Shown here: positions 1-57,309 of the stretch, piece by piece | How positions within the stretch are numbered: position 1 is the stretch's first letter | How the letters are laid out: every line of letters begins with the position of its first letter | From: a virus | Length of the DNA: 57,309 nucleotides | Direction: 5' to 3' (one strand) | IMG/VR virus record: IMGVR_UViG_3300002835_000229 | Location: 1-57,309 of that record | Notes under the pieces: model-generated | What the model saw: only the letters and a program-made list of their open reading frames with translations | What the model was told of the DNA's origin: nothing | Databases searched by the model: none | Translations under genes and position numbers: made by a program

Positions 1-2960
1 GTGGAACTACACCTTCAGCTCCTTGTGATCCGATTTGTTTGGTTAGAAAGGAACTTCCAATTTCAGTTCGGTTCAGTGCTTGTACAAACACAGTTGGTCA
101 AGTTACTTATTATAGTAACTTCCCAAGTCCAATCCAAAACATATTGACAACACAATATGAAGAATTTGATGGAGATTTATCTACATTACAAACACAAATA
201 AACGGAATGGTTTCCGATGTTATTACAAGTAATAATGTTTATGCTGAAGATGAAACAATTAGATATTTTGGTTCTATACCACAATCAGATTATAATACAT
301 TAACGTCAGGTGGTTTTACCGCAGCAACAAACGTATTTGCAGTTGATAATGTTTCTTTTGAGGATTGTGACCCAGCGTCCCCTTATAATGATTCTTGGTT
401 TTATGCGTTATTTACAAATAATGGTAACAGTTCGTATTCAGGATTTTCATTCTTTACAACTGTTTCTGGTTTAACATTACTTAACCCAGTTACAACAACA
501 ACAACACATTTTCCGGGCACAACCACAACAACAACAACAAATCCTTGTGTTACACCTACCCCTATTACCACAACAACAACAACGGTTCCTGCACCAGTTT
601 ACTGTTATTCAGGTACTGTAGTTGGTATGTTATATTACTATACGGGTACTTCATTTACAGAATACGATGATTTAATAGTTGTAACATTAAGGTCAAGAGG
701 TAATTCACCATATAGTGATGGAACTAATCCGATTTATGAAATAACTGGAGTTACTGACGTTACTTATGATATGACTGGAGAATATTCAGGGGTTATTAAA
801 AATCCATTCTTATCTTTTGGAATTAATGCAACTAACTATGAAGGGACTAACTTTAGTTTTGAAGTTTCTTTAAGCTCATCTGACGCACAAAATATCAATA
901 AAGTATTTGGTAGAGGTAATTTTGAAAAACCAAGAACTCAAGTTCCTTTAATGGTTGAAGAGACTTACCAAACTTTATTAAATTATGCTTGGAGTAAAGG
1001 TTATATTAGAGGTTTAAGTGCCGAAGTAGTGTCTACAGAAGGAGCTCAAAGTAATGACTTTAGTTCAATTGGGTGGTATCTAGATAAATTCCAATCCCCA
1101 GCAACCCCTTGGGTTGTATCTGAACTAAGAGGTACTAAAGTTTATAATATGTTTAAATTTTATACAATCTCTGATGGTAATACCGCTAATACCGAAGTTA
1201 AAATTTCATTAGCTGACCTATCATTTAATAATGAAACATTTACTGTTTTAGTAAGAGATTATTTTGATACTGATTCAAATCCAGTTGTAATTGAGAAATT
1301 TACAAACTGTTCAATGAATCCTTCAGAAAATAACTTTATCGCTAAAAAAATTGGTACATTAGATGGTGAGTATACATTGAACTCTAAATATATTATGGTT
1401 GAAATGAATGAGGATGCTCCTATTGATTCAATCCCTTGTGGATTCCAAGGTTACGAATTTAGAGAGTATCCTGGAAGTAAATCTCCATTCCCAGTTTATA
1501 AAACTAAATATTTCTTACCTGGTGAAACAGTATTTAACCCACCATTTGGTTTAACTAGTGGAGGTGATGATGCTTATATCAGCCCAGGAGATAATGTTAG
1601 AAGAACATACTTAGGTTTAGGTTCTTATTGGGGTTATGATTCTGACTTCTTCCAATATAAAGGAAAAAGAAAACCTTTAAATTTATGTACGGATGAAGGA
1701 TTTGAATGGTCATTTAAAACTAAAGGTTTCCATATGGACCAATTAGCTAGTGGTATTACAATATCATCAGGTTTTGCGTCAAGTGGAACACCAGCTTATG
1801 AAGTAGGAGTAACAACATTCTCTTCAGAACCTACAAATCCAGAGAATCCTTACTACAGATTAAACTCTAGAAAATTCACGGTAATGGCTTATGGTGGGTT
1901 TGACGGATGGGATATCTATAGAGAATTTAGAACAAATGCCGATAAATATACGTTAGGTAGAACTGGTTTCTTAAACGGAGCTTGTCCATCTTTAAGATTC
2001 CCTAATGGTAAAGGAAATGGATTGTTCAAACAAATTAGTATTGGAGACGGAACTACCGAATACGGTAATACTGACTATTACGCATACCTATTAGCTCAAA
2101 GAACATTTGCAAACCCAGAAGCGGTTAACATTAACTTGTTTGTAACTCCTGGTATCGACATTCAAAATAACAATGACTTAGTTGAAAGAGCGATTGATTT
2201 GGTTGAGAACAGTAGAGCGGATTCATTATATATCACAACATTACCAGATCACAATATGTTTGTTGCTACAACTACAGGTCAAGACGGATTAATATACCCA
2301 CAAGAGGCGGTTGATATTTTGGAAGAAACCGGAATTGATTCTAACTATACTTGTACATATTATCCTTGGGTATTAACTAGAGATACTGTTAATAACACTC
2401 AAATCTATATCCCAGCTACGGCCGAGGTAACAAGAAACTTGGCGTTAACTGACAACATTGCATTCCCTTGGTTTGCAGCGGCTGGTTACACAAGAGGTAT
2501 TGTTAACTCAATAAAAGCTCGTAAGAAGTTGACTCAAGAAGATAGAGATGTTCTTTATCTTGGAAGAATTAACCCAATTGCGACTTTTGCAGATGTAGGT
2601 ACAGTAATTTGGGGTAATAAAACTCTTCAAGTTAGAGAGTCAGCACTTGATAGAATTAACGTAAGAAGATTGTTATTACAAGCTCGTAAATTGATTTCAG
2701 CAGTATCCGTAAGATTATTGTTTGACCAAAACGACCAACAAGTAAGACAAGATTTCTTAAATGCAGTTAATCCTATTTTAGATGCAATCAGAAGAGACAG
2801 AGGTCTTTACGATTTCCGAGTTACAGTTTCAAGTGATACTGCTGATTTAGATAAAAACCAAATGACAGGTAAGATTTATATTAAACCAACTAAGTCACTT
2901 GAATTTATTGACATCACATTCTATATCACTCCGACTGGAGCGTCTTTTGATAATATCTAA
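1..2960 (+). CDS. Contractile tail sheath protein (T4 gp18-like), 5'-truncated
   Basis: This is the sheath polymer that surrounds the tail tube and contracts at infection. The reading frame is open from base 3, so the true start lies before the window; the first in-frame start-like codon (TTG, 39) is probably internal. The last ~145 residues carry the gp18-type C-terminal domain: AAAGYTRG, the stretch around LYLGRINPI, VRRLLLQARKLI, and an ending in which the protein is written as RDRGLYDF followed by a beta-rich tail. At 985 residues or more it is much longer than T4 gp18 (about 660). The extra length includes an insertion with two Thr runs and a PTPI linker (bases 490-583), followed by a variable-looking domain. 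Linkers of the same kind occur in the fibre genes of this window. Sheath identity is firm; the role of the insertion is unknown. Confidence 0.93.
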   Translation, partial: GTTPSAPCDPICLVRKELPISVRFSACTNTVGQVTYYSNFPSPIQNILTTQYEEFDGDLSTLQTQINGMVSDVITSNNVYAEDETIRYFGSIPQSDYNTLTSGGFTAATNVFAVDNVSFEDCDPASPYNDSWFYALFTNNGNSSYSGFSFFTTVSGLTLLNPVTTTTTHFPGTTTTTTTNPCVTPTPITTTTTTVPAPVYCYSGTVVGMLYYYTGTSFTEYDDLIVVTLRSRGNSPYSDGTNPIYEITGVTDVTYDMTGEYSGVIKNPFLSFGINATNYEGTNFSFEVSLSSSDAQNINKVFGRGNFEKPRTQVPLMVEETYQTLLNYAWSKGYIRGLSAEVVSTEGAQSNDFSSIGWYLDKFQSPATPWVVSELRGTKVYNMFKFYTISDGNTANTEVKISLADLSFNNETFTVLVRDYFDTDSNPVVIEKFTNCSMNPSENNFIAKKIGTLDGEYTLNSKYIMVEMNEDAPIDSIPCGFQGYEFREYPGSKSPFPVYKTKYFLPGETVFNPPFGLTSGGDDAYISPGDNVRRTYLGLGSYWGYDSDFFQYKGKRKPLNLCTDEGFEWSFKTKGFHMDQLASGITISSGFASSGTPAYEVGVTTFSSEPTNPENPYYRLNSRKFTVMAYGGFDGWDIYREFRTNADKYTLGRTGFLNGACPSLRFPNGKGNGLFKQISIGDGTTEYGNTDYYAYLLAQRTFANPEAVNINLFVTPGIDIQNNNDLVERAIDLVENSRADSLYITTLPDHNMFVATTTGQDGLIYPQEAVDILEETGIDSNYTCTYYPWVLTRDTVNNTQIYIPATAEVTRNLALTDNIAFPWFAAAGYTRGIVNSIKARKKLTQEDRDVLYLGRINPIATFADVGTVIWGNKTLQVRESALDRINVRRLLLQARKLISAVSVRLLFDQNDQQVRQDFLNAVNPILDAIRRDRGLYDFRVTVSSDTADLDKNQMTGKIYIKPTKSLEFIDITFYITPTGASFDNI
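490..583 (+). repeat. ACA-rich triplet repeat coding Thr-rich linkers in the tail sheath
   Basis: Three runs of ACA/ACC codons encode Thr tracts separated by HFPG and NPCVTPTP. Because the unit is a triplet, slippage would change linker length without breaking the frame. Linkers of this type also occur near 48540, 51536 and 51755 (+) and 53229 and 54120 (-). Confidence 0.8.
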
Positions 2961-2982
2961 AACGTATAGTCAAAAATAAAAT

Positions 2983-3010
2983 AAAAGGGGGACTAGTTCT
3001 CCCTTTTTTT
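2983..3010 (+). terminator. Intrinsic terminator after the tail sheath gene
   Basis: A GGGGGA / TCTCCC stem (2987-2992 with 2998-3003, one G-T pair) is extended by AAA/TTT and followed by a run of seven T. It lies 23 bases after the sheath stop codon. Confidence 0.8.
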
Positions 3011-3027
3011 ATTTATCTAATATTTAT
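3010..3027 (+). promoter_or_regulatory. Two TATTTAT elements upstream of the HAD gene
   Basis: TATTTAT occurs at 3010-3016 and 3021-3027, ending 15 and 4 bases before the ATG at 3032, directly after the sheath terminator. Confidence 0.4.
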
Positions 3028-3031
3028 TAAT

Positions 3032-3991
3032 ATGAATTACAAAAGTTTGGCAAGAGAAATCATTAATGAAATGGTTGAGGAGAAAAACCTTAGATTATAT
3101 GGTTTTGATTGGGATGATAACATTTTGAAAATGCCAACTAAAATATATTTAAAAAATGATAAGGGTAGTGTTGTTGGGATGCCAACTGATGACTTTGCAG
3201 AATACAGACATCTTATTGAAAAAGAACCTTTTGAATATAAAGGCGATACGATTGTGGGATTTGATGATGAGGCTTTTAGAGATTTTAGACATTCCGAAAC
3301 ATTTTTAACTGATACCAAAATTGCTATTGAAAAGAATCGAAAGTCCCCAAGTTTTAAAAAGTTTAAAGAAAATTTAATTTATGCAAACCCATTCTCAATA
3401 ATTACCGCAAGAGGACACAATCCAAACGTACTTAAAAAAGGGGTTAAATTATTTATCTATATGGTTTTATCTCCGGATGAAAAACAAATAATGGTAAAAA
3501 ATATAAAAAATTCTTTTAAACATGAGGAAATTTTTTCGGATAACTTTTTAAGAAAATTAAACACATTAGATAATAATCAAATAATTGATTTATACCTGGA
3601 CGAAAAGGGCGATTACTATCCGGTGTCCTCAAAAGAGTTTGGAGAAAAATTTGGTGTGGAAGTTAGCGGTGGTGCGGCAAACCCGGAAGAATCTAAAAAA
3701 ATTGCACTTTTAGATTTTATTTCAAAGTATGATGATTTAATTATGGGTGGTAAGTATGTTAATACTTCATTAGGATTTTCTGATGATGATCCTAAAAATG
3801 TTAAAGCTATGATTAATTATGTAGAAAATGAATTATCTAATATGTATCCAGAAGTTAAATTTATTATTTATGATACTTCAGAAGGAGGATATAATAAAAT
3901 TCATATAGAAGCTAATAAAGAAGAAAGTGATGAAGAAGTTATGCTTGAAAGTTTAATTAAGAGAACAATATTGAAAATTAAATCAAAGTAA
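3032..3991 (+). CDS. HAD-superfamily hydrolase-like protein
   Basis: A 319-residue protein with all four HAD landmarks in order: FDWDDN (residues 25-30, nucleophile D26 and D28), FSIITARGH (121-129, T125), a KK pair near 222, and GFSDDD (248-253) as the acidic metal-binding motif. The family dephosphorylates nucleotides, polynucleotide ends, sugars or proteins; the substrate cannot be told from sequence. A basic tail (last ~20 residues) follows. It sits alone between two terminator-separated structural genes, sheath and tube, so it is probably made late. It could act on nucleic acid ends or could be an inactive structural relative, but the intact motifs favour an enzyme. Confidence 0.75.
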   Translation: MNYKSLAREIINEMVEEKNLRLYGFDWDDNILKMPTKIYLKNDKGSVVGMPTDDFAEYRHLIEKEPFEYKGDTIVGFDDEAFRDFRHSETFLTDTKIAIEKNRKSPSFKKFKENLIYANPFSIITARGHNPNVLKKGVKLFIYMVLSPDEKQIMVKNIKNSFKHEEIFSDNFLRKLNTLDNNQIIDLYLDEKGDYYPVSSKEFGEKFGVEVSGGAANPEESKKIALLDFISKYDDLIMGGKYVNTSLGFSDDDPKNVKAMINYVENELSNMYPEVKFIIYDTSEGGYNKIHIEANKEESDEEVMLESLIKRTILKIKSK

Positions 3992-4015
3992 AGAGAAAAT
4001 TTTTCTAAACCGGTA

Positions 4016-4022
4016 TATTTAT
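4016..4022 (+). promoter_or_regulatory. TATTTAT element upstream of tail tube gene
   Basis: TATTTAT ends 40 bases before the ATG at 4063; the leader between them is almost entirely A and T and has no Shine-Dalgarno sequence. Confidence 0.4.
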
Positions 4023-4062
4023 AAAATAACAAAAATAAACATAAAACAAAAAATAAAAAATT

Positions 4063-4551
4063 ATGGCTGATTTATTAATGAAAATGCCAGTTCCGTACGA
4101 ACCCAAAAGACAGAACAGGTTTATTGTAAGGTTTCCTTCTAGTTTGGGTATTAATGAGTGGTTCGTTGAAAGTGCATCAAGGCCATCAATTAAAGTAGGT
4201 TCAACTGAAATTCAATTTTTAAACACATCAACTTACGTTGCTGGTAGATTTAACTGGGATCCAATTACGGTTAAGTTCCGTGACCCAATCGGTCCTTCAG
4301 CGTCACAAGCATTAATGGAATGGATGCGTCTATGTGCTGAGTCAGTTACTGGTCGTATGGGTTATGCAGCTGGTTACAAAAAGAATGTGGATCTAGAAAT
4401 GTTAGACCCAACAGGAGTAGTTGTTGAGAAATGGATTTTAGAAGGTACATTTATGACTGATCTTAACTTTGGGTCATTGTCTTATTCTCAAGATGCGTTG
4501 GCTGATATTTCGGCAACCCTAAGAATGGACCGTTGTATTTTAGTTTACTAA
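4063..4551 (+). CDS. Tail tube protein (T4 gp19-like)
   Basis: The 162-residue protein matches the T4 gp19 family in length and layout. The N-terminal PYEPKRQNRFIVRFP segment, the VESASRPSIK strand, the FNWDPITVKFRDPIG core and the C-terminal ISATLRMDRCIL strand are the typical tube-protomer pattern. It polymerises as stacked hexameric rings inside the sheath and forms the DNA channel. It is a single-gene unit: a TATTTAT element upstream and a strong terminator directly downstream suit high-level late expression. Confidence 0.93.
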   Translation: MADLLMKMPVPYEPKRQNRFIVRFPSSLGINEWFVESASRPSIKVGSTEIQFLNTSTYVAGRFNWDPITVKFRDPIGPSASQALMEWMRLCAESVTGRMGYAAGYKKNVDLEMLDPTGVVVEKWILEGTFMTDLNFGSLSYSQDALADISATLRMDRCILVY

Positions 4552-4575
4552 AAAATATTATCAAAAAAAAATATG

Positions 4576-4606
4576 TCCCATATGGTTTATTCCGTATGGG
4601 ATTTTT
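4576..4606 (+). terminator. Intrinsic terminator after tail tube gene
   Basis: A 10-bp stem (TCCCATATGG 4576-4585 with CCGTATGGGA 4592-4601, one T-G pair) closes a TTTATT loop and is followed by TTTTTATTT. It lies 24 bases after the stop codon. Confidence 0.88.
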
Positions 4607-4651
4607 ATTTACAAAAAACATAAGTAAAGTATCTTTATTATAAAAAAGAAT

Positions 4652-5422
4652 ATGGAAACAAATGTTAATAATTATGGACAAATGAATTTTAATCTACCTC
4701 ACGATGTTGTTAGATTACCTTCAGGGGGAATATTTTACCCAAGTAAAAAGAAATCTGTAAAAGTTGGTTATTTAACCGCTTCGGATGAAAATACATTGTT
4801 AGGTATGGATGGTAGAAAATCTGTTAAAGAAAGTATTATTTTACCATTATTAAGAAATAAAATTTATGAGCCTGATTTAAGACCTGAAGAACTATTAGAT
4901 AGTGATATTGAAGCAATTCTTATCTTTTTAAGAAATACCTCATTTGGTCCAGAATATAATATATCAATTAATGACCCAGAGACAGGTAAATTATTCGACG
5001 CTTCAATTGTTTTAGATGAATTAAACATTAAAAAAACAAATAATCTTCCATCTGATGATGGTACATTTACTACGGAATTACCAAAAAGTAAGGCGACAGT
5101 TAAATTAAGACCATTAACACTAAGAGATAGTGTTGAAATAGATGCGATAATTGATAATTACCCCCAAGGAAGAACAACACCATTAATTACTGTACGATTA
5201 AATAAAATGATAGTTGAGGTAAATGGAAGTTCTGATAGAGGAGAGATTGCGAAGTTTATTGAATCAATGCCAATTATAGACTCTAAATACATAAGAAGTT
5301 ATCTTTTTGATAACGAACCTAGATTAGATTTAATAAAAGAAGTTATCGCCCCGTCCGGAGAAAAAGTTATGGTAAACATTGCTTTTGGGGTGGAGTTTTT
5401 TCGGCCTTTCTTCGCAATATAA
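4652..5422 (+). CDS. Tail assembly chaperone / T4 gp26-like baseplate protein, zero-frame product
   Basis: The 256-residue protein resembles the T4_baseplate (gp26-like) family: the N-terminal RLPSGGIFYP motif, then a strand ending in VGYLTASDENTLLG, and an acidic helical middle. It lies between tail tube and tape measure, where tail-assembly chaperones with translational frameshifts usually sit. The zero-frame ends VEFFRPFFAI, six codons after a TTT TTT CGG site. The +1 frame continues open from there to 5555 (see that entry). I infer it binds the tape measure or helps build the tail initiation complex. Family assignment is fairly likely; the chaperone role rests on position. Confidence 0.8.
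   Translation: METNVNNYGQMNFNLPHDVVRLPSGGIFYPSKKKSVKVGYLTASDENTLLGMDGRKSVKESIILPLLRNKIYEPDLRPEELLDSDIEAILIFLRNTSFGPEYNISINDPETGKLFDASIVLDELNIKKTNNLPSDDGTFTTELPKSKATVKLRPLTLRDSVEIDAIIDNYPQGRTTPLITVRLNKMIVEVNGSSDRGEIAKFIESMPIIDSKYIRSYLFDNEPRLDLIKEVIAPSGEKVMVNIAFGVEFFRPFFAI
5396..5404 (+). other. Candidate +1 ribosomal frameshift site (TTT TTT CGG)
   Basis: Zero-frame codons are GAG TTT TTT CGG. tRNA-Phe (anticodon GAA) on the second TTT (5399-5401) can move one base forward onto TTC (5400-5402), which it pairs with perfectly. The next zero-frame codon is CGG, rare-looking in this AT-rich sequence, which would favour a pause. No extended stimulatory structure was evident by eye. Confidence 0.55.
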
Positions 5423-5555
5423 AACACAATTAATTGATGAATACATATTTCTTGCTAAGATGTTAAAAACATCTTATAGTGATTTTTATCTTATGCCAAC
5501 ATATTTTAGAAAATATGTTATAAATAAATTAATTTCTGAAAACCAAAAAACGTAA
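5403..5555 (+). CDS. Predicted +1 frameshift extension of the tail assembly chaperone (gp51-like position)
   Basis: From GGC at 5403 the +1 frame runs 50 codons to TAA at 5553-5555, coding GLSSQYKTQLIDEY, then a helical segment with FLAKMLKTSYSDFYLMPTYF and ending KLISENQKT. It reads like real protein: amphipathic helices with an aromatic MPTYFRKY motif. It fills what would otherwise be a 160-base gap in a genome that hardly has any. It lacks a good start of its own: the frame is closed upstream at 5373-5375 and offers only TTG codons (5379, 5385) or a late ATG (5460). Fused through the slip at 5399-5402 the product would be 300 residues. Independent initiation at TTG is the alternative. Confidence 0.6.
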   Translation, partial: GLSSQYKTQLIDEYIFLAKMLKTSYSDFYLMPTYFRKYVINKLISENQKT

Positions 5556-5563
5556 CTAATTCC

Positions 5564-5570
5564 TATTTAT
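5564..5570 (+). promoter_or_regulatory. TATTTAT element upstream of tape measure gene
   Basis: TATTTAT ends 16 bases before the ATG at 5587. Confidence 0.4.
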
Positions 5571-5586
5571 AATAAAAAACTAATCT

Positions 5587-7590
5587 ATGTTTAGTAATGG
5601 AGATTTAAATGAAAGTGCGAACCAAGGAGCTGAGAATGCAGCTAAAGTAGATACTGGTTCGGTTGGTAAATCCTTTTCTGAAGTTGTCTATGACCCAGTG
5701 GCCGCAAATGGTGTTTTAGGTCTTTTTACCAGTTTAAAAGATGTTACCAAAAATGTTAAAGCTGAAATAGATAGTTTACTATCATTCGCTGAGAATTGGA
5801 AAAGGTTAAAATTTTTAGATACAGAATCTGCCGATATTATTAAATCTCTTGGTCTTGGAAGTCAAAAGGCCGGTGAATTTAGAAAAATGATTGCCGATGG
5901 AGCCGCATCATTTGCGGGTATTGGGTTAAGTGTTGAAAAAGTTGGTGAGACATATCTTGAGATTGCAAGTGCATTTAACACTAATATTTCTGTTGGGGTT
6001 GATGATTTAACAGAACTTGCGGCAACCTCAAAAGTAACCGGTATTGCTGGTAAAGAATTAGCCGCGGCGTTTAGAGGTGTTGGTGTTGACATTGGAGGTA
6101 TAGGACCAAGAATGTTTGAGGTTACTAAAATAGCCAGGGAAAGTGGGGTTGCAGTTAGTGCGGTTGCAAAAGGAGTGGTTACAAATTTAGATAAAATGAA
6201 TATCTATAATTTTGAGGGTGGAGTTAAAGGTCTTGCTAAGATGTCCGCTCAAGCATCTAAGTTAGGTATAGACATGGCAAAAATATTTACGTTAACAGAT
6301 AAGGTATTTAACCCTGAAGGAGCAATTGAAACTGCCGCTGCGTTACAAAGATTAGGAGTTACAACTAATTCTTTATTAGACCCATTAAGATTAATGGATT
6401 TATCACAAAACGACCCTGCGGAATTACAAAATCAAATTGTTAATATGACAAAAGATTTTGTTAGATTTAATAAAGATTTAGGGGAATTTCAAATATTACC
6501 AGGAGAAAAAAGAAGATTAGAAGAAATTGCAAAAGCTTTAGGTTTAAGTGGGGGTGAGTTACAAAAGATGGCTCTAAACGCTTCTAACTTGGAATATAAA
6601 ATGAAACAAATTAAATTCCCTAGTAGTATTGCATCTAAGGAAGATAGGGAATTAATTGCAACTTTATCTCAAATGAATAAAGATAAAGTATCGGGTGAAA
6701 TGGTTGCACAAATAAAAGTTAAACAATTTGATAAAGAAGGTAATTACACTGGTAAAGATGATATGGTTAATGTAACTGAGTTAACTGTAGAACAATTAAA
6801 ACAAATTAAGGAAGACCAAGAACTTAGAGGTAAAAGTATGGAAGATGTTGCTTTTGACCAATTAGGTGAATTAGAAAAATTAAACGCCAAATTTGACCAA
6901 CTCAAAAAAGCTGCGGCATACGGACTATCCTCAAATGACCTTTCTCAAAAAACATATGGTCTTTTAACAACAGGGGCTAGAGAAAAATTATTTAAAGATG
7001 AAAATAACCCTAATGGAATGATTCCAGAATCGGTTTTAAAAACAGAAAACTGGAGAGATATGACCAATAAAATGACATCATCAATTTCTCTTGGGTTTGA
7101 AGAGGCATATAAAAAATTATCAACTATTAATAGTATGGCTGATATTCCCGCTGTTCTTAATGACCTTGGAAATATGGCAATGACTGCTTTAGGTGGATTA
7201 ACTTTTGATAAAGTAATGGCTGAGTTTGAAAAAACAAAAACAGGATCAACAAACGGTATTGTGGGAAATTCAGGTGTAAATACAACAAATGTTAATGCGG
7301 TTAACTCAAACACAACAAACTCAAGTTTAAATAATACTAATAACACAAATGTTAATAATGTTACACCACCAATACCACAAGAATTAAATTTAAATGAAAA
7401 AGTCACGGTTGATGTAAATGTTAATTTAGACCCAGCATCAAAAGACCAGGCGTTAACATCTTTGATGAACCAGGCTCTTACTAAATTCTTTGGACCTGAA
7501 GGTGGAAACCAAAATATTGCGTTCGTATTAAACGAAATTGAAAAACAAAAAACCCAAAATAATTTAGTTCAAAGCAATGTACCTCAATAA
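5587..7590 (+). CDS. Tail length tape measure protein
   Basis: The 667-residue protein is mostly helical, with long Ala/Gly/Val-rich stretches around residues 90-220 (such as GLGSQKAGEFRKMIADG) and charged helices in the middle, as in tape measures. The C-terminal third has an Asn/Thr-rich spacer (residues ~555-600) and then a compact end with PASKDQALTSLMNQAL. It follows the chaperone and precedes the baseplate giants, the usual place. At about 1.5 angstrom per residue the length predicts a tail near 100 nm, close to T4. It would be extended inside the tube and be ejected ahead of the DNA. Confidence 0.82.
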   Translation: MFSNGDLNESANQGAENAAKVDTGSVGKSFSEVVYDPVAANGVLGLFTSLKDVTKNVKAEIDSLLSFAENWKRLKFLDTESADIIKSLGLGSQKAGEFRKMIADGAASFAGIGLSVEKVGETYLEIASAFNTNISVGVDDLTELAATSKVTGIAGKELAAAFRGVGVDIGGIGPRMFEVTKIARESGVAVSAVAKGVVTNLDKMNIYNFEGGVKGLAKMSAQASKLGIDMAKIFTLTDKVFNPEGAIETAAALQRLGVTTNSLLDPLRLMDLSQNDPAELQNQIVNMTKDFVRFNKDLGEFQILPGEKRRLEEIAKALGLSGGELQKMALNASNLEYKMKQIKFPSSIASKEDRELIATLSQMNKDKVSGEMVAQIKVKQFDKEGNYTGKDDMVNVTELTVEQLKQIKEDQELRGKSMEDVAFDQLGELEKLNAKFDQLKKAAAYGLSSNDLSQKTYGLLTTGAREKLFKDENNPNGMIPESVLKTENWRDMTNKMTSSISLGFEEAYKKLSTINSMADIPAVLNDLGNMAMTALGGLTFDKVMAEFEKTKTGSTNGIVGNSGVNTTNVNAVNSNTTNSSLNNTNNTNVNNVTPPIPQELNLNEKVTVDVNVNLDPASKDQALTSLMNQALTKFFGPEGGNQNIAFVLNEIEKQKTQNNLVQSNVPQ

Positions 7591-7617
7591 AATTGTTTAT
7601 AAAAATAAATAATCATC

Positions 7618-7624
7618 TATTTAT
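7618..7624 (+). promoter_or_regulatory. TATTTAT element upstream of the 1766-aa baseplate gene
   Basis: TATTTAT ends 15 bases before the ATG at 7640. Confidence 0.4.
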
Positions 7625-7639
7625 TAATAAAGTAATTAC

Positions 7640-10600
7640 ATGCCAGAAAGTACATTATCATTTAATTTATCGTCGTCATTTAGGGACACATTATTGGCGA
7701 GAAATTTACAACCATATAATGTTCCGGGGGCATATACACCACCGGCAGGTAATTTAACCTATGAGATATCACCACTCCAAGACATTTCGGTAATAGATTC
7801 ACCTAATGAATTGATTGGAACAACCGTACAGGCAAATAATCTATACACATTAAACGAATATGGTCCTGAAGGTGGATATAGTAATATTATTAACACTAAT
7901 AATCCACCATTACCGGTAACTCCTAATCAAGGAGAGTATGGTCAAGATGATGCTCAGATTGATTTACTTAATGAATTCTACATTGATACCGCATACATAA
8001 AAAATATTTATGGTCCGGAAAGTGGGTATAAAGACCTTATTATTTTAACTGATAATATTAGTGATTTACAATATTTTTTACCATATTCTGTAACAAATGA
8101 TAACTTATTTGTATCGGCACCAATTAACTTTTTATATTCGGTATATAGTCCTTACGATATATTATTCTCAAACGACCCATCAGGTTCGGCAGGTTCTTTA
8201 TCTCAAGATTCATTTTTAGCTCAAATTGCCGCAAAAAAATTAAAAGATGCGTTTACTGAGAGAATAAATACTGAAATATATCAAGCGACTTTAGGTAGTG
8301 TTGGTTTAGACGCATTACAAGACCCTTTTGAAGCGTCTTTAGTTGCGACAGGACAACAACCCTTAATTACTAAAAACTGGAAAATTACGGTTCCAGAAAA
8401 CCCGGTACTTGCCGCAGTTTCATTTGCAAATAGATTAAGTGGGACTTATTTCCCCGTTTCATTCATACCTGGAGATTATTTTAACCAACAGTTTCAAATA
8501 ATATCACCACAAACAGAAAACGCTCTTAATGTTACAAATAATTTAACCGGAGGTGCTTTAGGGTCAATTCTTAATAAATATAGAAACCCTTCAGAGTTAT
8601 TTGTTGCAAATACTGGTTATGGACAAAAATCTGTTTTATTTAAAAGTTTAGATTATAACCTTTACAGACCAAAATACGAAAGAGGTCTTGTTCTTGGGAT
8701 AACTAATGCTATTTCTAATTTATTAGGTAATAGTGATAAAGGTGGAGGTTATTACGTTGGTAGTGACCAAGCAGAACCATCAACGATTAATTCACCAGCA
8801 AACGAAGTTCCTTCAGATAGATTTGGAAGACAACAAGAAACTCCAGTATATGGTCCGGCAGAATTAGGACAATTATATGAAGGAAATATTGATAAAATCC
8901 AATTTGGATTAAAAGGGAAATCTATTTCCAATCAAGGAGGAATTGCCGGACAATTTATTTGGACCTCACCAAAATATAAAGATAATTTAGGGTTTAAAGT
9001 TAAACCTGGTGGAGACCCGGTTAAAATTGATAGCGAATACAATTCGGTTAAAGGGGAATTTAATAGTGATACACAATCGGATGATTTTGAATTTAAAGGA
9101 GGATCAATATTAGATAATACCCAAAGATTAGTTGAATCCGCAGATAACGTTAGTGGTGAAAAAAGATTAAAACATGTTGGAAATGCAATCAACCAAATTT
9201 CAAAAGTATTCAACGACGGATACAAAGAAATGACAAAAGGTTCTCAGGTTATTGCTTATTACGATAGTGTAACAAATGAAAATACAATAGGTATTGATGG
9301 TACCGAAGTTGGTATGGAATACTGTAGAGTATTTCAAAAAGACACTCCGTACTACACATTTGCTGATTTACAAAAAACAGATGGTATAACAACATCAGGT
9401 AGAAGATTTAACAATTCGGTATTTGATAATACATATAATTTAAATATTGCACCACTTAGAGGTATTGAGTCCACTAACATTAGAGATGGTAAGGTAAAAA
9501 AATATATGTTCTCACTTGAGAACTTGGCGTGGAGAACATCCGACCAACCAGGGTTTACTTATGATGAGTTACCTGTTTGTGAAAGAGGACCAAATGGAGG
9601 AAGAATTATGTGGTTTCCACCATATGCACTTTCCTTTAATGAATCTTCTACCGCTAGTTGGAACCCAACATCATTTTTAGGAAGGCCAGAACCTATATAT
9701 ACTTATAAAAATACAACAAGAAGTGGAAGTTTAAGTTGGTTGGTTGTTGTTGATAGTCCTGCGGCTATGAATACAATTATTGAAAAACAGTTAGCGAATT
9801 TGTCTGAAGCACAAGTTGATTCAATTATGGATTCGTTTTTTGCGGGTTGTGTTAAATATGATTTATATGATTTAGCAGCAAAATTTAATACTATTCCGGT
9901 AAACCAACTTTATACATATCAAGAATTATTACAAAGCCCTAGATTAACGGAGGAACAAAAATATGATATTTTAAATGAAATACCTAAAAATCAGGCACCA
10001 CCAATCAATGGGTCTGATGATCCAACATTTAGTACCGGTAATCAAGTAACAACGGAAAATGGTGGAGGAACCCAAGCGAACAACACAACTGCAACTTCAG
10101 ATTCTTCTGAACAAATTGAAACGGATATTTTAAAACAATTTGAAGGGTTTGGGTTTTATTTTGATAATGACTATCCTACTGGTACAGGTTCTTGGGAGAC
10201 AGAACTAACTTCAGATTACCAATCTTGGTATGACAAATATTTAGGAAGAAAACCAACTTATGCTGGTAATTCGGCACCGGCAAAAGTTAAAAGTGGTAGC
10301 GATACTTTTAAAAAAAGTGCCGTAATTCCATTCTTTGATGATGTGGTTATTGGAAATTTTAAAACTATAACTAATGATTTATTACCTAAATTAAAAGAAA
10401 TTATAATAGATAAAGAAGGAACTGTAACACTTGAATTACAAGGTTCGGCTTCCGCACCAGCATCACCATCATACAATGTTAATTTATCAAAAAGAAGAAA
10501 TAGCGTTGTTCTTAATTGGTTTAGAAAACAAACAATTGGGGACATAAAAATAAGTCAATTAGAAACCGAAAAGAAAATAATTTTTACATTTAACTCAAGT

Positions 10601-12940
10601 GGAGAAAAGTTTATAATACCACAATCTAACAAAGGAGGAGGAGTTGGAGTTGACTGTACAAAAAATATTATAGACGTTAATTTGGGTTATGTAACTAACA
10701 ACTCACAATGGTATAGCTTTCCCGCAATGGTTTGTCGTAGAGTGGGTATTAATGTTATAAAAGCCACCATAAAAAAAGAAAAACCAAAACTTAAATATAA
10801 ATGTCTTTCACCAGGACAATGTGCTCAGGCTGAGGACGGAACTTTTGATACCGAACAAGAATGTTTATCTAGTGGTGGTTGTCAAAAACCAGTAATGGGT
10901 TGGTCTTGTATTGATAATGTCTGTAAAGAAGTTCCTAATGGTATTTACGCAACAAAAGAATTGTGTAAATGTGAATCAACATCGGTTAAAAGATGGAAAT
11001 GTCTTGGAACTGGTCAAAAATGTGTGCCGGCAGCGGAAACAGATTTAGTTGACACATTTACTGGAGAAACTGATTGTAATGAAATTTGTGGTAATATACC
11101 ACCACCCCCACCACCCCCACCACCAAAGGTTAATAAGGAAATTAAAGAAGGAATATCTAAAAAAGTATTAAGGTATTTGTTCTCTGAATGTGATTATTTT
11201 GAGGTTATTAAGGAAACAAACCCAATGATATATTCCAGTATTAAAGATAAAATCAAATATTTTAGCCCAGCATTTCACTCAACAACACCTGAAGGATTAA
11301 ATGCTCGTTTAACCTTTTTACAACAATGTGTTAGACCGGGACAAACAATTCCTGTTATTGGACCAGACGGTAAACCTAAATATAATGATGCAAAAAATAC
11401 ATCATTTGGAACACCACCGGTATTAGTATTAAGAATTGGAGATTTCTACCATACTAAGATTATACCTAACCAATTATCAATAACATATGAACCATTAGTT
11501 TATGATATAAATCCGGAAGGAATTGGTATCCAACCTATGATTGCAAAAATTAGTTTGGGATTTGATTTTATTGGTGGTCACGGATTAGCTCACCCAATAC
11601 AAACGTTACAAAATGCATTATCATTTAATTATTACGCAAATACTGAAGTATATGACGAAAGAGCGGAATCAACCGAAAGCACAAAAGATAAGGATAAAGA
11701 TTTGGTCTCTAAAATAATATCAAGAAAGGGGGATGATAGTTTACCAATTTCTAATATTGAGATAAATAATGTTGTTCCACAAAAAGGTGGTAGTACGATT
11801 GGTAATATATTGTCAACTAACTTATTTGATAATGGTTCTTATGAAGAAGGTGAAATAGAATATACTGCAGTGTTTAAAGAATTGTCAGATAAAACTAATA
11901 ATTATTTTAAAACAATATTTAACCAACTTAAAACAATGAATGAAGTAACAAATTACCCTATGGTACAATTGGTTACTAAACAAAGAAGATATGTTGCGGG
12001 TGAATTGGCGCAATATGATGGTAATAATATACCAACAGATATCTTTGGTAAATCGTATAATGTGGAAGATAGAATTTTAAAATTGGTTAGTAAGGCCGCT
12101 AAAGACGTTAAAGACGATACAAATCCGATTATATTAAAAGTTAAAAGTAATACTTTAAATTTTCCTGATTCCGCAATTAGAGAATTAAAAAATAAATTAA
12201 AAGAAATAGTTGAATTAAGAGATGCGGATTTAAATAATGACACAATAGGATCTCAAAATGAAATAACAAAAAACCAAGAGGATTATATCCAAACTTTTAG
12301 AAAATTGGATTTAGTTAATCATAAAGTTGATGGTTATAAATTAGAAACTGGAGAATATAAGGTGTATACTCTGGTTGACAGTGGACAAACAGACGCTGAT
12401 GTTTTTGACTTAATTTTAGATAATTACCAACTAAAAGTTGGTGTTGATACGTACGAATATATATTATTACTAACAGAAAAATACATTTTAGACCAAAATA
12501 TTTTAAATGGTGATGATAATTTTTACCCTATTTATGAGGACGAATTTTTAACTCCAGAAACAAGTAGATTCTATTTTGTGATGTCAAACATATTTACTGA
12601 TGATACTAAATTTAAATCATTTGTGGAAAGTTTAATAACTGAAAAAGTAAAACTTAATACTTTTATGGAAAAAGATATTAGAGAAGTTTGTGAAGAATTA
12701 AGAGTTTTATTTGTTAAAGAGTTTGATGCGGAGAAAAAAATATTTACGGATTTTGAAAAAAGTCCTGAATATCAAAAATATTTAAACTTTAAAATTGATA
12801 CGTTTGAAACTAAATTATCATATACAACAGCTAAAAAACCAGAACACAAAGATAATCAAAAATTATTAAAACAACTTTATAGTGATTTTAACATAAATAA
12901 CAATAGAGAAACGTTTAACGATAAAGTAACTTTTAATTAA
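7640..12940 (+). CDS. Giant baseplate/tail structural protein with OmpA-like and Cys-rich regions
   Basis: A 1766-residue structural protein. The N-terminus has two YGPE(G/S)GY motifs (residues ~74 and ~119). Around residues 570-760 there is a tail-protein-like region containing SFLGRPEPIYTYKNTTRSG. Residues ~885-980 look like an OmpA C-terminal domain: a beta-alpha-beta pattern with GSASAPASPSYNVNLSKRR, which matches the peptidoglycan-binding core of that family. Residues ~1053-1150 hold three Cys-rich repeats starting (Y/W)xC, followed by nine prolines. The C-terminal 600 residues again look structural (FLTFLQQCVRPG-like start, helical end). It is followed two bases later by the LysM/gp53-like gene. 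I place it in the central baseplate; a tube-cap or hub role is possible. Confidence 0.75.
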   Translation: MPESTLSFNLSSSFRDTLLARNLQPYNVPGAYTPPAGNLTYEISPLQDISVIDSPNELIGTTVQANNLYTLNEYGPEGGYSNIINTNNPPLPVTPNQGEYGQDDAQIDLLNEFYIDTAYIKNIYGPESGYKDLIILTDNISDLQYFLPYSVTNDNLFVSAPINFLYSVYSPYDILFSNDPSGSAGSLSQDSFLAQIAAKKLKDAFTERINTEIYQATLGSVGLDALQDPFEASLVATGQQPLITKNWKITVPENPVLAAVSFANRLSGTYFPVSFIPGDYFNQQFQIISPQTENALNVTNNLTGGALGSILNKYRNPSELFVANTGYGQKSVLFKSLDYNLYRPKYERGLVLGITNAISNLLGNSDKGGGYYVGSDQAEPSTINSPANEVPSDRFGRQQETPVYGPAELGQLYEGNIDKIQFGLKGKSISNQGGIAGQFIWTSPKYKDNLGFKVKPGGDPVKIDSEYNSVKGEFNSDTQSDDFEFKGGSILDNTQRLVESADNVSGEKRLKHVGNAINQISKVFNDGYKEMTKGSQVIAYYDSVTNENTIGIDGTEVGMEYCRVFQKDTPYYTFADLQKTDGITTSGRRFNNSVFDNTYNLNIAPLRGIESTNIRDGKVKKYMFSLENLAWRTSDQPGFTYDELPVCERGPNGGRIMWFPPYALSFNESSTASWNPTSFLGRPEPIYTYKNTTRSGSLSWLVVVDSPAAMNTIIEKQLANLSEAQVDSIMDSFFAGCVKYDLYDLAAKFNTIPVNQLYTYQELLQSPRLTEEQKYDILNEIPKNQAPPINGSDDPTFSTGNQVTTENGGGTQANNTTATSDSSEQIETDILKQFEGFGFYFDNDYPTGTGSWETELTSDYQSWYDKYLGRKPTYAGNSAPAKVKSGSDTFKKSAVIPFFDDVVIGNFKTITNDLLPKLKEIIIDKEGTVTLELQGSASAPASPSYNVNLSKRRNSVVLNWFRKQTIGDIKISQLETEKKIIFTFNSSGEKFIIPQSNKGGGVGVDCTKNIIDVNLGYVTNNSQWYSFPAMVCRRVGINVIKATIKKEKPKLKYKCLSPGQCAQAEDGTFDTEQECLSSGGCQKPVMGWSCIDNVCKEVPNGIYATKELCKCESTSVKRWKCLGTGQKCVPAAETDLVDTFTGETDCNEICGNIPPPPPPPPPKVNKEIKEGISKKVLRYLFSECDYFEVIKETNPMIYSSIKDKIKYFSPAFHSTTPEGLNARLTFLQQCVRPGQTIPVIGPDGKPKYNDAKNTSFGTPPVLVLRIGDFYHTKIIPNQLSITYEPLVYDINPEGIGIQPMIAKISLGFDFIGGHGLAHPIQTLQNALSFNYYANTEVYDERAESTESTKDKDKDLVSKIISRKGDDSLPISNIEINNVVPQKGGSTIGNILSTNLFDNGSYEEGEIEYTAVFKELSDKTNNYFKTIFNQLKTMNEVTNYPMVQLVTKQRRYVAGELAQYDGNNIPTDIFGKSYNVEDRILKLVSKAAKDVKDDTNPIILKVKSNTLNFPDSAIRELKNKLKEIVELRDADLNNDTIGSQNEITKNQEDYIQTFRKLDLVNHKVDGYKLETGEYKVYTLVDSGQTDADVFDLILDNYQLKVGVDTYEYILLLTEKYILDQNILNGDDNFYPIYEDEFLTPETSRFYFVMSNIFTDDTKFKSFVESLITEKVKLNTFMEKDIREVCEELRVLFVKEFDAEKKIFTDFEKSPEYQKYLNFKIDTFETKLSYTTAKKPEHKDNQKLLKQLYSDFNINNNRETFNDKVTFN
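11098..11127 (+). repeat. Poly-proline tract after Cys-rich repeats
   Basis: CCA/CCC codons encode nine consecutive prolines between the Cys-rich segment and the C-terminal part of the protein, a likely rigid spacer. Confidence 0.8.
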
Positions 12941-12941
12941 T

Positions 12942-13265
12942 ATGGGAACACAATATTATAATAGATATAATCAGTTTTTATTAAATGGACAACAAACCGT
13001 TGTGTCATACGTTAATTTACCGTCAAAATCCTCGGATAAAAAATACATTTATAGGGAAGGTATGACTAGGTTAGATAAAATATCCCAACAATATTATGGA
13101 ACACCATTTTTTGGTTGGTTAATACAACAAGCAAATCCAAGATATACCGGATTAGAGGCCGCAATACCAGATGGTGCAGTATTGACTATTCCATTTCCCT
13201 TACTAACTTCATTACAGGACTATAAAGGCGCAATAGACAACCACTTCTTATATTATGGTAGATAA
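12942..13265 (+). CDS. LysM-like baseplate protein (gp53 / gpX type)
   Basis: A 107-residue protein whose core reads like a tail LysM domain: REGMTRLDKISQQYYGTP (residues ~38-55), then FFGWLIQQANP and a closing PDGAVLTIPFP. T4 gp53 and P2 gpX share this YG-(T/S)-x-W-x-I-x-x-x-N pattern and join the hub to the wedge. The ATG is two bases after the previous stop, and its end overlaps the next gene by 11 bases, so the three baseplate genes are probably translated together. The gp53 label is a fold-level suggestion. Confidence 0.7.
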   Translation: MGTQYYNRYNQFLLNGQQTVVSYVNLPSKSSDKKYIYREGMTRLDKISQQYYGTPFFGWLIQQANPRYTGLEAAIPDGAVLTIPFPLLTSLQDYKGAIDNHFLYYGR

Positions 13266-16200
13266 CAATGAAAATATTTTAGTAGAATTTGATTATCAAA
13301 ACATATCAGTAATAGACCCCAACAAAGTAATAGACAATGAGGGTAAAGTAAAAGACCGCCTAATAAAACAAGAAGATCTTGTTTTTTATGCTAACTTAGA
13401 ATGTTCGGTACTACCAAGAACAAAACTTGCGGTTGGGGTACCACAATCAGAAGCTATTAGAACAGTGTCAGTTGGTAAAATAAATTTTTTAAATCCAGGA
13501 TTTAAACAGTTTTTAGATAATAGTTACACCGATGAACTAACAGGTAAAGGAGCTTTAAAAGGGGTTGGGGTTAATCAACCAAATGTAAGAATTACACAAA
13601 ATCCAGATTTAAGTGATGACTATTATCTTAGTCAAACAATTATGTCTAATGGAAATCCAGGATCGGTTGACACTGGATTATTAGGGATTAATCAAATTAA
13701 TATTGAATACGGTACCGATTTTTTACCGGTTATAAGTATTACAATGGAGGATGTTAAAGGACGTGCTTTATTTGAAGCCGGAGACAATTCACCATACGCC
13801 GCATTTTTTCAATTACCATACCCACTGTTTTATTTAACGGTTAAAGGTTATTTAGGAAAGGCAATTAGATTACCATTAATGTTACACACATTTAATGCGT
13901 CTTTTGACCCATCAACACATAATTTTAGAATTAATACTCAATTTTATACTTACAAATATACTATAATGGCTGATGTTAGTTGGGGTGCGATGTATGCGGT
14001 TCCATCTATGTATAGGGTTAATATACAAAGTCAAAAAACAACAACATCAAGTACATCAAATACACCAACTAAAACTGAAGAAACTTATAGTAGTTTAGGT
14101 TTACAGAAAATGAAAGAGCTTTATACCGAATATAAAGCTAAAGGATTAATTGATGATGATTTTCCGGAAATAACAGTCCTACAATTAAAAGAAAATTTAA
14201 ATAAATTAATTACAAATATTGAAGAACAATTTAAGAAGAAAAATTTAAATATTCTTAATGAAGTTGATAAATATAACGAAAACTTAGGGGAGTATTCTAG
14301 TGTGGTTTATTTGTATGCAGGTCAAGATTCTTGGTCACGTAAGTATTTGGATTATAACAACATTTTTGTAAAAAACGATACAGATAAAACCGAACTATAC
14401 AAATTTAAACCGGAATATAGTTCGGCGCAAGAACAAATTACCGCAATTGGTAAACTAACAGGGTTAATACAAAAATACAATAACCTACTTATTAATAATA
14501 CCGCAATTGGTAAAGACATCTCAGTTCCAATAGACACAAAAATGTTTTTTACCACTGCAGGTATTGGAGATATAAACGTTAGGGAAACTTATCAAAAAAG
14601 AGCCGGATTCCAATTAACTGGGACTAGTACTAGTACAGAATATTTGGATTATAAAAAAAAATTAAATGATGAAATTTTAAACTCTGTAAACTTACAAGAA
14701 TATCAAGGTTTAATATTTTTAACTGGTTATAAATCTTTTGAAGATGCAATTAAAAAGATTGATGAAAAATATAAAACAAAAAAACAAGAAGTAGAAGAAA
14801 AACTAACAAAGGAAATATCAGACCAATTTGCGAGTAAAACAAATGGATTAGGATTCCAACCTACAATTAGAAATGTCTTGGCGGTATTTTTTGCACAAGG
14901 AGAGGCATTTTTAAGAATGTTAGATGATGTACATACAAAAGCTTGGGATTTAAGAGATGACCCATTAAGAAGAAGTGCAATTTTTAGTACAAGTAGTACG
15001 GTACAAAGTGTTGATGTAAAAAATGGAGACCTTAATTCTCCTGTATACCCCTGGCCTCAAATTATTGGTGAAAATTTAATAGAAGGTAAGGAAAAATATA
15101 CCCTTAAATATCCTGGAGATGATGATATCGCAAATAAACTAAGGGCTTATGTTCCTGAAATATGGCCGGAAGTACAGTTTGTTGAGGAATTTTTAAGGGG
15201 ATATACAGAAAAAGAATCACCTAAATTTAGTGTTGGTGACACAAATAATGGTTTGTCAAAACCAAGAAGATTTAGTTTTAATGCAACAGAATTTACAATA
15301 GGTAATGACGTTTATCAAAATACAGAAGAAGTTAAATTCTTTTATGAGATATATGAAAGAATGTATTTAAGTTCATTCTATTCAAAATTAAATAGAGATA
15401 GTGTTAAACAATATAATGTACAAACATATGTTTCGGAATCTGAAACAACAAATTTAGTAACCGCTTTAGGTGATGACAACCCATTCTTAATACAAAAAAT
15501 AAAAGAATATAATATTAATTCTGCAATTTATGGGGCGTTCTTAAAACACATTTCAAACAGTGGAGAAGGACAATCTTGGCAAAACTTCATTAGAGGAGAG
15601 TTTAATACTCCATATATTAAAAATGACGTTGATACCTCATTCTATTTTTATAAAAATTCTATTTTATTGGACAATACCGCATTACCAAACGTTGGGTTAA
15701 CAAATGAAGATACTGTTGTTAATTATTTTGGTGGTAATATTGTTAATGATGAATATGATTTAACTGACTTATATCCTTTAACAAATTTAGATTGGTGCAA
15801 AGATTACCTTGCAAATGGTAAAGGAATACAATCCAAAGTTGATACTTTTAAAACTAGCGATACTCTTCAATATGATAAATCCATTAAGAGTATTAAAAAT
15901 AAAAATGTATTACCTATAACTAATTTTAACTATAAAAAAAGTGTGTTTGACCAAAGTTTAAATTTACAAAATTTAACCACTTTTTATAAAAATAGAAAAA
16001 TTAAAGACCAATACGCAACGGAAGGTAATTTATATTACGATAACTATAATGGTGGAGTTTACTCAGACCAGACAACATCAATGTTTAATACACCATATTT
16101 TGCAAACGCAATACAAAAAGGAGTTAATGAATTTAAATATAGTTTGATTGAAAAATCACCCTATAACATTGCAGCATATTTGTTCTTAAATAGTTTACCT

Positions 16201-19200
16201 TTAGCAACATTAAGAGATAAATATAGAATTTATAATTCAGATGGTTCTGTAACAAATGCTAGTTATATTTTACCATCACTTAAAAAATTTGGAGCGATAC
16301 ACGAAATGCCTTACGCTTGGGTTTTAAAATACGGGTCAATTTGGTATAGATATAAAAAATGGAAAGAAGATAATATTGATATTTTAGATGATGTCTGGAA
16401 AGACACTGATTATATTGGAAATTACGATCCACTTTTTTCTGCATCCACAACCCAATACCAAGTTCAAATTGATGGACAACCATATGATATTGTTTTAGAT
16501 GGAACAAATACCGTTGGAACAAATGATAAAACAACAATAACTACCGGGTTTTACCCAACACTATTAGACGATTTTAATTTTTTCTTACAAGGACAAAATT
16601 TATTTAACCAATCAACAAATCTTGCTGGAACTTGTTATATAGACGGAACTTTTATGGAAGTTTTATCTATAAACTCAAACACATTAACACCAGGGGCTAT
16701 AATTTCAGGTAGTAACATAAATAACTACACAACAATCATAACCCAGATTAGTGGTACTACTGGGGGACAAGGAGCTTATTATGTAACACCATCACAATCA
16801 TATCCTTTTGTTGACCCAATAACATCAACACAACCATTTATAGTTACAAACCAGTATGTGTTGGGTTATAGTTCTCAATCAATACAGAATACATTAAATT
16901 CTAATTTTAGGATGGTTTTAAGTCCGACCGCATTAATCAATAAATCACAAGGATTTGATAATGGTAATAACAATAGATCATTAACAATATACCCTTGGAG
17001 TTGTTATGCGGTAAGTCCGGACCCAAATTATATTTATACATTACCTTCATTAGGTTCAAATGTTAATCAAGTTAATCAGGAGTGTTTTAACAATGCTGGT
17101 AATTTAAAAATTGAGGTAAGTAATAATCCGGCAATACATAATGGTTCTACAAGGTTATTTTGGCAATCACCAAATTACGGGTACTTCGATAATTCAAAAG
17201 TACAAAAACCACAACCTGATGAATATATAAGAGACGTATTCAATAACACCGAAGAACAAGAAAATTTTGGAATATTTGGTGACCCAGATAAGTATACAAA
17301 AATTACAGAATTATTTACAACATTTAGTCCTGAAATTCTAAATAAATTTGAAGAACAATTTTTATTATTTAGTCAATCGGTTTATGATTTCGAAAGTAAT
17401 TTAAATCCAAGAAATCCTAACGTAAATGAAGAAGAGTCCTATGAAAATTTCCAAGGACTTATGAGAGCAATGTTTAAAACGGATAACCCAAAAAATTTAA
17501 CTGGGTCGGCATTAATTAACACAATAAAAGAAAGTCAAAAAAATAATATACAAAAAATATTAGAATCTTTTATGGGGTATAATGTTGTATTTAAATATGG
17601 AAATCCATCAAACTTTGATAAAAAAATGTTTTACACATTTTCAAATGATTTTATTGAAGACCCATATACGTGGGGAGGATACGTCCAAAATTCACCAAAT
17701 GCATTACCTTATGCTGGTGGAGGAATCACTTTAGCTCAATCAAAAACACAATACCCTATAACTTGGAATACTTTAGAAACCTATGTTGGGTTTTCTGAAA
17801 TACCAAAATTAGAATATACAGATAATGGTTCTTACATTACTGATTTCTTTATTGATATGGATATGGAGTTTAGTGAAAATAATATAAAGTTATATCATCC
17901 GATGATTAAACTTTATGCGACTCAAAAACTTGCGGACCCAACTTTAAATTTGAGTAAATTTTATACCCTTATGACACAATATATTTCTAAGGGAGAACAA
18001 TATATTAATTTAATTTTAGATAACACATTAGTTGGGGCAAGGGCAAAACTACCAAATGTTAAAATAACCGCAAACTCAACAGGAGTTAAATTTAAAGAAT
18101 ATGACGGTGATTTAGTTAGGTTGGATACTTGGGAGTCATTTAAAGCAATTAACGATAAATGGATTGCCGGAGCAGACCTTAGAAGTAAAACGTTATTTGA
18201 AGATGTCCTTTTAGTTGATAGAGCTAGTAGAGATGTTGGACAAAAAATATTCGTTGATATTTTTAAGTTAAAAACGCAGATTGAATCTATGAACTATGCA
18301 AACAATATGTTGGGAATTATAAATACAATTTTGATTGAAAATAGATTCCTAAGTTTTATTCTTCCATCATATGCTAATTTCTATAACGTACAAGACGTTT
18401 CTAAAACACCAAATCCAAGACCTGAAGGCACTTTAGAGTTTGCAAATTCTTTGTTTGGAACTCATTTAAATGTAGATTATAGAGATACTACCGCAAAATA
18501 TTTATGTGTTTACTCTTATGTTCCGAGTGATAAATTGGCGATGAATAATAATGTTGATTATAAATTTAGAGATGATGCTTTTGATCTTAGAAGAGCTACG
18601 GATAACCCATTATTAGAAAGTCAAAACGGAAAAACAAATTGGGATAAATCAAATAAGGTTGTTGGATTTAATGTTGATTTTGGTCCCCAGAACCAACAGA
18701 TTTTTAAACAAATGGATATTGGTCAAAATCCCGGATTACCAACTACAGAATCTTTACAGATGTTAAATCAAATGGCAAACCAATATAGAAATAGAGGTGG
18801 CGCAAGTCAGAGTGTTTCATTATACAATGTATATAGAAATAGAAGTTATGAATGTGAAATTGATATGATGGGATGTGCCTTGATACAACCATTAATGTAT
18901 TTTAATTTAAGAAATATCCCAATGTTTAGTGGTCCATATATGATTACAAGCGTATCACATAGAATTAGTGAAAATGGGTTTGATACATCATTTAAAGGAC
19001 AAAGACAACCTTTCTATAGTATTCCGGCAATAGATAATTTATTACAATCTTTAAGTGCGACTATTTTAACAACACTTAAGGAAAGAGTTAAAGAAGAGGA
19101 TAAGAAAAATACTATTACAGAAACAAATAATAATATTAAAACCGCAACTGAAGCAACAAATAAAACTGCCGACCCTAAAGTAGTCCCAACAACAAATCAA

Positions 19201-20190
19201 GATTGTAGTACGTTATTAAATACGTCTTATAATACTTATACCGCAACAACACCTGTTAATACATCAATAACAATCCCAGAAGCTTACAGTAAAATTGTTA
19301 GTGCCGTTAATGCGATTACAACATTATCTAATGATGATAAGTTAAAATTTATTGATTTTATTTTTATGACTATTTGGACATATTCTATTAGTGGTAATAA
19401 TTTTACAGGTCAAAATAATAATTATGGTTATGTGACCTTAGATAATAATTTTGGTGGTTCCGCAACCTATTTTAATAATTCATATTTTTGTGGAAGTTCA
19501 TCAAATCTAACACAAAAACCATTTGCAAGTTTCACATCTTTTGATTCATTCTTAGAATTTTTTATTGGTAAATATAAAAGTAATGTGTCTAATTTACCTG
19601 TTCGTAATGTTGGGGATAATACCCAAATACAAACGTATATTACAGGAATGTCTAAATCTATTATGGATACTTGGCCAACAAATGGTAGTGTATGGTCAAC
19701 AATGACAGAACAACCACAAAAACAAAAAATCCAAAATACAACGGATGCGTTTACCTATATACAAAATAATCAACCTAAACCAACACCTATACCAGAACCA
19801 AATCCTCCAATATTCTTGGTTGAACCAAAATATACTAATTTCAGTCCACCTCTTTTGGAATCATATACTATTAAATTAAATCCAACGGACGGTAAACGTA
19901 AAATAAGATTTGTTGAAATGTTATTATTAGGTGGGTCAAAAGCTCCGTGTGTTAATAGCGGTGGTCAAGCCGAAGTATCCGAATATATTATAAATGGAGA
20001 CACATTTACAATGGATATACAAGAGATACTTGATGAGTTTGGGTGTACATCAGGACAACCAATGCAAAATTATAAAGGAACTTATTACGCTAAGTTCAGT
20101 CTTACCTCATTCCCTATATTATCAAATGGAGAACCTGACAATAGTAGAAAAGAATATTATAAAACATTTTCATTAACTTTCTCTTTTTAA
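13255..20190 (+). CDS. Giant baseplate hub protein (2311 aa)
   Basis: The largest gene here. Residues ~140-230 (LLGINQINIEYGTDFLP, then ITMEDVKGRALFE and LPYPLFYLTVKGYLG) read as a conserved baseplate domain. Residues ~1870-1910 (ALIQPLMYFNLRNIPMF, GPYMITSVSHRIS) fit the last domain of hub proteins of the gp27/gpD type, in which a strand pair ends in Y-x-I-x-x-V-x-H. Between lie coiled coil (~330-350, 500-525) and long structural stretches. The C-terminal ~400 residues contain a segment around AYSKIVSAVNAI and KPFASFTSFDSFLEFF that might be a cell-wall hydrolase domain; this is weak. The start ATG (13255) lies inside the previous gene. Hub identity is likely, details are inferred. Confidence 0.72.
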   Translation: MVDNNENILVEFDYQNISVIDPNKVIDNEGKVKDRLIKQEDLVFYANLECSVLPRTKLAVGVPQSEAIRTVSVGKINFLNPGFKQFLDNSYTDELTGKGALKGVGVNQPNVRITQNPDLSDDYYLSQTIMSNGNPGSVDTGLLGINQINIEYGTDFLPVISITMEDVKGRALFEAGDNSPYAAFFQLPYPLFYLTVKGYLGKAIRLPLMLHTFNASFDPSTHNFRINTQFYTYKYTIMADVSWGAMYAVPSMYRVNIQSQKTTTSSTSNTPTKTEETYSSLGLQKMKELYTEYKAKGLIDDDFPEITVLQLKENLNKLITNIEEQFKKKNLNILNEVDKYNENLGEYSSVVYLYAGQDSWSRKYLDYNNIFVKNDTDKTELYKFKPEYSSAQEQITAIGKLTGLIQKYNNLLINNTAIGKDISVPIDTKMFFTTAGIGDINVRETYQKRAGFQLTGTSTSTEYLDYKKKLNDEILNSVNLQEYQGLIFLTGYKSFEDAIKKIDEKYKTKKQEVEEKLTKEISDQFASKTNGLGFQPTIRNVLAVFFAQGEAFLRMLDDVHTKAWDLRDDPLRRSAIFSTSSTVQSVDVKNGDLNSPVYPWPQIIGENLIEGKEKYTLKYPGDDDIANKLRAYVPEIWPEVQFVEEFLRGYTEKESPKFSVGDTNNGLSKPRRFSFNATEFTIGNDVYQNTEEVKFFYEIYERMYLSSFYSKLNRDSVKQYNVQTYVSESETTNLVTALGDDNPFLIQKIKEYNINSAIYGAFLKHISNSGEGQSWQNFIRGEFNTPYIKNDVDTSFYFYKNSILLDNTALPNVGLTNEDTVVNYFGGNIVNDEYDLTDLYPLTNLDWCKDYLANGKGIQSKVDTFKTSDTLQYDKSIKSIKNKNVLPITNFNYKKSVFDQSLNLQNLTTFYKNRKIKDQYATEGNLYYDNYNGGVYSDQTTSMFNTPYFANAIQKGVNEFKYSLIEKSPYNIAAYLFLNSLPLATLRDKYRIYNSDGSVTNASYILPSLKKFGAIHEMPYAWVLKYGSIWYRYKKWKEDNIDILDDVWKDTDYIGNYDPLFSASTTQYQVQIDGQPYDIVLDGTNTVGTNDKTTITTGFYPTLLDDFNFFLQGQNLFNQSTNLAGTCYIDGTFMEVLSINSNTLTPGAIISGSNINNYTTIITQISGTTGGQGAYYVTPSQSYPFVDPITSTQPFIVTNQYVLGYSSQSIQNTLNSNFRMVLSPTALINKSQGFDNGNNNRSLTIYPWSCYAVSPDPNYIYTLPSLGSNVNQVNQECFNNAGNLKIEVSNNPAIHNGSTRLFWQSPNYGYFDNSKVQKPQPDEYIRDVFNNTEEQENFGIFGDPDKYTKITELFTTFSPEILNKFEEQFLLFSQSVYDFESNLNPRNPNVNEEESYENFQGLMRAMFKTDNPKNLTGSALINTIKESQKNNIQKILESFMGYNVVFKYGNPSNFDKKMFYTFSNDFIEDPYTWGGYVQNSPNALPYAGGGITLAQSKTQYPITWNTLETYVGFSEIPKLEYTDNGSYITDFFIDMDMEFSENNIKLYHPMIKLYATQKLADPTLNLSKFYTLMTQYISKGEQYINLILDNTLVGARAKLPNVKITANSTGVKFKEYDGDLVRLDTWESFKAINDKWIAGADLRSKTLFEDVLLVDRASRDVGQKIFVDIFKLKTQIESMNYANNMLGIINTILIENRFLSFILPSYANFYNVQDVSKTPNPRPEGTLEFANSLFGTHLNVDYRDTTAKYLCVYSYVPSDKLAMNNNVDYKFRDDAFDLRRATDNPLLESQNGKTNWDKSNKVVGFNVDFGPQNQQIFKQMDIGQNPGLPTTESLQMLNQMANQYRNRGGASQSVSLYNVYRNRSYECEIDMMGCALIQPLMYFNLRNIPMFSGPYMITSVSHRISENGFDTSFKGQRQPFYSIPAIDNLLQSLSATILTTLKERVKEEDKKNTITETNNNIKTATEATNKTADPKVVPTTNQDCSTLLNTSYNTYTATTPVNTSITIPEAYSKIVSAVNAITTLSNDDKLKFIDFIFMTIWTYSISGNNFTGQNNNYGYVTLDNNFGGSATYFNNSYFCGSSSNLTQKPFASFTSFDSFLEFFIGKYKSNVSNLPVRNVGDNTQIQTYITGMSKSIMDTWPTNGSVWSTMTEQPQKQKIQNTTDAFTYIQNNQPKPTPIPEPNPPIFLVEPKYTNFSPPLLESYTIKLNPTDGKRKIRFVEMLLLGGSKAPCVNSGGQAEVSEYIINGDTFTMDIQEILDEFGCTSGQPMQNYKGTYYAKFSLTSFPILSNGEPDNSRKEYYKTFSLTFSF

Positions 20191-20200
20191 CTAAACTGGA

Positions 20201-20212
20201 TATTTATAAATA
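20201..20212 (+). promoter_or_regulatory. TATTTAT element overlapping an exact TATAAATA
   Basis: TATTTAT (20201-20207) overlaps TATAAATA (20205-20212), which is the T4 late promoter sequence. It lies 13 (or 8) bases before the ATG at 20221. Confidence 0.45.
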
Positions 20213-20220
20213 AAAACATT

Positions 20221-20445
20221 ATGAACACAAAATTAATATTGGATAACTACTTAGGTAAAAATACCAGAGTTACTGAAAAAGATAAGGGTGATGGTTATAA
20301 AGAAGTTTGTGACCTAGACACCGGAGATTGTTACACAATAAGAATGAAAGACGGACTTATTGAAAGAGTTGATAATACAATGAGACAATTTAAAAAAGTT
20401 CAAGTTGAAACTAAATCTGGAATAAAAACATTATTAAACGGTTAA
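20221..20445 (+). CDS. Small hypothetical protein (74 aa)
   Basis: Not recognised. It is a hydrophilic, lysine-rich protein with a CDLDTGDC segment (residues ~32-39) and a strand-rich pattern (TGDCYTIRMKDGLIERV). It starts after a clear TATTTAT element and ends one base before the next gene, so the two form a pair at the end of the baseplate block. A small virion or assembly protein is a reasonable guess only. Confidence 0.7.
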   Translation: MNTKLILDNYLGKNTRVTEKDKGDGYKEVCDLDTGDCYTIRMKDGLIERVDNTMRQFKKVQVETKSGIKTLLNG

Positions 20446-20446
20446 T

Positions 20447-21142
20447 ATGAGTATAGAGAGAAAAATATTAGAAGAAATTAAAAGATATAGAAGTATTAAT
20501 AAATATATCTTAGAACAAGGAGCACCGGTAGAAGAACTTCCACCACCTCCAGGAGGAGACTTACCACCACCTCCAGGAGGAGAAGCGCCAATTGGAGAAC
20601 CAGGAGCACCACCAGCGCCAGGAGGAGACTTACCACCACCTCCAGGAGGAGATGTACCACCAGCACCAGGAGCAGAAGGACCACAACCAATTGATATTGA
20701 AACAGATAAAGATGTTGAAGAAATTGGTGGAACCAAAGATGAAGAAGGTGGAACCGAAGAATTGGATATTACTGACTTAGTAGATAGCCAAAAAACTATG
20801 GCAGACAAACAAGAAGAATATTTTAATAATTTATTCTCACAACTTGGTAATTTGGAAACAAAACTTGGTGAAATGGACCAATTAATTAGTAAAATTAATG
20901 ATTTGGAAAGTAAGATTGAACAAATTAGACCAAAAACACCACAGGAAAAACTTGAACTAAGAAGTTTAGATTCAGGACCATTTAATCAAAAGTTATCTGA
21001 CTTTTTTATTGACAAACAAGAAGACATGACAAAATCTGGAAAGAATGAGTATGTTTTAACTAGTGATGATGTTGAAGAATATTCACCTGACGAGATTAAG
21101 GGGTCATTTAATGACTATGAAAAAGACGAAGATATGATGTAA
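20447..21142 (+). CDS. Pro/Gly-repeat, coiled-coil acidic protein (231 aa)
   Basis: Layout: a basic N-terminal helix (residues 1-25, ERKILEEIKRYRSINKYI), a PPPPGGD repeat region (~31-75), an acidic spacer (~80-110), a coiled coil (~115-165: LFSQLGNLETKLGEMDQLIS), and an acidic C-terminal domain. It has no signal peptide or enzyme motif. It ends the hub/baseplate transcription unit at a strong terminator. A minor virion protein or an assembly factor with a flexible arm would fit; the function is unknown. Confidence 0.72.
   Translation: MSIERKILEEIKRYRSINKYILEQGAPVEELPPPPGGDLPPPPGGEAPIGEPGAPPAPGGDLPPPPGGDVPPAPGAEGPQPIDIETDKDVEEIGGTKDEEGGTEELDITDLVDSQKTMADKQEEYFNNLFSQLGNLETKLGEMDQLISKINDLESKIEQIRPKTPQEKLELRSLDSGPFNQKLSDFFIDKQEDMTKSGKNEYVLTSDDVEEYSPDEIKGSFNDYEKDEDMM
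20537..20672 (+). repeat. 24-base repeat coding (L/V)PPPPGGD
   Basis: Units of TTA/GTA-CCA-CCA-CCT-CCA-GGA-GGA-GAC appear three times nearly exactly, interrupted by a diverged APIGEPGAPPAPGGD stretch and ended by VPPAPGAE. Such repeats are prone to gain or lose units in frame. Confidence 0.85.
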
Positions 21143-21148
21143 CACTTT

Positions 21149-21185
21149 AGAGAGGGACATCAACAACCCTCTCTCAAATTTTTTT
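21149..21185 (+). terminator. Intrinsic terminator between baseplate block and replication island
   Basis: An 8-bp perfect stem (AGAGAGGG 21149-21156, CCCTCTCT 21167-21174) with a 10-base loop is followed by CAAA and seven T. It isolates the SSB promoter from upstream transcription. Confidence 0.85.
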
Positions 21186-21195
21186 AAATACTTTA

Positions 21196-21224
21196 TTGAC
21201 TACCCTACTTTTTATAACTATATT
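21196..21224 (+). promoter_or_regulatory. Sigma70-type promoter for the SSB gene
   Basis: TTGACT (21196-21201), 17 bases, TATATT (21219-21224). It also fits the Bacteroidota layout TTG-N20-TAnnTTT(G), since the -10 reads TATATTTT. The predicted start near 21231 leaves a 25-base A/T leader before the ATG. Confidence 0.65.
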
Positions 21225-21256
21225 TTCTACGTAAACCTTTAATAAATATATACACA

Positions 21257-22120
21257 ATGGCGACAAACAATGTCTTAGATTCAGTTTTGGCTCAGTATGA
21301 GAGTTCAAAACAAAGTGGTTCTTCTTCCACTTCAAAAATGTCACAAGAAGAAAGAATGAAAAAATATTTTGCAGCAATCCTTAGGGATAACGAAAAGCAA
21401 GGGCAAAAAAGAATTCGTATTTTACCTACCCAAGATGGTTCTTCACCATTTAAAGAGGTTTGGTTTCACGAAATCAATGTTGATGGTAAATGGCAGAAGT
21501 TCTACGATCCAGGAAAAAATGACAACGAACGTTCACCTTTGAGTGAGGTATATGAAGAGTTAATGTCAACAGGTCGTGAATCAGACAAACAATTGGCAAC
21601 ACAATACAAACCACGTAAGTTTTATATTGTTAAAGTAATTGACCGTGATAACGAACAAGATGGTGTTAAATTTTGGAGATTTAAACACAATTACAAACAA
21701 GAAGGAATCTTTGATAAAATTATTCCAATCTACAAAGCAAAAGGTGATGTCGCAGATGCCGATAAAGGTAGAGACCTTATTCTTGAACTTACAAAAGCAA
21801 AAACCCCAAAAGGAGCGTTTTATACCGTAATCCAAACAGTAATGTATGATGACCCAACACCAGTTCATGAAGATGATGATAAGATGTCTGAATGGATTGA
21901 AAATGAACTTACTTGGGAAGACGTATATTCTAAAAAACAAGTTGAGTATTTAGAATCAATCGCAAGAGGAGAAACCCCAAGATGGGACTCAGATGCAGGT
22001 AAATACATCTACTCAAATACTGAGAAAGGTGAGATTTCTATGGGGGGATCTAAAAAACAAGAACCTACTAAAGTTGACCCACAAGTTAATGATGAGGTTG
22101 ACGAAGAATTACCATTCTAA
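21257..22120 (+). CDS. Single-stranded DNA-binding protein (T4 gp32-like)
   Basis: A 287-residue protein of gp32 length and layout: an N-terminal Ser-rich arm (residues 1-30), a core with KRIRILPTQDGSSPFKEVWF and aromatic/basic strands (KPRKFYIVKVIDRDNEQDG, FWRFKHNYKQ), and an acidic C-terminus. It coats ssDNA at the fork and organises helicase, recombinase and nuclease. The extreme C-terminus, DEVDEELPF, is like the PF-tipped acidic tail of bacterial SSB, a docking site for partner proteins. It has its own promoter upstream and terminator downstream, so it can be made in large amounts. Confidence 0.88.
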   Translation: MATNNVLDSVLAQYESSKQSGSSSTSKMSQEERMKKYFAAILRDNEKQGQKRIRILPTQDGSSPFKEVWFHEINVDGKWQKFYDPGKNDNERSPLSEVYEELMSTGRESDKQLATQYKPRKFYIVKVIDRDNEQDGVKFWRFKHNYKQEGIFDKIIPIYKAKGDVADADKGRDLILELTKAKTPKGAFYTVIQTVMYDDPTPVHEDDDKMSEWIENELTWEDVYSKKQVEYLESIARGETPRWDSDAGKYIYSNTEKGEISMGGSKKQEPTKVDPQVNDEVDEELPF

Positions 22121-22144
22121 GTTTATTAACAACAAAAAATTAGG

Positions 22145-22173
22145 CGGGAACCATTTAAAGTTCCCGTTTTTTT
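22145..22173 (+). terminator. Intrinsic terminator after the SSB gene
   Basis: A 7-bp stem (CGGGAAC 22145-22151, GTTCCCG 22160-22166) with an 8-base loop is followed by seven T. It would let SSB be expressed above the downstream replication genes. Confidence 0.88.
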
Positions 22174-22205
22174 ATGTATATTTTTTATAACAAATATTGA
22201 TTATT

Positions 22206-23189
22206 ATGGCATTGAAAAAGAAAGAATTTAGTTTAGACGCAATAAAAAATAAGTTTTCTACCAAAACAAAATATAAACCCGAAAGTTTTTATAATTGTGG
22301 TGAAGCGTTTATGAACTCTTGTGGATTACCCGGACCTGTAATGGGTGGGGTTAACATGTTCTTGGGGCATTCAAACACTTCAAAAACAACGGCAATGATA
22401 TTGGCGGCAGCCGATGCACAAAAGAAAGGTCATTTACCTATTCTTATTATTACTGAGAAAAAATGGAGTTGGGAACACGCAATTGAATTAGGGTTGCAAG
22501 CGGAGAAAAACGAACTTGGCGAATATGATGGTATGTTTATTTTTAACGATTCATTTGATGTAATTGAACAAGCAACTGAGTTTATTAATGAAATACTTGA
22601 TTCTCAAGAAAAAGGAGATATCCCATATAGTTTATTGTTTTTATGGGATAGTATTGGTAGTGTACCTTGTCAGATGACTTTTGATGGAAAAGGTGGTGGA
22701 ATGCACAACGCTAAGGTACTTGCAGATAAGATTGGTATGGGGATTCATTCAAGAATTTCAAAATCCAAAAAAGAAGAATATCCTTATTATAACACTCTTG
22801 TAATTTTAAATCAGCCATGGGTATTACTTCCTGACAATCCATTTGGACAACCTGAAATAAAGGCTAAGGGTGGTGAAGCAATATGGTTAGCATCGTCATT
22901 AGTGTTCTTATTTGGTAATCAGAAAAAGGCCGGTATTAGTCACATTGATGCCACTAAGAATGGTAGAAAAGTGTCATTTGCAATTAGAACAAAAATTTCA
23001 ATATTAAAGAATCATGTTAATGGTCTTGGTTATAAAGATGGTAAGATAATTGCAGTACCACAAGGTTATATTACAGACACAAAAGAATCTTTGGATAATT
23101 ATAAGAAAGAATATTCCGATTATTGGGAAACAAAATTAGGGTATTCAGATTATTCTTTAGATGAATCTGATGATGACTATGACGAGTAA
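22206..23189 (+). CDS. RecA/UvsX-like recombinase
   Basis: Counting from the ATG at 22206 (preferred over a TTG at 22197) the protein has 327 residues. The Walker A motif is GHSNTSKTT (residues 54-62), the catalytic-glutamate region reads ITEKKWSWEHA, and a Walker B-like LLFLWDSIGSV follows. A glycine-containing loop (KAKGGEAIWLASS) corresponds to DNA-binding loop L2. It would form filaments on ssDNA displaced from SSB and drive recombination-dependent replication and repair. The acidic C-terminus (DESDDDYDE) is typical of RecA-type proteins. It heads the run recombinase-exonuclease-unknown-helicase. Confidence 0.88.
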   Translation: MALKKKEFSLDAIKNKFSTKTKYKPESFYNCGEAFMNSCGLPGPVMGGVNMFLGHSNTSKTTAMILAAADAQKKGHLPILIITEKKWSWEHAIELGLQAEKNELGEYDGMFIFNDSFDVIEQATEFINEILDSQEKGDIPYSLLFLWDSIGSVPCQMTFDGKGGGMHNAKVLADKIGMGIHSRISKSKKEEYPYYNTLVILNQPWVLLPDNPFGQPEIKAKGGEAIWLASSLVFLFGNQKKAGISHIDATKNGRKVSFAIRTKISILKNHVNGLGYKDGKIIAVPQGYITDTKESLDNYKKEYSDYWETKLGYSDYSLDESDDDYDE

Positions 23190-23221
23190 AAAAGTATTTT
23201 CAAACCACTTAAAAATTTTAA

Positions 23222-24235
23222 ATGATTAAAACTCTTGTTATTGATGGCAACAATCTACTGAAGATTGGAGTTTGTGGTGTCAAAGATTTTTATAATAACG
23301 GAGAACATGTTGGTGGTATTTGGCATTTCTTAAACACAACCAGAAAATTTTTGGATGAAGGAAACTACAATAAAGTTGTGGTTTGTTGGGATAACGAAAG
23401 TAGTTCAACACAAAGAAGATTATTTTACCCCAACTATAAACTTAACCGAAGACAGGCAAATACCGAAGAACAAGTACATTCATTCTCATATCAAAAGACA
23501 AGAGTAAAACAATACCTTGAAGAAATGTTTATAAGACATATTGAAATTGATGATTGTGAGGCTGATGATATTATTGCGTACTACTGTAAAATATCTAAAG
23601 ATGAACACAAAACCATTTTCTCAAGTGATAGAGACCTTACACAACTTATTTCTGAAGATGTGAGTATCTACTCCCCAAGTACTAAAAAACATTATAAGAG
23701 TGGAGATATGATTAAAATGTATGATGTTGAGATACCTCATTATAATGTTAAAACTTGGAAAATATTATCTGGTGATAAGTCAGACAATATTAATGGAATT
23801 TATTATTTGGGGGAAAAAACATTAGTTAAATTATTTCCTGAGTTACTTGACAAAGAGGTAAATATCGACGATATTTTAACAAAAGGAGAATTACTCTTAA
23901 AAGAAGATAAAGACAATCAATCTTTAAAAAACTTATTAAGTGGTAGAACTAAAGATGGTATTTTTGGTGATGAGTATTACAAGATAAATAAAAAACTTGT
24001 AGATTTGTCGGAACCACTAATAAGTGAAGAAGGGAAAGAATTAGTTGAATCTTATTATTCCGAGTCGATGGATCCCGACGGAAGAGGACATAAAAATTTA
24101 ATTAGAATGATGATGGAAGACGGACTCTTCAAATACCTACCTAAGCGGGACGATGCTTGGGTTGGTTTTTTGACACCTTTTCTAAAATTAACAAGAAAAG
24201 AAAAAACAAAATTTAGAAACAAAACAAAAAAGTAA
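23222..24235 (+). CDS. 5'-3' exonuclease / RNase H (T4 Rnh-like, FEN family)
   Basis: A 337-residue FEN/PIN-type nuclease. The metal-binding acidic residues are in the expected places: VIDGNNLL (D7), VVCWDNESSSTQRR, the IDDCEADDIIAYYC helix, FSSDRDLTQLI, and LSGDKSDNINGI, the last at the start of the helix-hairpin-helix with a GxKT-like LGEKT. In T4 the homolog removes RNA primers and adjacent DNA from the lagging strand with the help of gp32, which fits the SSB and helicase neighbours. The C-terminus is basic (KEKTKFRNKTKK). Confidence 0.88.
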   Translation: MIKTLVIDGNNLLKIGVCGVKDFYNNGEHVGGIWHFLNTTRKFLDEGNYNKVVVCWDNESSSTQRRLFYPNYKLNRRQANTEEQVHSFSYQKTRVKQYLEEMFIRHIEIDDCEADDIIAYYCKISKDEHKTIFSSDRDLTQLISEDVSIYSPSTKKHYKSGDMIKMYDVEIPHYNVKTWKILSGDKSDNINGIYYLGEKTLVKLFPELLDKEVNIDDILTKGELLLKEDKDNQSLKNLLSGRTKDGIFGDEYYKINKKLVDLSEPLISEEGKELVESYYSESMDPDGRGHKNLIRMMMEDGLFKYLPKRDDAWVGFLTPFLKLTRKEKTKFRNKTKK

Positions 24236-24241
24236 AAAAAA

Positions 24242-24685
24242 ATGAAAGATCAAGACGTAACGAAATTAGAATTTTTGTTAATGTGTAACGATAACATCGT
24301 AGTACAACGATTCTTTAATGTTAAAGGTTTTAACAAAAAAGCCCATAAATCCGAAGAGTTTTATGACTACATTAGATCGTTTTCTAGCCAACTTCAACAT
24401 GACTTGAAGATGAGAAGTATTGTTTATATGTTAGACAATCAATATGAAATTTCCGAAAACCCTGAGGTACTAAACACATCAATTACAGATGGTAAGGAAA
24501 ATTTTAATATCTATATTAAAATAGATAATGTGACAATTTGTCAGAGAACATTTGACGCAAAATTGTACCCACCAAAGGTCAGATATACCGTAGACCTACG
24601 CCCAAAGTTGAAAGGCGTACTTACTGACCTGACTGACATTTTTTCAGGTAAAAGATTTAATTATTTTTATCCAGAATTTATCTAA
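24242..24685 (+). CDS. Unknown protein of the replication block (147 aa)
   Basis: Not recognised. It is a soluble, mixed alpha/beta protein with KGFNKKAHKSEEFYDYIRS (residues ~27-45) and a C-terminal PPKVRYTVDLRPKLKGVL stretch; no enzyme motif is visible. It begins six bases after the exonuclease stop and stands directly before the helicase. In T4 a helicase loader (gp59) lies in the replication region, so a loader or replisome accessory role is possible, but no sequence similarity to gp59 is evident to me. Confidence 0.75.
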   Translation: MKDQDVTKLEFLLMCNDNIVVQRFFNVKGFNKKAHKSEEFYDYIRSFSSQLQHDLKMRSIVYMLDNQYEISENPEVLNTSITDGKENFNIYIKIDNVTICQRTFDAKLYPPKVRYTVDLRPKLKGVLTDLTDIFSGKRFNYFYPEFI

Positions 24686-24694
24686 AAGTATTAG

Positions 24695-24701
24695 TATTTA
24701 T
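24695..24701 (+). promoter_or_regulatory. TATTTAT element upstream of helicase gene
   Basis: TATTTAT ends 23 bases before the ATG at 24725. It lies within a 6-bp inverted repeat (TTAGTA / TACTAA) without a T-run. This is the only replication gene with the element. Confidence 0.3.
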
Positions 24702-24724
24702 CATTACTAACGTAAAGAAAAATT

Positions 24725-26104
24725 ATGGCGACAAACAAAAACTTCGAGTATCTAGGAAACAATTTTCAACTACAACTACTTAACCAAATTATCGTAGACA
24801 AGGAATTTTCTCAATCAATAATTGATGTAATTGAGAACAATTATTTTGAAAATAAGTATTTTAAAATAATAATTCAGATGGTAAAAGAGTATTATATAAA
24901 ATACGACCACACACCATCGTTTGATACTTTGGAACAGATTACAAAATCTGAATTACAACAAGAAACCGCATCCAAAATAGTACTTGATACTATCAAGAAA
25001 ATTAAGGACGCACCTATTGACGGAGTGGCATTCGTTCAAGAAAAAGCATTAAAATTCTGTAAACAACAAGAATTACAGAAGGTTATGAAAAAAGCCCAAA
25101 AAATCATTGATGGTGGAGAGTTTGAAAACTACGACACATTAGAAGAATTAGTGAGAGAGGCGTTAATGGTTGGTTCAAAAGACACAAGTTTAATGGATGT
25201 TTTTTCAAACTTAGACCAAGTGCTTGATGACGATTACAGACACCCAATCCCAATGGGAATACCTGGAATTGACAGATTGTTAAAAGGTGGTTTAGCGAAA
25301 GGTGAAATAGGTGTTATATTGGCACCAACCGGAGTAGGTAAATCAACAATATTGACTAAGATATCAAACCACGCATTTAACTTAGGATTCAATGTATTAC
25401 AAATCTTTTTTGAAGATAACCCAAAAGTTATACAAAGAAAACATTACACCCTTTGGACCAAGATTCATCCCGATGAATTGTCAGAAAGAAGAGAAGAGGT
25501 AATTCAAAAAGTTAGACACATTGAGGAAACAATGCCAAATAAGTTGGACTTGAAAAAATTACCATCCGACACAAAAACTATGAGCCAAATAAAGAATGAA
25601 ATCAGAAAAATGATTGCAGATGGGACAAAAGTGGATATGGTTGTATTAGATTACATTGACTGTGTTGTTCCGGATAAAAATTTGGGAGATGAATGGAAAA
25701 GTGAAGGGTCTGTAATGAGAGGATTTGAGGCGATGTGTCACGAATTAAACCTTGTTGGTTGGACCGCAACACAAGGAAACAGAAGTTCAATATCATCTGA
25801 GGTTGTAACAACGGACCAAATGGGAGGGTCCATTAAGAAAGCACAAGTTGGACACGTAATTATAACGGTGGCCAAGACGTTACAACAAAAAGAGATGAAA
25901 TTAGCAACAATTGCAATTACTAAATCTCGTGTTGGGGATGATGGTGTTGTGTTTGAAAATTGTAAATTTGATAATGCAATGATTGACATTGATACCGAAT
26001 CTACAACCACATTCTTAGGTCTTGAAGAACAAAAAGAAGAAAGACAAAGACAAAGGGTTAAAGAATTGTTAGAGAAAAGACAACAAAGAGAACAAAAAAA
26101 TTAA
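24725..26104 (+). CDS. Replicative DNA helicase (DnaB / T4 gp41-like)
   Basis: A 459-residue hexameric helicase of the DnaB/RecA fold. The N-terminal helical domain spans ~1-150. The C-terminal motor has Walker A APTGVGKST (200-208), Walker B VDMVVLDYIDC (~303-313), the ATQGNRSS arginine/glutamine-type motif (~347-354) and MGGSIKKAQVGHVII (~367-381). It would unwind DNA 5'-3' on the lagging strand and recruit the primase encoded at 54696. The last ~30 residues are a basic/Gln-rich helix (EERQRQRVKELLEKRQQ). Confidence 0.92.
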   Translation: MATNKNFEYLGNNFQLQLLNQIIVDKEFSQSIIDVIENNYFENKYFKIIIQMVKEYYIKYDHTPSFDTLEQITKSELQQETASKIVLDTIKKIKDAPIDGVAFVQEKALKFCKQQELQKVMKKAQKIIDGGEFENYDTLEELVREALMVGSKDTSLMDVFSNLDQVLDDDYRHPIPMGIPGIDRLLKGGLAKGEIGVILAPTGVGKSTILTKISNHAFNLGFNVLQIFFEDNPKVIQRKHYTLWTKIHPDELSERREEVIQKVRHIEETMPNKLDLKKLPSDTKTMSQIKNEIRKMIADGTKVDMVVLDYIDCVVPDKNLGDEWKSEGSVMRGFEAMCHELNLVGWTATQGNRSSISSEVVTTDQMGGSIKKAQVGHVIITVAKTLQQKEMKLATIAITKSRVGDDGVVFENCKFDNAMIDIDTESTTTFLGLEEQKEERQRQRVKELLEKRQQREQKN

Positions 26105-26128
26105 ATTAAAAATTAAATTAAAATAAAC

Positions 26129-27988
26129 ATGGATATTTCACAAAAAATATTGAGCAATATTACGGTGTATATGAAATACGCTAAATTTGTTCCTGAATTA
26201 AATAGAAGGGAATCTTGGGAAGAATTGGTGACAAGAAACAAAGAAATGCACCAAAAAAAATACCCACAAATTAAAGAAGAAATTGAAAACGTATACAAAA
26301 TGGTATACGACAAGAAAATTCTTCCATCAATGAGATCTTTACAATTTGGAGGTAAACCGATTGAGATTTCACCAAACAGAGTTTATAACTGTGCTTACCT
26401 ACCTATTGACCATACGGATGCGTTTTCGGAGACAATGTTCTTACTTTTAGGTGGTACAGGAGTAGGATTCTCAGTACAAAGACACCACGTTGATAAACTA
26501 CCAGAAATTAAAAAACCAAATCCAACAAGAACAAGAAGATATTTAATTGGAGATTCAATTGAAGGGTGGGCAGATGCGATTAAAGTACTTATTGAGTCAT
26601 ATATGGGAACAAAATCATCAACCCCTGTGTTTGATTTTTCCGATATCCGACATAAAGGAGCTTTATTAGTTACTTCTGGAGGTAAAGCGCCTGGACCACA
26701 ACCATTAAAAGATTGTATACACAATATTACAAAAGTATTGAATAACAAAAAAGATGGTGAAAAATTAACACCAATCGAAACTCACGATATTATATGTCAT
26801 ATTGCAGATGCGGTATTGGCAGGAGGAATCAGAAGAGCGGCACTTATCTCATTATTTAGTGCTGATGATGAAGAAATGATTTCTTGTAAATCTGGAAACT
26901 GGTGGGAATCAAACCCACAAAGAGGTAGAGCAAATAACTCGGCAGTACTTCTTCGACACAAAATTACAAAAGAATTCTTTATGGGTCTTTGGAAACGTAT
27001 TGAGTTATCAGGAGCGGGTGAACCAGGAATATATTTATCAAACGATAAAGATTGGGGAACTAATCCTTGTTGTGAGATTGCACTTCGACCTAATCAGTTC
27101 TGTAACTTATGTGAGGTAAATGCGTCTGACATTGAATCACAAGAAGATTTTGAAAAAAGAGTTAAAGGGGCTGCGTTCATTGGAACATTACAAGCGGGTT
27201 ATACTGACTTCCATTACCTAAGAGACGTTTGGAAAAGAACAACTGAGAAAGACGCACTTATTGGTGTTGGAATGACAGGAATCGGTTCAGGTGTTGTATT
27301 GGGATATGATATGAAAGCGGCGTCTCAAGCAGTTAAAGAAGAAAATGAAAGGGTTGCGGGTCTTATTGGAATTAACAAATCCGCAAGGTCAACAACAGTT
27401 AAACCATCAGGTACCTCATCATTGGTATTGGGAACATCATCTGGAATCCATGCTTGGCATAATGATTATTATATAAGAAGAATCCGTGTAGGTAAAAATG
27501 AATCAATCTATAATTACTTGGCAATTAATCACCCTGAGTTGGTTGAAGATGAGTTTTTCCGTCCTCACGATACCGCAGTTATTGGTATACCACAAAAAGC
27601 TCCGGAAGGTGCTATCATAAGACACGAATCAGTATTCCAAATGTTGGAAAGAGTTAAAAAAGTTGCACAAGAATGGATTAAACCAGGACACAGAACTGGA
27701 CAAAATACCCATAACGTATCGGCAACGGTTTCAATTAAAGAAGACGAGTGGGAATTAGTTGGTGAATGGATGTGGAATAACCGCAAATTTTATAATGGAT
27801 TATCGGTTTTACCTTATAACGGAGGAACTTATACCCAAGCACCTTTTGAAGATTGTACAAAAGAAGATTTTGATAGATTATTAAACACATTGAAAGATGT
27901 GGATCTTACAAAAGTTATTGAGTTACAAGATAATACCGACCTTAGAGGAGAAGCCGCTTGTGCAGGTGGAGCTTGTGAAATTGTTTAA
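26129..27988 (+). CDS. nrdJ: Adenosylcobalamin-dependent (class II) ribonucleotide reductase, RTPR type
   Basis: Makes deoxyribonucleotides from ribonucleotides with a B12-generated thiyl radical and without a second subunit. Key residues map onto the Lactobacillus leichmannii enzyme by spacing: C88 (NCAY; C119), C314 (thiyl, C408), E316 (E410), C325 (C419, exactly 11 residues after C314) and the C-terminal pair C611/C616 in CAGGAC (C731/C736). At 619 residues it is shorter than the ~740-residue bacterial enzyme. The loop reads NPCCEI, with a second Cys where the classical enzyme has Gly. It stands with replication genes and supplies dNTPs; activity needs cobalamin from the host or its surroundings. 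Confidence 0.9.
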   Translation: MDISQKILSNITVYMKYAKFVPELNRRESWEELVTRNKEMHQKKYPQIKEEIENVYKMVYDKKILPSMRSLQFGGKPIEISPNRVYNCAYLPIDHTDAFSETMFLLLGGTGVGFSVQRHHVDKLPEIKKPNPTRTRRYLIGDSIEGWADAIKVLIESYMGTKSSTPVFDFSDIRHKGALLVTSGGKAPGPQPLKDCIHNITKVLNNKKDGEKLTPIETHDIICHIADAVLAGGIRRAALISLFSADDEEMISCKSGNWWESNPQRGRANNSAVLLRHKITKEFFMGLWKRIELSGAGEPGIYLSNDKDWGTNPCCEIALRPNQFCNLCEVNASDIESQEDFEKRVKGAAFIGTLQAGYTDFHYLRDVWKRTTEKDALIGVGMTGIGSGVVLGYDMKAASQAVKEENERVAGLIGINKSARSTTVKPSGTSSLVLGTSSGIHAWHNDYYIRRIRVGKNESIYNYLAINHPELVEDEFFRPHDTAVIGIPQKAPEGAIIRHESVFQMLERVKKVAQEWIKPGHRTGQNTHNVSATVSIKEDEWELVGEWMWNNRKFYNGLSVLPYNGGTYTQAPFEDCTKEDFDRLLNTLKDVDLTKVIELQDNTDLRGEAACAGGACEIV

Positions 27989-27991
27989 GTA

Positions 27992-28219
27992 ATGACAGTA
28001 AGAGCATCAAACGATTGGATACAACAGTTATATGTTCAGGAGACAACTAAAAAATCTCCTGAACCTGACTTTTATAAAGATGATAATGGTAAGTTTGTAA
28101 TGACAGAATCATATCATATTAAAAGGGGTAGATGTTGTGGCTCAAAATGTAAACATTGTCCTTATGAACCTTTATATGAAAAAGGTAGTACAAATTTAAA
28201 TGAATCCTTACGAAAGTAG
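27992..28219 (+). CDS. DUF5522-like Cys-rich small protein (75 aa)
   Basis: The C-terminal half has KRGRCCGSKCKHCPYEP (residues ~44-60), the signature of the DUF5522 family, small cysteine-rich proteins common in Bacteroidota and probably metal-binding; the function is unknown. It starts three bases after the reductase stop, so it shares its transcript. Its last codons form the left arm of the downstream terminator. A role as an accessory of the reductase (redox or metal) is speculation from position. Confidence 0.78.
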   Translation: MTVRASNDWIQQLYVQETTKKSPEPDFYKDDNGKFVMTESYHIKRGRCCGSKCKHCPYEPLYEKGSTNLNESLRK

Positions 28220-28228
28220 GGATTTTTT
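28204..28228 (+). terminator. Intrinsic terminator closing the replication island
   Basis: An 8-bp stem (ATCCTTAC 28204-28211, GTAGGGAT 28216-28223, one T-G pair) is capped by a GAAA tetraloop and followed by TTTTTTATTTTT. It overlaps the stop codon of the DUF5522-like gene. Confidence 0.88.
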
Positions 28229-28265
28229 ATTTTTATATCTATTTATTCAAAAATTCACAACACTA

Positions 28266-28272
28266 TATTTAT
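28266..28272 (+). promoter_or_regulatory. TATTTAT element upstream of gp25 gene
   Basis: TATTTAT ends 5 bases before the preferred ATG (28278) and follows the terminator. Confidence 0.4.
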
Positions 28273-28277
28273 TAGAT

Positions 28278-28739
28278 ATGGCAAATGGAATAACATACGG
28301 AATAACATTTCCTTTTAATCAATCATATTTGGGTAAGTATTTAGGTACTACAGATACCACAGATGATGAGGTTAGAAGTAATTTAATTCATTTATTATTA
28401 ACAAGAAAAGGAACTAGATATTTTTTACCTGATTTTGGAACAAGATTATATGAATATATATTTGAACCACTAGACGGACCAACATTTAGTGAAATTGAAA
28501 GTGAAATTAGAGATAGTGTTGCAAGATATATGCCAGGAATATTAATAACTAATGTTAGTATTACTGAGGCAACCGCAGATATTGAGGAACCTGGAGCAAC
28601 TTATATAAACTCTGAAGGACAAAGAGAATTTAGGGTACCTGGATTGGCACAAAAAGAATATACCGCAAAGGTTAAAATTGATTACAAAATAACAAATTCG
28701 GCTTTTGAGTCCAGTGATTTCGTTATATTAAATATTTAA
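28278..28739 (+). CDS. Baseplate wedge protein gp25-like
   Basis: From the ATG at 28278 the protein has 153 residues, near T4 gp25 (132). An upstream ATG at 28200 would add 26 hydrophobic residues, lie inside the previous gene and span the terminator, so I reject it. Core family features: LLTRKGTRYFLPDFGTRL (residues ~42-60; the RxxxP-x-FG-(S/T)-x-L signature), EPLDGPTFSEIESEIRDSV and a closing beta hairpin. gp25 joins the wedge to the sheath and starts sheath assembly. It heads the wedge block and is followed nine bases later by gp6. Confidence 0.93.
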   Translation: MANGITYGITFPFNQSYLGKYLGTTDTTDDEVRSNLIHLLLTRKGTRYFLPDFGTRLYEYIFEPLDGPTFSEIESEIRDSVARYMPGILITNVSITEATADIEEPGATYINSEGQREFRVPGLAQKEYTAKVKIDYKITNSAFESSDFVILNI

Positions 28740-28748
28740 TAAAAAGAT

Positions 28749-30587
28749 ATGGCAGAGAAAAAAATATCATACACGGTAAGGGACTTCCAAGGGATTAGAA
28801 CGGAGTTAATAAATTTTACAAGACAATATTATCCAGAGTTAGTCCAAAACTTTAACGATGCCGGTATATTTTCGGTTATGTTAGATTTAAATGCTGCGGT
28901 AACAGATAATCTACAATTTCATATAGATAGAAGTATACAAGAGACCGTTTTACAGTATGCCCAACAAAGATCGTCGGTATTTAATATTGCAAGAACTTAT
29001 GGATTAAAAGTTCCCGGACAAAGACCGTCAGTAACACTAGTTGATTTCTCAATCACAGTACCTGCGTTTGGGGATAAAGAAGATTTAAGATATTGTGGTA
29101 TATTAAGAAGGGGAGCTCAGGTTAATGGTTCCGGACAACCTTTTGAAACGGTATATGATATTGATTTCTCATCGGCAGTAAATGCTGAAGGATTCCCAAA
29201 TAGATTAAAAATTCCTAATTTTGATTCTACCAATAAGTTATTAAATTATACAATTACAAAACGTGAGGTAGTTGTTAATGGAACAACAAAAGTTTTTAAA
29301 AGAGTTGTTACCGCAAATGATGTCAGACCATTTTTTGAGTTATTTTTACCTGAAAAAAATGTTCTTGGAGTTACAAGTGTTTTAATTAAGGAAGGTACTC
29401 AATACGCAACAATACCACAACCTCAAGAATTTTTAGGATTAGAGAATAGATGGTATGAAGTTCAAGCTTTAATGGAAGATAGAGTTTTTGTTGAGGATCC
29501 AACAAAGGTATCGGATCGTCCTGGAATTAAAGTTGGTAAATATGTTGTTACAAGTGATAAATTTATTACTGAATATACTCCAGAAGGTTTTAAGAAACTT
29601 ACCTTTGGTGGTGGTAATACATCAGCCGAAGACCAATTAAGGTCGTTCACAAGAGACGGATTATCTTTTGACTTATCTAAATATTCTAATAATTTAGCGT
29701 TAGGGTCAGCACTTAAGGCAAACTCAACATTGTTTATACAATATAGAGTTGGTGGTGGTCAAAATAGTAATTTAGGCATAAATGTGATTAATCAGATAGG
29801 TACCGTATCATTCTTTGTTAATGGACCATCCGAAAGTGCAAATAGAAGTGTTATTAACTCATTAAGATGTAACAATTTAACTGCGGCAATTGGAGGGGCA
29901 AACTCACCAACAACAGAAGAAGTTAGACAAATGGTTTCATTTAACTTTGCGGCACAGAATAGAGCGGTAACAATTAATGATTATGAATCAATAATAAGAA
30001 CAATGCCGTCCCAGTTTGGTGCCCCAGCAAAAGTAACAATCACGGAAGAAAATAATAAAATAAAGATTAAATTATTGTCTTATGATGATGACGGTAAGTT
30101 AACTGAAATTTCTTCAAATACATTAAAACAAAACATTGCAAATTATTTATCAAACTATAGAATGATAAATGACTATATTTCGGTTGAAAGTGCTAATGTA
30201 ATTGATTTAGGGGTAACTGTTGATGTTGTTTTAGATGCCAGTCAAAATCAAGGTTCTTTAGTAACACAAATAATTGACATTGTTAGTAAGTATTTTGCGC
30301 CAACAAATAGACAAATGGGTCAGAACGTATATGTATCTGAAATTAGAAGACAAATACAAGACCTAAGTGGTGTTATAAGTATCTCAGACATACTATTCTT
30401 TAATAAAATTGGAGGACAATACTCATCATCACAAACATCACAAAGATATATTGACCCGGAAACAAAACAAATTGAATTAATTGCCGACACAATCTTTGCT
30501 GAACCAACTCAAATGTACCAAATTAGATTCCCAAATAAGGATATTAACGTAAGAGTTCTTAATTTTAAAGGTATTAATTTCTCCTGA
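28749..30587 (+). CDS. Baseplate wedge protein gp6-like
   Basis: The 612-residue protein has gp6/baseplate-J layout: an N-terminal helical part (YTVRDFQGIRTELINF, then LDLNAAVTDNLQFHID and an alpha helix ending YGLKVPGQRPS), a middle beta domain that varies, and a C-terminal domain with AQNRAVTINDYESIIR (~398-413), the typical gp6/gpJ signature, and a closing beta-alpha fold. Two copies per wedge form the inner ring that closes the baseplate and triggers contraction. The order gp25-gp6 is as in many contractile systems. Confidence 0.92.
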   Translation: MAEKKISYTVRDFQGIRTELINFTRQYYPELVQNFNDAGIFSVMLDLNAAVTDNLQFHIDRSIQETVLQYAQQRSSVFNIARTYGLKVPGQRPSVTLVDFSITVPAFGDKEDLRYCGILRRGAQVNGSGQPFETVYDIDFSSAVNAEGFPNRLKIPNFDSTNKLLNYTITKREVVVNGTTKVFKRVVTANDVRPFFELFLPEKNVLGVTSVLIKEGTQYATIPQPQEFLGLENRWYEVQALMEDRVFVEDPTKVSDRPGIKVGKYVVTSDKFITEYTPEGFKKLTFGGGNTSAEDQLRSFTRDGLSFDLSKYSNNLALGSALKANSTLFIQYRVGGGQNSNLGINVINQIGTVSFFVNGPSESANRSVINSLRCNNLTAAIGGANSPTTEEVRQMVSFNFAAQNRAVTINDYESIIRTMPSQFGAPAKVTITEENNKIKIKLLSYDDDGKLTEISSNTLKQNIANYLSNYRMINDYISVESANVIDLGVTVDVVLDASQNQGSLVTQIIDIVSKYFAPTNRQMGQNVYVSEIRRQIQDLSGVISISDILFFNKIGGQYSSSQTSQRYIDPETKQIELIADTIFAEPTQMYQIRFPNKDINVRVLNFKGINFS

Positions 30588-30637
30588 TAATTTATTTTTT
30601 TTATAAAAGGATTATTTTTCTAAAATGGGAAATAAAC

Positions 30638-30644
30638 TATTTAT
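30638..30644 (+). promoter_or_regulatory. TATTTAT element upstream of the 1955-aa gene
   Basis: TATTTAT ends 18 bases before the ATG at 30663, in a 75-base A/T-rich gap with no clear terminator hairpin. Confidence 0.4.
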
Positions 30645-30662
30645 CAAAAAAGAAAGAATTTA

Positions 30663-33600
30663 ATGCCTAAATCATATAGAATAAGAACGCAAGTCGGTGT
30701 AGACAAATCAATCAAGGTTAATTTAGATCAAGATTTTGATAGCCTCAATATACTATCATTAAAAATTCTACAGAGTGATATCTATAACAGACAATGTTCT
30801 GATTATGGCGTTGTTGTTGGTAGAGTTTTTGCCAACGGAGGATTTGGATTACCAAACGCAAGAGTTTCAATTTTCATACCGGTTAGTGATGAAGATTCCA
30901 CAAATCCGGTAATTAGTGAGTTATATCCATACACTACTTTATCGGATGTTAATGAGGATGGTTATAGGTATAATCTATTACCTAAAAAACCTTCATACAC
31001 CGGACATGCGGCAACTGGAACTTTCCCAGATAGAGGTGAAGTTTTATTAGACCAAACATATGTTGAAGTATATGACAAATATTATAAATTTACAACAAGA
31101 ACTAACGAAAGTGGTGATTATATGATATTTGGAGTTCCTCTTGGAAGTCAAACAATTTTTAGTGATATTGATTTATCCGATATGGGTTGTTTTTCATTAT
31201 CACCACAAGACCTCATTCAAGCAGGACAGGCAACAGAATCACAAGTAAACGGGTCAAAATTTAAATCATCAACAAATTTAAATGAATTACCCCAAATTAA
31301 AACATTAAATAAAATTGTTGACATATCTCCATTATGGGGAGAACCTGAAATATGTAATTTGGGTATTACAAGAGTTGATTTTGATTTGACATCTGAAGCA
31401 AATGTATCAATCAGACCAACCGCAGTTTTTATGGGGTCAATAATCTCAACAAGTGAGGATGATGCGTTAAGGGTAAGTTGTAAACCAAAAAATAACACCG
31501 GTAATTTATGTGAGTTAGTAACCGGACCAGGACAAATACTAGCAATAAGACAAACAATTAATAGTGACCAGGACGGTTTACCAATATTAGAGGAATATAA
31601 GTTAGAACAAAACGGGAAAGTAATTGACGGTGATGGTTCATATTTGGTTAATGTACCTATGAACTTAGATTATATCTACACCAATGAGTTCGGAGAACAA
31701 GCAATTTCAAATGACCCAAAAATAGGAATACCAACTAAAGGTAAATATAGATTTAAATTTAAATGGGAAAATGAAGGTGGACTACAGAATGAATTTTTAA
31801 GAGCAAACTTCTTTGTACCAAATGTTAAAGAACACGGTTGGACAACGTCTTCATATAGTAGCGACCCAATTTATAGTTCTGGAGAAACATCACTTTCATT
31901 TACCGTAAACCCATTAAATTTAGTTGATTTATTTATTATACCATCTTCCGGTGATTTAGTTTTACCTGTTCTAACGAACGTAAGTTCTTTTCAGGTGGCA
32001 ATCTCACCAACACTAATTCCATTATCGCCACAACCTTATTTAGGTGATTTAACTAATGGTATTACAGGATTATCTGCCGGTAACGCAATTTTTATAACTT
32101 TTGTACCAACAGATCCCACATTACCATCATCAATTTCATATACCGGTATTAATGGGGCACCAAACGCAACTTTTTCAATACCAGGAGGACCAATATCCGG
32201 GGCTTTTATTATTACAACAGGTGGGGGAATGATATTTGACAATACAGTTAATACCTCTAGTTATAGTATTCAAATTGATTCTGGTAGTGGACCACAACCT
32301 TATTATGGAGATATTCAACTAATTCCAGTTAATAGTGGTGATGTGGTATATGTTACACCAACATTTATTGACCCGAATACTCCGGCAACAGTATCCTACA
32401 CTCTTTACTCTCAAAATTATTTTGATTTGTTAAGGTCATACACTTTTAGTTTAGATTGGGATGATTATGTGGATTCAACCTCAGCGATTAATTGTGAAGA
32501 TACCTTTTATGAATTTAACTATAATAAAGTTTATACCACCGCAATGTTTTTGGACCGTTATAAAAACGGTATTGGTAGAGCAAAACACTTAGGTATAAAA
32601 GAAATTGATAATAGAACTTGTAAATCAACCGTTAATACATTTCCGGTTAACGATGTTATAAGAAATTTTGATTTTTTATTTTTTATATTTAACCTATTGA
32701 TGTCAATATTGGTATTCCCAATTATGACTTTATTATTTGTTGCTCACTTTATTGCATGGGTATGGCCAGTGTTAAAATATCTACTAATTGTTTTAGGGTT
32801 TTATTTTGGGTATATTGCAATTAGAGAAGGTATAGATACAATAAACTCAATTTTTGAACAAGCGGCGGTTGCAATTCCAGGGGGACCAATTTTCAATATC
32901 GGTGTAATATTAAGAGTTATTGTTCAAATATTAGGGATTGTGTTTAAAGTTGGTTTGTCTTTGGCGTTTATCGGATTTACCATTGCATATTTAATACCAA
33001 TTGATAATTTTCCTAGAATAGGATTACCTATGTTAGCATATCCTGACTGTTCAACTTGTGATTGTGAATGTGGAAATGCAGATATGTCTGAAGCAAATGA
33101 CATAACCACAGATAGTGTGAATGGTGAAATACAGGAAGCCGGGCAGTCAGCATCAGGAGTTGATTTACCTGTTGGTGTACCAACTTCAGCATCAACCTCA
33201 AACTCATTTTTAGTTCCCATACAAGATATATCAACATTTAATGGGGAACACCCAAACTTAAGTCAAATGGACGGGTTTGATACAACCGATGGAGATGGTG
33301 GATATTTTTATTGTAATGGTGTACTTGGACAATATAAATCTTTTACATATTCATTGTCTGACCAAGACATTGAATCAAATGTTGTAACCGCCGCTATATT
33401 AGGGTACCAAAGATTAATATCAGGTAGTGAATCTTTAGATGTTGGTAACGATCAAACAGGTATACCAGATAAAAAATATTTACACGCACCACAACCATTT
33501 GTGTTTGCTGCGGATAGAGCTTCTGGAGTTAATTTTAGAACATTATCATACCCTATTTCAGAAACATATGCACAAAAATTAAATGAATTTAATTTAAGAC

Positions 33601-36530
33601 AAAAATATTTTGATGGAGTTAATCAAATGGAAGTTAAATTTAATTTTAATAATAATCCAGGTAAAAAACATTATGACCAACCTTTAATTTTACTTGCAAA
33701 ACCAGGAACCATTTCCCAGTTAGGTATTGGACAGATATTCTCATTCCAAGACCCAAAACTCTCTAATTGTAATAAAAATATTACAGGAGCAACTTTTTAT
33801 AACTCATTTAGTGGAAATACAGATAATCAATTTGGTAACCATTCTTTAACCGGAACTTCACAAACTGGATTATTTGTTCCAATACAAGTGAACTGCGCTA
33901 ATCCGTCAAATAACTCATCAAATCTCCCAACAGTATATTATGATATAATACAAACAGGAAGTAGTGAAAACTTTTTAAGTAGACCAATTGACATTGAATA
34001 TTTTCAGGTTATTACGGGTTATACCTACTCCAATTTTTTAACTAATGCGTCTTACACCATAACGAACCCAACAAGGTTTCCCCAAAAATATTTAAATCAC
34101 GATTCAGTTATTGTTTATGAAAATGAATGTAATCCTTATTTGAATAATTCTCCAAATTATATCAACAATCCAGACGTTATAACAAATGCTGCTGGTTATG
34201 GTAATTATGAAATAATTATAATTGCTAGAGGTGTTGACCCATATAGTGAAAAACAAAGAAATAAGTACGATTTATCTAGAATTTTTGGTAATACGTCATA
34301 CGGTTCTTCTTCGGCAATAATTGAAGGTGACTATTATTTAAATGTGCCTATTCAAGGGTATACGTCAGGTAATAAACCAAAAAGTCATAATATTGTATCA
34401 AATAATACTGCACCAAATCTTTATTTTGAATCTTATAATTTTAAAATAAGTCCTTCTTATACAGATGTTAATGGTTTTATTAGAAATGAATATACCGGGT
34501 TTACATCAACGTTACCTTATTATTATTTATGTTCAGATGATTTTACTGTTTCAGGTGTGACATCATATAAACCAGATGCTGGATTTCCAACAATTAATAA
34601 TTTAAGTTCAAATGGATATAACGTTAATTCTGTTCAAAGAGGAAACGTGTTACCAACACCTTTGGTTGGACCAAACCCTAATAACGCAACATCAAATTAC
34701 TATTTTGCGGGAGGGTCATTTATTGGTTCACCAAACTCATCAAATACATATGGGTTTGGAACCACCTTTGGTAGTTCAAGTGGTGACAAAGAAATATATT
34801 GGCCTTGGACACCTATTAGACGATATGCGGTATATTCTCCGGCCTATTACAAATACATTGGTTCAGCATTAACTTCAATACAATATAACGTTTCTTTTGC
34901 AACACCAACAACACCACAGTATTTGGTTATGAGAAGTGATAGAATACCAACATCCACTAAAACACAAGATGGTTATTATGGTAATACTGGATATGGATTA
35001 CACCAAAACAATTTTTTTACATATTATAAAGGAAGTCAGGGGGCATCACCATCAATTGGGGTTGCACCAGACCCAAGTGCGGGACAGACAGTTTACGATG
35101 AATCACCATTAGTACAATCACTAACGTCAACTTTAACTTGTGACGGCATGGTTTCACTACAATGTTATCAAGGTACTGGAACAGGAATAACCGTTAATCA
35201 AAATTGTGATGTTCCTTCAGACCGGGTTAAACAAGGGTGTTATTGTTTGTTAAATAAAAAATACTTATTGGAGTATGGTGATGATGTTAAATTATTTTTA
35301 GAGTGGAAAACAAGATTTACAATGACATTTGCGGCTTGTAGGGGAGTATTCTCACAAACATTCCAAAACAATTGGATTAATGGGGTTTTATATATGTTTA
35401 CCTTTAATAAGAGTACAACATATAAGTTAAATCAACCTGATGAACCAATATATAATTATTGTAAAGATACGGTAATATTTAATAAATTTAATAATGGATT
35501 TTACTATAGAAGTTCTCCTTGGGATGGAACTGATTTTATTGGAGTTAATTCACCACCACCAAGCCCATTTATACCAGTAGAACTTATAACTGAATACCCA
35601 GGATTAGGGTATAATAACCAAAGAATCCAGTTCCCAACCACTGTTATGGATTTAGGGCCTAGAGATAGTTTTATTAGTGAAATATGTAATGATGGAAACT
35701 TTAATGGATATATTGCCGACCAAATTAGATCAACATCATATAAAGATAATTCAGACATAATACAAATGGGATTCATATCTAGATTATTAAATCAAAGTGT
35801 GATAGACCAAATGTTTCCGGTAGGAAATCCTAATGGTGGAAGTAGTGAAGGTAAAGGAATTATACAATTCTTTAATAGTACTAGAGATGGTGAAAGAATT
35901 GATGGTGATATCGCACAAGCGTTATCGATTAATTCTGAGTGGAGAGTTACACCTTATTTGAATGAAAATTATAGAGATTTTGATTTATTCATTGGTGATG
36001 ATGGGGTTGGAGCTAAACCAAGACCTGTATTTGGAGTTTTCTTTTCTTCTAGCACTGAAGAATACCAATATAGAAGGAGATTAAGTCCGGGTATTGAAAC
36101 TTACGCTAGTTCTTGTGGTAATTTAACATCTTATTATGGTTATCCTAACGACCAAGTTGTCCCACATTATAAATGGAAAATTGCGGGAGCATCAAATAAC
36201 ATTTTTGGTACTGAAAATAATAACTGGGTTACAACATCTAATCAGAATGTTTCCGGTTTAGGGTTCTATAGTCAAGAATATCAAAACTTAGATTTTAATA
36301 ATCCTTTAGAATATTACCAAGCAGGTACAAATCACGGATTTATAACTAGGTTTAATATTAATGGCAATCCTGTACCATATATTGCAAACCCAAACCCAAC
36401 AATAACACACGGGACACCAAATGGAAATCCAATAATAGTCGGAGCACCATTCTTCTTTTACTTTGGGTTAAATAACGGAAACACCGCAATTGATAAATTC
36501 ATAAAACTTTATGTTGAAACTGCAGAATAA
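30663..36530 (+). CDS. Giant wedge/tail protein with internal hydrophobic membrane-like segment (1955 aa)
   Basis: Directly after gp6, where a large wedge protein (as T4 gp7) is expected. Residues ~50-165 look like a carboxypeptidase-regulatory-type beta sandwich (VVVGRVFANGGFGLPNARV, with ESGDYMIFGVPLGS). Residues ~670-780 hold three or four long hydrophobic stretches (such as LFFIFNLLMSILVFPIMTLL and VILRVIVQILGIVFKVGLSL), strong enough to be membrane helices. They are followed by a Cys cluster (C796, C799, C801, C803). The C-terminal 1100 residues are beta-rich and Asn/Ser/Tyr-rich. It may place a segment in the host membrane or pack it inside the baseplate; I cannot choose from sequence. 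Confidence 0.75.
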   Translation: MPKSYRIRTQVGVDKSIKVNLDQDFDSLNILSLKILQSDIYNRQCSDYGVVVGRVFANGGFGLPNARVSIFIPVSDEDSTNPVISELYPYTTLSDVNEDGYRYNLLPKKPSYTGHAATGTFPDRGEVLLDQTYVEVYDKYYKFTTRTNESGDYMIFGVPLGSQTIFSDIDLSDMGCFSLSPQDLIQAGQATESQVNGSKFKSSTNLNELPQIKTLNKIVDISPLWGEPEICNLGITRVDFDLTSEANVSIRPTAVFMGSIISTSEDDALRVSCKPKNNTGNLCELVTGPGQILAIRQTINSDQDGLPILEEYKLEQNGKVIDGDGSYLVNVPMNLDYIYTNEFGEQAISNDPKIGIPTKGKYRFKFKWENEGGLQNEFLRANFFVPNVKEHGWTTSSYSSDPIYSSGETSLSFTVNPLNLVDLFIIPSSGDLVLPVLTNVSSFQVAISPTLIPLSPQPYLGDLTNGITGLSAGNAIFITFVPTDPTLPSSISYTGINGAPNATFSIPGGPISGAFIITTGGGMIFDNTVNTSSYSIQIDSGSGPQPYYGDIQLIPVNSGDVVYVTPTFIDPNTPATVSYTLYSQNYFDLLRSYTFSLDWDDYVDSTSAINCEDTFYEFNYNKVYTTAMFLDRYKNGIGRAKHLGIKEIDNRTCKSTVNTFPVNDVIRNFDFLFFIFNLLMSILVFPIMTLLFVAHFIAWVWPVLKYLLIVLGFYFGYIAIREGIDTINSIFEQAAVAIPGGPIFNIGVILRVIVQILGIVFKVGLSLAFIGFTIAYLIPIDNFPRIGLPMLAYPDCSTCDCECGNADMSEANDITTDSVNGEIQEAGQSASGVDLPVGVPTSASTSNSFLVPIQDISTFNGEHPNLSQMDGFDTTDGDGGYFYCNGVLGQYKSFTYSLSDQDIESNVVTAAILGYQRLISGSESLDVGNDQTGIPDKKYLHAPQPFVFAADRASGVNFRTLSYPISETYAQKLNEFNLRQKYFDGVNQMEVKFNFNNNPGKKHYDQPLILLAKPGTISQLGIGQIFSFQDPKLSNCNKNITGATFYNSFSGNTDNQFGNHSLTGTSQTGLFVPIQVNCANPSNNSSNLPTVYYDIIQTGSSENFLSRPIDIEYFQVITGYTYSNFLTNASYTITNPTRFPQKYLNHDSVIVYENECNPYLNNSPNYINNPDVITNAAGYGNYEIIIIARGVDPYSEKQRNKYDLSRIFGNTSYGSSSAIIEGDYYLNVPIQGYTSGNKPKSHNIVSNNTAPNLYFESYNFKISPSYTDVNGFIRNEYTGFTSTLPYYYLCSDDFTVSGVTSYKPDAGFPTINNLSSNGYNVNSVQRGNVLPTPLVGPNPNNATSNYYFAGGSFIGSPNSSNTYGFGTTFGSSSGDKEIYWPWTPIRRYAVYSPAYYKYIGSALTSIQYNVSFATPTTPQYLVMRSDRIPTSTKTQDGYYGNTGYGLHQNNFFTYYKGSQGASPSIGVAPDPSAGQTVYDESPLVQSLTSTLTCDGMVSLQCYQGTGTGITVNQNCDVPSDRVKQGCYCLLNKKYLLEYGDDVKLFLEWKTRFTMTFAACRGVFSQTFQNNWINGVLYMFTFNKSTTYKLNQPDEPIYNYCKDTVIFNKFNNGFYYRSSPWDGTDFIGVNSPPPSPFIPVELITEYPGLGYNNQRIQFPTTVMDLGPRDSFISEICNDGNFNGYIADQIRSTSYKDNSDIIQMGFISRLLNQSVIDQMFPVGNPNGGSSEGKGIIQFFNSTRDGERIDGDIAQALSINSEWRVTPYLNENYRDFDLFIGDDGVGAKPRPVFGVFFSSSTEEYQYRRRLSPGIETYASSCGNLTSYYGYPNDQVVPHYKWKIAGASNNIFGTENNNWVTTSNQNVSGLGFYSQEYQNLDFNNPLEYYQAGTNHGFITRFNINGNPVPYIANPNPTITHGTPNGNPIIVGAPFFFYFGLNNGNTAIDKFIKLYVETAE

Positions 36531-38287
36531 TGGGAATAGATAGTCCAACAACAATAGTTTTAGGGAGTTTACGAAATAAAACCGCAACTGATACTGATGG
36601 TTCTGAAAAAATAGTTTTAGAAGGAACCAATAAAGAAATTGTGGAATATGAAAGAACTATTGATGTAAATGCGTTACAAGTTTTTGATGATGAAAGACAA
36701 GAATCGGAAATATATAGACCAACATCAAAATACGATGTTATTTTTAAAAACGCATATTCTGGTATCACAACATACCCACCATATAGGGATTATTTATATT
36801 ACGTAAATATTGAAGAAAGTGCCGGACAAGTATTATGTGGTACCCCATTTAATATTGTTCCTTGGTTTGGATACCCCCAATACTCTGAGTTTGATTTTGA
36901 AAGAACGGACAACTCAAAAGTTGGATACACTTCAGGATTAAATAATCATCAAGATTTTTTAAATATTAGTGCAACAACATATAATTGGACACATTATTTA
37001 AGTTACCCATTTGATAATGACTATAACCAACAGTTATTTGCAAATGACCCAACCAGTTTAACAACTTGGAATTGGGTTGCGTCAGATGGTATACCCTTTG
37101 TTATTATTTCTAACTCTGATAATATCATTAGATTTAAATGTCCTATGTCACACGGGTTAATTACCGGTGAGTACGTACAGTTGTCTTTTGATTATAACGG
37201 AACCACAGTTTTTACCGTAGATTCTTTGGGTGATGGTGGATCTGGTAGTGAGTTTGTAATGTTTAATTTATTCAATATTGGTTATTTAGGAACAACATTT
37301 GATGTTGGAGTAACAGGAACCTTTAAAAGAGTTTTAGACCCAATTAACTCCGGAGAAACAACATCAAAGTATTATGTTAGAGTTAATAAAATTTTAACAA
37401 ATTCAGAAGATGCAATTTTAGTTAAAGCGGCTTTTGAACAAAACATTTTTAACGGTAAAAGTAAACTTGAAAAAGTTTTATCCGGTTTTACACCAACCTT
37501 AACGGTATTAACCCCACCTACATTACCAAGAACCTCAATTTTAGAAGGAAGTCAAAGTTATACATTATCTTTTAATAGAGATATTGATGTATCATTGTTA
37601 ATTGATAATCAAAAACGACCAATAACGGAACTATTCTTTACTACTATTTGGAAAGGTTATTATGGATGGACAGATAGATTAAAAAAAGGACATTACTTTA
37701 ATGTGTATCTTGATAGTTCTATTCCAAACCAATGGTGGGATTTAACAAACCCATTGTCTGACTCAACTATAGTAAATATTCCATACACCTCAAACTTAGG
37801 GTTTGGACCATTTTATTATAATCAAGATTTATTTTCTGGGGATACTATAGATGGTGACTATTGTGAGTGGAATGACTATGAGCAACTTGAAAGAGTAATA
37901 TCAAGACAAATTAATAAATTCACATTTAATCAAAGTTGGTTTACTCAATTAGATTCTTCACCAAACACAAATAAATTTGGTTATTACTATTATCCACATA
38001 ACCCAATAAAACTTAAAGTCTATTCTGATTATGTGGAAGAAGGGGACGCTCTTACGGTAGAGGGAATACCAAATTATGCGTTCTACTCAAATATGTCAAA
38101 TAGTTTTAGATGGAGAGATATATATCCATATGGGTTTGTTGACAATTTAGGGAACGGAGTAGATTACCCGTTTTCAAACGGAAGACATTATCCGTTTAAA
38201 AATACAATATTCAGAATTTTTTCTGAAGGATCAGGAATTGCTGATATAACACAAATTGCAGAACCTACGATAGATGAGTGTGAGTAA
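36530..38287 (+). CDS. Structural protein of the wedge block, unknown (585 aa)
   Basis: Not recognised by name. The start overlaps the previous stop (TAATG), and its end overlaps the next gene by 14 bases, so it is part of a tightly coupled chain from the wedge to the fibres. It is a soluble, beta-rich, Tyr/Asn-rich protein with a WKGYYGWTDRLKKGHYFNVY region (~385-404). No signal peptide or enzyme motif is visible. A wedge or peripheral baseplate protein (gp8/gp10-like role) is the best guess from order. Confidence 0.75.
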   Translation: MGIDSPTTIVLGSLRNKTATDTDGSEKIVLEGTNKEIVEYERTIDVNALQVFDDERQESEIYRPTSKYDVIFKNAYSGITTYPPYRDYLYYVNIEESAGQVLCGTPFNIVPWFGYPQYSEFDFERTDNSKVGYTSGLNNHQDFLNISATTYNWTHYLSYPFDNDYNQQLFANDPTSLTTWNWVASDGIPFVIISNSDNIIRFKCPMSHGLITGEYVQLSFDYNGTTVFTVDSLGDGGSGSEFVMFNLFNIGYLGTTFDVGVTGTFKRVLDPINSGETTSKYYVRVNKILTNSEDAILVKAAFEQNIFNGKSKLEKVLSGFTPTLTVLTPPTLPRTSILEGSQSYTLSFNRDIDVSLLIDNQKRPITELFFTTIWKGYYGWTDRLKKGHYFNVYLDSSIPNQWWDLTNPLSDSTIVNIPYTSNLGFGPFYYNQDLFSGDTIDGDYCEWNDYEQLERVISRQINKFTFNQSWFTQLDSSPNTNKFGYYYYPHNPIKLKVYSDYVEEGDALTVEGIPNYAFYSNMSNSFRWRDIYPYGFVDNLGNGVDYPFSNGRHYPFKNTIFRIFSEGSGIADITQIAEPTIDECE

Positions 38288-39089
38288 ATATAAATTATTG
38301 GTTCCAACAACGGATAAACAAATAAATATTCCTATTGAAATAAAATGGGATTTTACTGAGCGCGACCAGGCAATTGACGTATATCAAGAACAAATTGTTG
38401 GGGATTTAATAGGAGAACCAACAGATTTTGAATTATCAAGATTTTCACATCAGTCTTATTTACCACTAAATGGTGGAACAAATTTACAAACAAGTGTTAA
38501 TTATGAATTTAACTTTTTTGATAGTGGTCAAACAATAAATAACCCAGCGGCTTGGATAAATAGTTATCGATACGAAGGATTTTCTGCGTCGGATATATAT
38601 TATTACATAAAACCTTTTACAAAATCATTCTTTAAGTTGGATTTTTATGATACAAGAATCGACGCATCACAAACAAATTATTTTACAATAATATTACCAG
38701 TACAACAAGGTGATTTTGAAACTGTCACAATATCCCAATCTTTATCTAACATAAAAATTCGTAAACCAAAATTCAAATTAGATTTTGTTGGTGATAAAGA
38801 AGGGTTTTTTATTTATTGGTTAAGGAACAGAGGTTATATTGATATGGACGAATTCTATATGTCAGCTAAATTTTTTGATGCAAGAACTGGTGTGTATGTT
38901 AAAATGATGAATAGACCACAAGGATCGTTATCAGGAAACTATTATACATTTAATGGGGAAGATTTTTTCTATTACAAAGTTAAATTAGATTATAATACAA
39001 AAACATATCAAGTATTTTCAACTGTAACAGGAAACCAGGTTGGGACCGACATAAACCCAATTTTATGGTATGAATACCTTAACCCTTAA
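38274..39089 (+). CDS. Structural protein of the wedge block, unknown (271 aa)
   Basis: Starts at ATG 38274 inside the previous gene. It is beta-rich, with FTIILPVQQGDFETVTISQS (~138-157) and KPKFKLDFVGDKEGFFIYW (~164-182). I do not recognise the family. It stands between two other virion-type genes without gaps and is probably a baseplate-periphery or fibre-attachment protein. Confidence 0.72.
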   Translation: MSVSKYKLLVPTTDKQINIPIEIKWDFTERDQAIDVYQEQIVGDLIGEPTDFELSRFSHQSYLPLNGGTNLQTSVNYEFNFFDSGQTINNPAAWINSYRYEGFSASDIYYYIKPFTKSFFKLDFYDTRIDASQTNYFTIILPVQQGDFETVTISQSLSNIKIRKPKFKLDFVGDKEGFFIYWLRNRGYIDMDEFYMSAKFFDARTGVYVKMMNRPQGSLSGNYYTFNGEDFFYYKVKLDYNTKTYQVFSTVTGNQVGTDINPILWYEYLNP

Positions 39090-39091
39090 TT

Positions 39092-40264
39092 ATGGAAGAA
39101 CAAAAATATTATTTTAAAATATCTCCGGAAAACATTGAGGCGGATCTTATTATTGTTGATTATACTGCAAGTACCGAAACCAATTATGAAATAGATCCTT
39201 GTTGTCCAATAACTGCAATAACAACAAATGTTATTACTGGTAGTACTGGGGTTTATACCGGAATGACTTATATTTTGTCAGGAGGAACAAATGGCGAATC
39301 TTTATTAACGTGTTTAACAATACCATTACTATTTACTGAAACCGCAATTGACTTTGGGTACTATACTCCATTTGATGGGGCGGCAATACAAAAGGATACT
39401 ATAACTAACTTTTTGTATTCAGCAACAACCGCCAACCCTTATGATGTATTATTTTTTAACACATCAGATGAAGGGTTAAAGAAATTTTTATCACTATGTA
39501 CTTTTGTTTTAGATTGGGGGGACGGTTCACCACTTTTTACATTAACAAATACCACACCTGTTTTACATACTTACCCTGCGGCAACAACACAATATGAAAT
39601 TATATTAACTTGTTATTCACCATGGGGAATATCCACAGTTACAAAACCTGTTAATATACCGTATACTGACGTTATAATACCTAACTCAGGGGGTACCGCA
39701 TATTTTACTGCCTTTGGTTGTAATTGGACAGGAACACCAGTTAGTTACGATTATATATTTACTGGGGACTCAAACACATCAATTGATGATTATGATAGTA
39801 GTACATTTACTACAGTACCTTTTTTAATTACAGGGTATACACAAAGTACTTTGAGTGATTTATCACAATACGGACCAAAATACAATTTATTTGGAGGTAA
39901 ATATAAATTAAATATTCCAGTAACAGGGACCTCCGCGAGTTACGGAATTGTATATGGACCAGACCCAACCAATACCTATACCGCATATACCGTAAATGAT
40001 ATTTTATATTGGGATATTAACGACGGGACTACAATTTATTTTATTTCTTCTTATGGTATAGATAAGGATGAGTATGTTTTGTCAGCATTAACAAAAAATG
40101 AAGCATTATTAAATGTAATTGATGAACCACAAATACAATCTGAATTATTTATTGAAAGGGGTAAAATTTCTGGGTTAGAGGCGTTACAAAGGTTGGGGGA
40201 GGTTGATAATTTAGGTGATATAACAAAATATGGTTATGGATACTTTAATGTCAAAAAATACTGA
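39092..40264 (+). CDS. PKD-domain structural protein (390 aa)
   Basis: Residues ~140-195 fit a PKD (Ig-like) domain: FVLDWGDGSPLF, then HTYPAATTQYEIILTCY, the WGDGS and HxY landmarks of the fold. The remainder is Thr/Tyr-rich beta structure with YDYIFTGDSNTSIDDYD and a helical C-terminus (GLEALQRLGEVDNLGDITKY). PKD domains in phage tail proteins usually serve as spacers or carbohydrate contacts on the outside. It starts two bases after the previous stop. Confidence 0.72.
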   Translation: MEEQKYYFKISPENIEADLIIVDYTASTETNYEIDPCCPITAITTNVITGSTGVYTGMTYILSGGTNGESLLTCLTIPLLFTETAIDFGYYTPFDGAAIQKDTITNFLYSATTANPYDVLFFNTSDEGLKKFLSLCTFVLDWGDGSPLFTLTNTTPVLHTYPAATTQYEIILTCYSPWGISTVTKPVNIPYTDVIIPNSGGTAYFTAFGCNWTGTPVSYDYIFTGDSNTSIDDYDSSTFTTVPFLITGYTQSTLSDLSQYGPKYNLFGGKYKLNIPVTGTSASYGIVYGPDPTNTYTAYTVNDILYWDINDGTTIYFISSYGIDKDEYVLSALTKNEALLNVIDEPQIQSELFIERGKISGLEALQRLGEVDNLGDITKYGYGYFNVKKY

Positions 40265-40270
40265 TTAAAG

Positions 40271-40277
40271 TATTTAT
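40271..40277 (+). promoter_or_regulatory. TATTTAT element upstream of the 302-aa gene
   Basis: TATTTAT ends 31 bases before the GTG start at 40309, the only GTG start in the structural block. Confidence 0.38.
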
Positions 40278-40308
40278 AAAAAGATAAACAAATTTATAAC
40301 TAAAAAAC

Positions 40309-41217
40309 GTGGCTACAGGAAATTATGGAACAATAAGACCATCAGATGTAAGTCCTGACGATGTTGAGATAATATTGAATTATACACCGTCTAGAGATAA
40401 CACTGATAATTTTTTACTAACAAAGTTAGACGCTAAAACTATATTGAAGCCGTATTTTCATAATGCAGATACTGGTGGAAACGCAAATGTTGAATTACTT
40501 GGTGGTTTATATAATTTAAAATTACCAGCAGACCAATTTAATAAACTTGGTATTTATACATTATACATAAGACCGGCAGAAATAAGAACTACAATCACTG
40601 ATTGTGGTGTTTTATCGGCATTACCAAATGTTAAAGGAATTGTTATTGATATTAATAATGTTCCGGTTGATTACAGAAATAAATTTATTAATCAAGGATT
40701 AATAGGTTTCAGAGTTGAATATTTAAATGCGAATGGAACTAAAATACCTAATTTCTTTAGGATTATTACCTCATCATTTTATTGTGAACCTGTTTATCAA
40801 AACTTAACAAATACTTCACAAAAATCTATTAGATATAGATATGTTGAGAGTAGTACTAATTTATTATTTTGTACTTTATCACCATCAGCATCGCCAACTA
40901 ACAAACCAAGTGCAACACCGTACATTGGACAACCAAACCAAAATATAATAATAAGTAATACCTTCTTTAACCCAATCACTACTGAGATAGAGATTGTTGA
41001 CCAAGACATCTCAACACTTGCAATTGCTCTTTATGGTAATCAAACTAAATCAATTGATGATGGTATTTACACAATTTACGACAATCAAAATAACATTTAT
41101 AAACAATACAATCTATACGAAATTAAGGACCAGTTTAATGAATTATTATATGAGGTTAGACAGGATAGAGGAACTAATATAGATTTTAGTAAAAGTTTTA
41201 ATAACATAACAGGATAA
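40309..41217 (+). CDS. Structural protein, unknown (302 aa, GTG start)
   Basis: Starts at GTG 40309 with MATGNYGTIRPSDVSP; no ATG gives a better N-terminus. The N-terminal ~190 residues form an Ig-like beta pattern (GGLYNLKLPADQFNKLGIYT, IYIRPAEIR). A Ser/Pro-rich spacer follows (PSASPTNKPSATPYIG, ~207-222). The C-terminal ~85 residues end in a helix and a YEVRQDRGTNIDFSKS tail. It overlaps the next gene (TAATG). It is probably a spacer or connector protein at the base of the fibres. Confidence 0.7.
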   Translation: MATGNYGTIRPSDVSPDDVEIILNYTPSRDNTDNFLLTKLDAKTILKPYFHNADTGGNANVELLGGLYNLKLPADQFNKLGIYTLYIRPAEIRTTITDCGVLSALPNVKGIVIDINNVPVDYRNKFINQGLIGFRVEYLNANGTKIPNFFRIITSSFYCEPVYQNLTNTSQKSIRYRYVESSTNLLFCTLSPSASPTNKPSATPYIGQPNQNIIISNTFFNPITTEIEIVDQDISTLAIALYGNQTKSIDDGIYTIYDNQNNIYKQYNLYEIKDQFNELLYEVRQDRGTNIDFSKSFNNITG

Positions 41218-44216
41218 TGGCAATTAATAAATTTACTTGTCCACCACAGGCCTCAGGCCAAGGATCGTTCTCAGACAACTTAGTTGGATTCCAATTAATT
41301 GATGGGGGAGGATTTACGCAAGGAAATTTTGAATTTACTACTGGTATTTCGGAAAAACAAGATAGAAATTTTGAGATAGGTGTCTTTTCTGACCCTATGA
41401 GTTTAACAAGTATGAATATTGAGGATGTTGAACAATCAAAAATGTTAATTGCGAATAATTTCCAAGTTTATCCAAATTATGATTTAACCCAAATAACAAA
41501 TTTTACATTATATGGTTCGTTAGTACTTAGAGTTTCTTCGTCTATTAGAAAGATTATTAATTTTTTTCCTGCTGGGTTAGAAGTTCTAAATTATAGACCT
41601 GATTATACAACTGGATATACTGCAGTTAATATTGTTTATGACAGTGTAGAAAATGAAACTTATTTTGATTTAGATATATCCGCAATAAGAAACCCGTTTG
41701 GTATTGATTATACAACAAATGCGGACAAAAACATTCTTTCATCTGAAATATCAATATCCCAGTTAAGAAATTTAAAACAAAATTTTAACAAATATGGTTT
41801 ATTTGTGAATGGTGGGGTCTATTCAATAAATGAGATAGTTCCCACAACCGAAAACGATCAGTATCTAAGAATTTATGTTATTGGAGAACCATTCCCAAAT
41901 AAATACCAAACTGAAGAAGATATAATAATAAGACCTACCGATTTTTATGTTAATAAAGTATTTAATGAAGATTTAGATGCGGTTGAAAACTTCTTACTTA
42001 ATAGACAGAATTACCCATTATATACCGCATACTTTCAAGTACCGGTTGAAAATGAAGATGGGACATATACGTTTAGTTACCAAACATTAAGATTTCCTAC
42101 CGATGGAAAATGGAATTTGGACCTTAGAACCAAATCTTTTGAGAATTACTTATCGGAATTAAATAAATTTGCAACAAATTTTGATTCATATAAAACAAAT
42201 TTAATCTCTAGATTTTTAACTACCGCATCCCTAAAAGAATTTGACACAACAGATAAAAAACTTGAAAAAGTTTTACAATTATATGGTAGAAGTTTTGACG
42301 AAACTAAAAAATTTATAGACGCTCTTGCAAATATGAATTCAGTTAGGTATAATGTTAAAAATGACATACCATCACAATTACTTAGAAATTTAGCACAAAC
42401 TTTAGGATGGAAAATAAATATGTCCCCTATTAGTGAAACTGAATTATTAGATTCCGTATTTAAGGGGGCTGAAAGTAATTTTAGTGGAGTCCCTATTGGA
42501 CAAACTCCGGAAGAATTAAATTACCAATATTTTAGAAATCTTTTATTAAATTCTGCCTTCTTATTCAAATCAAAAGGAACTAGAAAATCTATTGAAATAC
42601 TAATGAGATTGATAGGAGCTCCGGAATTTTTAGTTGAGTTTAATGAACATATATATGTTGCCGACCAAAGGATTAATATTAATGACTTTGAAACAAAATA
42701 CCTTTCAATATCTGGAGGAACCTACGTTCAACAAATACCGGTATTAGATTACACCGATGTGTATTCTATTATGGGAGTACAATATACTGGAGTTACATTA
42801 TCAAGTATAACTAGGGATGTTAGTGTTACTCTTTCTGATTACCCCATAGACCAATTTGGTTGCCCCAGCATGCCAGTTGAAAGTGACACATATTACTTCC
42901 AAATCGGAGGAGGGTGGTTTGAATCAACACCACAACATAGAATGCCGGAAAAGATAGATTTGACAACAAGTGTGTTTACCGGAACAAATCCTTCATATCA
43001 AACAAAATTATTACCATTTAATTATGGTGAAGAATATCTACAAAGATACAGACAATTCCCCTATATGGATATGGGATTCAGATTGAGAAAAATTGTGGAT
43101 AATAAAAAAAGTTGGACAGACCACGAAAGTATTTTAAGAAAAAGTTCTGATGGTAATTTTAATGCGTATTATCCAGTTTCGGAAGACTGTTTAGTTCTTA
43201 ATGTTAAGAATGTTGATATCATGTTAAATCCAAGTTTAGGGTTGGTCTATGATGTATGGTCTATGTCTAGATTATATAATTACCCAATACCTAATCAAGG
43301 ATTAAATTATGTTGAACCAACATATTGTAACCCAAACCCAAACACACCATACCCTAAAAGGGGTGGTATTGATTGGACTGAAATTATACCTAAACCAAAA
43401 GAAAAAACATTCTTTGAATTTGCCCAAACTTTTTGGCATAATACAATTAATGTTAGAAATAGACAATTCATAACTGACGGTAAAACCGGTGGTTATCCTA
43501 CATTACAATCAATCTATTGGAAATATTTGGAATCAAAACAAACTGTTAACATCCCAAATGATAATTTCACATATCAAACAATGATTGATTATGTGAATGG
43601 TCTTGGAGATTATTGGATTAGATTGGTAGAACAAATGGTTCCAGCAACAACAATATGGAATACCGGAGTTAGATTTGAGAATTCAATTTTCCATAGACAA
43701 AAGTTTGTTTGGAGAAGACAATACGGATGTCAAATTGTTCCAATACCTTGTAAACCTTGTCTTTTAACTTCACAATTATTTGCTTTTGATTGTCCCACCC
43801 AGTTTATTGAATGTGGGTTATATCCTTGGACAAATAATCCAAATATTGTTTCTTTTGGTACTATATTGGCAGAAACTTTAAATAATTATTTATTGGCGAA
43901 TGGTTTAACTTTAAGTGATTGTTTATTAAATACAATTGTTGTTCATTGGTATGTTGATTTAAGATTAAACGGAGTTCCATTAACTATAGACCTATTTACA
44001 ACAACAAGTGGGTATTCTGTAATACCAACAAATTCTGAATGGGTGAGCGGATTAACCCAATCTTTAAATAATTTACAAAATGACGGACTAACTTATTCTA
44101 TTGATGAGGAAAATAATTCCGTAACTGTTTTTAACATAAATTGTACACCACTTAGCCTTGACGATACGTTTGAGATTAATGTTGGTTTGGACTTTAATAT
44201 ACTGTGTAATCAATAA
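41217..44216 (+). CDS. Large tail connector/fibre-base protein (999 aa)
   Basis: The middle (residues ~330-500) is helical and carries NLLLNSAFLFKSKGTRKSIE-type sequence followed by RLIGAPEFLVEFNEHIY. This K-x-KGT-(R/E)-x-(A/S)-I pattern is seen in tail proteins that link baseplate and fibres (gpI-like proteins of many contractile and siphophages). After residue ~860 it has CKPC and a final Cys-bounded domain that resembles the end of the next protein. The ATG overlaps the previous stop and its own stop overlaps the next ATG. It is probably the platform on which the SprB-repeat adhesin is mounted. Confidence 0.72.
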   Translation: MAINKFTCPPQASGQGSFSDNLVGFQLIDGGGFTQGNFEFTTGISEKQDRNFEIGVFSDPMSLTSMNIEDVEQSKMLIANNFQVYPNYDLTQITNFTLYGSLVLRVSSSIRKIINFFPAGLEVLNYRPDYTTGYTAVNIVYDSVENETYFDLDISAIRNPFGIDYTTNADKNILSSEISISQLRNLKQNFNKYGLFVNGGVYSINEIVPTTENDQYLRIYVIGEPFPNKYQTEEDIIIRPTDFYVNKVFNEDLDAVENFLLNRQNYPLYTAYFQVPVENEDGTYTFSYQTLRFPTDGKWNLDLRTKSFENYLSELNKFATNFDSYKTNLISRFLTTASLKEFDTTDKKLEKVLQLYGRSFDETKKFIDALANMNSVRYNVKNDIPSQLLRNLAQTLGWKINMSPISETELLDSVFKGAESNFSGVPIGQTPEELNYQYFRNLLLNSAFLFKSKGTRKSIEILMRLIGAPEFLVEFNEHIYVADQRININDFETKYLSISGGTYVQQIPVLDYTDVYSIMGVQYTGVTLSSITRDVSVTLSDYPIDQFGCPSMPVESDTYYFQIGGGWFESTPQHRMPEKIDLTTSVFTGTNPSYQTKLLPFNYGEEYLQRYRQFPYMDMGFRLRKIVDNKKSWTDHESILRKSSDGNFNAYYPVSEDCLVLNVKNVDIMLNPSLGLVYDVWSMSRLYNYPIPNQGLNYVEPTYCNPNPNTPYPKRGGIDWTEIIPKPKEKTFFEFAQTFWHNTINVRNRQFITDGKTGGYPTLQSIYWKYLESKQTVNIPNDNFTYQTMIDYVNGLGDYWIRLVEQMVPATTIWNTGVRFENSIFHRQKFVWRRQYGCQIVPIPCKPCLLTSQLFAFDCPTQFIECGLYPWTNNPNIVSFGTILAETLNNYLLANGLTLSDCLLNTIVVHWYVDLRLNGVPLTIDLFTTTSGYSVIPTNSEWVSGLTQSLNNLQNDGLTYSIDEENNSVTVFNINCTPLSLDDTFEINVGLDFNILCNQ

Positions 44217-46525
44217 TGAGTTATATTAATTTTATATCGTTTACTGTTACTGGAGATTGTGGTAATCTGAGTGTTGGTGAAATGTCTTTCACTATAACCG
44301 GAGACTCACCTACTTGGATTGTAACCGAAGGACCACCATATACTGGTTTATTACCTTTGTCTGGTTTAACACCTGGAGATGAAACCTATTATGTTGGTGG
44401 ATTAAGTGCCGGAACATACTCAGTTATCGTACAAGACACCGCACCAACCGGCCCAACACCACCATTTAGTGTAACAACAACATTTAATATTTCTTCAGGT
44501 ACTACCGTTTATTTGGATGCGGAAGGAACTACTTGTGGTTTAAATAATGGTTCATTAACTGGTTATACCGGAAATTTTTATGGTAATTCATCATTTTATT
44601 TATATACACTTTTAGGTGATTATGTAACAAGCGCTCAAACACCTTATAATATTGGATATGTTATTTTTCCTAATTTATCTGCCGACACTTATTATGTTAT
44701 TGGTGATGATGGTGGTGGTTGTACTGGGAGAAGTGAATCGGTAATAATTAATGTAAGTAGTTCTTTTGATTATGGTTATTATGCCGTGGACGATGCGAGT
44801 TGTATAAACAACCAAGGTAGTGGTAAAATATACTTAACAGGACTTACAACACCAACAAGTGCCTACACAATTAATTGGATATCAAATGTTAATGGTCAAA
44901 CAGGAACAACCGTAACCGGATTAACACAAGGGTTATATACGGTCGAAGTTACCGACACAATCGGATGTATAGTTCAAAAAAACATTCAAATAGTTAATGT
45001 ACCTAAAATAGGTATAGGAGCAACATATATTACATCACCAGGATGTTTCCAAAATAACGGAGAAGTAACGGTTGTTGTTACTGGAGGAACCGCACCATTC
45101 TACTACTACGCCTCAAATGGGGATGACTTTATTGGTTTTGGTACATCACATACATTTACAGGATTAACCAATGGGATATTAACAATAACGGTAACTGACG
45201 CTGGTCTATGTAATGACACAATACAAGTTAATCTTGTTACACCAAATTCTTTTGGTGTTGTAAATGTCGTTACAACAAATTCAAATTGTAATTCAAATAA
45301 CGGATCGATATATATAACAATTAATAATGGAGTTGGGACTGGTAACTACAATTATACTATTTCTGGGTCTAACGGAACAAATCAAGTAAATGTTGCCGGA
45401 GGACTATCACAAACATTTCAAGTAGGTACTGGGGACTATGTGATTTTAATTGATAATGGGGCGGATTGCCAATATACTGGAACAACAAGTGTTTATAATG
45501 TTGATAAATACACAATAACGGGTTTAACTCTTAATACGTCTTGTGGTTTAAATAATGGAACCATAAAAACATCGGTATCAACGGGGGCAGTTTATCCTTT
45601 GTCATATCAGTTAGTGGGTCCAATAGGTAATTCAATAACCACAACACAATTAAATGGTAATTTTAGTGGATTACAAGCGGGTACTTATAATTTAACTGTT
45701 ACAGACGCAACTGGATGTCAACAAACAATACCAATATACATTGCACCATCAAGCCCTATGTATTTTGATTTTATGACCTTTAATCCGGTGTTTGGTAACG
45801 ATGGTCAAATAAATGTTTTAATAACAAGTGGTACACCACCATTCTCATATACTTGGACTGGTAATGTGGGGGTACAAACAGGGATTGTAATTACAGGATT
45901 AACATCGGGAGTGTATAGTTTAACAATAGTTGATGATAATGGTTGTTCATTTACAAGAATTGTGAAATTAAAAGGTACTGAACTTTTTGGAACATACTCA
46001 GTGTTCAATATATGTGAACAAAATTTTGAAGATTCTAACATTGTAGGTAAAAGAGGTATTTTACAAATGTTTAATGAAGGGTTTTACGATTTAACTTCCG
46101 GAGATACAAATTGTATTGTTAATTCTGCGGAATTTAACTTACAAGTTATTGTTGGTGGTGATGAATTAATTGAAACAATATATTATTCTACAGGACTTGA
46201 TGATTACCCAAGTGAAGTTGTGTGGGCTGATTCATTAATAGAAATGTTACAAACATTTGTTGGTATTGGAGATGTAACAATAGATTATGTTAACAACAAA
46301 ATAACAATAACTAATGATTGTGAAGAGATTATTAAAAATTGTAGAACAAAAACTTACAATTTATTAAATGATACTAAAATAACGGTTAATTTAATTATCA
46401 ATTACGATATATCTTGCGTGGCGTGTGAACCAACACCAACTCCGGACATTCCAATTAATGCAATTATTACTAATAATAATGAATATATGGAAACTGGTGA
46501 TGATGAATATTTACAATATAATTAA
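44216..46525 (+). CDS. SprB-repeat tail adhesin (769 aa)
   Basis: Residues ~98-586 are about seven tandem Ig-like units of ~70 residues, each starting near C-x-x-NNGS and ending in GLxxGxYxxTVTDxxGC. This is the SprB repeat (PF13573 type), known from the Flavobacterium gliding adhesin SprB and other Bacteroidota surface proteins. Good units are INNQGSGKIYLTGLTTPTSA and the one containing TGGTAPFYYY and GLTNGILTITVTDAG. The C-terminal ~150 residues (after FGTYSVFNICEQNFED) are a different Cys-containing domain shared with the previous gene's end, followed by a PTPTPD tail. It is likely a fibre that contacts the host surface. Confidence 0.83.
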   Translation: MSYINFISFTVTGDCGNLSVGEMSFTITGDSPTWIVTEGPPYTGLLPLSGLTPGDETYYVGGLSAGTYSVIVQDTAPTGPTPPFSVTTTFNISSGTTVYLDAEGTTCGLNNGSLTGYTGNFYGNSSFYLYTLLGDYVTSAQTPYNIGYVIFPNLSADTYYVIGDDGGGCTGRSESVIINVSSSFDYGYYAVDDASCINNQGSGKIYLTGLTTPTSAYTINWISNVNGQTGTTVTGLTQGLYTVEVTDTIGCIVQKNIQIVNVPKIGIGATYITSPGCFQNNGEVTVVVTGGTAPFYYYASNGDDFIGFGTSHTFTGLTNGILTITVTDAGLCNDTIQVNLVTPNSFGVVNVVTTNSNCNSNNGSIYITINNGVGTGNYNYTISGSNGTNQVNVAGGLSQTFQVGTGDYVILIDNGADCQYTGTTSVYNVDKYTITGLTLNTSCGLNNGTIKTSVSTGAVYPLSYQLVGPIGNSITTTQLNGNFSGLQAGTYNLTVTDATGCQQTIPIYIAPSSPMYFDFMTFNPVFGNDGQINVLITSGTPPFSYTWTGNVGVQTGIVITGLTSGVYSLTIVDDNGCSFTRIVKLKGTELFGTYSVFNICEQNFEDSNIVGKRGILQMFNEGFYDLTSGDTNCIVNSAEFNLQVIVGGDELIETIYYSTGLDDYPSEVVWADSLIEMLQTFVGIGDVTIDYVNNKITITNDCEEIIKNCRTKTYNLLNDTKITVNLIINYDISCVACEPTPTPDIPINAIITNNNEYMETGDDEYLQYN
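44507..45973 (+). repeat. Tandem SprB-type repeat array (about seven units)
   Basis: Protein-level repeats of roughly 70 codons, strongly diverged at DNA level. Unit ends near residues 180, 260, 340, 428, 508 and 586 are marked by the (V/I)TDxxGC or equivalent motif. Confidence 0.75.
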
Positions 46526-46527
46526 AT

Positions 46528-46743
46528 ATGCAACAACTAACTTTAAATAGTATCATAGGGTTAGTACCCCCATTTAGTGGATACGCTTGTGACGTTTACG
46601 GGAACCAATGTGAATATATTGGAACAATAACCTCAACACCAGTAACTATAACATTACCCCCACCTTTTGACATGGCCCCAACAATAGGGTTTAAATTAAT
46701 TGATTCTACTGGGTGTGAAAAATTTGAAATCTTAGATTGTTAG
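46528..46743 (+). CDS. Small fibre-cassette protein A (71 aa)
   Basis: Starts two bases after the adhesin stop. It is beta-rich, with four conserved features: a GLVPPF turn, YACD..G..CEYIG, a TLPPPF strand, and a C-terminal FKLIDSTGCEKFEILDC. The 73-residue gene at 54400 (-) has the same pattern (PFDVYVCD, C-Y-x-x-TI, LRVIDNNECQINEIL) and is clearly a paralog. Both stand directly upstream of a modular fibre cassette. The function is unknown; a fibre cap, chaperone or attachment module would fit. Confidence 0.7.
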   Translation: MQQLTLNSIIGLVPPFSGYACDVYGNQCEYIGTITSTPVTITLPPPFDMAPTIGFKLIDSTGCEKFEILDC

Positions 46744-46745
46744 TG

Positions 46746-46764
46746 GTGTAATTAATAGTTACAC
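46746..46764 (+). other. Short inverted repeat after the 71-aa gene
   Basis: GTGTAA and TTACAC are separated by seven bases. There is no following T-run, so it is not a convincing terminator. Confidence 0.25.
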
Positions 46765-46816
46765 AACATACATTAACTTAAAAAGTATTCCAGTTAATCC
46801 GGAAATAAATTCACTT

Positions 46817-46823
46817 TATTTAT
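46817..46823 (+). promoter_or_regulatory. TATTTAT element upstream of glycosyltransferase gene
   Basis: TATTTAT ends 20 bases before the ATG at 46844, within the 100-base gap. Confidence 0.38.
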
Positions 46824-46843
46824 TTTAACAATATATTTTAAAT

Positions 46844-47824
46844 ATGAAAGATATTGTATTTGTAACTGCACAACCTGACGTTCCATATTTTCATTGGCAG
46901 GTTAAATTATATGTTCATAATTTTATTGAGAAGGGAATTGACCCTAAAAAAATTCACGTAATTTTTGCTATGGTTCACGGATCAAAAGAACTAACAGAAG
47001 GAGCAAAAAAATTAATGGACTATGGTATTAATGTTCATTTTTTTGATGATAATAGAAGTAAAAATTTATATATACCTAGCATAAAACCTTATTTGATATT
47101 TAAGTGGTTAGAAAAAAATCCTGAATTAGGTAAATGTTTCTTTTTACACGATGCCGATATAATCTTTAATAAATTACCAAACTTTGATAGTTTATTAAGT
47201 GATGATATTAATTATTTATCAGACACAATAAGTTATATTGGATATGATTACATTATGGATTGTGGTAATAGATATGAAAAACAACATCCTTCATCTGAAA
47301 AAGGACAATTAATAAGTGAAATGGCAAACATAATTGGGATTGATGTTAACACAATAAAAGAAAATCAAGAAAATTCTGGGGGAGGACAATACCTTATAAA
47401 AAACACCGATTATAAACTGTGGGAAAAAATATACATTGATTCAACACCATTATATAATCAAATGTTAAGTTACCAAAAAAGATTCCCAATTAATCCAGGA
47501 CAAATACAGTTTTGGACTGCTGAAATGTGGTCCGTTTTATGGAATTTATGGTTACATAATCATAAAACAAAAATAACAAAAGAATTGGATTTTTCCTGGG
47601 CGACGGATAATGTTAATAGGTATAATTCTATGCCAATACTACATATGGCCGGAGTAACAGATGACCTAAAAGGAACTAAATTTTATAAAGGAGAATACAT
47701 TAATGTCGACCCAATAGAAAAATTAAGAGAAGATGAGAATTACTTTAATTATGTTGATAAAAATAGCTCAACAATAAAATATATTGAAGTAATGAAATCT
47801 TTTATTCAAAAAACTAAAATCTGA
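46844..47824 (+). CDS. Glycosyltransferase-like protein (GT-A, DxD)
   Basis: The 326-residue protein starts with a Rossmann-like strand (KDIVFVTAQPDVPYFHWQV), similar to the beginning of peptidyl-serine galactosyltransferases and hydroxyproline arabinosyltransferases. The metal-binding DxD is HDADIIF (D103, D105), preceded by IKPYLIFKWLEKNPE. It has no signal peptide or transmembrane segment, so it is a cytoplasmic enzyme. It sits inside the fibre block between genes rich in Thr/Pro linkers. I infer that it adds sugars to fibre proteins (perhaps to those linkers) or to another phage or host target; donor and acceptor are unknown. Confidence 0.75.
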   Translation: MKDIVFVTAQPDVPYFHWQVKLYVHNFIEKGIDPKKIHVIFAMVHGSKELTEGAKKLMDYGINVHFFDDNRSKNLYIPSIKPYLIFKWLEKNPELGKCFFLHDADIIFNKLPNFDSLLSDDINYLSDTISYIGYDYIMDCGNRYEKQHPSSEKGQLISEMANIIGIDVNTIKENQENSGGGQYLIKNTDYKLWEKIYIDSTPLYNQMLSYQKRFPINPGQIQFWTAEMWSVLWNLWLHNHKTKITKELDFSWATDNVNRYNSMPILHMAGVTDDLKGTKFYKGEYINVDPIEKLREDENYFNYVDKNSSTIKYIEVMKSFIQKTKI

Positions 47825-47825
47825 T

Positions 47826-47832
47826 TATTTAT
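47826..47832 (+). promoter_or_regulatory. TATTTAT element upstream of the 592-aa fibre gene
   Basis: TATTTAT ends 5 bases before the ATG at 47838, in a gap of only 13 bases. Confidence 0.4.
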
Positions 47833-47837
47833 AATAA

Positions 47838-49616
47838 ATGGAAACTTGTTTTAAATTGCTTTCTTGTGATGGGTCTTATAATCCATTTAACTCTAATAAT
47901 CCTAATTTATCTGGGTATGTTGATACATTTATTACCATTGATTTATTAGGTCCTTTAACAGGAACCCCAGAAACCCAATTTTTAGTTAAAAATTTAGGTG
48001 AAATTGATTGTGTTACAGGACAAACTTTTAATATTATTAGTAGTGCCGAAACTTGTGATTGTCAGTGTTATATTTTTAAAACGCCCGAAGAACCAATATT
48101 AACCACATATGTTGATTGTGACTATAATTTGTTAGAGGTTTATTTACCTACAGGAAAAACAACAAACTTATGTAGTGTCATTAAACCAATTTTTGATATT
48201 GGAGATCCTTTACCAATAAAGTTAGGGGGAATATGTGTTAGTGGGGATTGTCCAAATTACGACATGCCTGTTACTATTGAACCCAGAAATGAATGTGACG
48301 TACTTACAATATTTCCTATGGGTGTTGATTGTATTATCCAAAATCCAACTAACGATAGAACATTTGACGGAGCGGCAGCATTATCAATTACCGGAGGAAC
48401 ACCACCTTATACGGTAATTTGGGATAGTGGAGGTATTGCACCAACAATATATAATTTAAATGCTGGTTCATACGGAGCAACCGTAACCGATTTTTATGGT
48501 GATTTTATTATTAACACAATTTGTGTTTTAACTGCCGAAACAACAACAACCACAACAAGTACAACAATAAAACCACCTATCGAATATAGTGATTTATGTG
48601 GAATTGCAACAATTAGAAGCAAAATAATCGGAGTACCCATTGACTATGTACAAATACAATTAGAACCTAATGGGGCAATTAACGGTAAAGAAAGTTGGAT
48701 ATCCCCAGACACCCAATATTTATTATCTTGGATTACCGGAGCAACAAACCAATGGGTTTTAACTGGATATCCATCACCATACATTAATATCGTAAACGCA
48801 AATCCGGCAACACCACCATTAACTGGATGGCAAGTATTAGGAGGAATAGAAGTTTATAATTTTACACTTATTAGTGGAGACTGTACAAGTGATAGTTTGG
48901 TAGGATTTAACTTAACCAAAAATGACCCTATTTGTGGTAATAGTGGAAGCATCCTTATCCAGGCTTATGGTGGAACTGGAATTTATGAATATTCAATTGA
49001 TAATGGGATTAATTATACCTCAAACCCTATGTTCCAGAATTTAGGTTCAGGATCATATGTTGTTTACGTGAAAGATTCTAATGGAGTTACATTTCTTCAA
49101 AATGTGTCATTAATACAACAACCAACAACAATTTATACAGTTGAATTAAACGTAAATACGGCAACAAATACATTTAGTATTAATTGTCCTTTATTATTAC
49201 CAGGAGACACATTAACGTTTAATTTAAATAATAATAGTAATTTACAATATTACCCTAACACTCTTTCACCAGTACCTTTATATAATAATGTTGTTACTAT
49301 AAATGGTTTTGGGCCAATGACTTTAGTAACAACAAACAATTCACAAAATGTTTTAAGTTTACCTTGTTCTATAACACCAATAACTCAATTACAACAAGTA
49401 AAAGCATATAGTAATCAAATAACATTAAGTTATGGTCAAACAATTACAGGTTCTTTTACCAATAGTTTAGTAAACTACTCACCTTTTGGTTATTGTGTGT
49501 TAGCACAAAAAAATTATCAATTATTTATGACAAATGCAAAAATTAATAATTGTAAGTGTTGTAGTGTTATTATAAAAAACCCACCGTTATCTACCCCTAT
49601 AATCGTAAAAAATTAA
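47838..49616 (+). CDS. Modular fibre protein with SprB-like units and Thr linker (592 aa)
   Basis: Layout: a Cys-rich N-terminal part (1-155), a SprB-like unit (~162-232, SITGGTPPYTVIWDSGG), a Thr-rich linker (~234-246), a module starting INGKESW with a later NQWVLTG (~252-355), a second SprB-like unit (~365-430, IYEYSIDNGINYTSNPMF), and a C-terminal beta domain with CKCC near the end. The NGK...W module is shared with the inverted fibre gene at 53025. It has neither enzyme motif nor membrane segment. It is probably a distal fibre or adhesin that recognises the host. Confidence 0.75.
   Translation: METCFKLLSCDGSYNPFNSNNPNLSGYVDTFITIDLLGPLTGTPETQFLVKNLGEIDCVTGQTFNIISSAETCDCQCYIFKTPEEPILTTYVDCDYNLLEVYLPTGKTTNLCSVIKPIFDIGDPLPIKLGGICVSGDCPNYDMPVTIEPRNECDVLTIFPMGVDCIIQNPTNDRTFDGAAALSITGGTPPYTVIWDSGGIAPTIYNLNAGSYGATVTDFYGDFIINTICVLTAETTTTTTSTTIKPPIEYSDLCGIATIRSKIIGVPIDYVQIQLEPNGAINGKESWISPDTQYLLSWITGATNQWVLTGYPSPYINIVNANPATPPLTGWQVLGGIEVYNFTLISGDCTSDSLVGFNLTKNDPICGNSGSILIQAYGGTGIYEYSIDNGINYTSNPMFQNLGSGSYVVYVKDSNGVTFLQNVSLIQQPTTIYTVELNVNTATNTFSINCPLLLPGDTLTFNLNNNSNLQYYPNTLSPVPLYNNVVTINGFGPMTLVTTNNSQNVLSLPCSITPITQLQQVKAYSNQITLSYGQTITGSFTNSLVNYSPFGYCVLAQKNYQLFMTNAKINNCKCCSVIIKNPPLSTPIIVKN
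48537..48570 (+). repeat. ACA-rich triplet tract (Thr linker)
   Basis: ACA/ACC codons encode TTTTTTSTTI between the first SprB-like unit and the NGK module. Confidence 0.7.
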
Positions 49617-49625
49617 ATAATAAAA

Positions 49626-49632
49626 TATTTAT
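49626..49632 (+). promoter_or_regulatory. TATTTAT element upstream of the 891-aa fibre gene
   Basis: TATTTAT ends 7 bases before the ATG at 49640. Confidence 0.4.
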
Positions 49633-49639
49633 CACATAA

Positions 49640-52315
49640 ATGGCATATATAATAAAAAATACATCAGGATTAGTTAACACAAGAGTTACCGACGTTGGTA
49701 GACAGAAAATGTCCCAGGGTAACTTTAATATTTCTTATTTTCAAGTGGGGGATAGTGAGATATCATACGATAAACTACCAGCAACTTATAATCAGGCAAA
49801 TAGTTTTATTTTAGAACCTGGGTTTAATAGTCAAAATACTAGCGGAGCTCCCCAATCAAACAAACAATATGTTAAATACCCATATTATGCCGATTCAAAC
49901 CAAAGAAATACATATGGAATACCCTTTATGGACTCAACAATTGATCCGGTATTTAATCGAGCTCCTTTAAGAGGATTTTTTGGGGGAATAACAACCGCAA
50001 CAACAATAAATTGGGAAGTTTTAGTTGGGGATAATTATGTCCTTAGTTCTAATTATATGGTGGATATGTCAATGCTTAATGGGTCAAATCAAATTGAGTT
50101 AATATATTCTGGTTGTAATAGAACAAGTGAGACAACTCCACAAATTGGGGATATTATCACAATTTATTATGATGGGAATGCATTATTAAATTGTGAGTGT
50201 ATAAACTTACCAACACCAACCCCAACACCTTCAGTAAGTGTGTCCCCAACGGTAACTATGACCCCAACACCAACACCTTCACCAACAGATATTTGTGCGT
50301 CATCAACACCAACACCAACACCAACAAGAACTCCTTGTTTAACCCCAACACCAAGTCCTGAGTGTCCATTACCACCACCACCGGAGTGTTTTATGGGAAT
50401 GAATAGTTGTTATACTATTTTAACATATAGAATTATTGATGTTTGCGGTGATTTAATAACTTTAGATAGACCAACACCAGATTATACAAACTTACTTGTT
50501 ATGTGTTATTCAAGAGTATTAATATACCCTCAAAATATGACACAAATATATGATAGTATAACACCAGGACCACATTGGAGTGAACAAGTTATAAATTTTG
50601 AATCTATATGTGATACTGACCAGTTTGATGTTAAAGTTTGGAATATGAATATTCCTTGGACAGAAAATCCGGCAGGTTTAATCCCATCATTATTTGAGGA
50701 CTACACTAAATTTGGTTCTATTAATTATATAGGATCAAAAGAATATTTTGGATATAACTCAAGTTCTGGTCAAACAGATACTGATTATGTTTATTATTAT
50801 AATTCATTTGACGAAATTGTTCAGGTTAAACCGGAAGAACAAAAGGCAATTGCGATTATACATTATACTAATCAAACAATAGATTTTTTCTATGGTGAGA
50901 AATTTGCGTTAGAACCATATGATGTGACAAACCCAGAAGACACAACAGGTCAAGCAAGAAACTTTAAATTACATATTCCTTGGTTAATGTGGCATAAAAA
51001 TCCTGAATGTTGTTTTGGACAAACATTTTGGGTAGATCCTCCAGGGTTTGAAGACAAAGAATTATTTACGGTTCATTACCTCAAATCAACTAAGAATGAA
51101 GATATGAACCAACCTGGTATGAGATATTACCATTTATGGGACACAAACCCTAATTCAGATGGAATCCCAAGTAGAATAGGTAAAGTTTTCCCTGACAGTA
51201 AGTTGGTTATTATTGATGATGAAGAAATAATTGCCGCAATGTCTTATAAATCAAATAGAAACTGGACGTTACCGGCACCTCAAGTATCATTAATAACACC
51301 AAATACTTGTGATACCACAACATCGGCAACTGGAATCCTAACAGGAAATTCAGAGACAATGTTTATAACATATAGATTAACTAATGACAATGAATTTACA
51401 AATTCATTGCATTGTAATTACTATTCAAAAGTTATTGGTAATAATAATGATTGTAATCCGGATACTTCTAAAAATATTGCAATTAGATTTGGTCCTGAGT
51501 TTGGATGTTTAGTCCAACCAGTTCATAATCATATAACAACTACAACCACAACAATACCAGTTTGTCAAAGATATGAAATCATTAATAATGGTGATAAAGG
51601 TGTGATCGTAACGTTTACGCCTTGTTGTGATGAAACAAAAACATCACCACTATCATTACCCGGATCGACAGGAACACAACTTTGCTCAAGCACCGATATT
51701 GACCCAATTTCATCCGCGGTGACAATAACCAATTTAGGTGATTGTCCTTCGTGTATTACAACTACAACAACAACATTTTGTCCTACATGTGAGGTACCTT
51801 TAGGTTTTTATGGTAATAGATTTGAAATATTAGCACAAAAAGTTGTAACAGGAACTAGACCAGATTCCACAAAATGGAAAGTCATTGATTTTACTCCACT
51901 TATTAGCGGAACCTCAATTAATGGATACTTAACTCAAAATGGTATTACTGGTAGTACTTTTATAATATCAAATGAGAATTATAATGTCGCACCTTACTAT
52001 AATTTAAATACATTCATCCCATTAACACCTAACGGTAATGTTGGAGCAAAATTAAACTTTGGTGATGAATATTATTTTTATGGAGCTTTTGAAACAGATA
52101 TACAGGCAACAATATATGAAATGAAATATAAAATTAATTTAAGTTCTAGTGAATTCCAGGTATCAACAAACCCATCTTGGACTCAAGGGACTACATCATA
52201 TGTTACTGAAATTGCGTTATTGGATGAAAATAAAGATATATTAGTTATGTCAAAACTACAATCACCAACAATAAGACAAGGTACCCAACAATACGTGATT
52301 AAAATAGATTTATAA
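49640..52315 (+). CDS. Tail fibre-type protein with Pro/Thr linkers (891 aa)
   Basis: The first 40 residues (TRVTDVGRQKMSQGNF, then YFQVGDSEI) resemble the start of tail-collar fibre proteins (LTxxGxxKxxxG...hxVGD), a domain that attaches a fibre to the baseplate. Residues ~190-240 are a TPTP linker. The middle (~260-630) is a large domain of unknown family with conserved-looking HYTNQTIDFFYGEKF. Two Thr runs (~632, ~705) flank a Cys-bounded module (CQRYEIINNGDKG ... CSSTD), which is repeated at the end of the - strand fibre gene. The C-terminal ~170 residues are a beta domain. It is likely the fibre shaft with exchangeable modules. Confidence 0.75.
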   Translation: MAYIIKNTSGLVNTRVTDVGRQKMSQGNFNISYFQVGDSEISYDKLPATYNQANSFILEPGFNSQNTSGAPQSNKQYVKYPYYADSNQRNTYGIPFMDSTIDPVFNRAPLRGFFGGITTATTINWEVLVGDNYVLSSNYMVDMSMLNGSNQIELIYSGCNRTSETTPQIGDIITIYYDGNALLNCECINLPTPTPTPSVSVSPTVTMTPTPTPSPTDICASSTPTPTPTRTPCLTPTPSPECPLPPPPECFMGMNSCYTILTYRIIDVCGDLITLDRPTPDYTNLLVMCYSRVLIYPQNMTQIYDSITPGPHWSEQVINFESICDTDQFDVKVWNMNIPWTENPAGLIPSLFEDYTKFGSINYIGSKEYFGYNSSSGQTDTDYVYYYNSFDEIVQVKPEEQKAIAIIHYTNQTIDFFYGEKFALEPYDVTNPEDTTGQARNFKLHIPWLMWHKNPECCFGQTFWVDPPGFEDKELFTVHYLKSTKNEDMNQPGMRYYHLWDTNPNSDGIPSRIGKVFPDSKLVIIDDEEIIAAMSYKSNRNWTLPAPQVSLITPNTCDTTTSATGILTGNSETMFITYRLTNDNEFTNSLHCNYYSKVIGNNNDCNPDTSKNIAIRFGPEFGCLVQPVHNHITTTTTTIPVCQRYEIINNGDKGVIVTFTPCCDETKTSPLSLPGSTGTQLCSSTDIDPISSAVTITNLGDCPSCITTTTTTFCPTCEVPLGFYGNRFEILAQKVVTGTRPDSTKWKVIDFTPLISGTSINGYLTQNGITGSTFIISNENYNVAPYYNLNTFIPLTPNGNVGAKLNFGDEYYFYGAFETDIQATIYEMKYKINLSSSEFQVSTNPSWTQGTTSYVTEIALLDENKDILVMSKLQSPTIRQGTQQYVIKIDL
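50209..50360 (+). repeat. CCAACA repeat coding TPTP linker
   Basis: Imperfect CCAACA/CCAACC hexamers encode TPTPTP tracts broken by SVSVSPTVTM, DICASS and RTPCL. The same linker type is on the - strand at 53911-54069. Confidence 0.8.
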
Positions 52316-52363
52316 AACTACAATTTTTTAACATTTCATTTATAGTTAAAATAAAACTATTTT

Positions 52364-52969
52364 ATGGCAAAAACTATGAAAAATTCACCAAAAGTTTTAG
52401 GGTTAGATATTTCCACAAAAACAATTGGATGGGCTTTATTTGATATTAAAACCCAAGAGTTATTAGAATTAACTCACATATCACCAAGACCTAAAATGGG
52501 TAATGAAGTAGATAAACTAAAAGAGTTATTATTAAAATCAGAAATATTTGCCGAAAAAGTTAAACAATATGTTGGTTTAGGTATAGTAAAAGTAATTATT
52601 GAAGAACCACTACTTAACTCAAATAATGTTTATACCATACAAACCCTTTTAAGATTTAATAGTTTTATATTCAAAGAAATATATAATATTTTAGGTATTA
52701 TTCCTGAATTTGTCTCAACATATAACGCTAGAAAATTTGCTTTCCCAGAATTAGTACAAGAAAATGATAAGAAAAAATTTGTCCTATTTGGGGGATTACC
52801 AAAAGACATTGATAAAAAAATGATTATTTGGGAAAAGGTTGCAAAAAGAGAACCCCAAATTACGTGGAGTTATACCAGAAATAATACATTAAAAAAGGAA
52901 AATTTTGACCAAACAGATGCTTACGCTTGTGTTTTAGGGTTTATGAGAAATAATAATATATGGGAATAA
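52364..52969 (+). CDS. RuvC-like Holliday junction resolvase (RNase H fold)
   Basis: The 201-residue protein has the four acidic residues of the RuvC/RNase H fold in order: VLGLDISTKTIGWALFD (D15), VKVIIEEPLL (E80/E81), and the C-terminal DQTDAYACVLGF (D182, D185). It would cut branched DNA made during recombination and before packaging. T4 uses an unrelated endonuclease (gp49) for this. A CATTTAT sequence lies upstream, one base off the TATTTAT element. It is the last + strand gene before the inverted fibre cassette. Confidence 0.82.
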   Translation: MAKTMKNSPKVLGLDISTKTIGWALFDIKTQELLELTHISPRPKMGNEVDKLKELLLKSEIFAEKVKQYVGLGIVKVIIEEPLLNSNNVYTIQTLLRFNSFIFKEIYNILGIIPEFVSTYNARKFAFPELVQENDKKKFVLFGGLPKDIDKKMIIWEKVAKREPQITWSYTRNNTLKKENFDQTDAYACVLGFMRNNNIWE

Positions 52970-52994
52970 TATTGGTTTAAACATCAATAATTTA

Positions 52995-53026
52995 AAATAC
53001 CATCTTTTTAGGTGGTATTTTTTTTT
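52995..53026 (+). terminator. Bidirectional intrinsic terminator between convergent genes
   Basis: A 10-bp stem (AAATACCATC 52995-53004, GGTGGTATTT 53011-53020, one T-G pair) has a T-run on the + strand (to 53026) and A-rich sequence on the other side, so it can serve the RuvC-like gene and the opposing fibre gene. Confidence 0.85.
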
Positions 53027-54398
53027 AACCACAAATATTACCTGTTGGTGTGATTTGTAATGAAGGGTTGTACCCAATAGGGATCGTTGACGAACATATT
53101 ATTAAACTTTGGTATGATTGTATCATACCGTCAATTGGTGGTTTATCCCCACAAATTGTATATTGGTATTCCTGTGATGTAGCAGCTTGATTCACCAAAA
53201 GATATTCCGTTATAATACAAGGAGATATGGTTGTTGTTGTTGTGGTTGTTGGTGTTGGAGACGGGCAAGGAACACTTAGTAATGTTGTGTTAAAATTTAA
53301 GTCAAAACAATCTACGGATGGATTGGTATTTAAAACAATAACCCACTCTAATGTGGTACCTATTGGAAGTACGCTGTCTATTTCTAAATAAGCCCCTAAG
53401 ATATTTGTTGTAGTTTCAGTTGCATTCCATCGACCATTGATATTATCCCAATAAATGTTATAAATGTACTGCGGTGAAATAGGGAATGGAAAACTCCATG
53501 TGTATGATAATTTTCCATTTATAAATGTGCCAGGATTAACATTTACAGTTCCACATTCAGAATTCATAATTAAACATTCTAAAATTGGATCGGGAGTTGG
53601 AGTAATACAATCTAAACAAGCTCCTTGATTAAACGGACCAATTAATCCTACAATTTGTATGTTGTCAATACCACTTATATTGTCGACTAAACCCTCAAAT
53701 GTTGCACAAATACCAATACCGTTAATGTATGTACTATACACGTATCCTTCACTAATTGTATTTCCTGATGAATCAAGTAAAATTTGTGTGGTGTAATATT
53801 CTAAACCAGTAAAACAATCAACAAACTTTTTAGTGTTACCACACCTCATATATTCGTCAAAAATATTAAAATTAACTATTCCATTAATATCACAAGGTCT
53901 TGTAACTTCAGGTGAAGGAGTTGGTGTTGGGGTATTTGTTGGAGTAGGAGTTGGGGTGTACCCAGTTATCATAACATCAATAAGAAATCCACCACAAGGA
54001 TTTGATGTGGTTGGTGTTGGTGTTGGCGTTGGGGTTGGAGTATTTGTTGGTGTTGGTGTTGGAGTTTGGGAAACTAAACAATTAAAAATTGCGTTAAAAT
54101 CAAAAGAATCACATGCCGATGTTGTTGTTGTGGTTGTTGTCGGACATAACCCACTAAAAAAAAACCCTGAATCTAAGTCAGGAAAAGTGGAACCAACACC
54201 AGATGGACCAAATTGGTCACAAGTACCCCCCAAACTTAAAGATAAACACCAAGAATCTTCAGTTAATGAATAATATATAAAATATCCATTAGTTAAACCT
54301 GTAAAATAATTATATCCATTATATGTAAGAGATAAATTATATTCACCATCATAAGATTGACTCGTATTAAAAATACAATAGTTTTCGTCAGTGGCCAT
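53025..54398 (-). CDS. Inverted modular fibre protein with TPTP/Thr linkers (457 aa)
   Basis: One of only two genes on the - strand. Layout: an N-terminal module (~18-85, YNGYNYF ... IYYSLTEDSWCLS), a Thr run (~87-93), two TPTP linkers (~112-130, 148-163), a Cys-bounded domain (~169-264), an NGK...W module (~293-365, YNIYWDNINGRW), a second Thr run (~382-390), and a final Cys-bounded module (CIITEYLLVNQ ... CSSTIP). The NGK module matches the gene at 47838 and the last module matches the one in the 49640 gene. It is therefore a mosaic of the + strand fibre region. It may be a fibre or a decoration protein. Confidence 0.78.
   Translation of the reverse strand: MATDENYCIFNTSQSYDGEYNLSLTYNGYNYFTGLTNGYFIYYSLTEDSWCLSLSLGGTCDQFGPSGVGSTFPDLDSGFFFSGLCPTTTTTTTSACDSFDFNAIFNCLVSQTPTPTPTNTPTPTPTPTPTTSNPCGGFLIDVMITGYTPTPTPTNTPTPTPSPEVTRPCDINGIVNFNIFDEYMRCGNTKKFVDCFTGLEYYTTQILLDSSGNTISEGYVYSTYINGIGICATFEGLVDNISGIDNIQIVGLIGPFNQGACLDCITPTPDPILECLIMNSECGTVNVNPGTFINGKLSYTWSFPFPISPQYIYNIYWDNINGRWNATETTTNILGAYLEIDSVLPIGTTLEWVIVLNTNPSVDCFDLNFNTTLLSVPCPSPTPTTTTTTTISPCIITEYLLVNQAATSQEYQYTICGDKPPIDGMIQSYQSLIICSSTIPIGYNPSLQITPTGNICG
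53911..54069 (-). repeat. TPTP-coding hexamer repeats on the - strand
   Basis: Two CCAACA-type tracts (53911-53961 and 54007-54069 on the + strand as GGTGTT/GGAGTT) encode TPTP linkers around CGGFLIDVMITGY. They also create a long spurious Val/Gly reading frame on the + strand. Confidence 0.8.
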
Positions 54399-54399
54399 A

Positions 54400-54621
54400 T
54401 TATATTGTTAAAATCTCATTTATTTGACATTCATTATTATCAATAACCCTCAAATTAAATTCTGTTGAGTTTGCATAAATAATTGGAACCTCAAACGTGT
54501 AAGGTAAATCTCCGGAATTTATTGTTGACACATAAACACAAGATGTCATACCTGTATCACACACGTAAACATCAAATGGTGTTGAACCTGAAATATCGTT
54601 TATTGTTATATCTATTGGCAT
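54400..54621 (-). CDS. Small fibre-cassette protein B (73 aa), paralog of 46528 gene
   Basis: First gene of the inverted cassette; its stop is one base from the next start. It shares with the 71-residue + strand gene the PF-x-x-Y-x-CD, C-x-Y-(I/V)-x-TI and (L/I)ID-x-x-x-C-x-x-x-EIL features at the same spacing. No known family. Co-occurrence of this small gene with a modular fibre gene in both cassettes suggests a common function, such as a fold-assisting or attachment module. Confidence 0.72.
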   Translation of the reverse strand: MPIDITINDISGSTPFDVYVCDTGMTSCVYVSTINSGDLPYTFEVPIIYANSTEFNLRVIDNNECQINEILTI

Positions 54622-54627
54622 ACTACA

Positions 54628-54634
54628 ATAAATA
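54628..54634 (-). promoter_or_regulatory. TATTTAT element (- strand) upstream of inverted fibre cassette
   Basis: ATAAATA on the + strand, i.e. TATTTAT read on the - strand, ending 6 bases before the - strand start codon at 54621. Confidence 0.42.
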
Positions 54635-54659
54635 TAGAACTTTATAAAAACTTCTGTAG

Positions 54660-54688
54660 TTGATAAATTTAAATATTTCTTGTATATT
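54660..54688 (+). promoter_or_regulatory. Sigma70-type promoter for primase gene
   Basis: TTGATA (54660-54665), 17 bases, TATATT (54683-54688): the same spacing as the SSB promoter. Transcription would start within a base or two of the ATG at 54696, so the message may be nearly leaderless. It is divergent from the fibre cassette. Confidence 0.5.
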
Positions 54689-54695
54689 ATAAAGG

Positions 54696-55595
54696 ATGGA
54701 AGAAAACGAAGCGTTAGTCGAATTATTAGAGGAAATTTTAGGTGATCATGGACTACACTACGGTAACCGAGGACAAATATCGTTCAACTGCCCAGTTTGT
54801 GATGACGATATGAACAAACATAATTTAGAAATAAATTATATAAGTAATGTTTATAAATGTTGGAGTTGTGGTGATGTTGAAGGTACTCATGGACCTTTGG
54901 GAAAATTATTTGATAAATTTGGGAACAAAAAACAAAAAAAACTTTATTATATATTAAAACCAGAAACTGCGCCCATAAAAGAAAAAAAATACAAAAAATT
55001 AAAGTTACCGGAAAGTTTTACATTATTTAAAGATTCACATAAGATTTATCCAATTAGAAGACAAGCATATAATTACTTACAGAGTCGTGGAATAACAGAT
55101 GAGATGATTGAAAAATATGGTATTGGTTTTTGTGATAAAGGAAATCATGTGGGTAGAATTGTCGTACCTTCTTATGATATAAATGGTGAGTTAAATTATT
55201 ACGTTGCTCGTAGTTGGGATTCACATACTAAATTTAAATACAAAAATCCTGAGGCGGAAAAAGACAAAATAATATTTAACGAAAAGTTAATTAATTGGGA
55301 TAATGATATCTACTTGGTTGAGGGTGTGTTTGACGGATTTTTCCTGGACAACTCAATACCAATGTTAGGAAAACATATGTCCGAAATGTTATTTGATAAA
55401 GTTTATAATAACGCAAAGGGAAATGTTATAATTGCATTGGACGGGGATGCGTGGAATAACGCAATTAAACTTTACCACGAATTAAATGGTGGTAACTTAT
55501 ATGAAAAAATAAAAATAGTGAAATTACCTAAAGACCAAGATGTGTGTGATTTGAGAGGTAATATAAATGAATATTTTATAGAAATAAAAGATTAA
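54696..55595 (+). CDS. DNA primase (DnaG-type, Zn finger plus TOPRIM)
   Basis: A 299-residue primase. The zinc ribbon is C32/C35 (NCPVC) and C55/C58 (CWSC). The TOPRIM core has E209 in YLVEGVFDGF and D249/D251 in VIIALDGDAW. Between them a DnaG-like basic region (SRGITDEMIEKYGIGFC, GRIVVPSYD) precedes the catalytic part. It lays down RNA primers and would work with the helicase at 24725. It is compact compared with bacterial DnaG (about 580) and near T4 gp61 (342). It overlaps the next gene (TAATG). Confidence 0.92.
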   Translation: MEENEALVELLEEILGDHGLHYGNRGQISFNCPVCDDDMNKHNLEINYISNVYKCWSCGDVEGTHGPLGKLFDKFGNKKQKKLYYILKPETAPIKEKKYKKLKLPESFTLFKDSHKIYPIRRQAYNYLQSRGITDEMIEKYGIGFCDKGNHVGRIVVPSYDINGELNYYVARSWDSHTKFKYKNPEAEKDKIIFNEKLINWDNDIYLVEGVFDGFFLDNSIPMLGKHMSEMLFDKVYNNAKGNVIIALDGDAWNNAIKLYHELNGGNLYEKIKIVKLPKDQDVCDLRGNINEYFIEIKD

Positions 55596-56449
55596 TGGAT
55601 TTAAATAAAATAGCGGAAGAGATTAGAGATATTATCTCAAAAAAACAAAAAGAATTCCAACTAACATTTGAGGAAGACGCTCATAAGTATACAATGTTGG
55701 ATACTAGTGGTAAATTAAGGGACAATTTTCCTTCGGTTTCTAAATTAATGAAATTATTTTATAAGGAATTTGACTCTGAGGGAATATCATATAGAAAGGC
55801 AAATGGGGATCCATATGAACAACAACGATTGTTGGAGGAATGGGCAAATGCTGGCACATATTCTACAAACATGGGTTCTCGTGTTCACTTCATATTAGAG
55901 AAACATACGTTAGAAGAATTTGGTATTGGTAAAGAAGTGAGACAACCAATTTATGAATGTGATGCCGAACAGATAGTAAAAGGTGATACTATGGTTGTTG
56001 CTGGTAAACAATATATTGATTTACTCAAAGAACGTAATTGTATTTTACTTGATACGGAGATGGTTTTAGGTCACCCTGAATTAGGATATACAGGACAACC
56101 AGATAAGGTATGGTTAATTATTGGTGTCAATGGGGATCTTGGTATTTTGATTACTGATTGGAAGACAAACAAACCTAAAAACTTTGAAAAGAATAAGTTT
56201 ACAAAACCGATGAAGAAACCATTTGAAGATTTACCTGATAACGCTCTTGGTCACTACAACACCCAATTACCATTCTATGGTAAGTTATTATTAAAGATGT
56301 TGGAAGGGACAAAATATGAAAATATAAAACTGATGGGTTGTATTGTTGTGTTATTAACGGAAGAAAGAGAATTTGTTGAACATAGAGTTTCAAAAAAAAC
56401 TATTAACACAATTCTTGAAATGGATATGAAAAAGTATTTGACAAAATAA
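55595..56449 (+). CDS. PD-(D/E)XK nuclease (RecB/Cas4-like)
   Basis: The 284-residue protein carries all landmarks of the RecB-type nuclease fold: GSRVHFILE (H98), GYTGQPDKVW (D170), ILITDWKTNK (D188, K190) and the QLPFYG motif (Q224, Y228). It lacks the Cys residues of an iron-sulfur cluster, so it is closer to the phage exonuclease type than to Cas4. Translationally coupled to the primase, it probably processes DNA ends for recombination with the UvsX-like protein or degrades DNA. Confidence 0.87.
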   Translation: MDLNKIAEEIRDIISKKQKEFQLTFEEDAHKYTMLDTSGKLRDNFPSVSKLMKLFYKEFDSEGISYRKANGDPYEQQRLLEEWANAGTYSTNMGSRVHFILEKHTLEEFGIGKEVRQPIYECDAEQIVKGDTMVVAGKQYIDLLKERNCILLDTEMVLGHPELGYTGQPDKVWLIIGVNGDLGILITDWKTNKPKNFEKNKFTKPMKKPFEDLPDNALGHYNTQLPFYGKLLLKMLEGTKYENIKLMGCIVVLLTEEREFVEHRVSKKTINTILEMDMKKYLTK

Positions 56450-56471
56450 ATAAATTAAACTATATTATAGT

Positions 56472-56582
56472 ATGGAAATGACAATTACACCAATTTGGTA
56501 CACAATCCAAGCAGTTTGGTACTCCAACACTACTTGGGACACTGAAAAAATTAAAATAAACATAAATTATATTATAAAATGA
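56472..56582 (+). CDS. Possible small protein (36 aa)
   Basis: ATG at 56472 gives a 36-codon frame with WYTIQAVWYSNTTWDTEK. Its TGA overlaps the next ATG (ATGA). Upstream sequence is A/T-rich without a ribosome binding site. The coupling pattern, repeated in the two following genes, supports it, but the length is too short to be sure. Confidence 0.4.
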   Translation: MEMTITPIWYTIQAVWYSNTTWDTEKIKININYIIK

Positions 56583-56794
56583 ATGATGATATCATAAGAC
56601 CTAAGATTGATCTTAGGCAACAACCAACTATTATTTGTGAGGAGTGCAAATCAAAATTCTTCAAAGAAGTAACTATGTTGAAGAAAGTCCCTAAATTATT
56701 AACAGGAAGTTCGGAAGATACAGTGGTACCATTCCCAACATATATGTGTAATAGTTGTGGATTTGTAAATGAAGAATTCTTAATTTTTGAATAA
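56579..56794 (+). CDS. Zinc-ribbon protein (71 aa)
   Basis: Two CxxC pairs (ICEECKS at ~19-24, MCNSCGF at ~56-61) frame a basic middle with LKKVPKLLTGSSEDTVVPFP. This is a zinc ribbon of a type met in other large T4-like phages; partners are unknown. It begins in the stop of the previous frame and its last base is shared with the next start. Confidence 0.75.
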   Translation: MNDDIIRPKIDLRQQPTIICEECKSKFFKEVTMLKKVPKLLTGSSEDTVVPFPTYMCNSCGFVNEEFLIFE

Positions 56795-56940
56795 TGGAAA
56801 TAGGTAAAATGACAATAAATCAGGCATACCCACACCTTAGAAGTGTGGCTTTGGCTTACGGATTAAATTTAAATAGAGTTAGAGAATTTAGATTCGCTAG
56901 ACTTATATTGGTAAACCTATATAATAGAGAATTAGTATGA
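56794..56940 (+). CDS. Small basic protein (48 aa)
   Basis: ATG at 56794 follows the zinc-ribbon stop (TAATG), 48 codons with an amphipathic, Arg-rich helical middle (LNLNRVREFRFARLILVNLY). Its stop overlaps the next ATG (ATGA). Gap-free coupling on both sides makes it a likely gene. Function unknown. Confidence 0.65.
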   Translation: MEIGKMTINQAYPHLRSVALAYGLNLNRVREFRFARLILVNLYNRELV

Positions 56941-57176
56941 CACATAAAGAATTTTACATTTGGTTGGAAGGTTACCTATATGGTAAACTTGAAAATAAAC
57001 ACATTGAGATTACACCTATAGTTGAAAAAATGGGTGAAGTAAAGGATGGACCAAAATTTGGAATTGCCGAACCCTACAGAATACCAATACCTATAAATCC
57101 ATTCCCAATAAAAGATGACCCTTATAAACCACCATTTGAAGTATATTGCGGAGATAAAACACAATTAAACGATTAA
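56937..57176 (+). CDS. Small protein (79 aa), unknown
   Basis: Begins MTHKEFYIWLEGYLYG, a helix, then a Pro-rich half (YRIPIPINPFPIKDDPYKPP). It starts within the previous stop. Similar small proteins with a KEFYxWLxGY start are, as far as I recall, frequent in large phages; no function is known. Confidence 0.7.
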   Translation: MTHKEFYIWLEGYLYGKLENKHIEITPIVEKMGEVKDGPKFGIAEPYRIPIPINPFPIKDDPYKPPFEVYCGDKTQLND

Positions 57177-57180
57177 ATTA

Positions 57181-57309
57181 TGAAAAACGTATTATACATT
57201 ATATGTTTATTAGTAGTTATTATAACTTCTTATAAAACAAAATCTAATTGTGATGATTATACCCAAAAATTAAATAATGAGATAGACTCTCTTGAAACCC
57301 AAATTAAAA
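57181..57309 (+). CDS. Membrane-anchored small protein, cut by window end
   Basis: ATG at 57181 opens a frame that runs off the window after 43 codons. The N-terminal helix (VLYIICLLVVIITS, residues ~4-17) is a signal anchor, followed by a charged, coiled-coil-like stretch (YTQKLNNEIDSLETQI). This matches an inner-membrane spanin or another small anchored protein, but the C-terminus is missing. Confidence 0.6.

Follow-up and report, generated by a model that had tools for sequence, protein, structure and literature searches.

Frameshifting by −1 is widespread among phage tail chaperones, T4 being excepted in a review of the subject that also lists the haloarchaeal myovirus HSTV-2 as very likely to use +1 (PMC5009743). 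Like the locus described here, lambda G/GT lies between tail tube and tape measure and is a single gene that yields a short and a long form; unlike our locus, it relies on a −1 shift and belongs to a different protein family (PMC5009743). The T4-like chaperones were, according to papers that cite the work (PMC10885494 and PMC12846349), identified in 2022 (Vladimirov, Gautam, and Davidson, Virology 566:9), and Pseudomonas phage Adele provides a −1 chaperone for comparison (PMC12846349). T4 gp26 and gp51 are members of the same protein family as the product studied here, with gp26 resembling its short form and gp51 its long form, but T4 encodes them in two genes on opposite strands and uses no frameshift. 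In S-CAM8, Bakedbeans, Cygsa01, Atu_ph07, XacN1, and LR756511, finally, gp26-type chaperones carry a −1-frame extension. As at our locus, the C-terminal domain is joined near the same point, and several of these genes slip on a T-rich site (e.g., T TTT TTC); the direction, however, is the opposite one, with the T run in a different phase.

A proven +1 site, UCC_UUU_CGU, is that of influenza A PA-X, which shares with our locus a P-site UUU that re-pairs to UUC and an A-site CGN codon that is seldom used, although the ribosome is eukaryotic, the gene is unrelated, and the E site holds UCC where ours holds UUU (PMC3498833). The prfB genes of Escherichia coli and Flavobacterium likewise combine a +1 P-site slip with an adjoining upstream element and a slow A site; there, the element is a Shine-Dalgarno (SD):anti-SD duplex and the slow codon a stop codon, whereas our locus has an intramolecular hairpin and a rare sense codon (PMC8710568). 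In the Bacteroidota, SD pairing is little used, and prfB still shifts (PMC8710568). When the A-site codon is slow, hairpins that refold behind the ribosome, which act as mimics of the prfB SD:anti-SD duplex, increase +1 and decrease −1 shifting, both in a 70S system and in yeast (PMC6321510, PMC3639245). These systems resemble ours in having a hairpin beside the E site and a slow A-site codon, but their +1 tests used engineered constructs, whereas the hairpin described below is natural and conserved (PMC6321510, PMC3639245). For +1 direction in the T4-type chaperone family and a natural upstream hairpin, no report was found in the open-licence papers searched.

The window, i.e., the whole stretch of DNA analysed here, is a 57,309-base IMG/VR virus record. 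Its chaperone open reading frame (ORF; positions 4652 to 5422 on the + strand, as are all features given below) encodes the 256-amino-acid, gp26-like short form (TAC-N) and comes after the tail sheath and tail tube genes and before a 667-amino-acid ORF (5587 to 7590). It is matched by PF12322 (T4_baseplate; 43 bits, E 5.6e-11, with a curated cutoff of 24.5) and by phrog_150 (baseplate hub; E 1.4e-12). An earlier note on this DNA, made from the sequence alone, had placed it between the tail tube and tape measure genes; this was borne out for the tail tube gene (4063 to 4551) by profile (phrog_4542, E 1.1e-28) and for the presumed tape measure gene by position, the 667-amino-acid ORF having no family match in Pfam and PHROG profile searches. 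As a whole, the locus is in our judgment best explained as one gene that yields a short and a long T4-type chaperone through a +1 shift, a reading of the sequence evidence to which we assign a probability of roughly 0.9.

The end of the zero frame reads GGG GTG GAG TTT TTT CGG CCT TTC TTC GCA ATA TAA. The earlier note had this frame closing six codons after GAG TTT TTT CGG; we count five, followed by the stop (TAA, 5420 to 5422). The +1 frame entered after TTT TTT C is, as claimed, open for 50 codons, from GGC at 5403 to TAA at 5553 to 5555, and constitutes the gp51-C-like extension (TAC-C, 5403 to 5555). On the slippery TTT TTT (5396 to 5401), which is invariant in the window clade, P-site tRNA-Phe can re-pair from TTT to TTC; of the two codons UUU and UUC, tRNA-Phe pairs better with the latter. 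The slow A-site codon would be CGG (5402 to 5404), and its suggested role as a hesitation codon is in keeping with codon usage, CGG and CGC being the rarest sense codons of the window with three uses each. In the window clade, the A-site codon is always CGG, CGC, or CGT and never CGA or AGR; AGA is the common arginine codon, yet the slip-site arginine stays CGN. TGG, found in the A site of other +1 clades (see below), is not rare, with 173 uses in the window. Among the 28 long ORFs of the window, in-frame TTT TTT CGN occurs once. A −1 frameshift on an X XXY YYZ heptamer was ruled out on the basis that neither the window nor its closest relatives have a −1-frame extension, the −1 frame closing after 11 to 13 codons in all of them.

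The same site, which the earlier note proposed to look for in related genomes, was recovered as TTT TTT CGN CC together with the +1 extension in 80 of 80 related viral contigs (57 to 100% protein identity), each with a zero-frame stop a few codons past the site. Over the extension region of 35 nonredundant window-clade loci, the other two frames contain on average about five and four stops and the +1 frame none. The pN/pS ratio of the extension is ∼0.55 when pooled, which is weak evidence, as near-saturated pairs are included. Of the 71 columns in which the amino acid is conserved, only 5 keep one and the same codon, and three of these are the GGG, TTT, and TTT at the site. While coding in two frames explains the invariant CCT and TTC TTC 3′ of the site, it accounts for neither the GGG nor the TTT TTT.

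Equivalent +1 extensions were found in two further clades, named here after Flavobacterium phage immuto (95 loci) and Microcystis phage Mel-JY01 (64 loci), at TTT YTT TGG CC or near variants. Most of these sites read TTT TTT TGG CC or TTT CTT TGG CC and a few TTT CTA TGG CC or CTT TTT TGG CC, and a few loci have TAC in place of TGG. A +1 arrangement is also present in SP-15, LIS04, Streptococcus phage GXN1, RM378, and LR756508. Across the +1 loci, the re-pairing options in the P site are TTT-C, TTT-T, and CTT-T, with TTT-C ahead of CTA. The proposed +1 direction and the re-pairing of TTT to TTC are borne out by the 248 related loci and the T4 genes. Deposited annotations miss or shorten the long forms (immuto and SP-15).

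Slipping at the first or at the second TTT gives an identical protein, and the product cannot tell the two apart. In three loci of the immuto clade (L109, L120, and L131), which read TTT CTA TGG, only the first TTT re-pairs well (TTT to TTC). These CTA variants may thus favor the first codon and GXN1 (TTC TTT CGT) the second, in which case the slip codon, as far as can be read from the sequences, may differ between lineages.

The assignment to the gp26/gp51 type held as well, both T4 proteins and the window ORF matching phrog_150. On the positions of that profile, the ends fall at 235 for T4 gp26, at 280 for gp51, and at 233 to 237 for the zero frame of the window. A profile of the C-terminal extension matched one of gp51 and cyanophage C termini with an hhalign probability of 75% and an E value of 2.5e-5 in a single comparison. 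The phrog_150 positions and this profile comparison together suggest that the two frames of the window correspond to gp26 and gp51. An HMM scan does not reach the C-terminal domain, and profile comparison of small full-length alignments of the fused proteins with gp51 and with gp26 gave nothing. AlphaFold modeled the predicted fused protein (alignment of 37 rows) with a pLDDT of 83, a pTM of 0.73, and a helical C-terminal domain; with two rows, the pLDDT was 37. Among the named matches of this model in BFVD, the best are baseplate hub proteins of T4-like phages, including that of SP-15 (target TM-score, 0.83), together with the gp26 protein of Aeromonas phage 25, while a fold search of the PDB returned no solved structure matching it.

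Immediately upstream of the slip site, RNAalifold predicted, on the basis of 27 window-clade loci, a stem of 14 pairs with a nine-base bulge and a seven-base loop, which lies inside the coding sequence and ends four bases before TTTTTT. The earlier note had overlooked this conserved hairpin. Helix 1 is formed by GCCCCG (5348 to 5353) and TGGGGT (5386 to 5391), the latter containing the GGG codon that all 35 nonredundant loci share; helix 2 is formed by 5363 to 5370 and 5378 to 5385, enclosing the loop (5371 to 5377) and showing compensatory changes at four of its eight pairs. The 5′ arm of helix 1 and the 3′ arm of helix 2 emerged from RNAalifold, pair counts, and the sliding control. In the 27 loci, 91% of the pair cells are paired, and the covariation (0.340) exceeds that of 500 of 500 shuffles and of all slid versions. 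With 35 loci and the same tree, the covariation was 0.345, against a maximum of 0.199 for the template slid over 632 gene positions, and pairing was 92% against a maximum of 68%. Parsimony on these 35 loci gave 16 inferred pair-to-pair double changes, and two of the covarying pairs (30-48 and 33-45) join third codon positions. The four CCCC:GGGG pairs of helix 1 are invariant and hence lend no covariation support of their own; it is this pairing that explains the invariant GGG codon. A covariance model found the hairpin in 47 of 47 window-clade sources tested (67 to 90 bits) and nothing comparable in the other +1 clades, where the best score was 18.7 bits; alignments of the immuto and Mel-JY01 clades likewise showed no hairpin. 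No structure was found downstream of the slip site (z of about −0.15 to −0.37). A covarying natural hairpin 5′ of and next to a +1 slip site is, judging by the papers searched, new here.

The bulge (5354 to 5362), placed by RNAalifold and codon conservation, holds a GGA codon found unchanged throughout the window clade (35 of 35 nonredundant loci), along with a conserved TCNGGA, for which we found no explanation. By eye, some rows of the alignment seemed to allow a crossing helix in which the bulge (TCAGGAGAA) would pair with TTCTTCTGA. In other rows it is broken at positions 20, 21, and 25, and TTCTTC is explained by +1-frame coding; this candidate was dropped.

The +1 shift could be real and the conserved GGGG nevertheless be an internal SD element, as in prfB, rather than part of a hairpin. 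The GGGG does sit at a fixed distance from the site, its GGG codon is present in 35 of 35 loci, and an SD-like element serves +1 shifting in Flavobacterium johnsoniae prfB (PMC8710568). However, the distance from its last G is 5 bases to the first TTT and 8 to the second, compared with 3 to the P codon in prfB; it pairs with an invariant CCCC, and the adjoining helix 2 covaries; the A-site codon is a sense codon, CGG, and not a stop; and SD-like leaders are absent from all 28 long ORFs of the window. We therefore consider an SD element unlikely. The SD-poor leaders fit a host from the Bacteroidota, where SD pairing is little used; two scans of a genome search for the host gave no match. By analogy with prfB and the refolding hairpins, we infer that the hairpin stimulates the +1 shift and takes over the role of the SD duplex.

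The proposed sequence of events would then be as follows. Most ribosomes would terminate at 5422 and yield the short form, while some would pause at the very rare arginine codon CGG. At TTT TTT C, the paused ribosomes would move one base forward, with tRNA-Phe re-pairing from UUU to UUC, and would continue in the +1 frame as far as 5555. The resulting long form, of 300 amino acids, would have a helical C-terminal domain as the counterpart of the end of T4 gp51. The hairpin, ending four bases 5′ of the slip site, probably refolds behind the ribosome, where it would aid the forward step and hinder a backward step on the T run, in parallel to the SD:anti-SD duplex in prfB. By analogy with lambda G/GT, the short and long forms would presumably act on the tape measure protein.

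It is probably the ribosome, rather than RNA polymerase, that does the shifting. Were RNA polymerase to drop one U at the six T's, part of the mRNA would code for the fusion in frame; with one T removed from TTTTTT, the protein (E F F G L) is identical, and the T6 is invariant across the window clade. Six T's are short for transcriptional slippage, however, and runs no longer than three are found in ∼35 immuto-clade loci (TTT CTT TGG), in 5 loci with CTA for the second TTT, and in GXN1 (TTC TTT CGT). Transcriptional slippage would, moreover, leave the conserved rare CGN codon and the hairpin unexplained, and we regard it as very improbable.

That the C-terminal part is instead a separate gene, started alone by reinitiation or at an internal start, might be suggested by the short separate ORFs in deposited annotations (111 nucleotides in immuto and 120 in SP-15) and by the two genes of T4, and the window itself has weak +1-frame starts (TTG at 5379 and an internal ATG). 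The second frame had been described as lacking a good start of its own, and indeed a conserved start codon is absent upstream of the C-terminal domain, while conservation sets in exactly at the slip site. In 52 of the 248 loci, an upstream start is impossible, as the stretch from the last +1-frame stop upstream to the slip site contains no ATG, GTG, or TTG; for 20 of the 52, that stop is found two codons ahead of the site (e.g., the TAG of L067). In-frame fusion of both parts was found in no locus. Together, the start-less loci and the absence of fusions confine the shift to the stretch between the +1-frame stop and the zero-frame stop, which in the tightest loci is some ten codons long. The refuting case named in the earlier note, that of separate genes with strong starts, occurs only in a side branch, that of the T4-type phages with gp26 and gp51 (T4, kaaroe, and avDM3), and there T4 gp51 has its own copy of the N-terminal domain, which means that T4, too, makes a protein with both parts. 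Overall, we give independent initiation of the C-terminal part a very slim chance indeed. An error in sequencing or assembly (in a single genome, a one-base homopolymer error would give the same picture) and decay of the gene both have a negligible probability, since 80 independent contigs share the site, as do phages that have been isolated and sequenced.

With the +1 shift as the preferred reading, T4-type chaperones, best known from phages with separate genes for both forms, would include a large group of phages that uses +1 instead. A single family with +1, −1, and split solutions makes the choice of direction accessible to comparative study, and the hairpin clade is a natural setting in which to ask if an RNA that refolds behind the ribosome is able to drive +1 slipping where SD elements are scarce. 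We lean slightly toward the view that, in phages whose hosts make little use of SD pairing, a conserved hairpin folded behind the ribosome came to drive +1 shifting in place of the SD:anti-SD duplex and that one family switched between −1 and +1 by re-phasing its T run.

Several minor observations were made in passing. In cyanophage S-SCSM1 (L093, 2187 to 2374), the gp51-like part lies in the +1 (or −2) frame with an ATG of its own, whereas the related S-CAM8 (L094) is −1; within the cyanophages, there was either a change of frame or a splitting of the gene. In Rhodothermus phage RM378 (L090, 2352 to 2858), an annotated tail tube gene on the opposite strand directly follows the chaperone gene. 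In the window itself, the tail sheath protein (39 to 2960; up to 973 amino acids) has threonine-rich low-complexity stretches in its N-terminal half, and between the sheath and tail tube genes lies a 319-amino-acid ORF (3032 to 3991) that starts with LYGFDWDDNIL and looks, by eye, HAD-like.

Follow-up and report, generated by a model that had tools for sequence, protein, structure and literature searches.

A hydrophobic block in the middle of a giant protein encoded in the baseplate region is the hallmark of a protein family designated here as X. With a probability of about 0.45, this block forms helical hairpins by which a virion protein of the baseplate region inserts into a membrane, doing work that is usually done by tape measures. 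Its first segment keeps the hydrophobic character while sequence identity drifts, and presence of the block and hydrophobicity of the tape measure are inversely distributed in the measured records. The virion location of X, hairpin topology, exposure on firing, and insertion into a membrane are the parts of this reading that we infer.

Gene X and Its Neighborhood

The window, by which the whole analysed stretch of 57,309 bases is meant, is a virus record and probably a piece of a larger phage. It contains a contractile-tail region with sheath, tube, a hub-like protein, and gp25- and gp6-like wedge proteins. Gene X (30663–36530, plus strand, as are all segments and motifs within it) is an ORF for 1955 aa in the baseplate region and has hundreds of relatives in IMG/VR. 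Located directly upstream of it is a gp6/Baseplate_J-like wedge protein (28749–30587, plus strand), preceded by a gp25-like baseplate wedge protein (28200–28739, plus strand), and just downstream is a 585-aa protein with no function assigned (36530–38287, plus strand). Residues 1–395 (30663–31847) form a conserved N-terminal core common to the whole family. A CarboxypepD_reg-like stretch in the core of X relatives was weak and below the cut-off.

In 27 of the 30 family representatives, gp6 is immediately upstream of X, and the order gp25-gp6-X is conserved. The exceptions are L263, with only 246 bases of upstream sequence, and L191 and L193, which have sequence available there but no gp6; the latter two are also the members without the block. 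A homolog of the 585-aa gene follows X in most representatives with enough sequence, the block-less ones included. Judging solely by this conserved gene order, X would be a structural component at the base of the phage tail.

No Pfam or PHROG family matched X. When X was compared by tblastn with 50,697 phage records, 0 matches were obtained, and near relatives of the window may be absent from that collection; three diverse X relatives also gave 0 matches there. The sheath of the window, used as a positive control, matched 2,581 records of the same collection. As far as such similarity searches reach, the X family is absent from the searched GenBank phages. The sheath (3–2960) has at least 985 aa and is bigger than the sheaths of cultured relatives seen here, and it is mainly its C-terminal third that matches most cultured phages. 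Two 824-aa sheath homologs are coded nearly in tandem (2464–4935 and 5953–8424) on L309, a 484-kb phage (AC No. LR756508).

Hydrophobic Block

Kyte-Doolittle means in windows of 19 residues are hydrophobic over residues 665–721 (peak 2.45) and 735–781 (peak 2.35) of X. The first-pass annotation had described hydrophobic stretches followed by CxxCxCxC in the 1955-aa protein after gp6, and these were located as segment A (residues 669–721, 32667–32825), segment B (residues 736–781, 32868–33005), and the Cys motif (residues 796–803, 33048–33071). The block placed by it at 32669–33075, that is residues 669–804, is present there, but as two segments joined by the short polar linker REGIDTINSIFEQ and not as one run.

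When X was shuffled, the best 19-residue window (2.45) was matched in 514 of 20,000 shuffles and is not extreme, while the best 53-residue window was matched in 3 and the best 113-residue window in 0 of 20,000. The block is thus beyond chance by its length, not by its peak. On a biological hydrophobicity scale, residues 671–694 (−0.7) and 756–775 (+0.77) stand out. Of 31 ORFs of the window, X alone exceeds a 19-residue mean of 1.8, and the second-highest value is 1.49. TM-like runs were found in two of 67 ORFs of at least 300 aa on the genome of a 223.7-kb relative, X being one of the two, and in three of 53 such ORFs of a 138.5-kb relative. The block combines high mean hydrophobicity with low helical moment, as TM helices do, and X has TM-like helices inside a soluble tail-region protein.

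In a monomer model of residues 1–860 (mean pLDDT 53), the block is predicted as helical at residues 671–735 and 746–777, with pLDDT of about 47–79 and below 50 in the linker. The membrane-helix character ascribed to the block earlier was upheld by its high hydrophobicity, low helical moment, predicted helices, and hydrophobicity kept despite drift.

The model of residues 782–1955 has mean pLDDT of 62, and about 600 well-predicted residues at 842–1460 (33186–35042) are well formed, with no fold relative detected. Fold searches with residues 782–1955 gave nothing at E ≤ 0.001 in PDB or BFVD and no VIA match at Z ≥ 2. For residues 1–860, a viral turret protein fold was the best candidate (E 1.3e-3), but it came from a weak model and was not used. 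Profile searches of PDB sequences gave no match for residues 1–860 and two weak ones (E 0.61 and 0.81) for residues 782–1955.

Relatives of X

Five queries over viral and genome contigs revealed 273 X loci. The N-terminal core is held by 261 ORFs of at least 600 aa, of which 205 are complete; these represent 132 distinct proteins in 29 clusters at 80% core identity. A loss of hydrophobicity in close homologs, which had been named beforehand as an observation that would tell against a membrane role, was looked for, and the hydrophobic block was kept in 129 of the 132 distinct complete relatives (26 of 29 clusters), always after the same core. It is 30–125 residues long and comes after a conserved FPxN-like stretch. 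With the run of L175 counted as its block, L247 is the only one of the 132 that has another run of at least 1.8 outside the block region.

Three relatives were scored as lacking the block, one of them (L009) solely because its frame is broken into two ORFs. The other two are L191 (766 aa) and L193 (732 aa); L191 appears to jump straight to the conserved NNWINGVLY motif, which is at 35367–35393 in X. With L193 as query, no more block-less relatives were found in IMG/VR, and in bacterial genomes only those already known were recovered (1/395 and 1/286). Segment B is lost in the L131 group, which has the first half of the block only. A compact relative of 830 aa, L317, which is outside the 132, has a short hydrophobic stretch between the core and the C-terminal part. 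Two family members were found in one Bacteroidota bin, G013 (C55 and C209; L317 and L319): the compact protein of 830 aa, with its short block, and one of 732 aa that has none.

In 40 representatives at 88%, pairwise identity averages 0.79 just ahead of the block and 0.71 just behind it, against 0.52 within segment A and 0.32 within segment B. In segment A of all 40, the hydrophobic fraction is 0.67–0.81 and the charged fraction does not exceed 0.09. Segment B is looser, with a hydrophobic fraction of 0.35–0.75, and the low end of this range probably comes from the shortened L131 group. Silent and replacement differences from two close relatives are 14:8 and 8:7 in the block and 243:107 and 279:118 in the rest of X; by these ratios, the block is somewhat less constrained than the remainder of the protein.

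These data bear on a serious competing explanation, which we nevertheless rather doubt: that the block is a buried structural core in which X copies are packed on each other, on gp6, or on the 585-aa neighbor, with no lipid contact. A very large protein with 17 invariant Cys residues would fit a rigid assembly, and a partner, gp6, is at hand immediately upstream in 27 of 30 representatives. Packed cores, however, usually conserve their residues, while the block varies in length from 30 to 125 residues and drifts faster than its flanks and yet stays hydrophobic.

Cysteine Residues

X has 25 Cys residues, and 17 of them are invariant in all 71 full-length relatives, so the cluster at 796/799/801/803 is one part of a Cys-rich protein. 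Four Cys within eight residues occurred in 24 of 20,000 shuffles of X. C796, C799, and C801 are present in 71/71 full-length relatives; C803 is present in 58 and absent in 13, and C1528 (35244–35246) is present in the same 58 and absent in the same 13. In the wider family, 133 rows were counted, 91 with both motifs, 41 with neither, and one with the first only; both cysteines occur in 63 of the 91 rows and neither in 28, with 0 mixed. On the core tree, C803 and C1528 each change three times, always together, although only two of these change pairs are on supported branches, too few for significance.

The co-change speaks for a putative C803–C1528 disulfide or a site shared by the two rather than for four Cys residues that form a metal site by themselves. 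Also, the motif CxxCxCxC was found in 16 of 29 clusters and the block in 26; together with the co-change, this indicates that cluster and block are not one device. The idea of the cluster as a single metal site, proposed in the first-pass annotation, is therefore weakened, both by the co-change and by relatives that have the block but not the cluster; C796, C799, and C801 could yet bind metal. Disulfide networks in the contractile tail and baseplate are described for phage Milano in excerpts of the published report (PMC10811340).

Tape Measure

The tape-measure protein of the window (667 aa, 5587–7590, plus strand) has no hydrophobic run, its maximum being 1.02. A profile comparison linked it to the Mel-JY01 protein that occupies the tape-measure slot, at E 3.4e-8 and a probability of 95%. 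Its match to the tape measure annotated in Flavobacterium phage immuto was weak (E 1.5e-4, probability 51%), and no PHROG matched it. X itself was considered as the tape measure and rejected, as it has no PHROG or Pfam match and this separate protein is the tape-measure homolog.

Homologs were found in the records of all ten large relatives and in 11 of another 30 records, which include many short ones. In the window and these 10 and 11 records, no run exceeds 1.47 (one of the 11 is partial), and the maximum is 1.63 in L192, a block-bearing MAG relative. No run above 1.8 is thus present in 23 of 23 block-bearing records, one of them partial. Three outgroup phages without X, which are related via gp6, hub, or sheath, have runs of 2.24, 2.37, and 1.92 in their tape measures or in the protein at that position, and their proteins after gp6 lack such runs; absence of X was judged there by profile search, which alone is weak proof. 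On the contig of the block-less L193, the tape measure has three runs of up to 2.11. The other block-less member, L191, was left out of this comparison, its tape measure ending at the contig end.

All 23 block-bearing records (one partial) and four block-less cases fit the inverse pattern with 0 exceptions, a count in which the four are few, the 23 are related, and shared ancestry is ignored. Since the tape measures have hydrophobic runs in the related phages without X and not here, their work seems to have moved to X. Were the block a buried core, this inverse relation would be a coincidence. It is not a general rule, as phage T4 has runs in both gp29 (residues 228–258, 2.2) and gp7 (residues 878–908, 2.07).

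Host and Lineage

SprB repeats, which we take from the Pfam name to be a Bacteroidota gliding-adhesin repeat, were recognized in two tail-region proteins of the window (44216–46525 and 47838–49616). These proteins are possibly host-derived adhesin parts, and the repeats suggest Bacteroidota hosts. The MAG relatives of X were binned with Bacteroidota, Cytophagales, Wolfebacteria, and Mycoplasmatota, and some may be mis-binned. Three proteins of the window are unusually rich in Cys: those coded at 47838–49616 (22 Cys), 49640–52315 (25 Cys), and, on the opposite strand, 53025–54398 (21 Cys). The last one has no family match.

Like the group of the window, the moraphages are large myophages from aquatic habitats that have gp25, gp6, sheath, and tube; they are jumbo phages of Bacteroidota in which, according to excerpts of the original paper, the authors found no tape-measure gene (PMC12619734). 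The product of 5587–7590 is a tape-measure candidate for phages of this kind. Two genes common in moraphages were searched for in the ten large relatives, some of which are fragments: Lys-tRNA ligase (PF00152) was found in 0/10 and ClpA-type ATPase, by its N-domain only (PF02861), in 0/10. The window was therefore not placed among moraphages.

Comparison with Known Systems

T4 gp7 is a known protein in the same gene position. Like X, it is encoded directly after gp6 and has a hydrophobic run; unlike X, it has 1032 aa and a single run near the C-terminus. The note in the T4 record (L336, 5061–8159) reads "C-terminus is predicted integral membrane domain", and the protein is in solved baseplate entries. 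It follows that a hydrophobic run need not mean membrane insertion, and this supports a buried core; the T4 run is, however, nearly identical in a second solved gp7, which speaks against that explanation for the drifting block of X. The assertion that a protein in wedge position should not need hydrophobic stretches was too strong, as T4 gp7 has one. Homology of X to gp7 was not detected (hhalign of the profile of residues 1–860, E 0.46, probability 0.1%, no match).

Another candidate for a gp7 counterpart was the 999-aa protein at 41217–44216 (plus strand), which is without a hydrophobic run and has a KGT-type domain in common with a 1336-aa Microcystis phage protein. Its KGT-type stretch is similar to gp7 by eye, and the candidate was rejected with hhalign E of 0.074 and probability of 0.8%. 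Large proteins after gp6 with no strong run are S-RIM50 gp7 (6405 aa, 1.49) and a 3342-aa protein of Munch (1.71). A literature search of open-licence PubMed Central papers for a baseplate protein with such a role found nothing on the X family.

TM-like segments in a tail protein are shared by X with the tape measures of immuto, Mel-JY01, T4 (gp29), and TP901-1. A role at the membrane or during assembly is assumed for such segments of tape measures. From TP901-1 tape-measure deletions, the authors favored a chaperone or assembly role for the hydrophobic segments, as stated in excerpts of their paper (PMC5099701). By analogy, an assembly chaperone could bind to the block and keep X soluble up to its incorporation. 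We regard this as the most improbable of the explanations considered: length and number of the segments vary widely, relatives without the block exist (L191 and L193), and a chaperone gene was not recognized, with the conserved 585-aa neighbor as no more than a candidate.

Contractile systems can also be anchored in a membrane before firing. In the bacterial thylakoid-anchored contractile injection system (tCIS), baseplate or fiber components are extended to contact the membrane, as X may be; anchoring is via Cis12 and Cis13 according to excerpts of the report (PMC8894136). The block could correspondingly seat X or its precursor in the membrane of the infected cell, for baseplate assembly there or for an action late in infection. 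This is improbable in our opinion, as gene X lies among tail genes, and as the tCIS elements differ in design: excerpts of the same report give the TM helix at the C-terminal end of the fiber-like Cis13 and for Cis12 no TM domain, only a putative amphipathic helix (PMC8894136), while the block of X is mid-chain between conserved soluble parts.

A precedent for the preferred reading, hairpins that insert into a membrane, is gp9 of phi29. Its hydrophobic loops are bundled in the knob of the mature phage and form, after genome release, a helix barrel with a hydrophobic outer surface, as described in excerpts of the structural study (PMC6542822). Like these L-loops, the block is a mid-chain hydrophobic insertion in a soluble tail protein, with folded flanks and long helical stretches. 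Differences are that gp9 is an axial knob protein of a short non-contractile tail and that its pore is known by structure, while X is known from sequence.

Proposed Role of the Block

As phi29 gp9 loops do, the hydrophobic alpha-helices spliced into the soluble, Cys-rich body of X would be folded away as hairpins in the free particle, and firing of the tail would expose them. The exposed hairpins would enter a membrane of the host envelope and assist in breaching it or keep the tail attached there. With an even number of crossings, the conserved regions that flank the block, linked by pairing of C803 and C1528, would be left on one side. The more specific proposal of an inner-membrane pore could not be retained: no evidence points to a given membrane, and the run of T4 gp7 is in a solved baseplate component. 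Since a baseplate remains external to the outer membrane, X would have to relocate to reach the inner one.

How DNA of contractile-tailed phages passes across the inner membrane is an open question. The block of X is defined and alignable, has natural long, short, and absent versions, and has an inverse partner in the tape measure, which makes a testable comparison. It is conceivable, though on balance unlikely, that in this sizeable uncultivated group of myophages a module for breaching membranes has moved out of the tape measure and become part of a giant baseplate protein, in the form of a set of hydrophobic hairpins that varies. If true, the baseplate would supply the membrane segments used for entry, and these would arrive around the tail tube and not from inside it.

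Follow-up and report, generated by a model that had tools for sequence, protein, structure and literature searches.

SprB-repeat proteins of the Bacteroidota are adhesins. SprB itself has been described as an adhesin in this phylum (PMC12635249), and phages of gut Bacteroidota, including myoviruses, carry modular Ig-like adhesins (BACON, PKD) near their structural genes, which have been assayed for epithelial binding (PMC13370021). Phage proteins named 'SprB repeat' and Ig-like adhesins of Bacteroidota phages are already known; what is apparently new in the locus described here is a conserved SprB stalk with tips supplied in cis or in trans, of which we found no description among open papers.

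The window analyzed is a whole virus record of 57,309 bases. It encodes a tail sheath, a tube, a baseplate hub and wedge proteins of the gp25 and gp6 types, along with a gp32-like single-strand binding protein, a DnaB-like helicase, a ribonucleotide reductase, a primase and an exonuclease, and its GC content is 0.30-0.34. The window is a fragment of a T4-like myovirus, one represented by metagenome records only, and its host is probably a member of the Bacteroidota. The SprB-repeat gene, here called X, lies inside the baseplate cassette, and its start codon overlaps the stop codon of the upstream gene, g41217. A sequence-only reading had already placed the SprB gene in the tail, and gene order, which puts it within a myovirus baseplate cassette, agrees. 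X is labeled a putative tail adhesin because of gene order and the fibre ORFs of relatives; the baseplate-type role of g41217 is likewise assigned because of gene order, the protein having no Pfam or PDB sequence match. The genes of this region are as follows.

41217..44216, + strand: g41217, a conserved 999-aa protein of putative baseplate type, with 307 viral relatives and a C-terminal domain homologous to that of X.
44216..46525, + strand: X, a 769-aa SprB-unit protein and the proposed arm, over the PF13573 cut-off, as are 50 of 50 homologues.
46528..46743, + strand: an adaptor ORF of 71 aa that lacks the tag; where relatives encode their fibre separately, the adaptor has 98-100 aa and is tagged.
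46844..47824, + strand: a 326-aa phrog_4417 protein between X and Y, a PHROG of unknown function.
47838..49616, + strand: Y, a second structural-type protein, with two SprB-type units (Pfam PF13573 and unit profile).

Several features of the neighboring genes were recorded alongside. The product of 46844..47824 contains the motif LHDADIIF, which by eye is glycosyltransferase-like, and a phrog_4417 gene between X and Y also occurs in many relatives with Thr/Pro-rich linkers in their X tails or other tail proteins; that this protein might glycosylate the fibres is a putative idea and a speculative one. Downstream of Y, positions 49640-52315 encode an 891-aa protein (phrog_15511) with Thr/Pro-rich linkers (TPTPTPSVSVSPTVTMTPTPTPSP), the C-terminal part of which is weakly similar to immuto gp106 and to a tail-cassette protein of Mel-JY01. 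The ribonucleotide reductase (26129-27988) is 67.6% identical to the enzyme of Microcystis phage Mel-JY01 and 61-62% identical to Vibrio and Oceanospirillum phage proteins that are annotated as recombinase. Tail proteins, by comparison, are only 25-33% identical, which suggests horizontal transfer.

Both X (E 2.7e-8, 33.7 bits) and Y (E 7.7e-8, 32.3 bits) match Pfam PF13573 over its cut-off of 28 bits, and none of the generic Ig and FN3 Pfam families is over cut-off in either protein. At the DNA level, PF13573 matches fall at 45029-45124, 45794-45868 and 48915-49007, with a weaker one at 48363-48431. A chance match to SprB can be excluded because all 50 distinct X homologues match this family, the best with an E value of 1.5e-25. 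With borders in X set by repeat anatomy, the units and the C-terminal regions are these.

44228..44500, + strand: X unit 1, from the unit profile; a weak SprB member, outside the interval first read as SprB repeats.
44501..44770, + strand: X unit 2, a weak SprB member, with Cys107 and Cys169 at the positions of a putative disulfide.
44771..45007, + strand: X unit 3, from the unit profile.
45008..45253, + strand: X unit 4, the best Pfam SprB stretch.
45254..45508, + strand: X unit 5, from the unit profile.
45509..45751, + strand: X unit 6, from the unit profile.
45752..45979, + strand: X unit 7, which the unit tree places as the sister of unit 3.
45980..46441, + strand: C-terminal alpha/beta domain of X, a proposed docking domain (unit comparison, AlphaFold2, HMM homology).
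46442..46525, + strand: the variable C-terminal end of X, a tail of about 30 aa plus the stop; in relatives a Pro/Thr linker and tip, a terminal tag, or nothing.
about 48339..48527, + strand: Y unit 1, from the unit profile.
about 48900..49118, + strand: Y unit 2, over the Pfam SprB cut-off.

The sequence-only reading had counted about seven SprB units at 44507-45973 and two more in the product of the gene at 47838. The count of seven stands for X, but six of the units lie inside that interval and unit 1 lies just upstream of it; the two units of Y were both recovered. Profile-profile comparison demonstrated the kinship of all seven X units (for example, units 3 and 7 at 99.5%, E 1e-22), with units 1 and 2 the weakest and least SprB-like and some of the pairs at 42-54%. 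The same comparison found residues 589-742, in the C-terminal part, unrelated to the units. The AlphaFold2 model of X (mean pLDDT 79.8) shows seven units, each a beta-sandwich, with an alpha/beta domain after the last. Homology connects this C-terminal domain with the final 100 residues of g41217 (HMM E 1.3e-5; hhalign 93.8%), and helices and strands follow in identical order in the two models, that of g41217 being poor outside two regions. We infer that it is a docking or assembly domain.

Relatives of g41217 were found in at least 307 stretches of viral contigs. Eighty of these loci were fetched, and 77 were testable, meaning that the contig did not end before the position of X; an X homologue directly follows g41217 in all 77. 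The X core of about 710-740 aa aligns end to end across the homologues. No relative of g41217 was found in GTDB contigs or in 395 Bacteroidota genomes, a search that had no positive control, and no isolate relatives were found by way of g41217 or Y. Por_Secre_tail matches in 13 X homologues were discarded as cross-matches lying inside Ig units (residues 377-404 in L058, for instance).

Beyond this core the homologues vary, with tips of 0-690 aa, and the 25 tips of at least 60 aa fall into 9 similarity groups. In some X homologues a long Pro/Thr linker leads to a tip, which contains DUF285 in L021 and Fib_succ_major in L069. A strong PDB profile match to 8zvk was set aside as probably low complexity, since it falls at the start of the Pro/Thr linkers (profile positions 725-796). 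Other homologues lack a tip, and the gene after them encodes an adaptor of 98-100 aa that ends in an aromatic C-terminal tag (consensus FQDGDDFFFMDYEIYQFQ), with a separate ORF after the tagged adaptor wherever the contig continues. In L019 this separate fibre ORF has YadA_head and Peptidase_S74 domains and tail-fibre PHROG matches; neither domain was found in X by Pfam scan. Of the 57 distinct loci compared, the linker (cis) is present in 29 and the tagged adaptor (trans) in 19; none has both, and nine have neither. The exclusion of cis by trans has a Fisher p of 1e-8, a value not corrected for kinship; the layouts changed 8 times on the tree but are clustered on the phylogeny, and the independent pairs are too few to reach significance. 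The window phage is among the nine loci with neither arrangement, having an untagged adaptor shortened to 71 aa and no fibre ORF next to it. In L006, its closest relative, whose X is 91% identical, the adaptor is tagged and is followed by the beginning of a YadA-like repeat ORF; the homology between the two phages ends at the end of the adaptor. Five other loci (L007, L022, L035, L045 and L081) have a bare or nearly bare X, so that an adjacent tip is not obligatory.

The reading that we favor, and consider probable, is that X forms the proximal arm, or base, of a tail fibre, built from a Bacteroidota-type adhesin module and ending in an exchangeable tip. The seven SprB-type Ig-like units would form an extended rod, and the C-terminal alpha/beta domain common to X and g41217 would tie X into the periphery of the baseplate. 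The distal, presumably receptor-binding, part would be open to exchange: some relatives have it fused to X by the Pro/Thr-rich linker, while in others the small adaptor, by means of its aromatic tag, probably couples a separate fibre. The window phage would lack the distal part at this place. Weighing against this reading are the clustering of the cis and trans layouts on the phylogeny, the five further loci with a bare or nearly bare X, the poor quality of most of the g41217 model, and the presence of Ig units in phage decoration proteins as well. If this is true, widespread uncultured phages (at least 307 contig matches) share an adhesin stalk made of a Bacteroidota-adhesin building unit, which would give a handle for assigning such contigs to the Bacteroidota and would allow a test of adhesin-module exchange between phages and gliding bacteria. 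The C terminus of X and the adaptor-fibre cassette would then be a place to seek host-range determinants, and the adaptor tag is a candidate natural coupling peptide.

A less likely reading makes X a decoration or whisker protein, comparable to Hoc, T5 pb10 or a neck whisker, providing weak general stickiness and not the base of a fibre. In the PDB the phage unit profile does match the T5 decoration protein 5lxk (E 1.9e-7, 34 bits) and a phage neck-whisker protein, 9occ (E 9.2e-7); the sole PHROG match of X is a 'virion structural protein' of the head and packaging class; and Ig-like modules act as adhesins on crAss-like phages and myoviruses that infect Bacteroidota (PMC13370021). However, X lies within the baseplate cassette and has a domain in common with the upstream g41217, and in relatives its C terminus is the site of the tips or is adjoined by the adaptor and fibre genes, all of which suits a fibre base better than a decoration.

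It is also conceivable, though we regard it as unlikely, that the SprB units themselves bind the host, through either surface glycans or like-like contact with SprB-type adhesins of the host, the two uses that the sequence-only reading had offered. SprB-repeat proteins are adhesins in the Bacteroidota, the units are the conserved part of X, and the five further relatives with a bare or nearly bare X would be accommodated. Yet the unit positions are conserved and vertically inherited and the variation is at the C-terminal tip, a pattern more in keeping with a stalk than with a surface that binds a receptor. More improbable again is that the SprB arm grips SprB-type filaments or moving outer-membrane anchors of the host, the virion then riding the gliding track to the place where it injects.

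Origin of the units was addressed with a tree of 40 host units and 98 phage units, the latter taken from 14 phages. Each of the seven unit positions forms one clade over the 14 phages (SH-aLRT 78-99), whose neighboring proteins are 54-74% identical to those of the window, and the window units score far higher against the same position in other phages than against any host unit. Since the seven clades follow position in divergent phages, the array is older than the phages sampled and is a long-standing fixture of the lineage that predates the divergence of its known members. Host units fall between the phage unit clades, requiring five changes, with the backbone of the tree weakly resolved. For units 1, 4, 6 and 7 the best match outside their own position is a host unit and not another phage unit. 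By this evidence the units did not simply arise by copying one another inside the phage, with the possible exception of units 3 and 7, and they share descent with a domain family of Bacteroidota surface adhesins. The capture of host adhesin modules suggested earlier would at best be ancient, each unit position being one clade over 14 divergent phages and the array being present in 77 of 77 testable relatives. A recent capture of a segment of a host gliding-adhesin gene is very improbable: the host matches of units 1, 4, 6 and 7 outside their own positions would favor it, but all seven positions are monophyletic across phages as divergent as these and same-position phage matches score far above host matches.

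The closest cellular relatives of the units were sought by a consensus scan, and 79 of the 80 best loci were in Bacteroidota, the query being a partly host-like consensus and thus biased toward host-like units. The nearest relatives therefore lie within the phylum that the sequence-only reading had named, and neither this search nor the Pfam scan gave a result of the kind that would have refuted that reading. PF13573 was over cut-off in 33 of 148 Bacteroidota genomes versus 1 of 150 from Pseudomonadota, and this single genome is the MAG that gave the sole exception among the 80 loci. That locus (L134) is on a 5.8-kb contig of a Methylococcales MAG and is probably a binning error.

SprB kinship favors a Bacteroidota host. 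It had been put forward as the best host clue in the window, a ranking that should be revised, as genes for type IX secretion system (T9SS) cargo in a relative are a stronger clue, also toward Bacteroidota. The contig of L060 (95,857 bases) has two T9SS type B cargo genes (L175:9890-12115 and 15517-19560), whose products have C-terminal matches to CHU_C (48-50 bits) and TIGR04131 (50-61 bits) and, by eye, a leader-like N terminus; one has about ten PKD domains, and the other a PKD-like domain and a sub-threshold SprB unit. These genes sit among small phage-type genes of equal GC, although the contig could conceivably be chimeric. The nearest isolates give an ambiguous answer as to host: immuto infects Flavobacterium, and Mel-JY01, which has the closest ribonucleotide reductase (67.6%) and a gene order similar to that of the window, is listed under Microcystis.

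T9SS sorting domains were also seen in other phage records. The 642-kb huge-phage record LR756502.1 encodes a 1670-aa protein (L091:18162-23174, about 514378-519390) with about a dozen SprB repeats, a TIGR04131 match of 50-56 bits (cut-off 35) and, by eye, a leader-like N terminus; the neighboring ORFs resemble phage topoisomerase subunits by eye, and the protein appears from its domains to be a phage-encoded, SprB-like T9SS cargo. In a second huge-phage record (LR745206.1, L172; 634 kb) the TIGR04131 cut-off is passed by three open frames, of which one, 732 aa long, also holds an SprB repeat; the record has two TIGR04183 matches over cut-off as well. In the isolated Flavobacterium phage immuto, a T9SS type A sorting domain (46.5 bits against a cut-off of 23) is present on gp015 (NC_055915.1 12691-13422; L179:1192-1923), for which the annotation is cohesin-domain protein.

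The type B sorting domain (TIGR04131) was not matched in X, Y or the window. That X is a moron, a non-virion protein that the type IX system of the host would export to the surface of infected cells, is accordingly a very doubtful explanation. In its favor, cargo of this kind with SprB or PKD units is encoded by one relative and by two huge-phage records. Besides the absence of TIGR04131, however, the only TIGR04183 match in the window falls below threshold and is inside unit 7 instead of at the C terminus, the N terminus of X (MSYINFISFTVTGDCG) shows no signal peptide by eye, and X follows g41217 with overlapping stop and start codons.

Among described proteins, A0A6J5LD72 ('SprB repeat', uncultured Caudovirales phage, BFVD) very probably belongs to the X family: it has 714 aa and 30% identity to X, with a Foldseek E value of 1.1e-55 over 750 aligned columns. 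Its name is automatic and comes from a Pfam match only, and no paper describing it was found among open papers. The adhesins of PMC13370021 share with X the use of Bacteroidota-associated Ig-like modules, but they are of other domain types and SprB is not mentioned there. The T5 pb10/Hoc decoration proteins are alike in the 5lxk match of the unit profile. In Flavobacterium phage immuto, as in the window, genes for primase and exonuclease come after large tail genes and those of the gp25 and gp6 types, and identity to the window is 25.7% for the wedge protein and 33.5% for the sheath; the fibre genes of immuto, however, have Collar and YadA-type domains, and SprB was found nowhere in its record. 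The grappling hook protein GhpA of Aureispira (Bacteroidota), also a tandem-unit surface adhesin, gives the best PDB Foldseek matches of X (E 1.3e-17, 16-19% identity), but is bacterial and thousands of residues long. The fold search was not accepted as proof of SprB kinship, since the VIA-align Z of 9.8 for GhpA is tied with fibronectin and CD45 arrays. The gliding adhesin SprB differs in that X has no T9SS sorting domain and is sited in a phage tail cassette, and the likeness drawn earlier to the gliding adhesin of the host was too specific, as PF13573 occurs in many Bacteroidota surface proteins and X lacks the type B sorting domain. SprB-repeat proteins of the Bacteroidota as a whole share with X an Ig-like unit family over the Pfam cut-off and its tandem array, and host units score 56-79 bits per locus, against 34 bits for 5lxk, with the phage-unit alignment, which was itself partly used to find them. 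A Cys near each end of the unit is present in 915 of 994 host units and in nearly all phage units 2-6, and host reading frames contain up to 27 units, compared with the fixed seven of X.

Follow-up and report, generated by a model that had tools for sequence, protein, structure and literature searches.

A phage glycosyltransferase family predicted to O-glycosylate poly-threonine tags on virion proteins

The best explanation of the gene at 46844–47824 (+ strand) is that it encodes a glycosyltransferase (GT) that O-glycosylates poly-threonine (poly-Thr) tags on the phage's own virion proteins, a reading to which a probability of roughly 0.8 is given. The GT would be a soluble, metal-dependent GT-A enzyme, probably made late in infection together with the virion proteins, and would transfer a sugar from a host nucleotide-sugar to the threonines of exposed poly-Thr tracts of about 5–10 Thr, often after Pro. 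Its substrates in the window (the whole analysed stretch of 57,309 nucleotides, IMG/VR record IMGVR_UViG_3300002835_000229) would be the tail sheath, a 457-aa protein and two fibre proteins encoded downstream; members of its family in Gram-positive phages would act on poly-Thr tails at the C-termini of the major capsid protein and the major tail protein. Poly-Thr would be a portable glycosylation tag, with the GT gene usually placed beside the tagged gene. We infer that catalysis takes place on Thr and that a sugar comes to occupy the tracts, the benefit possibly being shielding, protease resistance of the linkers or altered binding.

Gene content of the window

The window is a 57-kb piece of a myovirus, as indicated by the tail tube and baseplate proteins encoded on it together with tail sheath, replication and fibre genes. 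Directly upstream of the GT gene, a 769-aa structural protein (44216–46525, +), recognised by SprB repeats and a virion structural PHROG, has a short PTPTP only and lacks Thr tracts of at least six residues. After a gap of 13 nt, the GT gene is followed by the gene of a 592-aa fibre/structural protein with an SprB repeat (47838–49616, +), a proposed substrate that contains the tract TTTTTTSTT (48540–48566, +). Next comes an 891-aa structural protein (49640–52315, +) with four TPTP blocks, a TPTP-type linker region (50210–50359, +) of the kind that does not track with the GT, and two T6 tracts (51536–51553 and 51758–51775, both +); it is proposed as a substrate through its poly-Thr only. Possible further substrates are a 457-aa Thr-rich protein with two T7 tracts and TPTP blocks (53025–54398, −) and the tail sheath (39–2960, +; phrog_23, E 2e-46), which has the tracts TTTTT, TTTTTTT and TTTTTT in its variable part (residues 152–182; 492–584, +). 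The original prediction had placed the GT between fibre genes with Thr and TPTP linkers and had ascribed the same linkers to the sheath. This description fits the proteins encoded downstream but not the upstream gene, and it fits the sheath with regard to poly-Thr, which makes up most of the linkers there.

The poly-Thr tracts of the window are encoded by ACA mixed with ACC, ACT or ACG codons. Codon slippage as the origin of such tracts was discarded, since a single repeated codon was found in none of the 128 poly-Thr tracts of genes beside GTs elsewhere. A promoter scan of the window gave chance level only, and tRNA and Rfam searches of it returned no match.

The intergenic slot that separates the GT gene from the SprB gene (46526–46843) belongs to a region that is variable among relatives: in the space from the SprB fibre gene to the fibre gene that follows, they carry a GT and/or adhesin-like genes with GGGYxNTSSG repeats (L286, L295, L300, L308, L312 and L314). 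The genes found in this slot before a GT were considered as second GTs, but visual inspection identifies them as YadA-head-like adhesins built of GGGYxNTSSG repeats. SprB repeats, which are known from gliding adhesins of Bacteroidota, are present in both the 44216–46525 and the 47838–49616 fibre proteins and hint at a Bacteroidota host.

Family, fold and conserved residues of the glycosyltransferase

The 326-aa GT is a member of phrog_4417 (E 1.8e-70, residues 6–319 against positions 3–290 of the 293-position profile), which PHROGs annotates as "prophage pi2 protein 34" with function unknown. There are 256 close relatives among viral contigs and more than 500 by distant-relative alignment. Relatives in isolate records number 74, mostly from Enterococcus, Lactobacillus, Staphylococcus and Lactococcus phages, together with one Chryseobacterium phage, and 38 loci were found in bacterial genomes. 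Pfam and NCBIfam gave no match to the window GT at permissive thresholds, a PDB sequence search gave no GT family, and a search with nine phrog_4417 members, extended to E 10, yielded no GT family. A match to AAR2 (E 0.001) was set aside as chance, because it spans 48 residues of the C-terminal tail and conflicts with the fold. The resemblance to peptidyl-Ser/Hyp glycosyltransferases that had been suggested (GT95/GT96) found no Pfam or NCBIfam GT match at all, in libraries that may not include such models.

The AlphaFold2 model, built from a 75-member alignment, has a mean pLDDT of 95.2 and a pTM of 0.93, and Foldseek followed by VIA-align identifies it as a GT-A fold, with 758 of 1,000 re-aligned chains at Z of at least 8. 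The best structural match is glycogenin (Z 15.8 over 228 residues, 3.5 Å), and further matches are UGGT (Z 14.4), Skp1 galactosyltransferase (14.2) and LgtC (14.1), with identities of 8–12% in the alignments with GT8-type enzymes. On the evidence of the model, the predicted product of 46844–47824 is a glycosyltransferase in fold, closest to glycogenin/GT8-type enzymes. Among the catalytic-type residues, D103, D105, H267, G270, F280 and K282 do not vary among the 75 phrog_4417 members of the alignment; the DxD motif lies at residues 103–105, within HDAD at 102–105, and the spacing of the invariant H267, G270 and K282 is unlike the C-terminal HxxGxxKPW-type motif of GT8. The GT8 sequence profile (Pfam PF01501) does not recognise the protein, which is therefore described as GT8-like in fold and not as a GT8 member. 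With the confident GT-A model, the DxD motif and no transmembrane-like segment (best 19-residue hydropathy 0.55), the prediction of a soluble DxD glycosyltransferase holds at the level of the fold.

The acceptor does not follow from the shared fold. A match restricted to enzymes acting on nucleotides or lipids had been named as evidence against protein glycosylation. The matches are not restricted in this way: the best ones include the protein modifiers glycogenin, UGGT and Skp1 galactosyltransferase; LgtC, also among them, acts on lipooligosaccharide. The best-known phage GTs act on DNA, and one such gene per genome would be compatible with a DNA-modifying glucosyltransferase comparable to T4 alpha/beta-GT. 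However, the T4 enzymes have the GT-B fold, whereas the model has a GT-A fold with GT8-like matches, and the GT genes, which co-vary with protein tags, are surrounded by genes for virion proteins instead of genes for DNA metabolism. This possibility is extremely improbable.

Poly-Thr and TPTP linkers in the clade of the window

Loci of the window's clade were found with the 999-aa upstream protein as a marker, and 14 of them are without the GT (GT−); where the slot is visible in these, either adhesin-like genes fill it or the genes stand in a rearranged order. Poly-Thr is present in the two downstream fibre proteins at 35 of 38 loci with the GT (GT+) versus one of the 14 GT− loci. Three GT+ loci are without tracts in the two downstream genes, one of them in a 223-kb contig that has T6 tracts elsewhere, and a short tract is seen at the GT− locus L312. 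Across whole contigs, 21 strict T6 tracts were counted in three GT+ contigs that total 551 kb, versus none in three GT− contigs that total 355 kb and whose whole records yielded no phrog_4417 GT; the GT− contigs are incomplete, so that those phages may have a GT elsewhere. The sheath tracts obey the same rule wherever both states were seen. The independent tree contrasts in this clade amount to two or three pairs, not significant alone, and this part therefore rests on its consistency with the Gram-positive result described below.

The TPTP linkers behave differently from poly-Thr. They are abundant in the same fibre proteins and could themselves be thought of as the substrate, perhaps as hydroxyproline/Ser glycosylation sites, yet TPTP blocks occur at 13 of 14 GT− loci versus 32 of 38 GT+ loci (p 0.66), and TPTP density is alike in GT+ and GT− contigs. 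TPTP linkers were rejected as a substrate on account of this equal frequency, and we regard such a role as very unlikely. The partner of the GT is probably poly-Thr and not TPTP, as judged from the distribution of the two motifs in relatives, and the co-occurrence of GT and Thr linkers that had been anticipated among related genomes applies to poly-Thr and not to TPTP.

Position of the tract beside the glycosyltransferase gene

In close relatives, the GT gene lies directly before the 592-aa fibre gene, while in distant relatives, poly-Thr is nearly always found in the gene immediately before the GT. At this −1 position, poly-Thr occurs at 28 of 31 Gram-positive loci versus 41 of 484 at all other positions, and at 21 of 23 distant Bacteroidota/jumbo loci versus 13 of 194 at other positions. 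The tagged genes come from at least 10 PHROG families of head and tail proteins, many of them unrelated; the tagged protein of Gram-positive phages is the major tail or the major capsid protein, and its tract forms the very C-terminus. All six isolates inspected have a tract (phage 1706, phiFL1A, VPE25, PMBT8, Semele and MA9V-3); in phage 1706, the capsid and tail proteins share the C-terminal end TTTTTTTTT(T)HHD. Two loci, L085 and L276, have the GT and no tract nearby.

A natural experiment in Gram-positive phages

Homologues of one Gram-positive major tail protein were collected by their core only, with the tail left out, and 73 of them have visible flanks. A C-terminal poly-Thr tail together with a GT gene 0–14 nt downstream is present in 17, neither is present in 56, and no member is mixed. 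The second tail-protein family comprises three members with both, seven with neither and none mixed, which brings the pooled count (n = 83) to 20 with tail and GT, 63 with neither and no discordant case; two members of this second family with about 88% core identity are distinguished by precisely the tail plus the GT. Fisher values ignore relatedness, and the tree counts are thus the safer statement: the tree of the 73 tail proteins has nine state changes, at least six of which fall on branches with good support, and tail and GT agree in all six independent pairs (p 0.031). The capsid protein encoded 2.6 kb upstream also ends in poly-Thr in 16 of the 17 GT+ phages, as against none of 51 GT− phages, the sole GT+ capsid without a tail having a truncated reading frame. 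GT and tag co-vary tightly across unrelated virion proteins.

The genes between the capsid tag and the GT are mostly untagged, and a protein of about 105 aa encoded between the capsid and tail genes carries a tag in roughly half of the GT+ phages. One GT− phage (L500), which the tree places among GT+ phages, bears a C-terminal T10 tail on its ~105-aa protein and none on its capsid or tail protein. The capsid family of L209 offered no contrast for a similar comparison, as every homologue found was GT+. The capsid and tail proteins of GT− Gram-positive siphophages (L487–L566) often share a short C-terminal motif (for example GGVEG in both; ALPGA; PEGA/PAGA). Matching capsid and tail C-termini seem to be a general theme, and the shared end motifs in GT− phages are possibly frameshift or decoration sites.

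The adjacency of the tail-protein tag and the GT in Gram-positive phages, 0–14 nt apart, would also be expected if both formed one mobile cassette and co-occurred by physical linkage, with no enzyme–substrate relation. We consider this quite unlikely: the capsid tag co-varies with the GT across 2.6 kb of mostly untagged genes, the tracts of the window's clade are found in several genes, among them that of the sheath some 45 kb from the GT, the tagged proteins belong to many unrelated families, and the codons within the tracts are mixed. The capsid tag and the scattered tags of jumbo phages make linkage in a mobile cassette insufficient on its own.

Alternatively, the GT could modify a host surface polymer (LPS or a wall glycan) and so exclude competing phages, with the poly-Thr tracts being mere flexible linkers; LgtC is among the structural matches, and GT8 enzymes in the tail-fibre regions of pelagimyophages have been interpreted in this way (PMC7029224). 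This interpretation is unlikely, since it leaves unexplained why poly-Thr ends of tail and capsid proteins are gained and lost with the GT, and since one GT family occurs in phages of Gram-positive and Bacteroidota hosts, whose envelopes differ. The GT gene also sits inside a structural gene block, and its product has no membrane segment. Glycosylation of the phage's own fibres and sheath, as originally proposed, draws support from the co-variation of GT and Thr tracts in near and very distant phages and probably extends to poly-Thr alone, TPTP being equally common without the GT.

Poly-Thr in an unselected scan

Viral contigs were also scanned for seven consecutive ACN triplets, which gave 80 loci. 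The phrog_4417 GT is held by nine of the 39 records coding for poly-Thr versus none of the 41 with the motif outside the Thr frame. It is absent from the other 30 of the 39 poly-Thr records, and poly-Thr can therefore occur without this GT or with another enzyme; these cases may reflect fragmentary records, other enzymes or other uses of poly-Thr. The poly-Thr gene of L426 (IMGVR_UViG_3300008120_000440) lies near genes for a Skp1-type GlcNAc-transferase (PF11397), a 2OG-Fe(II) oxygenase and a radical SAM/SPASM protein; this may be another phage system, unrelated to the first, for the modification of a Thr-rich protein. The 77-kb contig L372 encodes two C-terminal poly-Thr proteins near a phage capsid gene and has no phrog_4417 GT in its record; its poly-Thr tails may be served by another enzyme.

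Implications

The co-occurrence of GT and poly-Thr over several bacterial phyla suggests, at the level of gene content, that many phages sugar-coat their own particles by means of a portable threonine tag. It is fairly likely that phages of Bacillota and Bacteroidota have a common form of virion glycosylation, in which a poly-Thr tag that can be attached to nearly every exposed protein of the virion (capsid, tail tube, sheath or fibres) is read by phrog_4417, independently of the mycobacteriophage systems. The pairing of a GT with a recognisable tag would allow virion glycosylation to be predicted from the sequences of hundreds of phages and prophages, among them cultured Enterococcus, Staphylococcus, Lactococcus and Lactobacillus phages in which the idea is testable. 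It bears on the resistance of virions to proteases or antibodies and on binding, and a single cytoplasmic bacterial-cell enzyme with simple poly-Thr as its substrate could help to make O-glycoproteins in Escherichia coli.

Comparison with known systems

To our knowledge, phage virion glycosylation has been demonstrated only in actinobacterial phages. In the mycobacteriophages Che8, Corndog and Myrna, phage GTs glycosylate the C-termini of capsid and tail tube proteins and shield them from antibodies (Freeman et al., 2023, as cited in PMC12619734 and PMC12363180). The original prediction knew of no described case in T4-like phages, which holds in the narrow sense, but according to the citing text of PMC12619734, mycobacteriophages encode the O-glycosylation of their capsid and tail tube proteins at the C-termini. 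Literature searches for poly-Thr with phage, or for Thr-rich virion proteins with a GT, returned nothing relevant, most subscription papers being outside the search.

Moraphages, aquatic jumbo phages of Bacteroidota, have four core putative GTs, for which virion glycosylation is named as one possible role (PMC12619734). They are likewise large aquatic myophages, but the available portion of that source gives no poly-Thr link or specific virion substrates. With the GT8-type enzymes (glycogenin, LgtC), the window GT has in common the fold, the DxD motif and perhaps, at a different spacing, an H..G..K constellation near the C-terminus; it differs from them in having no Pfam/NCBIfam GT match and only 8–12% identity.

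The mycobacteriophage system resembles the present one in that the GT is phage-encoded in both. However, Che8 gp108–110 do not match the phrog_4417 profile and give chance-level blastp hits only, so that the window GT is unrelated to them. The capsid and tail proteins of Che8 end in FNKTGS and YSDGS, with no poly-Thr, whereas the GT+ Gram-positive phages have C-terminal poly-Thr as candidate acceptors, and the GT genes of Che8 are far from its virion genes, whereas the phrog_4417 GT lies beside a tagged gene. Virion glycosylation by phage GTs is already known; what is new here is the poly-Thr partner and a proposed function for phrog_4417.

What the first reader, a model, noticed from the sequence alone, without database searches (positions are those of the whole stretch)
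53025..54621. Inverted second fibre cassette that is a mosaic of the + strand fibre region
The only - strand genes form a two-gene unit: a 73-aa protein paralogous to the 71-aa gene at 46528, then a fibre protein whose NGK...W module matches the 47838 gene and whose last Cys-bounded module (after a Thr run) matches one inside the 49640 gene. It has its own TATTTAT element and a bidirectional terminator. The same combination (small gene plus modular fibre) therefore exists twice in opposite directions, which suggests duplication, inversion and module exchange to vary host recognition.
Basis: partly seen in the sequence, partly recalled or inferred. Interest (0 to 1): 0.75.

Follow-up and report, generated by a model that had tools for sequence, protein, structure and literature searches.

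The report
Inverted modular adhesin cassette, shuffled modules
In a family of large uncultured lake viruses, probably of Bacteroidota bacteria, a two-gene unit for a probable host-binding protein sits backwards in the genome; it was flipped once long ago and has stayed so, while its end pieces keep being swapped at threonine/proline-rich joints, a clear case of a virus re-tooling its probable host-recognition proteins.

Summary
The two - strand genes are real (73 aa, 54400-54621; 457 aa, 53025-54398). The small gene is a clear paralogue of the 46528 gene (BLASTP 1e-7). Both module matches are real but visible only with profiles. The 47838 'NGK' module matches the N-terminal module of the inverted protein best (9e-13), its NGK module more weakly; the last Cys module matches the 49640 insert (hhalign 96%). 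Leader element and convergent terminator recur in relatives.

Interpretation partly supported. Inversion: yes, one ancient switch (tree support 98/93), present in all 79 assessable contigs of the window's subgroup. Fresh duplication with inversion: no. Sister lineages carry the same paralogues side by side on the + strand. Further rearrangements moved neighbouring fibre genes (L026, L018/19, L023, L037). Module exchange: yes, mostly at Thr/Pro-rich linkers; the window's NGK module is 81% identical to L087's, while the neighbouring modules are 34-60%. No sign of a switch: no orientation polymorphism, serine invertase, DGR reverse transcriptase or flanking inverted repeats.

Best reading: a second late-transcribed, modular receptor-binding (adhesin) unit of a T4-like phage, diversified by recombination at linkers. 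New variant of known tail-fibre mosaicism. Receptor binding is inferred, not shown.

The parts
54400..54621 (-). small gene (73 aa), first gene of the inverted cassette; orthologous at this place in the whole clade, paralogue of 46528
53025..54398 (-). modular adhesin-like protein (457 aa), second gene of the inverted cassette
54138..54383 (-). conserved core module 1 (residues 6-87), distant homologue of the NGK-type module of 47838
   Evidence: HMM 9e-13 from the 47838 module; in all intact homologues
53607..53906 (-). conserved core module 3 (residues 165-264), diagnostic of this protein family
   Evidence: 31 HMM hits, none in the other window proteins below E=0.1
53265..53546 (-). exchangeable NGK...W module (residues 285-378)
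   Evidence: patchy among relatives; 81% identical to the L087/L088/L090 module against 47-60% for the core and 34% for the last module
53028..53222 (-). last Cys-bounded module (residues 393-457), the commonest tail module of the family
   Evidence: HMM and hhalign; largest tail-module family
54628..54636 (-). TATATTTAT element upstream of the small gene, candidate late promoter
52994..53021 (.). hairpin between the convergent RuvC-like and fibre genes, candidate bidirectional terminator
46528..46743 (+). + strand small gene (71 aa), paralogue of 54400
47838..49616 (+). + strand modular protein with SprB repeats; NGK-type module at about 48657-48884
49640..52315 (+). + strand modular protein; Pro/Thr linkers at about 50209-50365; Cys module inserted in a Thr linker at about 51563-51775
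52364..52969 (+). RuvC-like resolvase gene bounding the cassette (conserved flank)
   Evidence: PHROG 159, 1.8e-7
54696..55595 (+). DNA primase gene bounding the cassette (conserved flank)
   Evidence: PHROG 47, 3.5e-40

Best explanation
The cassette is a second, separately transcribed adhesin unit of a T4-like myovirus whose host is probably a freshwater member of the Bacteroidota. It makes a small beta-rich-looking protein and a fibre-like protein built of a conserved N-terminal core plus exchangeable tail modules joined by Thr/Pro-rich linkers. SHOWN by sequence: (1) the unit is a long-established part of the genome, between the RuvC-like and primase genes on the - strand in the whole clade; (2) in the nearest outgroups the same gene family is on the + strand inside the fibre cluster, so one early inversion or inverted relocation put it in its present place; (3) later, neighbouring fibre genes changed strand in single lineages, with breakpoints inside the same cluster; (4) tail modules are gained, lost and replaced, mostly at the linkers, both in this gene and in the + strand fibre genes, and related modules occur on both strands. 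INFERRED: the TATTTAT element is a late promoter and the hairpin a terminator, so the unit is expressed late and independently; the proteins sit on the virion and bind host surface structures; the exchanges are made by the phage's T4-type recombination system (UvsX-like, gp46/47-like, SSB genes present) acting on the repetitive linker DNA, perhaps helped by HNH endonucleases found next to the cassette in some relatives.
For: Gene orders in 54 primase loci and 80 RuvC loci: -CORE in 79 of 79 assessable contigs, the 80th (L119) ending just after RuvC. Tree: inverted state needs one change, support 98/93, 0 of 500 shuffles as low. + strand homologues in L039, L044, L063 (and core3 alone in L043, L057). 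Strand of the 46528-type gene relative to 49640 differs between lineages, and L026 has all of them on one strand opposite to primase. Module inserts at the Thr linker of 49640; 64% of indel flanks are T/P/S-rich against 7% of background positions; L028 vs L029: flanking genes 90-97% identical (small54 99%) but fibre 371 vs 746 aa, the PKD + DUF285 extension joined at a PT linker. NGK block near 90% nt identity to L087, dropping to 58% or less at the linker. 76 distinct cassette proteins, 31 tail-module families. Leader element in nearly every inverted cassette and not before the 46528-type genes. Baseplate wedge genes upstream, recombination genes present.
Against: No Pfam or PHROG family names the 457-aa protein itself; virion location and receptor binding are untested. 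Structure prediction failed and was then switched off. The left edge of the NGK exchange block is gradual (identity rises from 67 to 88% over about 40 residues), not a clean linker junction. Three of the most frequent indel contexts in 49640 are not T/P-rich, although they are where the linker is missing altogether. A direct + to - transfer inside one genome is only indirect: the L019 insert matches - strand proteins at 39%.
Confidence: 0.72

Rival explanations
1. The cassette is a recent duplicate of the + strand small-gene/fibre unit, pasted in inverted orientation.
For: Small genes and modules are paralogous between the two strands.
Against: The small54 and small46 families form separate groups, and core1 and the 47838 module form separate groups that both include + strand genes of outgroup phages; outgroups have the paralogues in tandem on the + strand; paralogue identity is only about 33%.
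Confidence: 0.07
2. It is an invertible (phase-variable) segment that a site-specific recombinase flips to switch host range, as the Gin/G-segment system of phage Mu does.
For: Opposite orientation to neighbours; imperfect inverted DNA repeats between + and - linkers in most cassette loci and none in outgroups; contigs of several relatives end inside or next to the cassette.
Against: Same orientation in all contigs, including the near-identical contig groups from different samples; no serine resolvase/invertase (PF00239) in 23 records other than the window, and no tyrosine recombinase above its cut-off in 12; no inverted repeats flanking the unit. The records are partial and assembly keeps only the majority form.
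Confidence: 0.05
3. Variation of the tail comes from a diversity-generating retroelement rather than recombination.
For: Variable C-termini in a presumed receptor-binding protein.
Against: No reverse transcriptase (PF00078) in 14 records up to 296 kb; variation consists of whole modules and indels, not point substitutions in one repeat.
Confidence: 0.02
4. The proteins are capsid decoration (Hoc-like) or general adhesion proteins that stick to mucus, polysaccharide or particles rather than host-specific receptor-binding fibres.
For: PKD, SprB and DUF285 modules are generic adhesion modules; weak PHROG Hoc-like match in 47838 (0.058) and a virion structural (head) PHROG match of 44216 (1.1e-5).
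Against: Position downstream of baseplate wedge genes, next to YadA-head and S74-tailspike-like genes in relatives.
Confidence: 0.2

Closest known systems
Tail-fibre mosaicism of T4-related phages (genes 34-38; reviewed in PMC2993671)
   Same: T4-type baseplate and recombination genes; fibre genes are the most mosaic part of the genome; homing endonuclease genes unequally distributed even between close relatives.
   Different: No sequence match to gp34-38; modules joined by Thr/Pro-rich linkers; the fibre cluster is split between both strands with a convergent second unit.
Repeat-mediated module inversions in Campylobacter group II phages CP21/CP220 (PMC4546147)
   Same: Related phages differ by inversion of segments, attributed to recombination between repeats; homing endonucleases and transposases nearby.
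   Different: There, dedicated intergenic repeat regions and 28-55 kb modules; here small gene blocks and low-complexity linker coding DNA as the candidate homology (not proven as the breakpoint).
Invertible tail-fibre segments (Mu G segment with Gin; from general knowledge)
   Same: Fibre genes in opposite orientation to their neighbours.
   Different: No invertase, no flanking crossover sites, orientation fixed in the clade.
Freshwater Bacteroidetes-infecting bS21 large phages (PMC9723584)
   Same: Large myoviruses of lakes; some relatives here carry Ribosomal_S21 matches.
   Different: That paper reports no fibre analysis; S21 was not found in the window, and identity of the lineages was not tested.

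Membership tests
T4-like myovirus fibre region | T4-type baseplate and tail genes in the same genome | tested here: met
   baseplate wedge, baseplate hub and tail tube PHROGs at 4063, 4652, 28200, 28749
T4-like myovirus fibre region | sequence homology to gp34-gp38 fibre families | tested here: not met
   no PHROG or Pfam fibre family for 53025, 47838 or 49640
T4-like myovirus fibre region | protein present on the tail of the virion | not testable with these tools
   needs proteomics or microscopy
Invertible fibre segment (Mu/Gin type) | DNA invertase gene of the serine recombinase family | tested here: not met
   PF00239 absent from the window and 23 other partial records
Invertible fibre segment (Mu/Gin type) | inverted crossover sites flanking the segment | tested here: not met
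   only one weak 19-nt pair, internal to the fibre gene
Invertible fibre segment (Mu/Gin type) | both orientations in one population | tested here: inconclusive
   contigs all one way, but reads were not available
Diversity-generating retroelement | reverse transcriptase gene | tested here: not met
   PF00078 absent from 14 partial records
Linker-shuffled modular adhesin | unrelated modules interchange at homologous linker positions | tested here: met

The most novel reading that the evidence does not exclude
The convergent layout itself drives diversification: low-complexity linker DNA lying in inverted orientation on the two sides lets the phage recombination machinery exchange or invert fibre blocks, with breaks supplied by HNH homing endonucleases at the cassette border (found there in L026, L028 and L037, two of which have rearranged fibre blocks), a recombinase-free diversification system for adhesins.
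Probability: 0.12. Interest if true: 0.65.

Novelty: new variant of a known kind. Interest (0 to 1): 0.42.

Why it matters
It gives an unusually clear natural record, across more than 100 contigs, of how a group of abundant uncultured lake phages rearranges its probable host-binding proteins: which parts are constant (core and flanks), where breaks fall (Thr/Pro linkers) and how often blocks flip. It offers defined modules that can be tested one by one for host binding, and it shows that two-gene units on opposite strands can look like inverted duplicates when they are older paralogues parted by an inversion.

Tried and rejected
Pairwise BLASTP of the named modules: not significant, replaced by profiles. 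Search of cultured phages with the 457-aa and 891-aa proteins: no match. Site-specific inversion, DGR: no recombinase, RT or flanking repeats. PDB sequence search with the small and NGK-type profiles: only chance-level matches. Contig ends inside the cassette as a sign of population heterogeneity: seen, but not clearly above expectation, so not used. Linker type (Thr run or Pro-Thr) compared between cassette and 49640 proteins as a sign of intragenomic gene conversion: loosely similar but confounded by kinship, not used. Literature: no paper found on Pro-Thr linkers in tail fibres.

Full report
WHAT IS THERE. The window is a 57-kb fragment of a virus record with T4-type tail tube, baseplate hub and wedge genes and T4-type recombination and replication genes (UvsX-like, exonuclease, SSB, DnaB-like helicase). 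Its primase is nearest, at 33%, to Flavobacterium phage immuto, which with the SprB repeats suggests, but does not show, a Bacteroidota host.

CHECK OF THE SIMILARITIES. The 73-aa and 71-aa proteins are paralogues (E=1e-7; alignment with six invariant columns across 27 members). The module matches fail with plain BLASTP but hold with profiles built from relatives. A refinement: the 47838 module matches the N-terminal core module of the inverted protein (9e-13) better than its NGK module (0.03). The last Cys module matches the module inserted in 49640 by profile-profile comparison (96%; unrelated pairs under 1%).

RELATIVES. Nine viral contigs carried relatives of the fibre protein and 54 carried the primase. 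In the clade that includes the window the order is + RuvC, - fibre, - small, + primase. A second sample of 80 contigs picked by the RuvC gene gave the same arrangement in every contig that reaches far enough: 79, with L119 ending just after RuvC. The sample was limited to the 80 best of 334 RuvC matches. A tree of RuvC plus primase needs one change for the inverted state (25 of 37 rows, support 98/93). In outgroups L039, L044 and L063 the same family (core1 and core3) is a + strand gene of 915-1074 aa, followed by small-type genes, the 47838-type gene, the 49640-type gene, RuvC and primase, all +. So small-gene and module paralogy predates the inversion (trees; these trees are of short sequences and were drawn without support values).

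FURTHER REARRANGEMENTS. The 46528-type small gene is on the same strand as 49640 in most lineages, but on the strand of the cassette in L018/L019, L023 and L037. In L026 the RuvC, 49640, 47838, 46528-type, fibre and small genes are all on one strand opposite to primase, with the 41217 homologue on the primase strand beyond them. These orders can be linked by single inversions with different inner breakpoints; that path is an inference. Breakpoints were not mapped at base level.

MODULE EXCHANGE. In 49640 homologues a Thr-run linker holds no insert in many phages and different Cys modules in others: one copy in the window, two in L003, two identical copies in L020, another type in L019, others in L015/16 and L023. 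Flanks of indels of 15 aa or more are T/P/S-rich in 64% of cases against 7% of positions (pairs of related sequences are not independent). L028 and L029 have flanking genes 90-97% identical (small54 99%), yet their fibre proteins are 371 and 746 aa, the extra PKD and DUF285 part following a PT linker. Among 76 distinct cassette proteins there are 31 tail-module families; tail architecture is shared by 35-39% of pairs at 85-94% RuvC identity and by about 80% at 95% or more (family counts depend on the masking and BLAST cut-offs used, and some pairs with equal lengths differ only through masking). The window's NGK module is 81% identical to that of L087, L088 and L090, while core modules are 47-60% and the last module 34%. 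At codon level identity is near 90% inside the module and falls to 58% or less across the Thr/Pro linker on its right; the left edge is gradual. Modules of the 49640 insert type also occur in 44216-type and 47838-type genes. The L019 insert in its + strand 49640 gene finds its only other relatives in the - strand proteins of L018/L019 (39%, 8e-7), indirect evidence for movement across strands.

EXPRESSION SIGNALS. TATTTAT is enriched just upstream of window gene starts (9 of 34 vs 0.4 expected). TATATTTAT stands upstream of the small gene in nearly every inverted cassette but not upstream of the 46528-type genes. Reading it as a late promoter rests on likeness in position and AT-richness to T4 late promoters (general knowledge). 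The convergent hairpin is present with varying stems in most cassette loci.

RIVALS. A recent inverted duplication conflicts with the outgroup orders. A phase switch conflicts with the uniform orientation and the lack of an invertase and crossover sites, though records are partial and reads were not available. A DGR lacks its reverse transcriptase.

VERDICT. The system is a new variant of known tail-fibre mosaicism: an old, fixed, convergent second adhesin unit with modules exchanged largely at Thr/Pro linkers. Interest 0.42.

Noticed in passing
L028:5229-5918, L026:9234-9977, L037:9236-9982: HNH-type ORFs (Pfam HNH at 0.0019 for L028; L026 and L037 by eye only) sit between the small gene and the primase in three lineages, two of them with rearranged fibre blocks; L003:4375-4932 has a similar ORF near the primase.
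   Followed up: partly
L037:3654-6504, L011:208-1530, L007:15235-16500: Genes at or near the place of the + strand small gene encode YadA-head repeats (L037, Pfam 1e-13) or look like S74-chaperone tailspikes (L011, L007; by eye), so this whole stretch is a variable adhesin region.
   Followed up: partly
G020, G001, G002, G003, G004, G012: The small-gene domain also occurs elsewhere in relatives' genomes, often at the start of long open frames (103-731 aa), so it may be an N-terminal adaptor domain used by several fibre-like proteins.
   Followed up: no
L091:10661-19275: The inverted cassette is expanded: two further - strand ORFs (394 and 1163 aa) lie between the core gene and the small gene.
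   Followed up: no
window 46844-47824: 326-aa protein, PHROG 4417 (1.8e-70, unknown function), glycosyltransferase-like by eye (DxD-type motif), in the middle of the fibre cluster and conserved in most relatives.
   Followed up: no
L010, L013, L021, L025, L027, L078, L109, L125, L127, L132, L140: Many contigs end inside or beside the cassette, which may reflect linker repeats or population heterogeneity in assemblies.
   Followed up: partly
L020:2961-5888: The Cys module of the 49640-type protein is present as two tandem copies with identical protein sequence, suggesting a recent duplication.
   Followed up: partly
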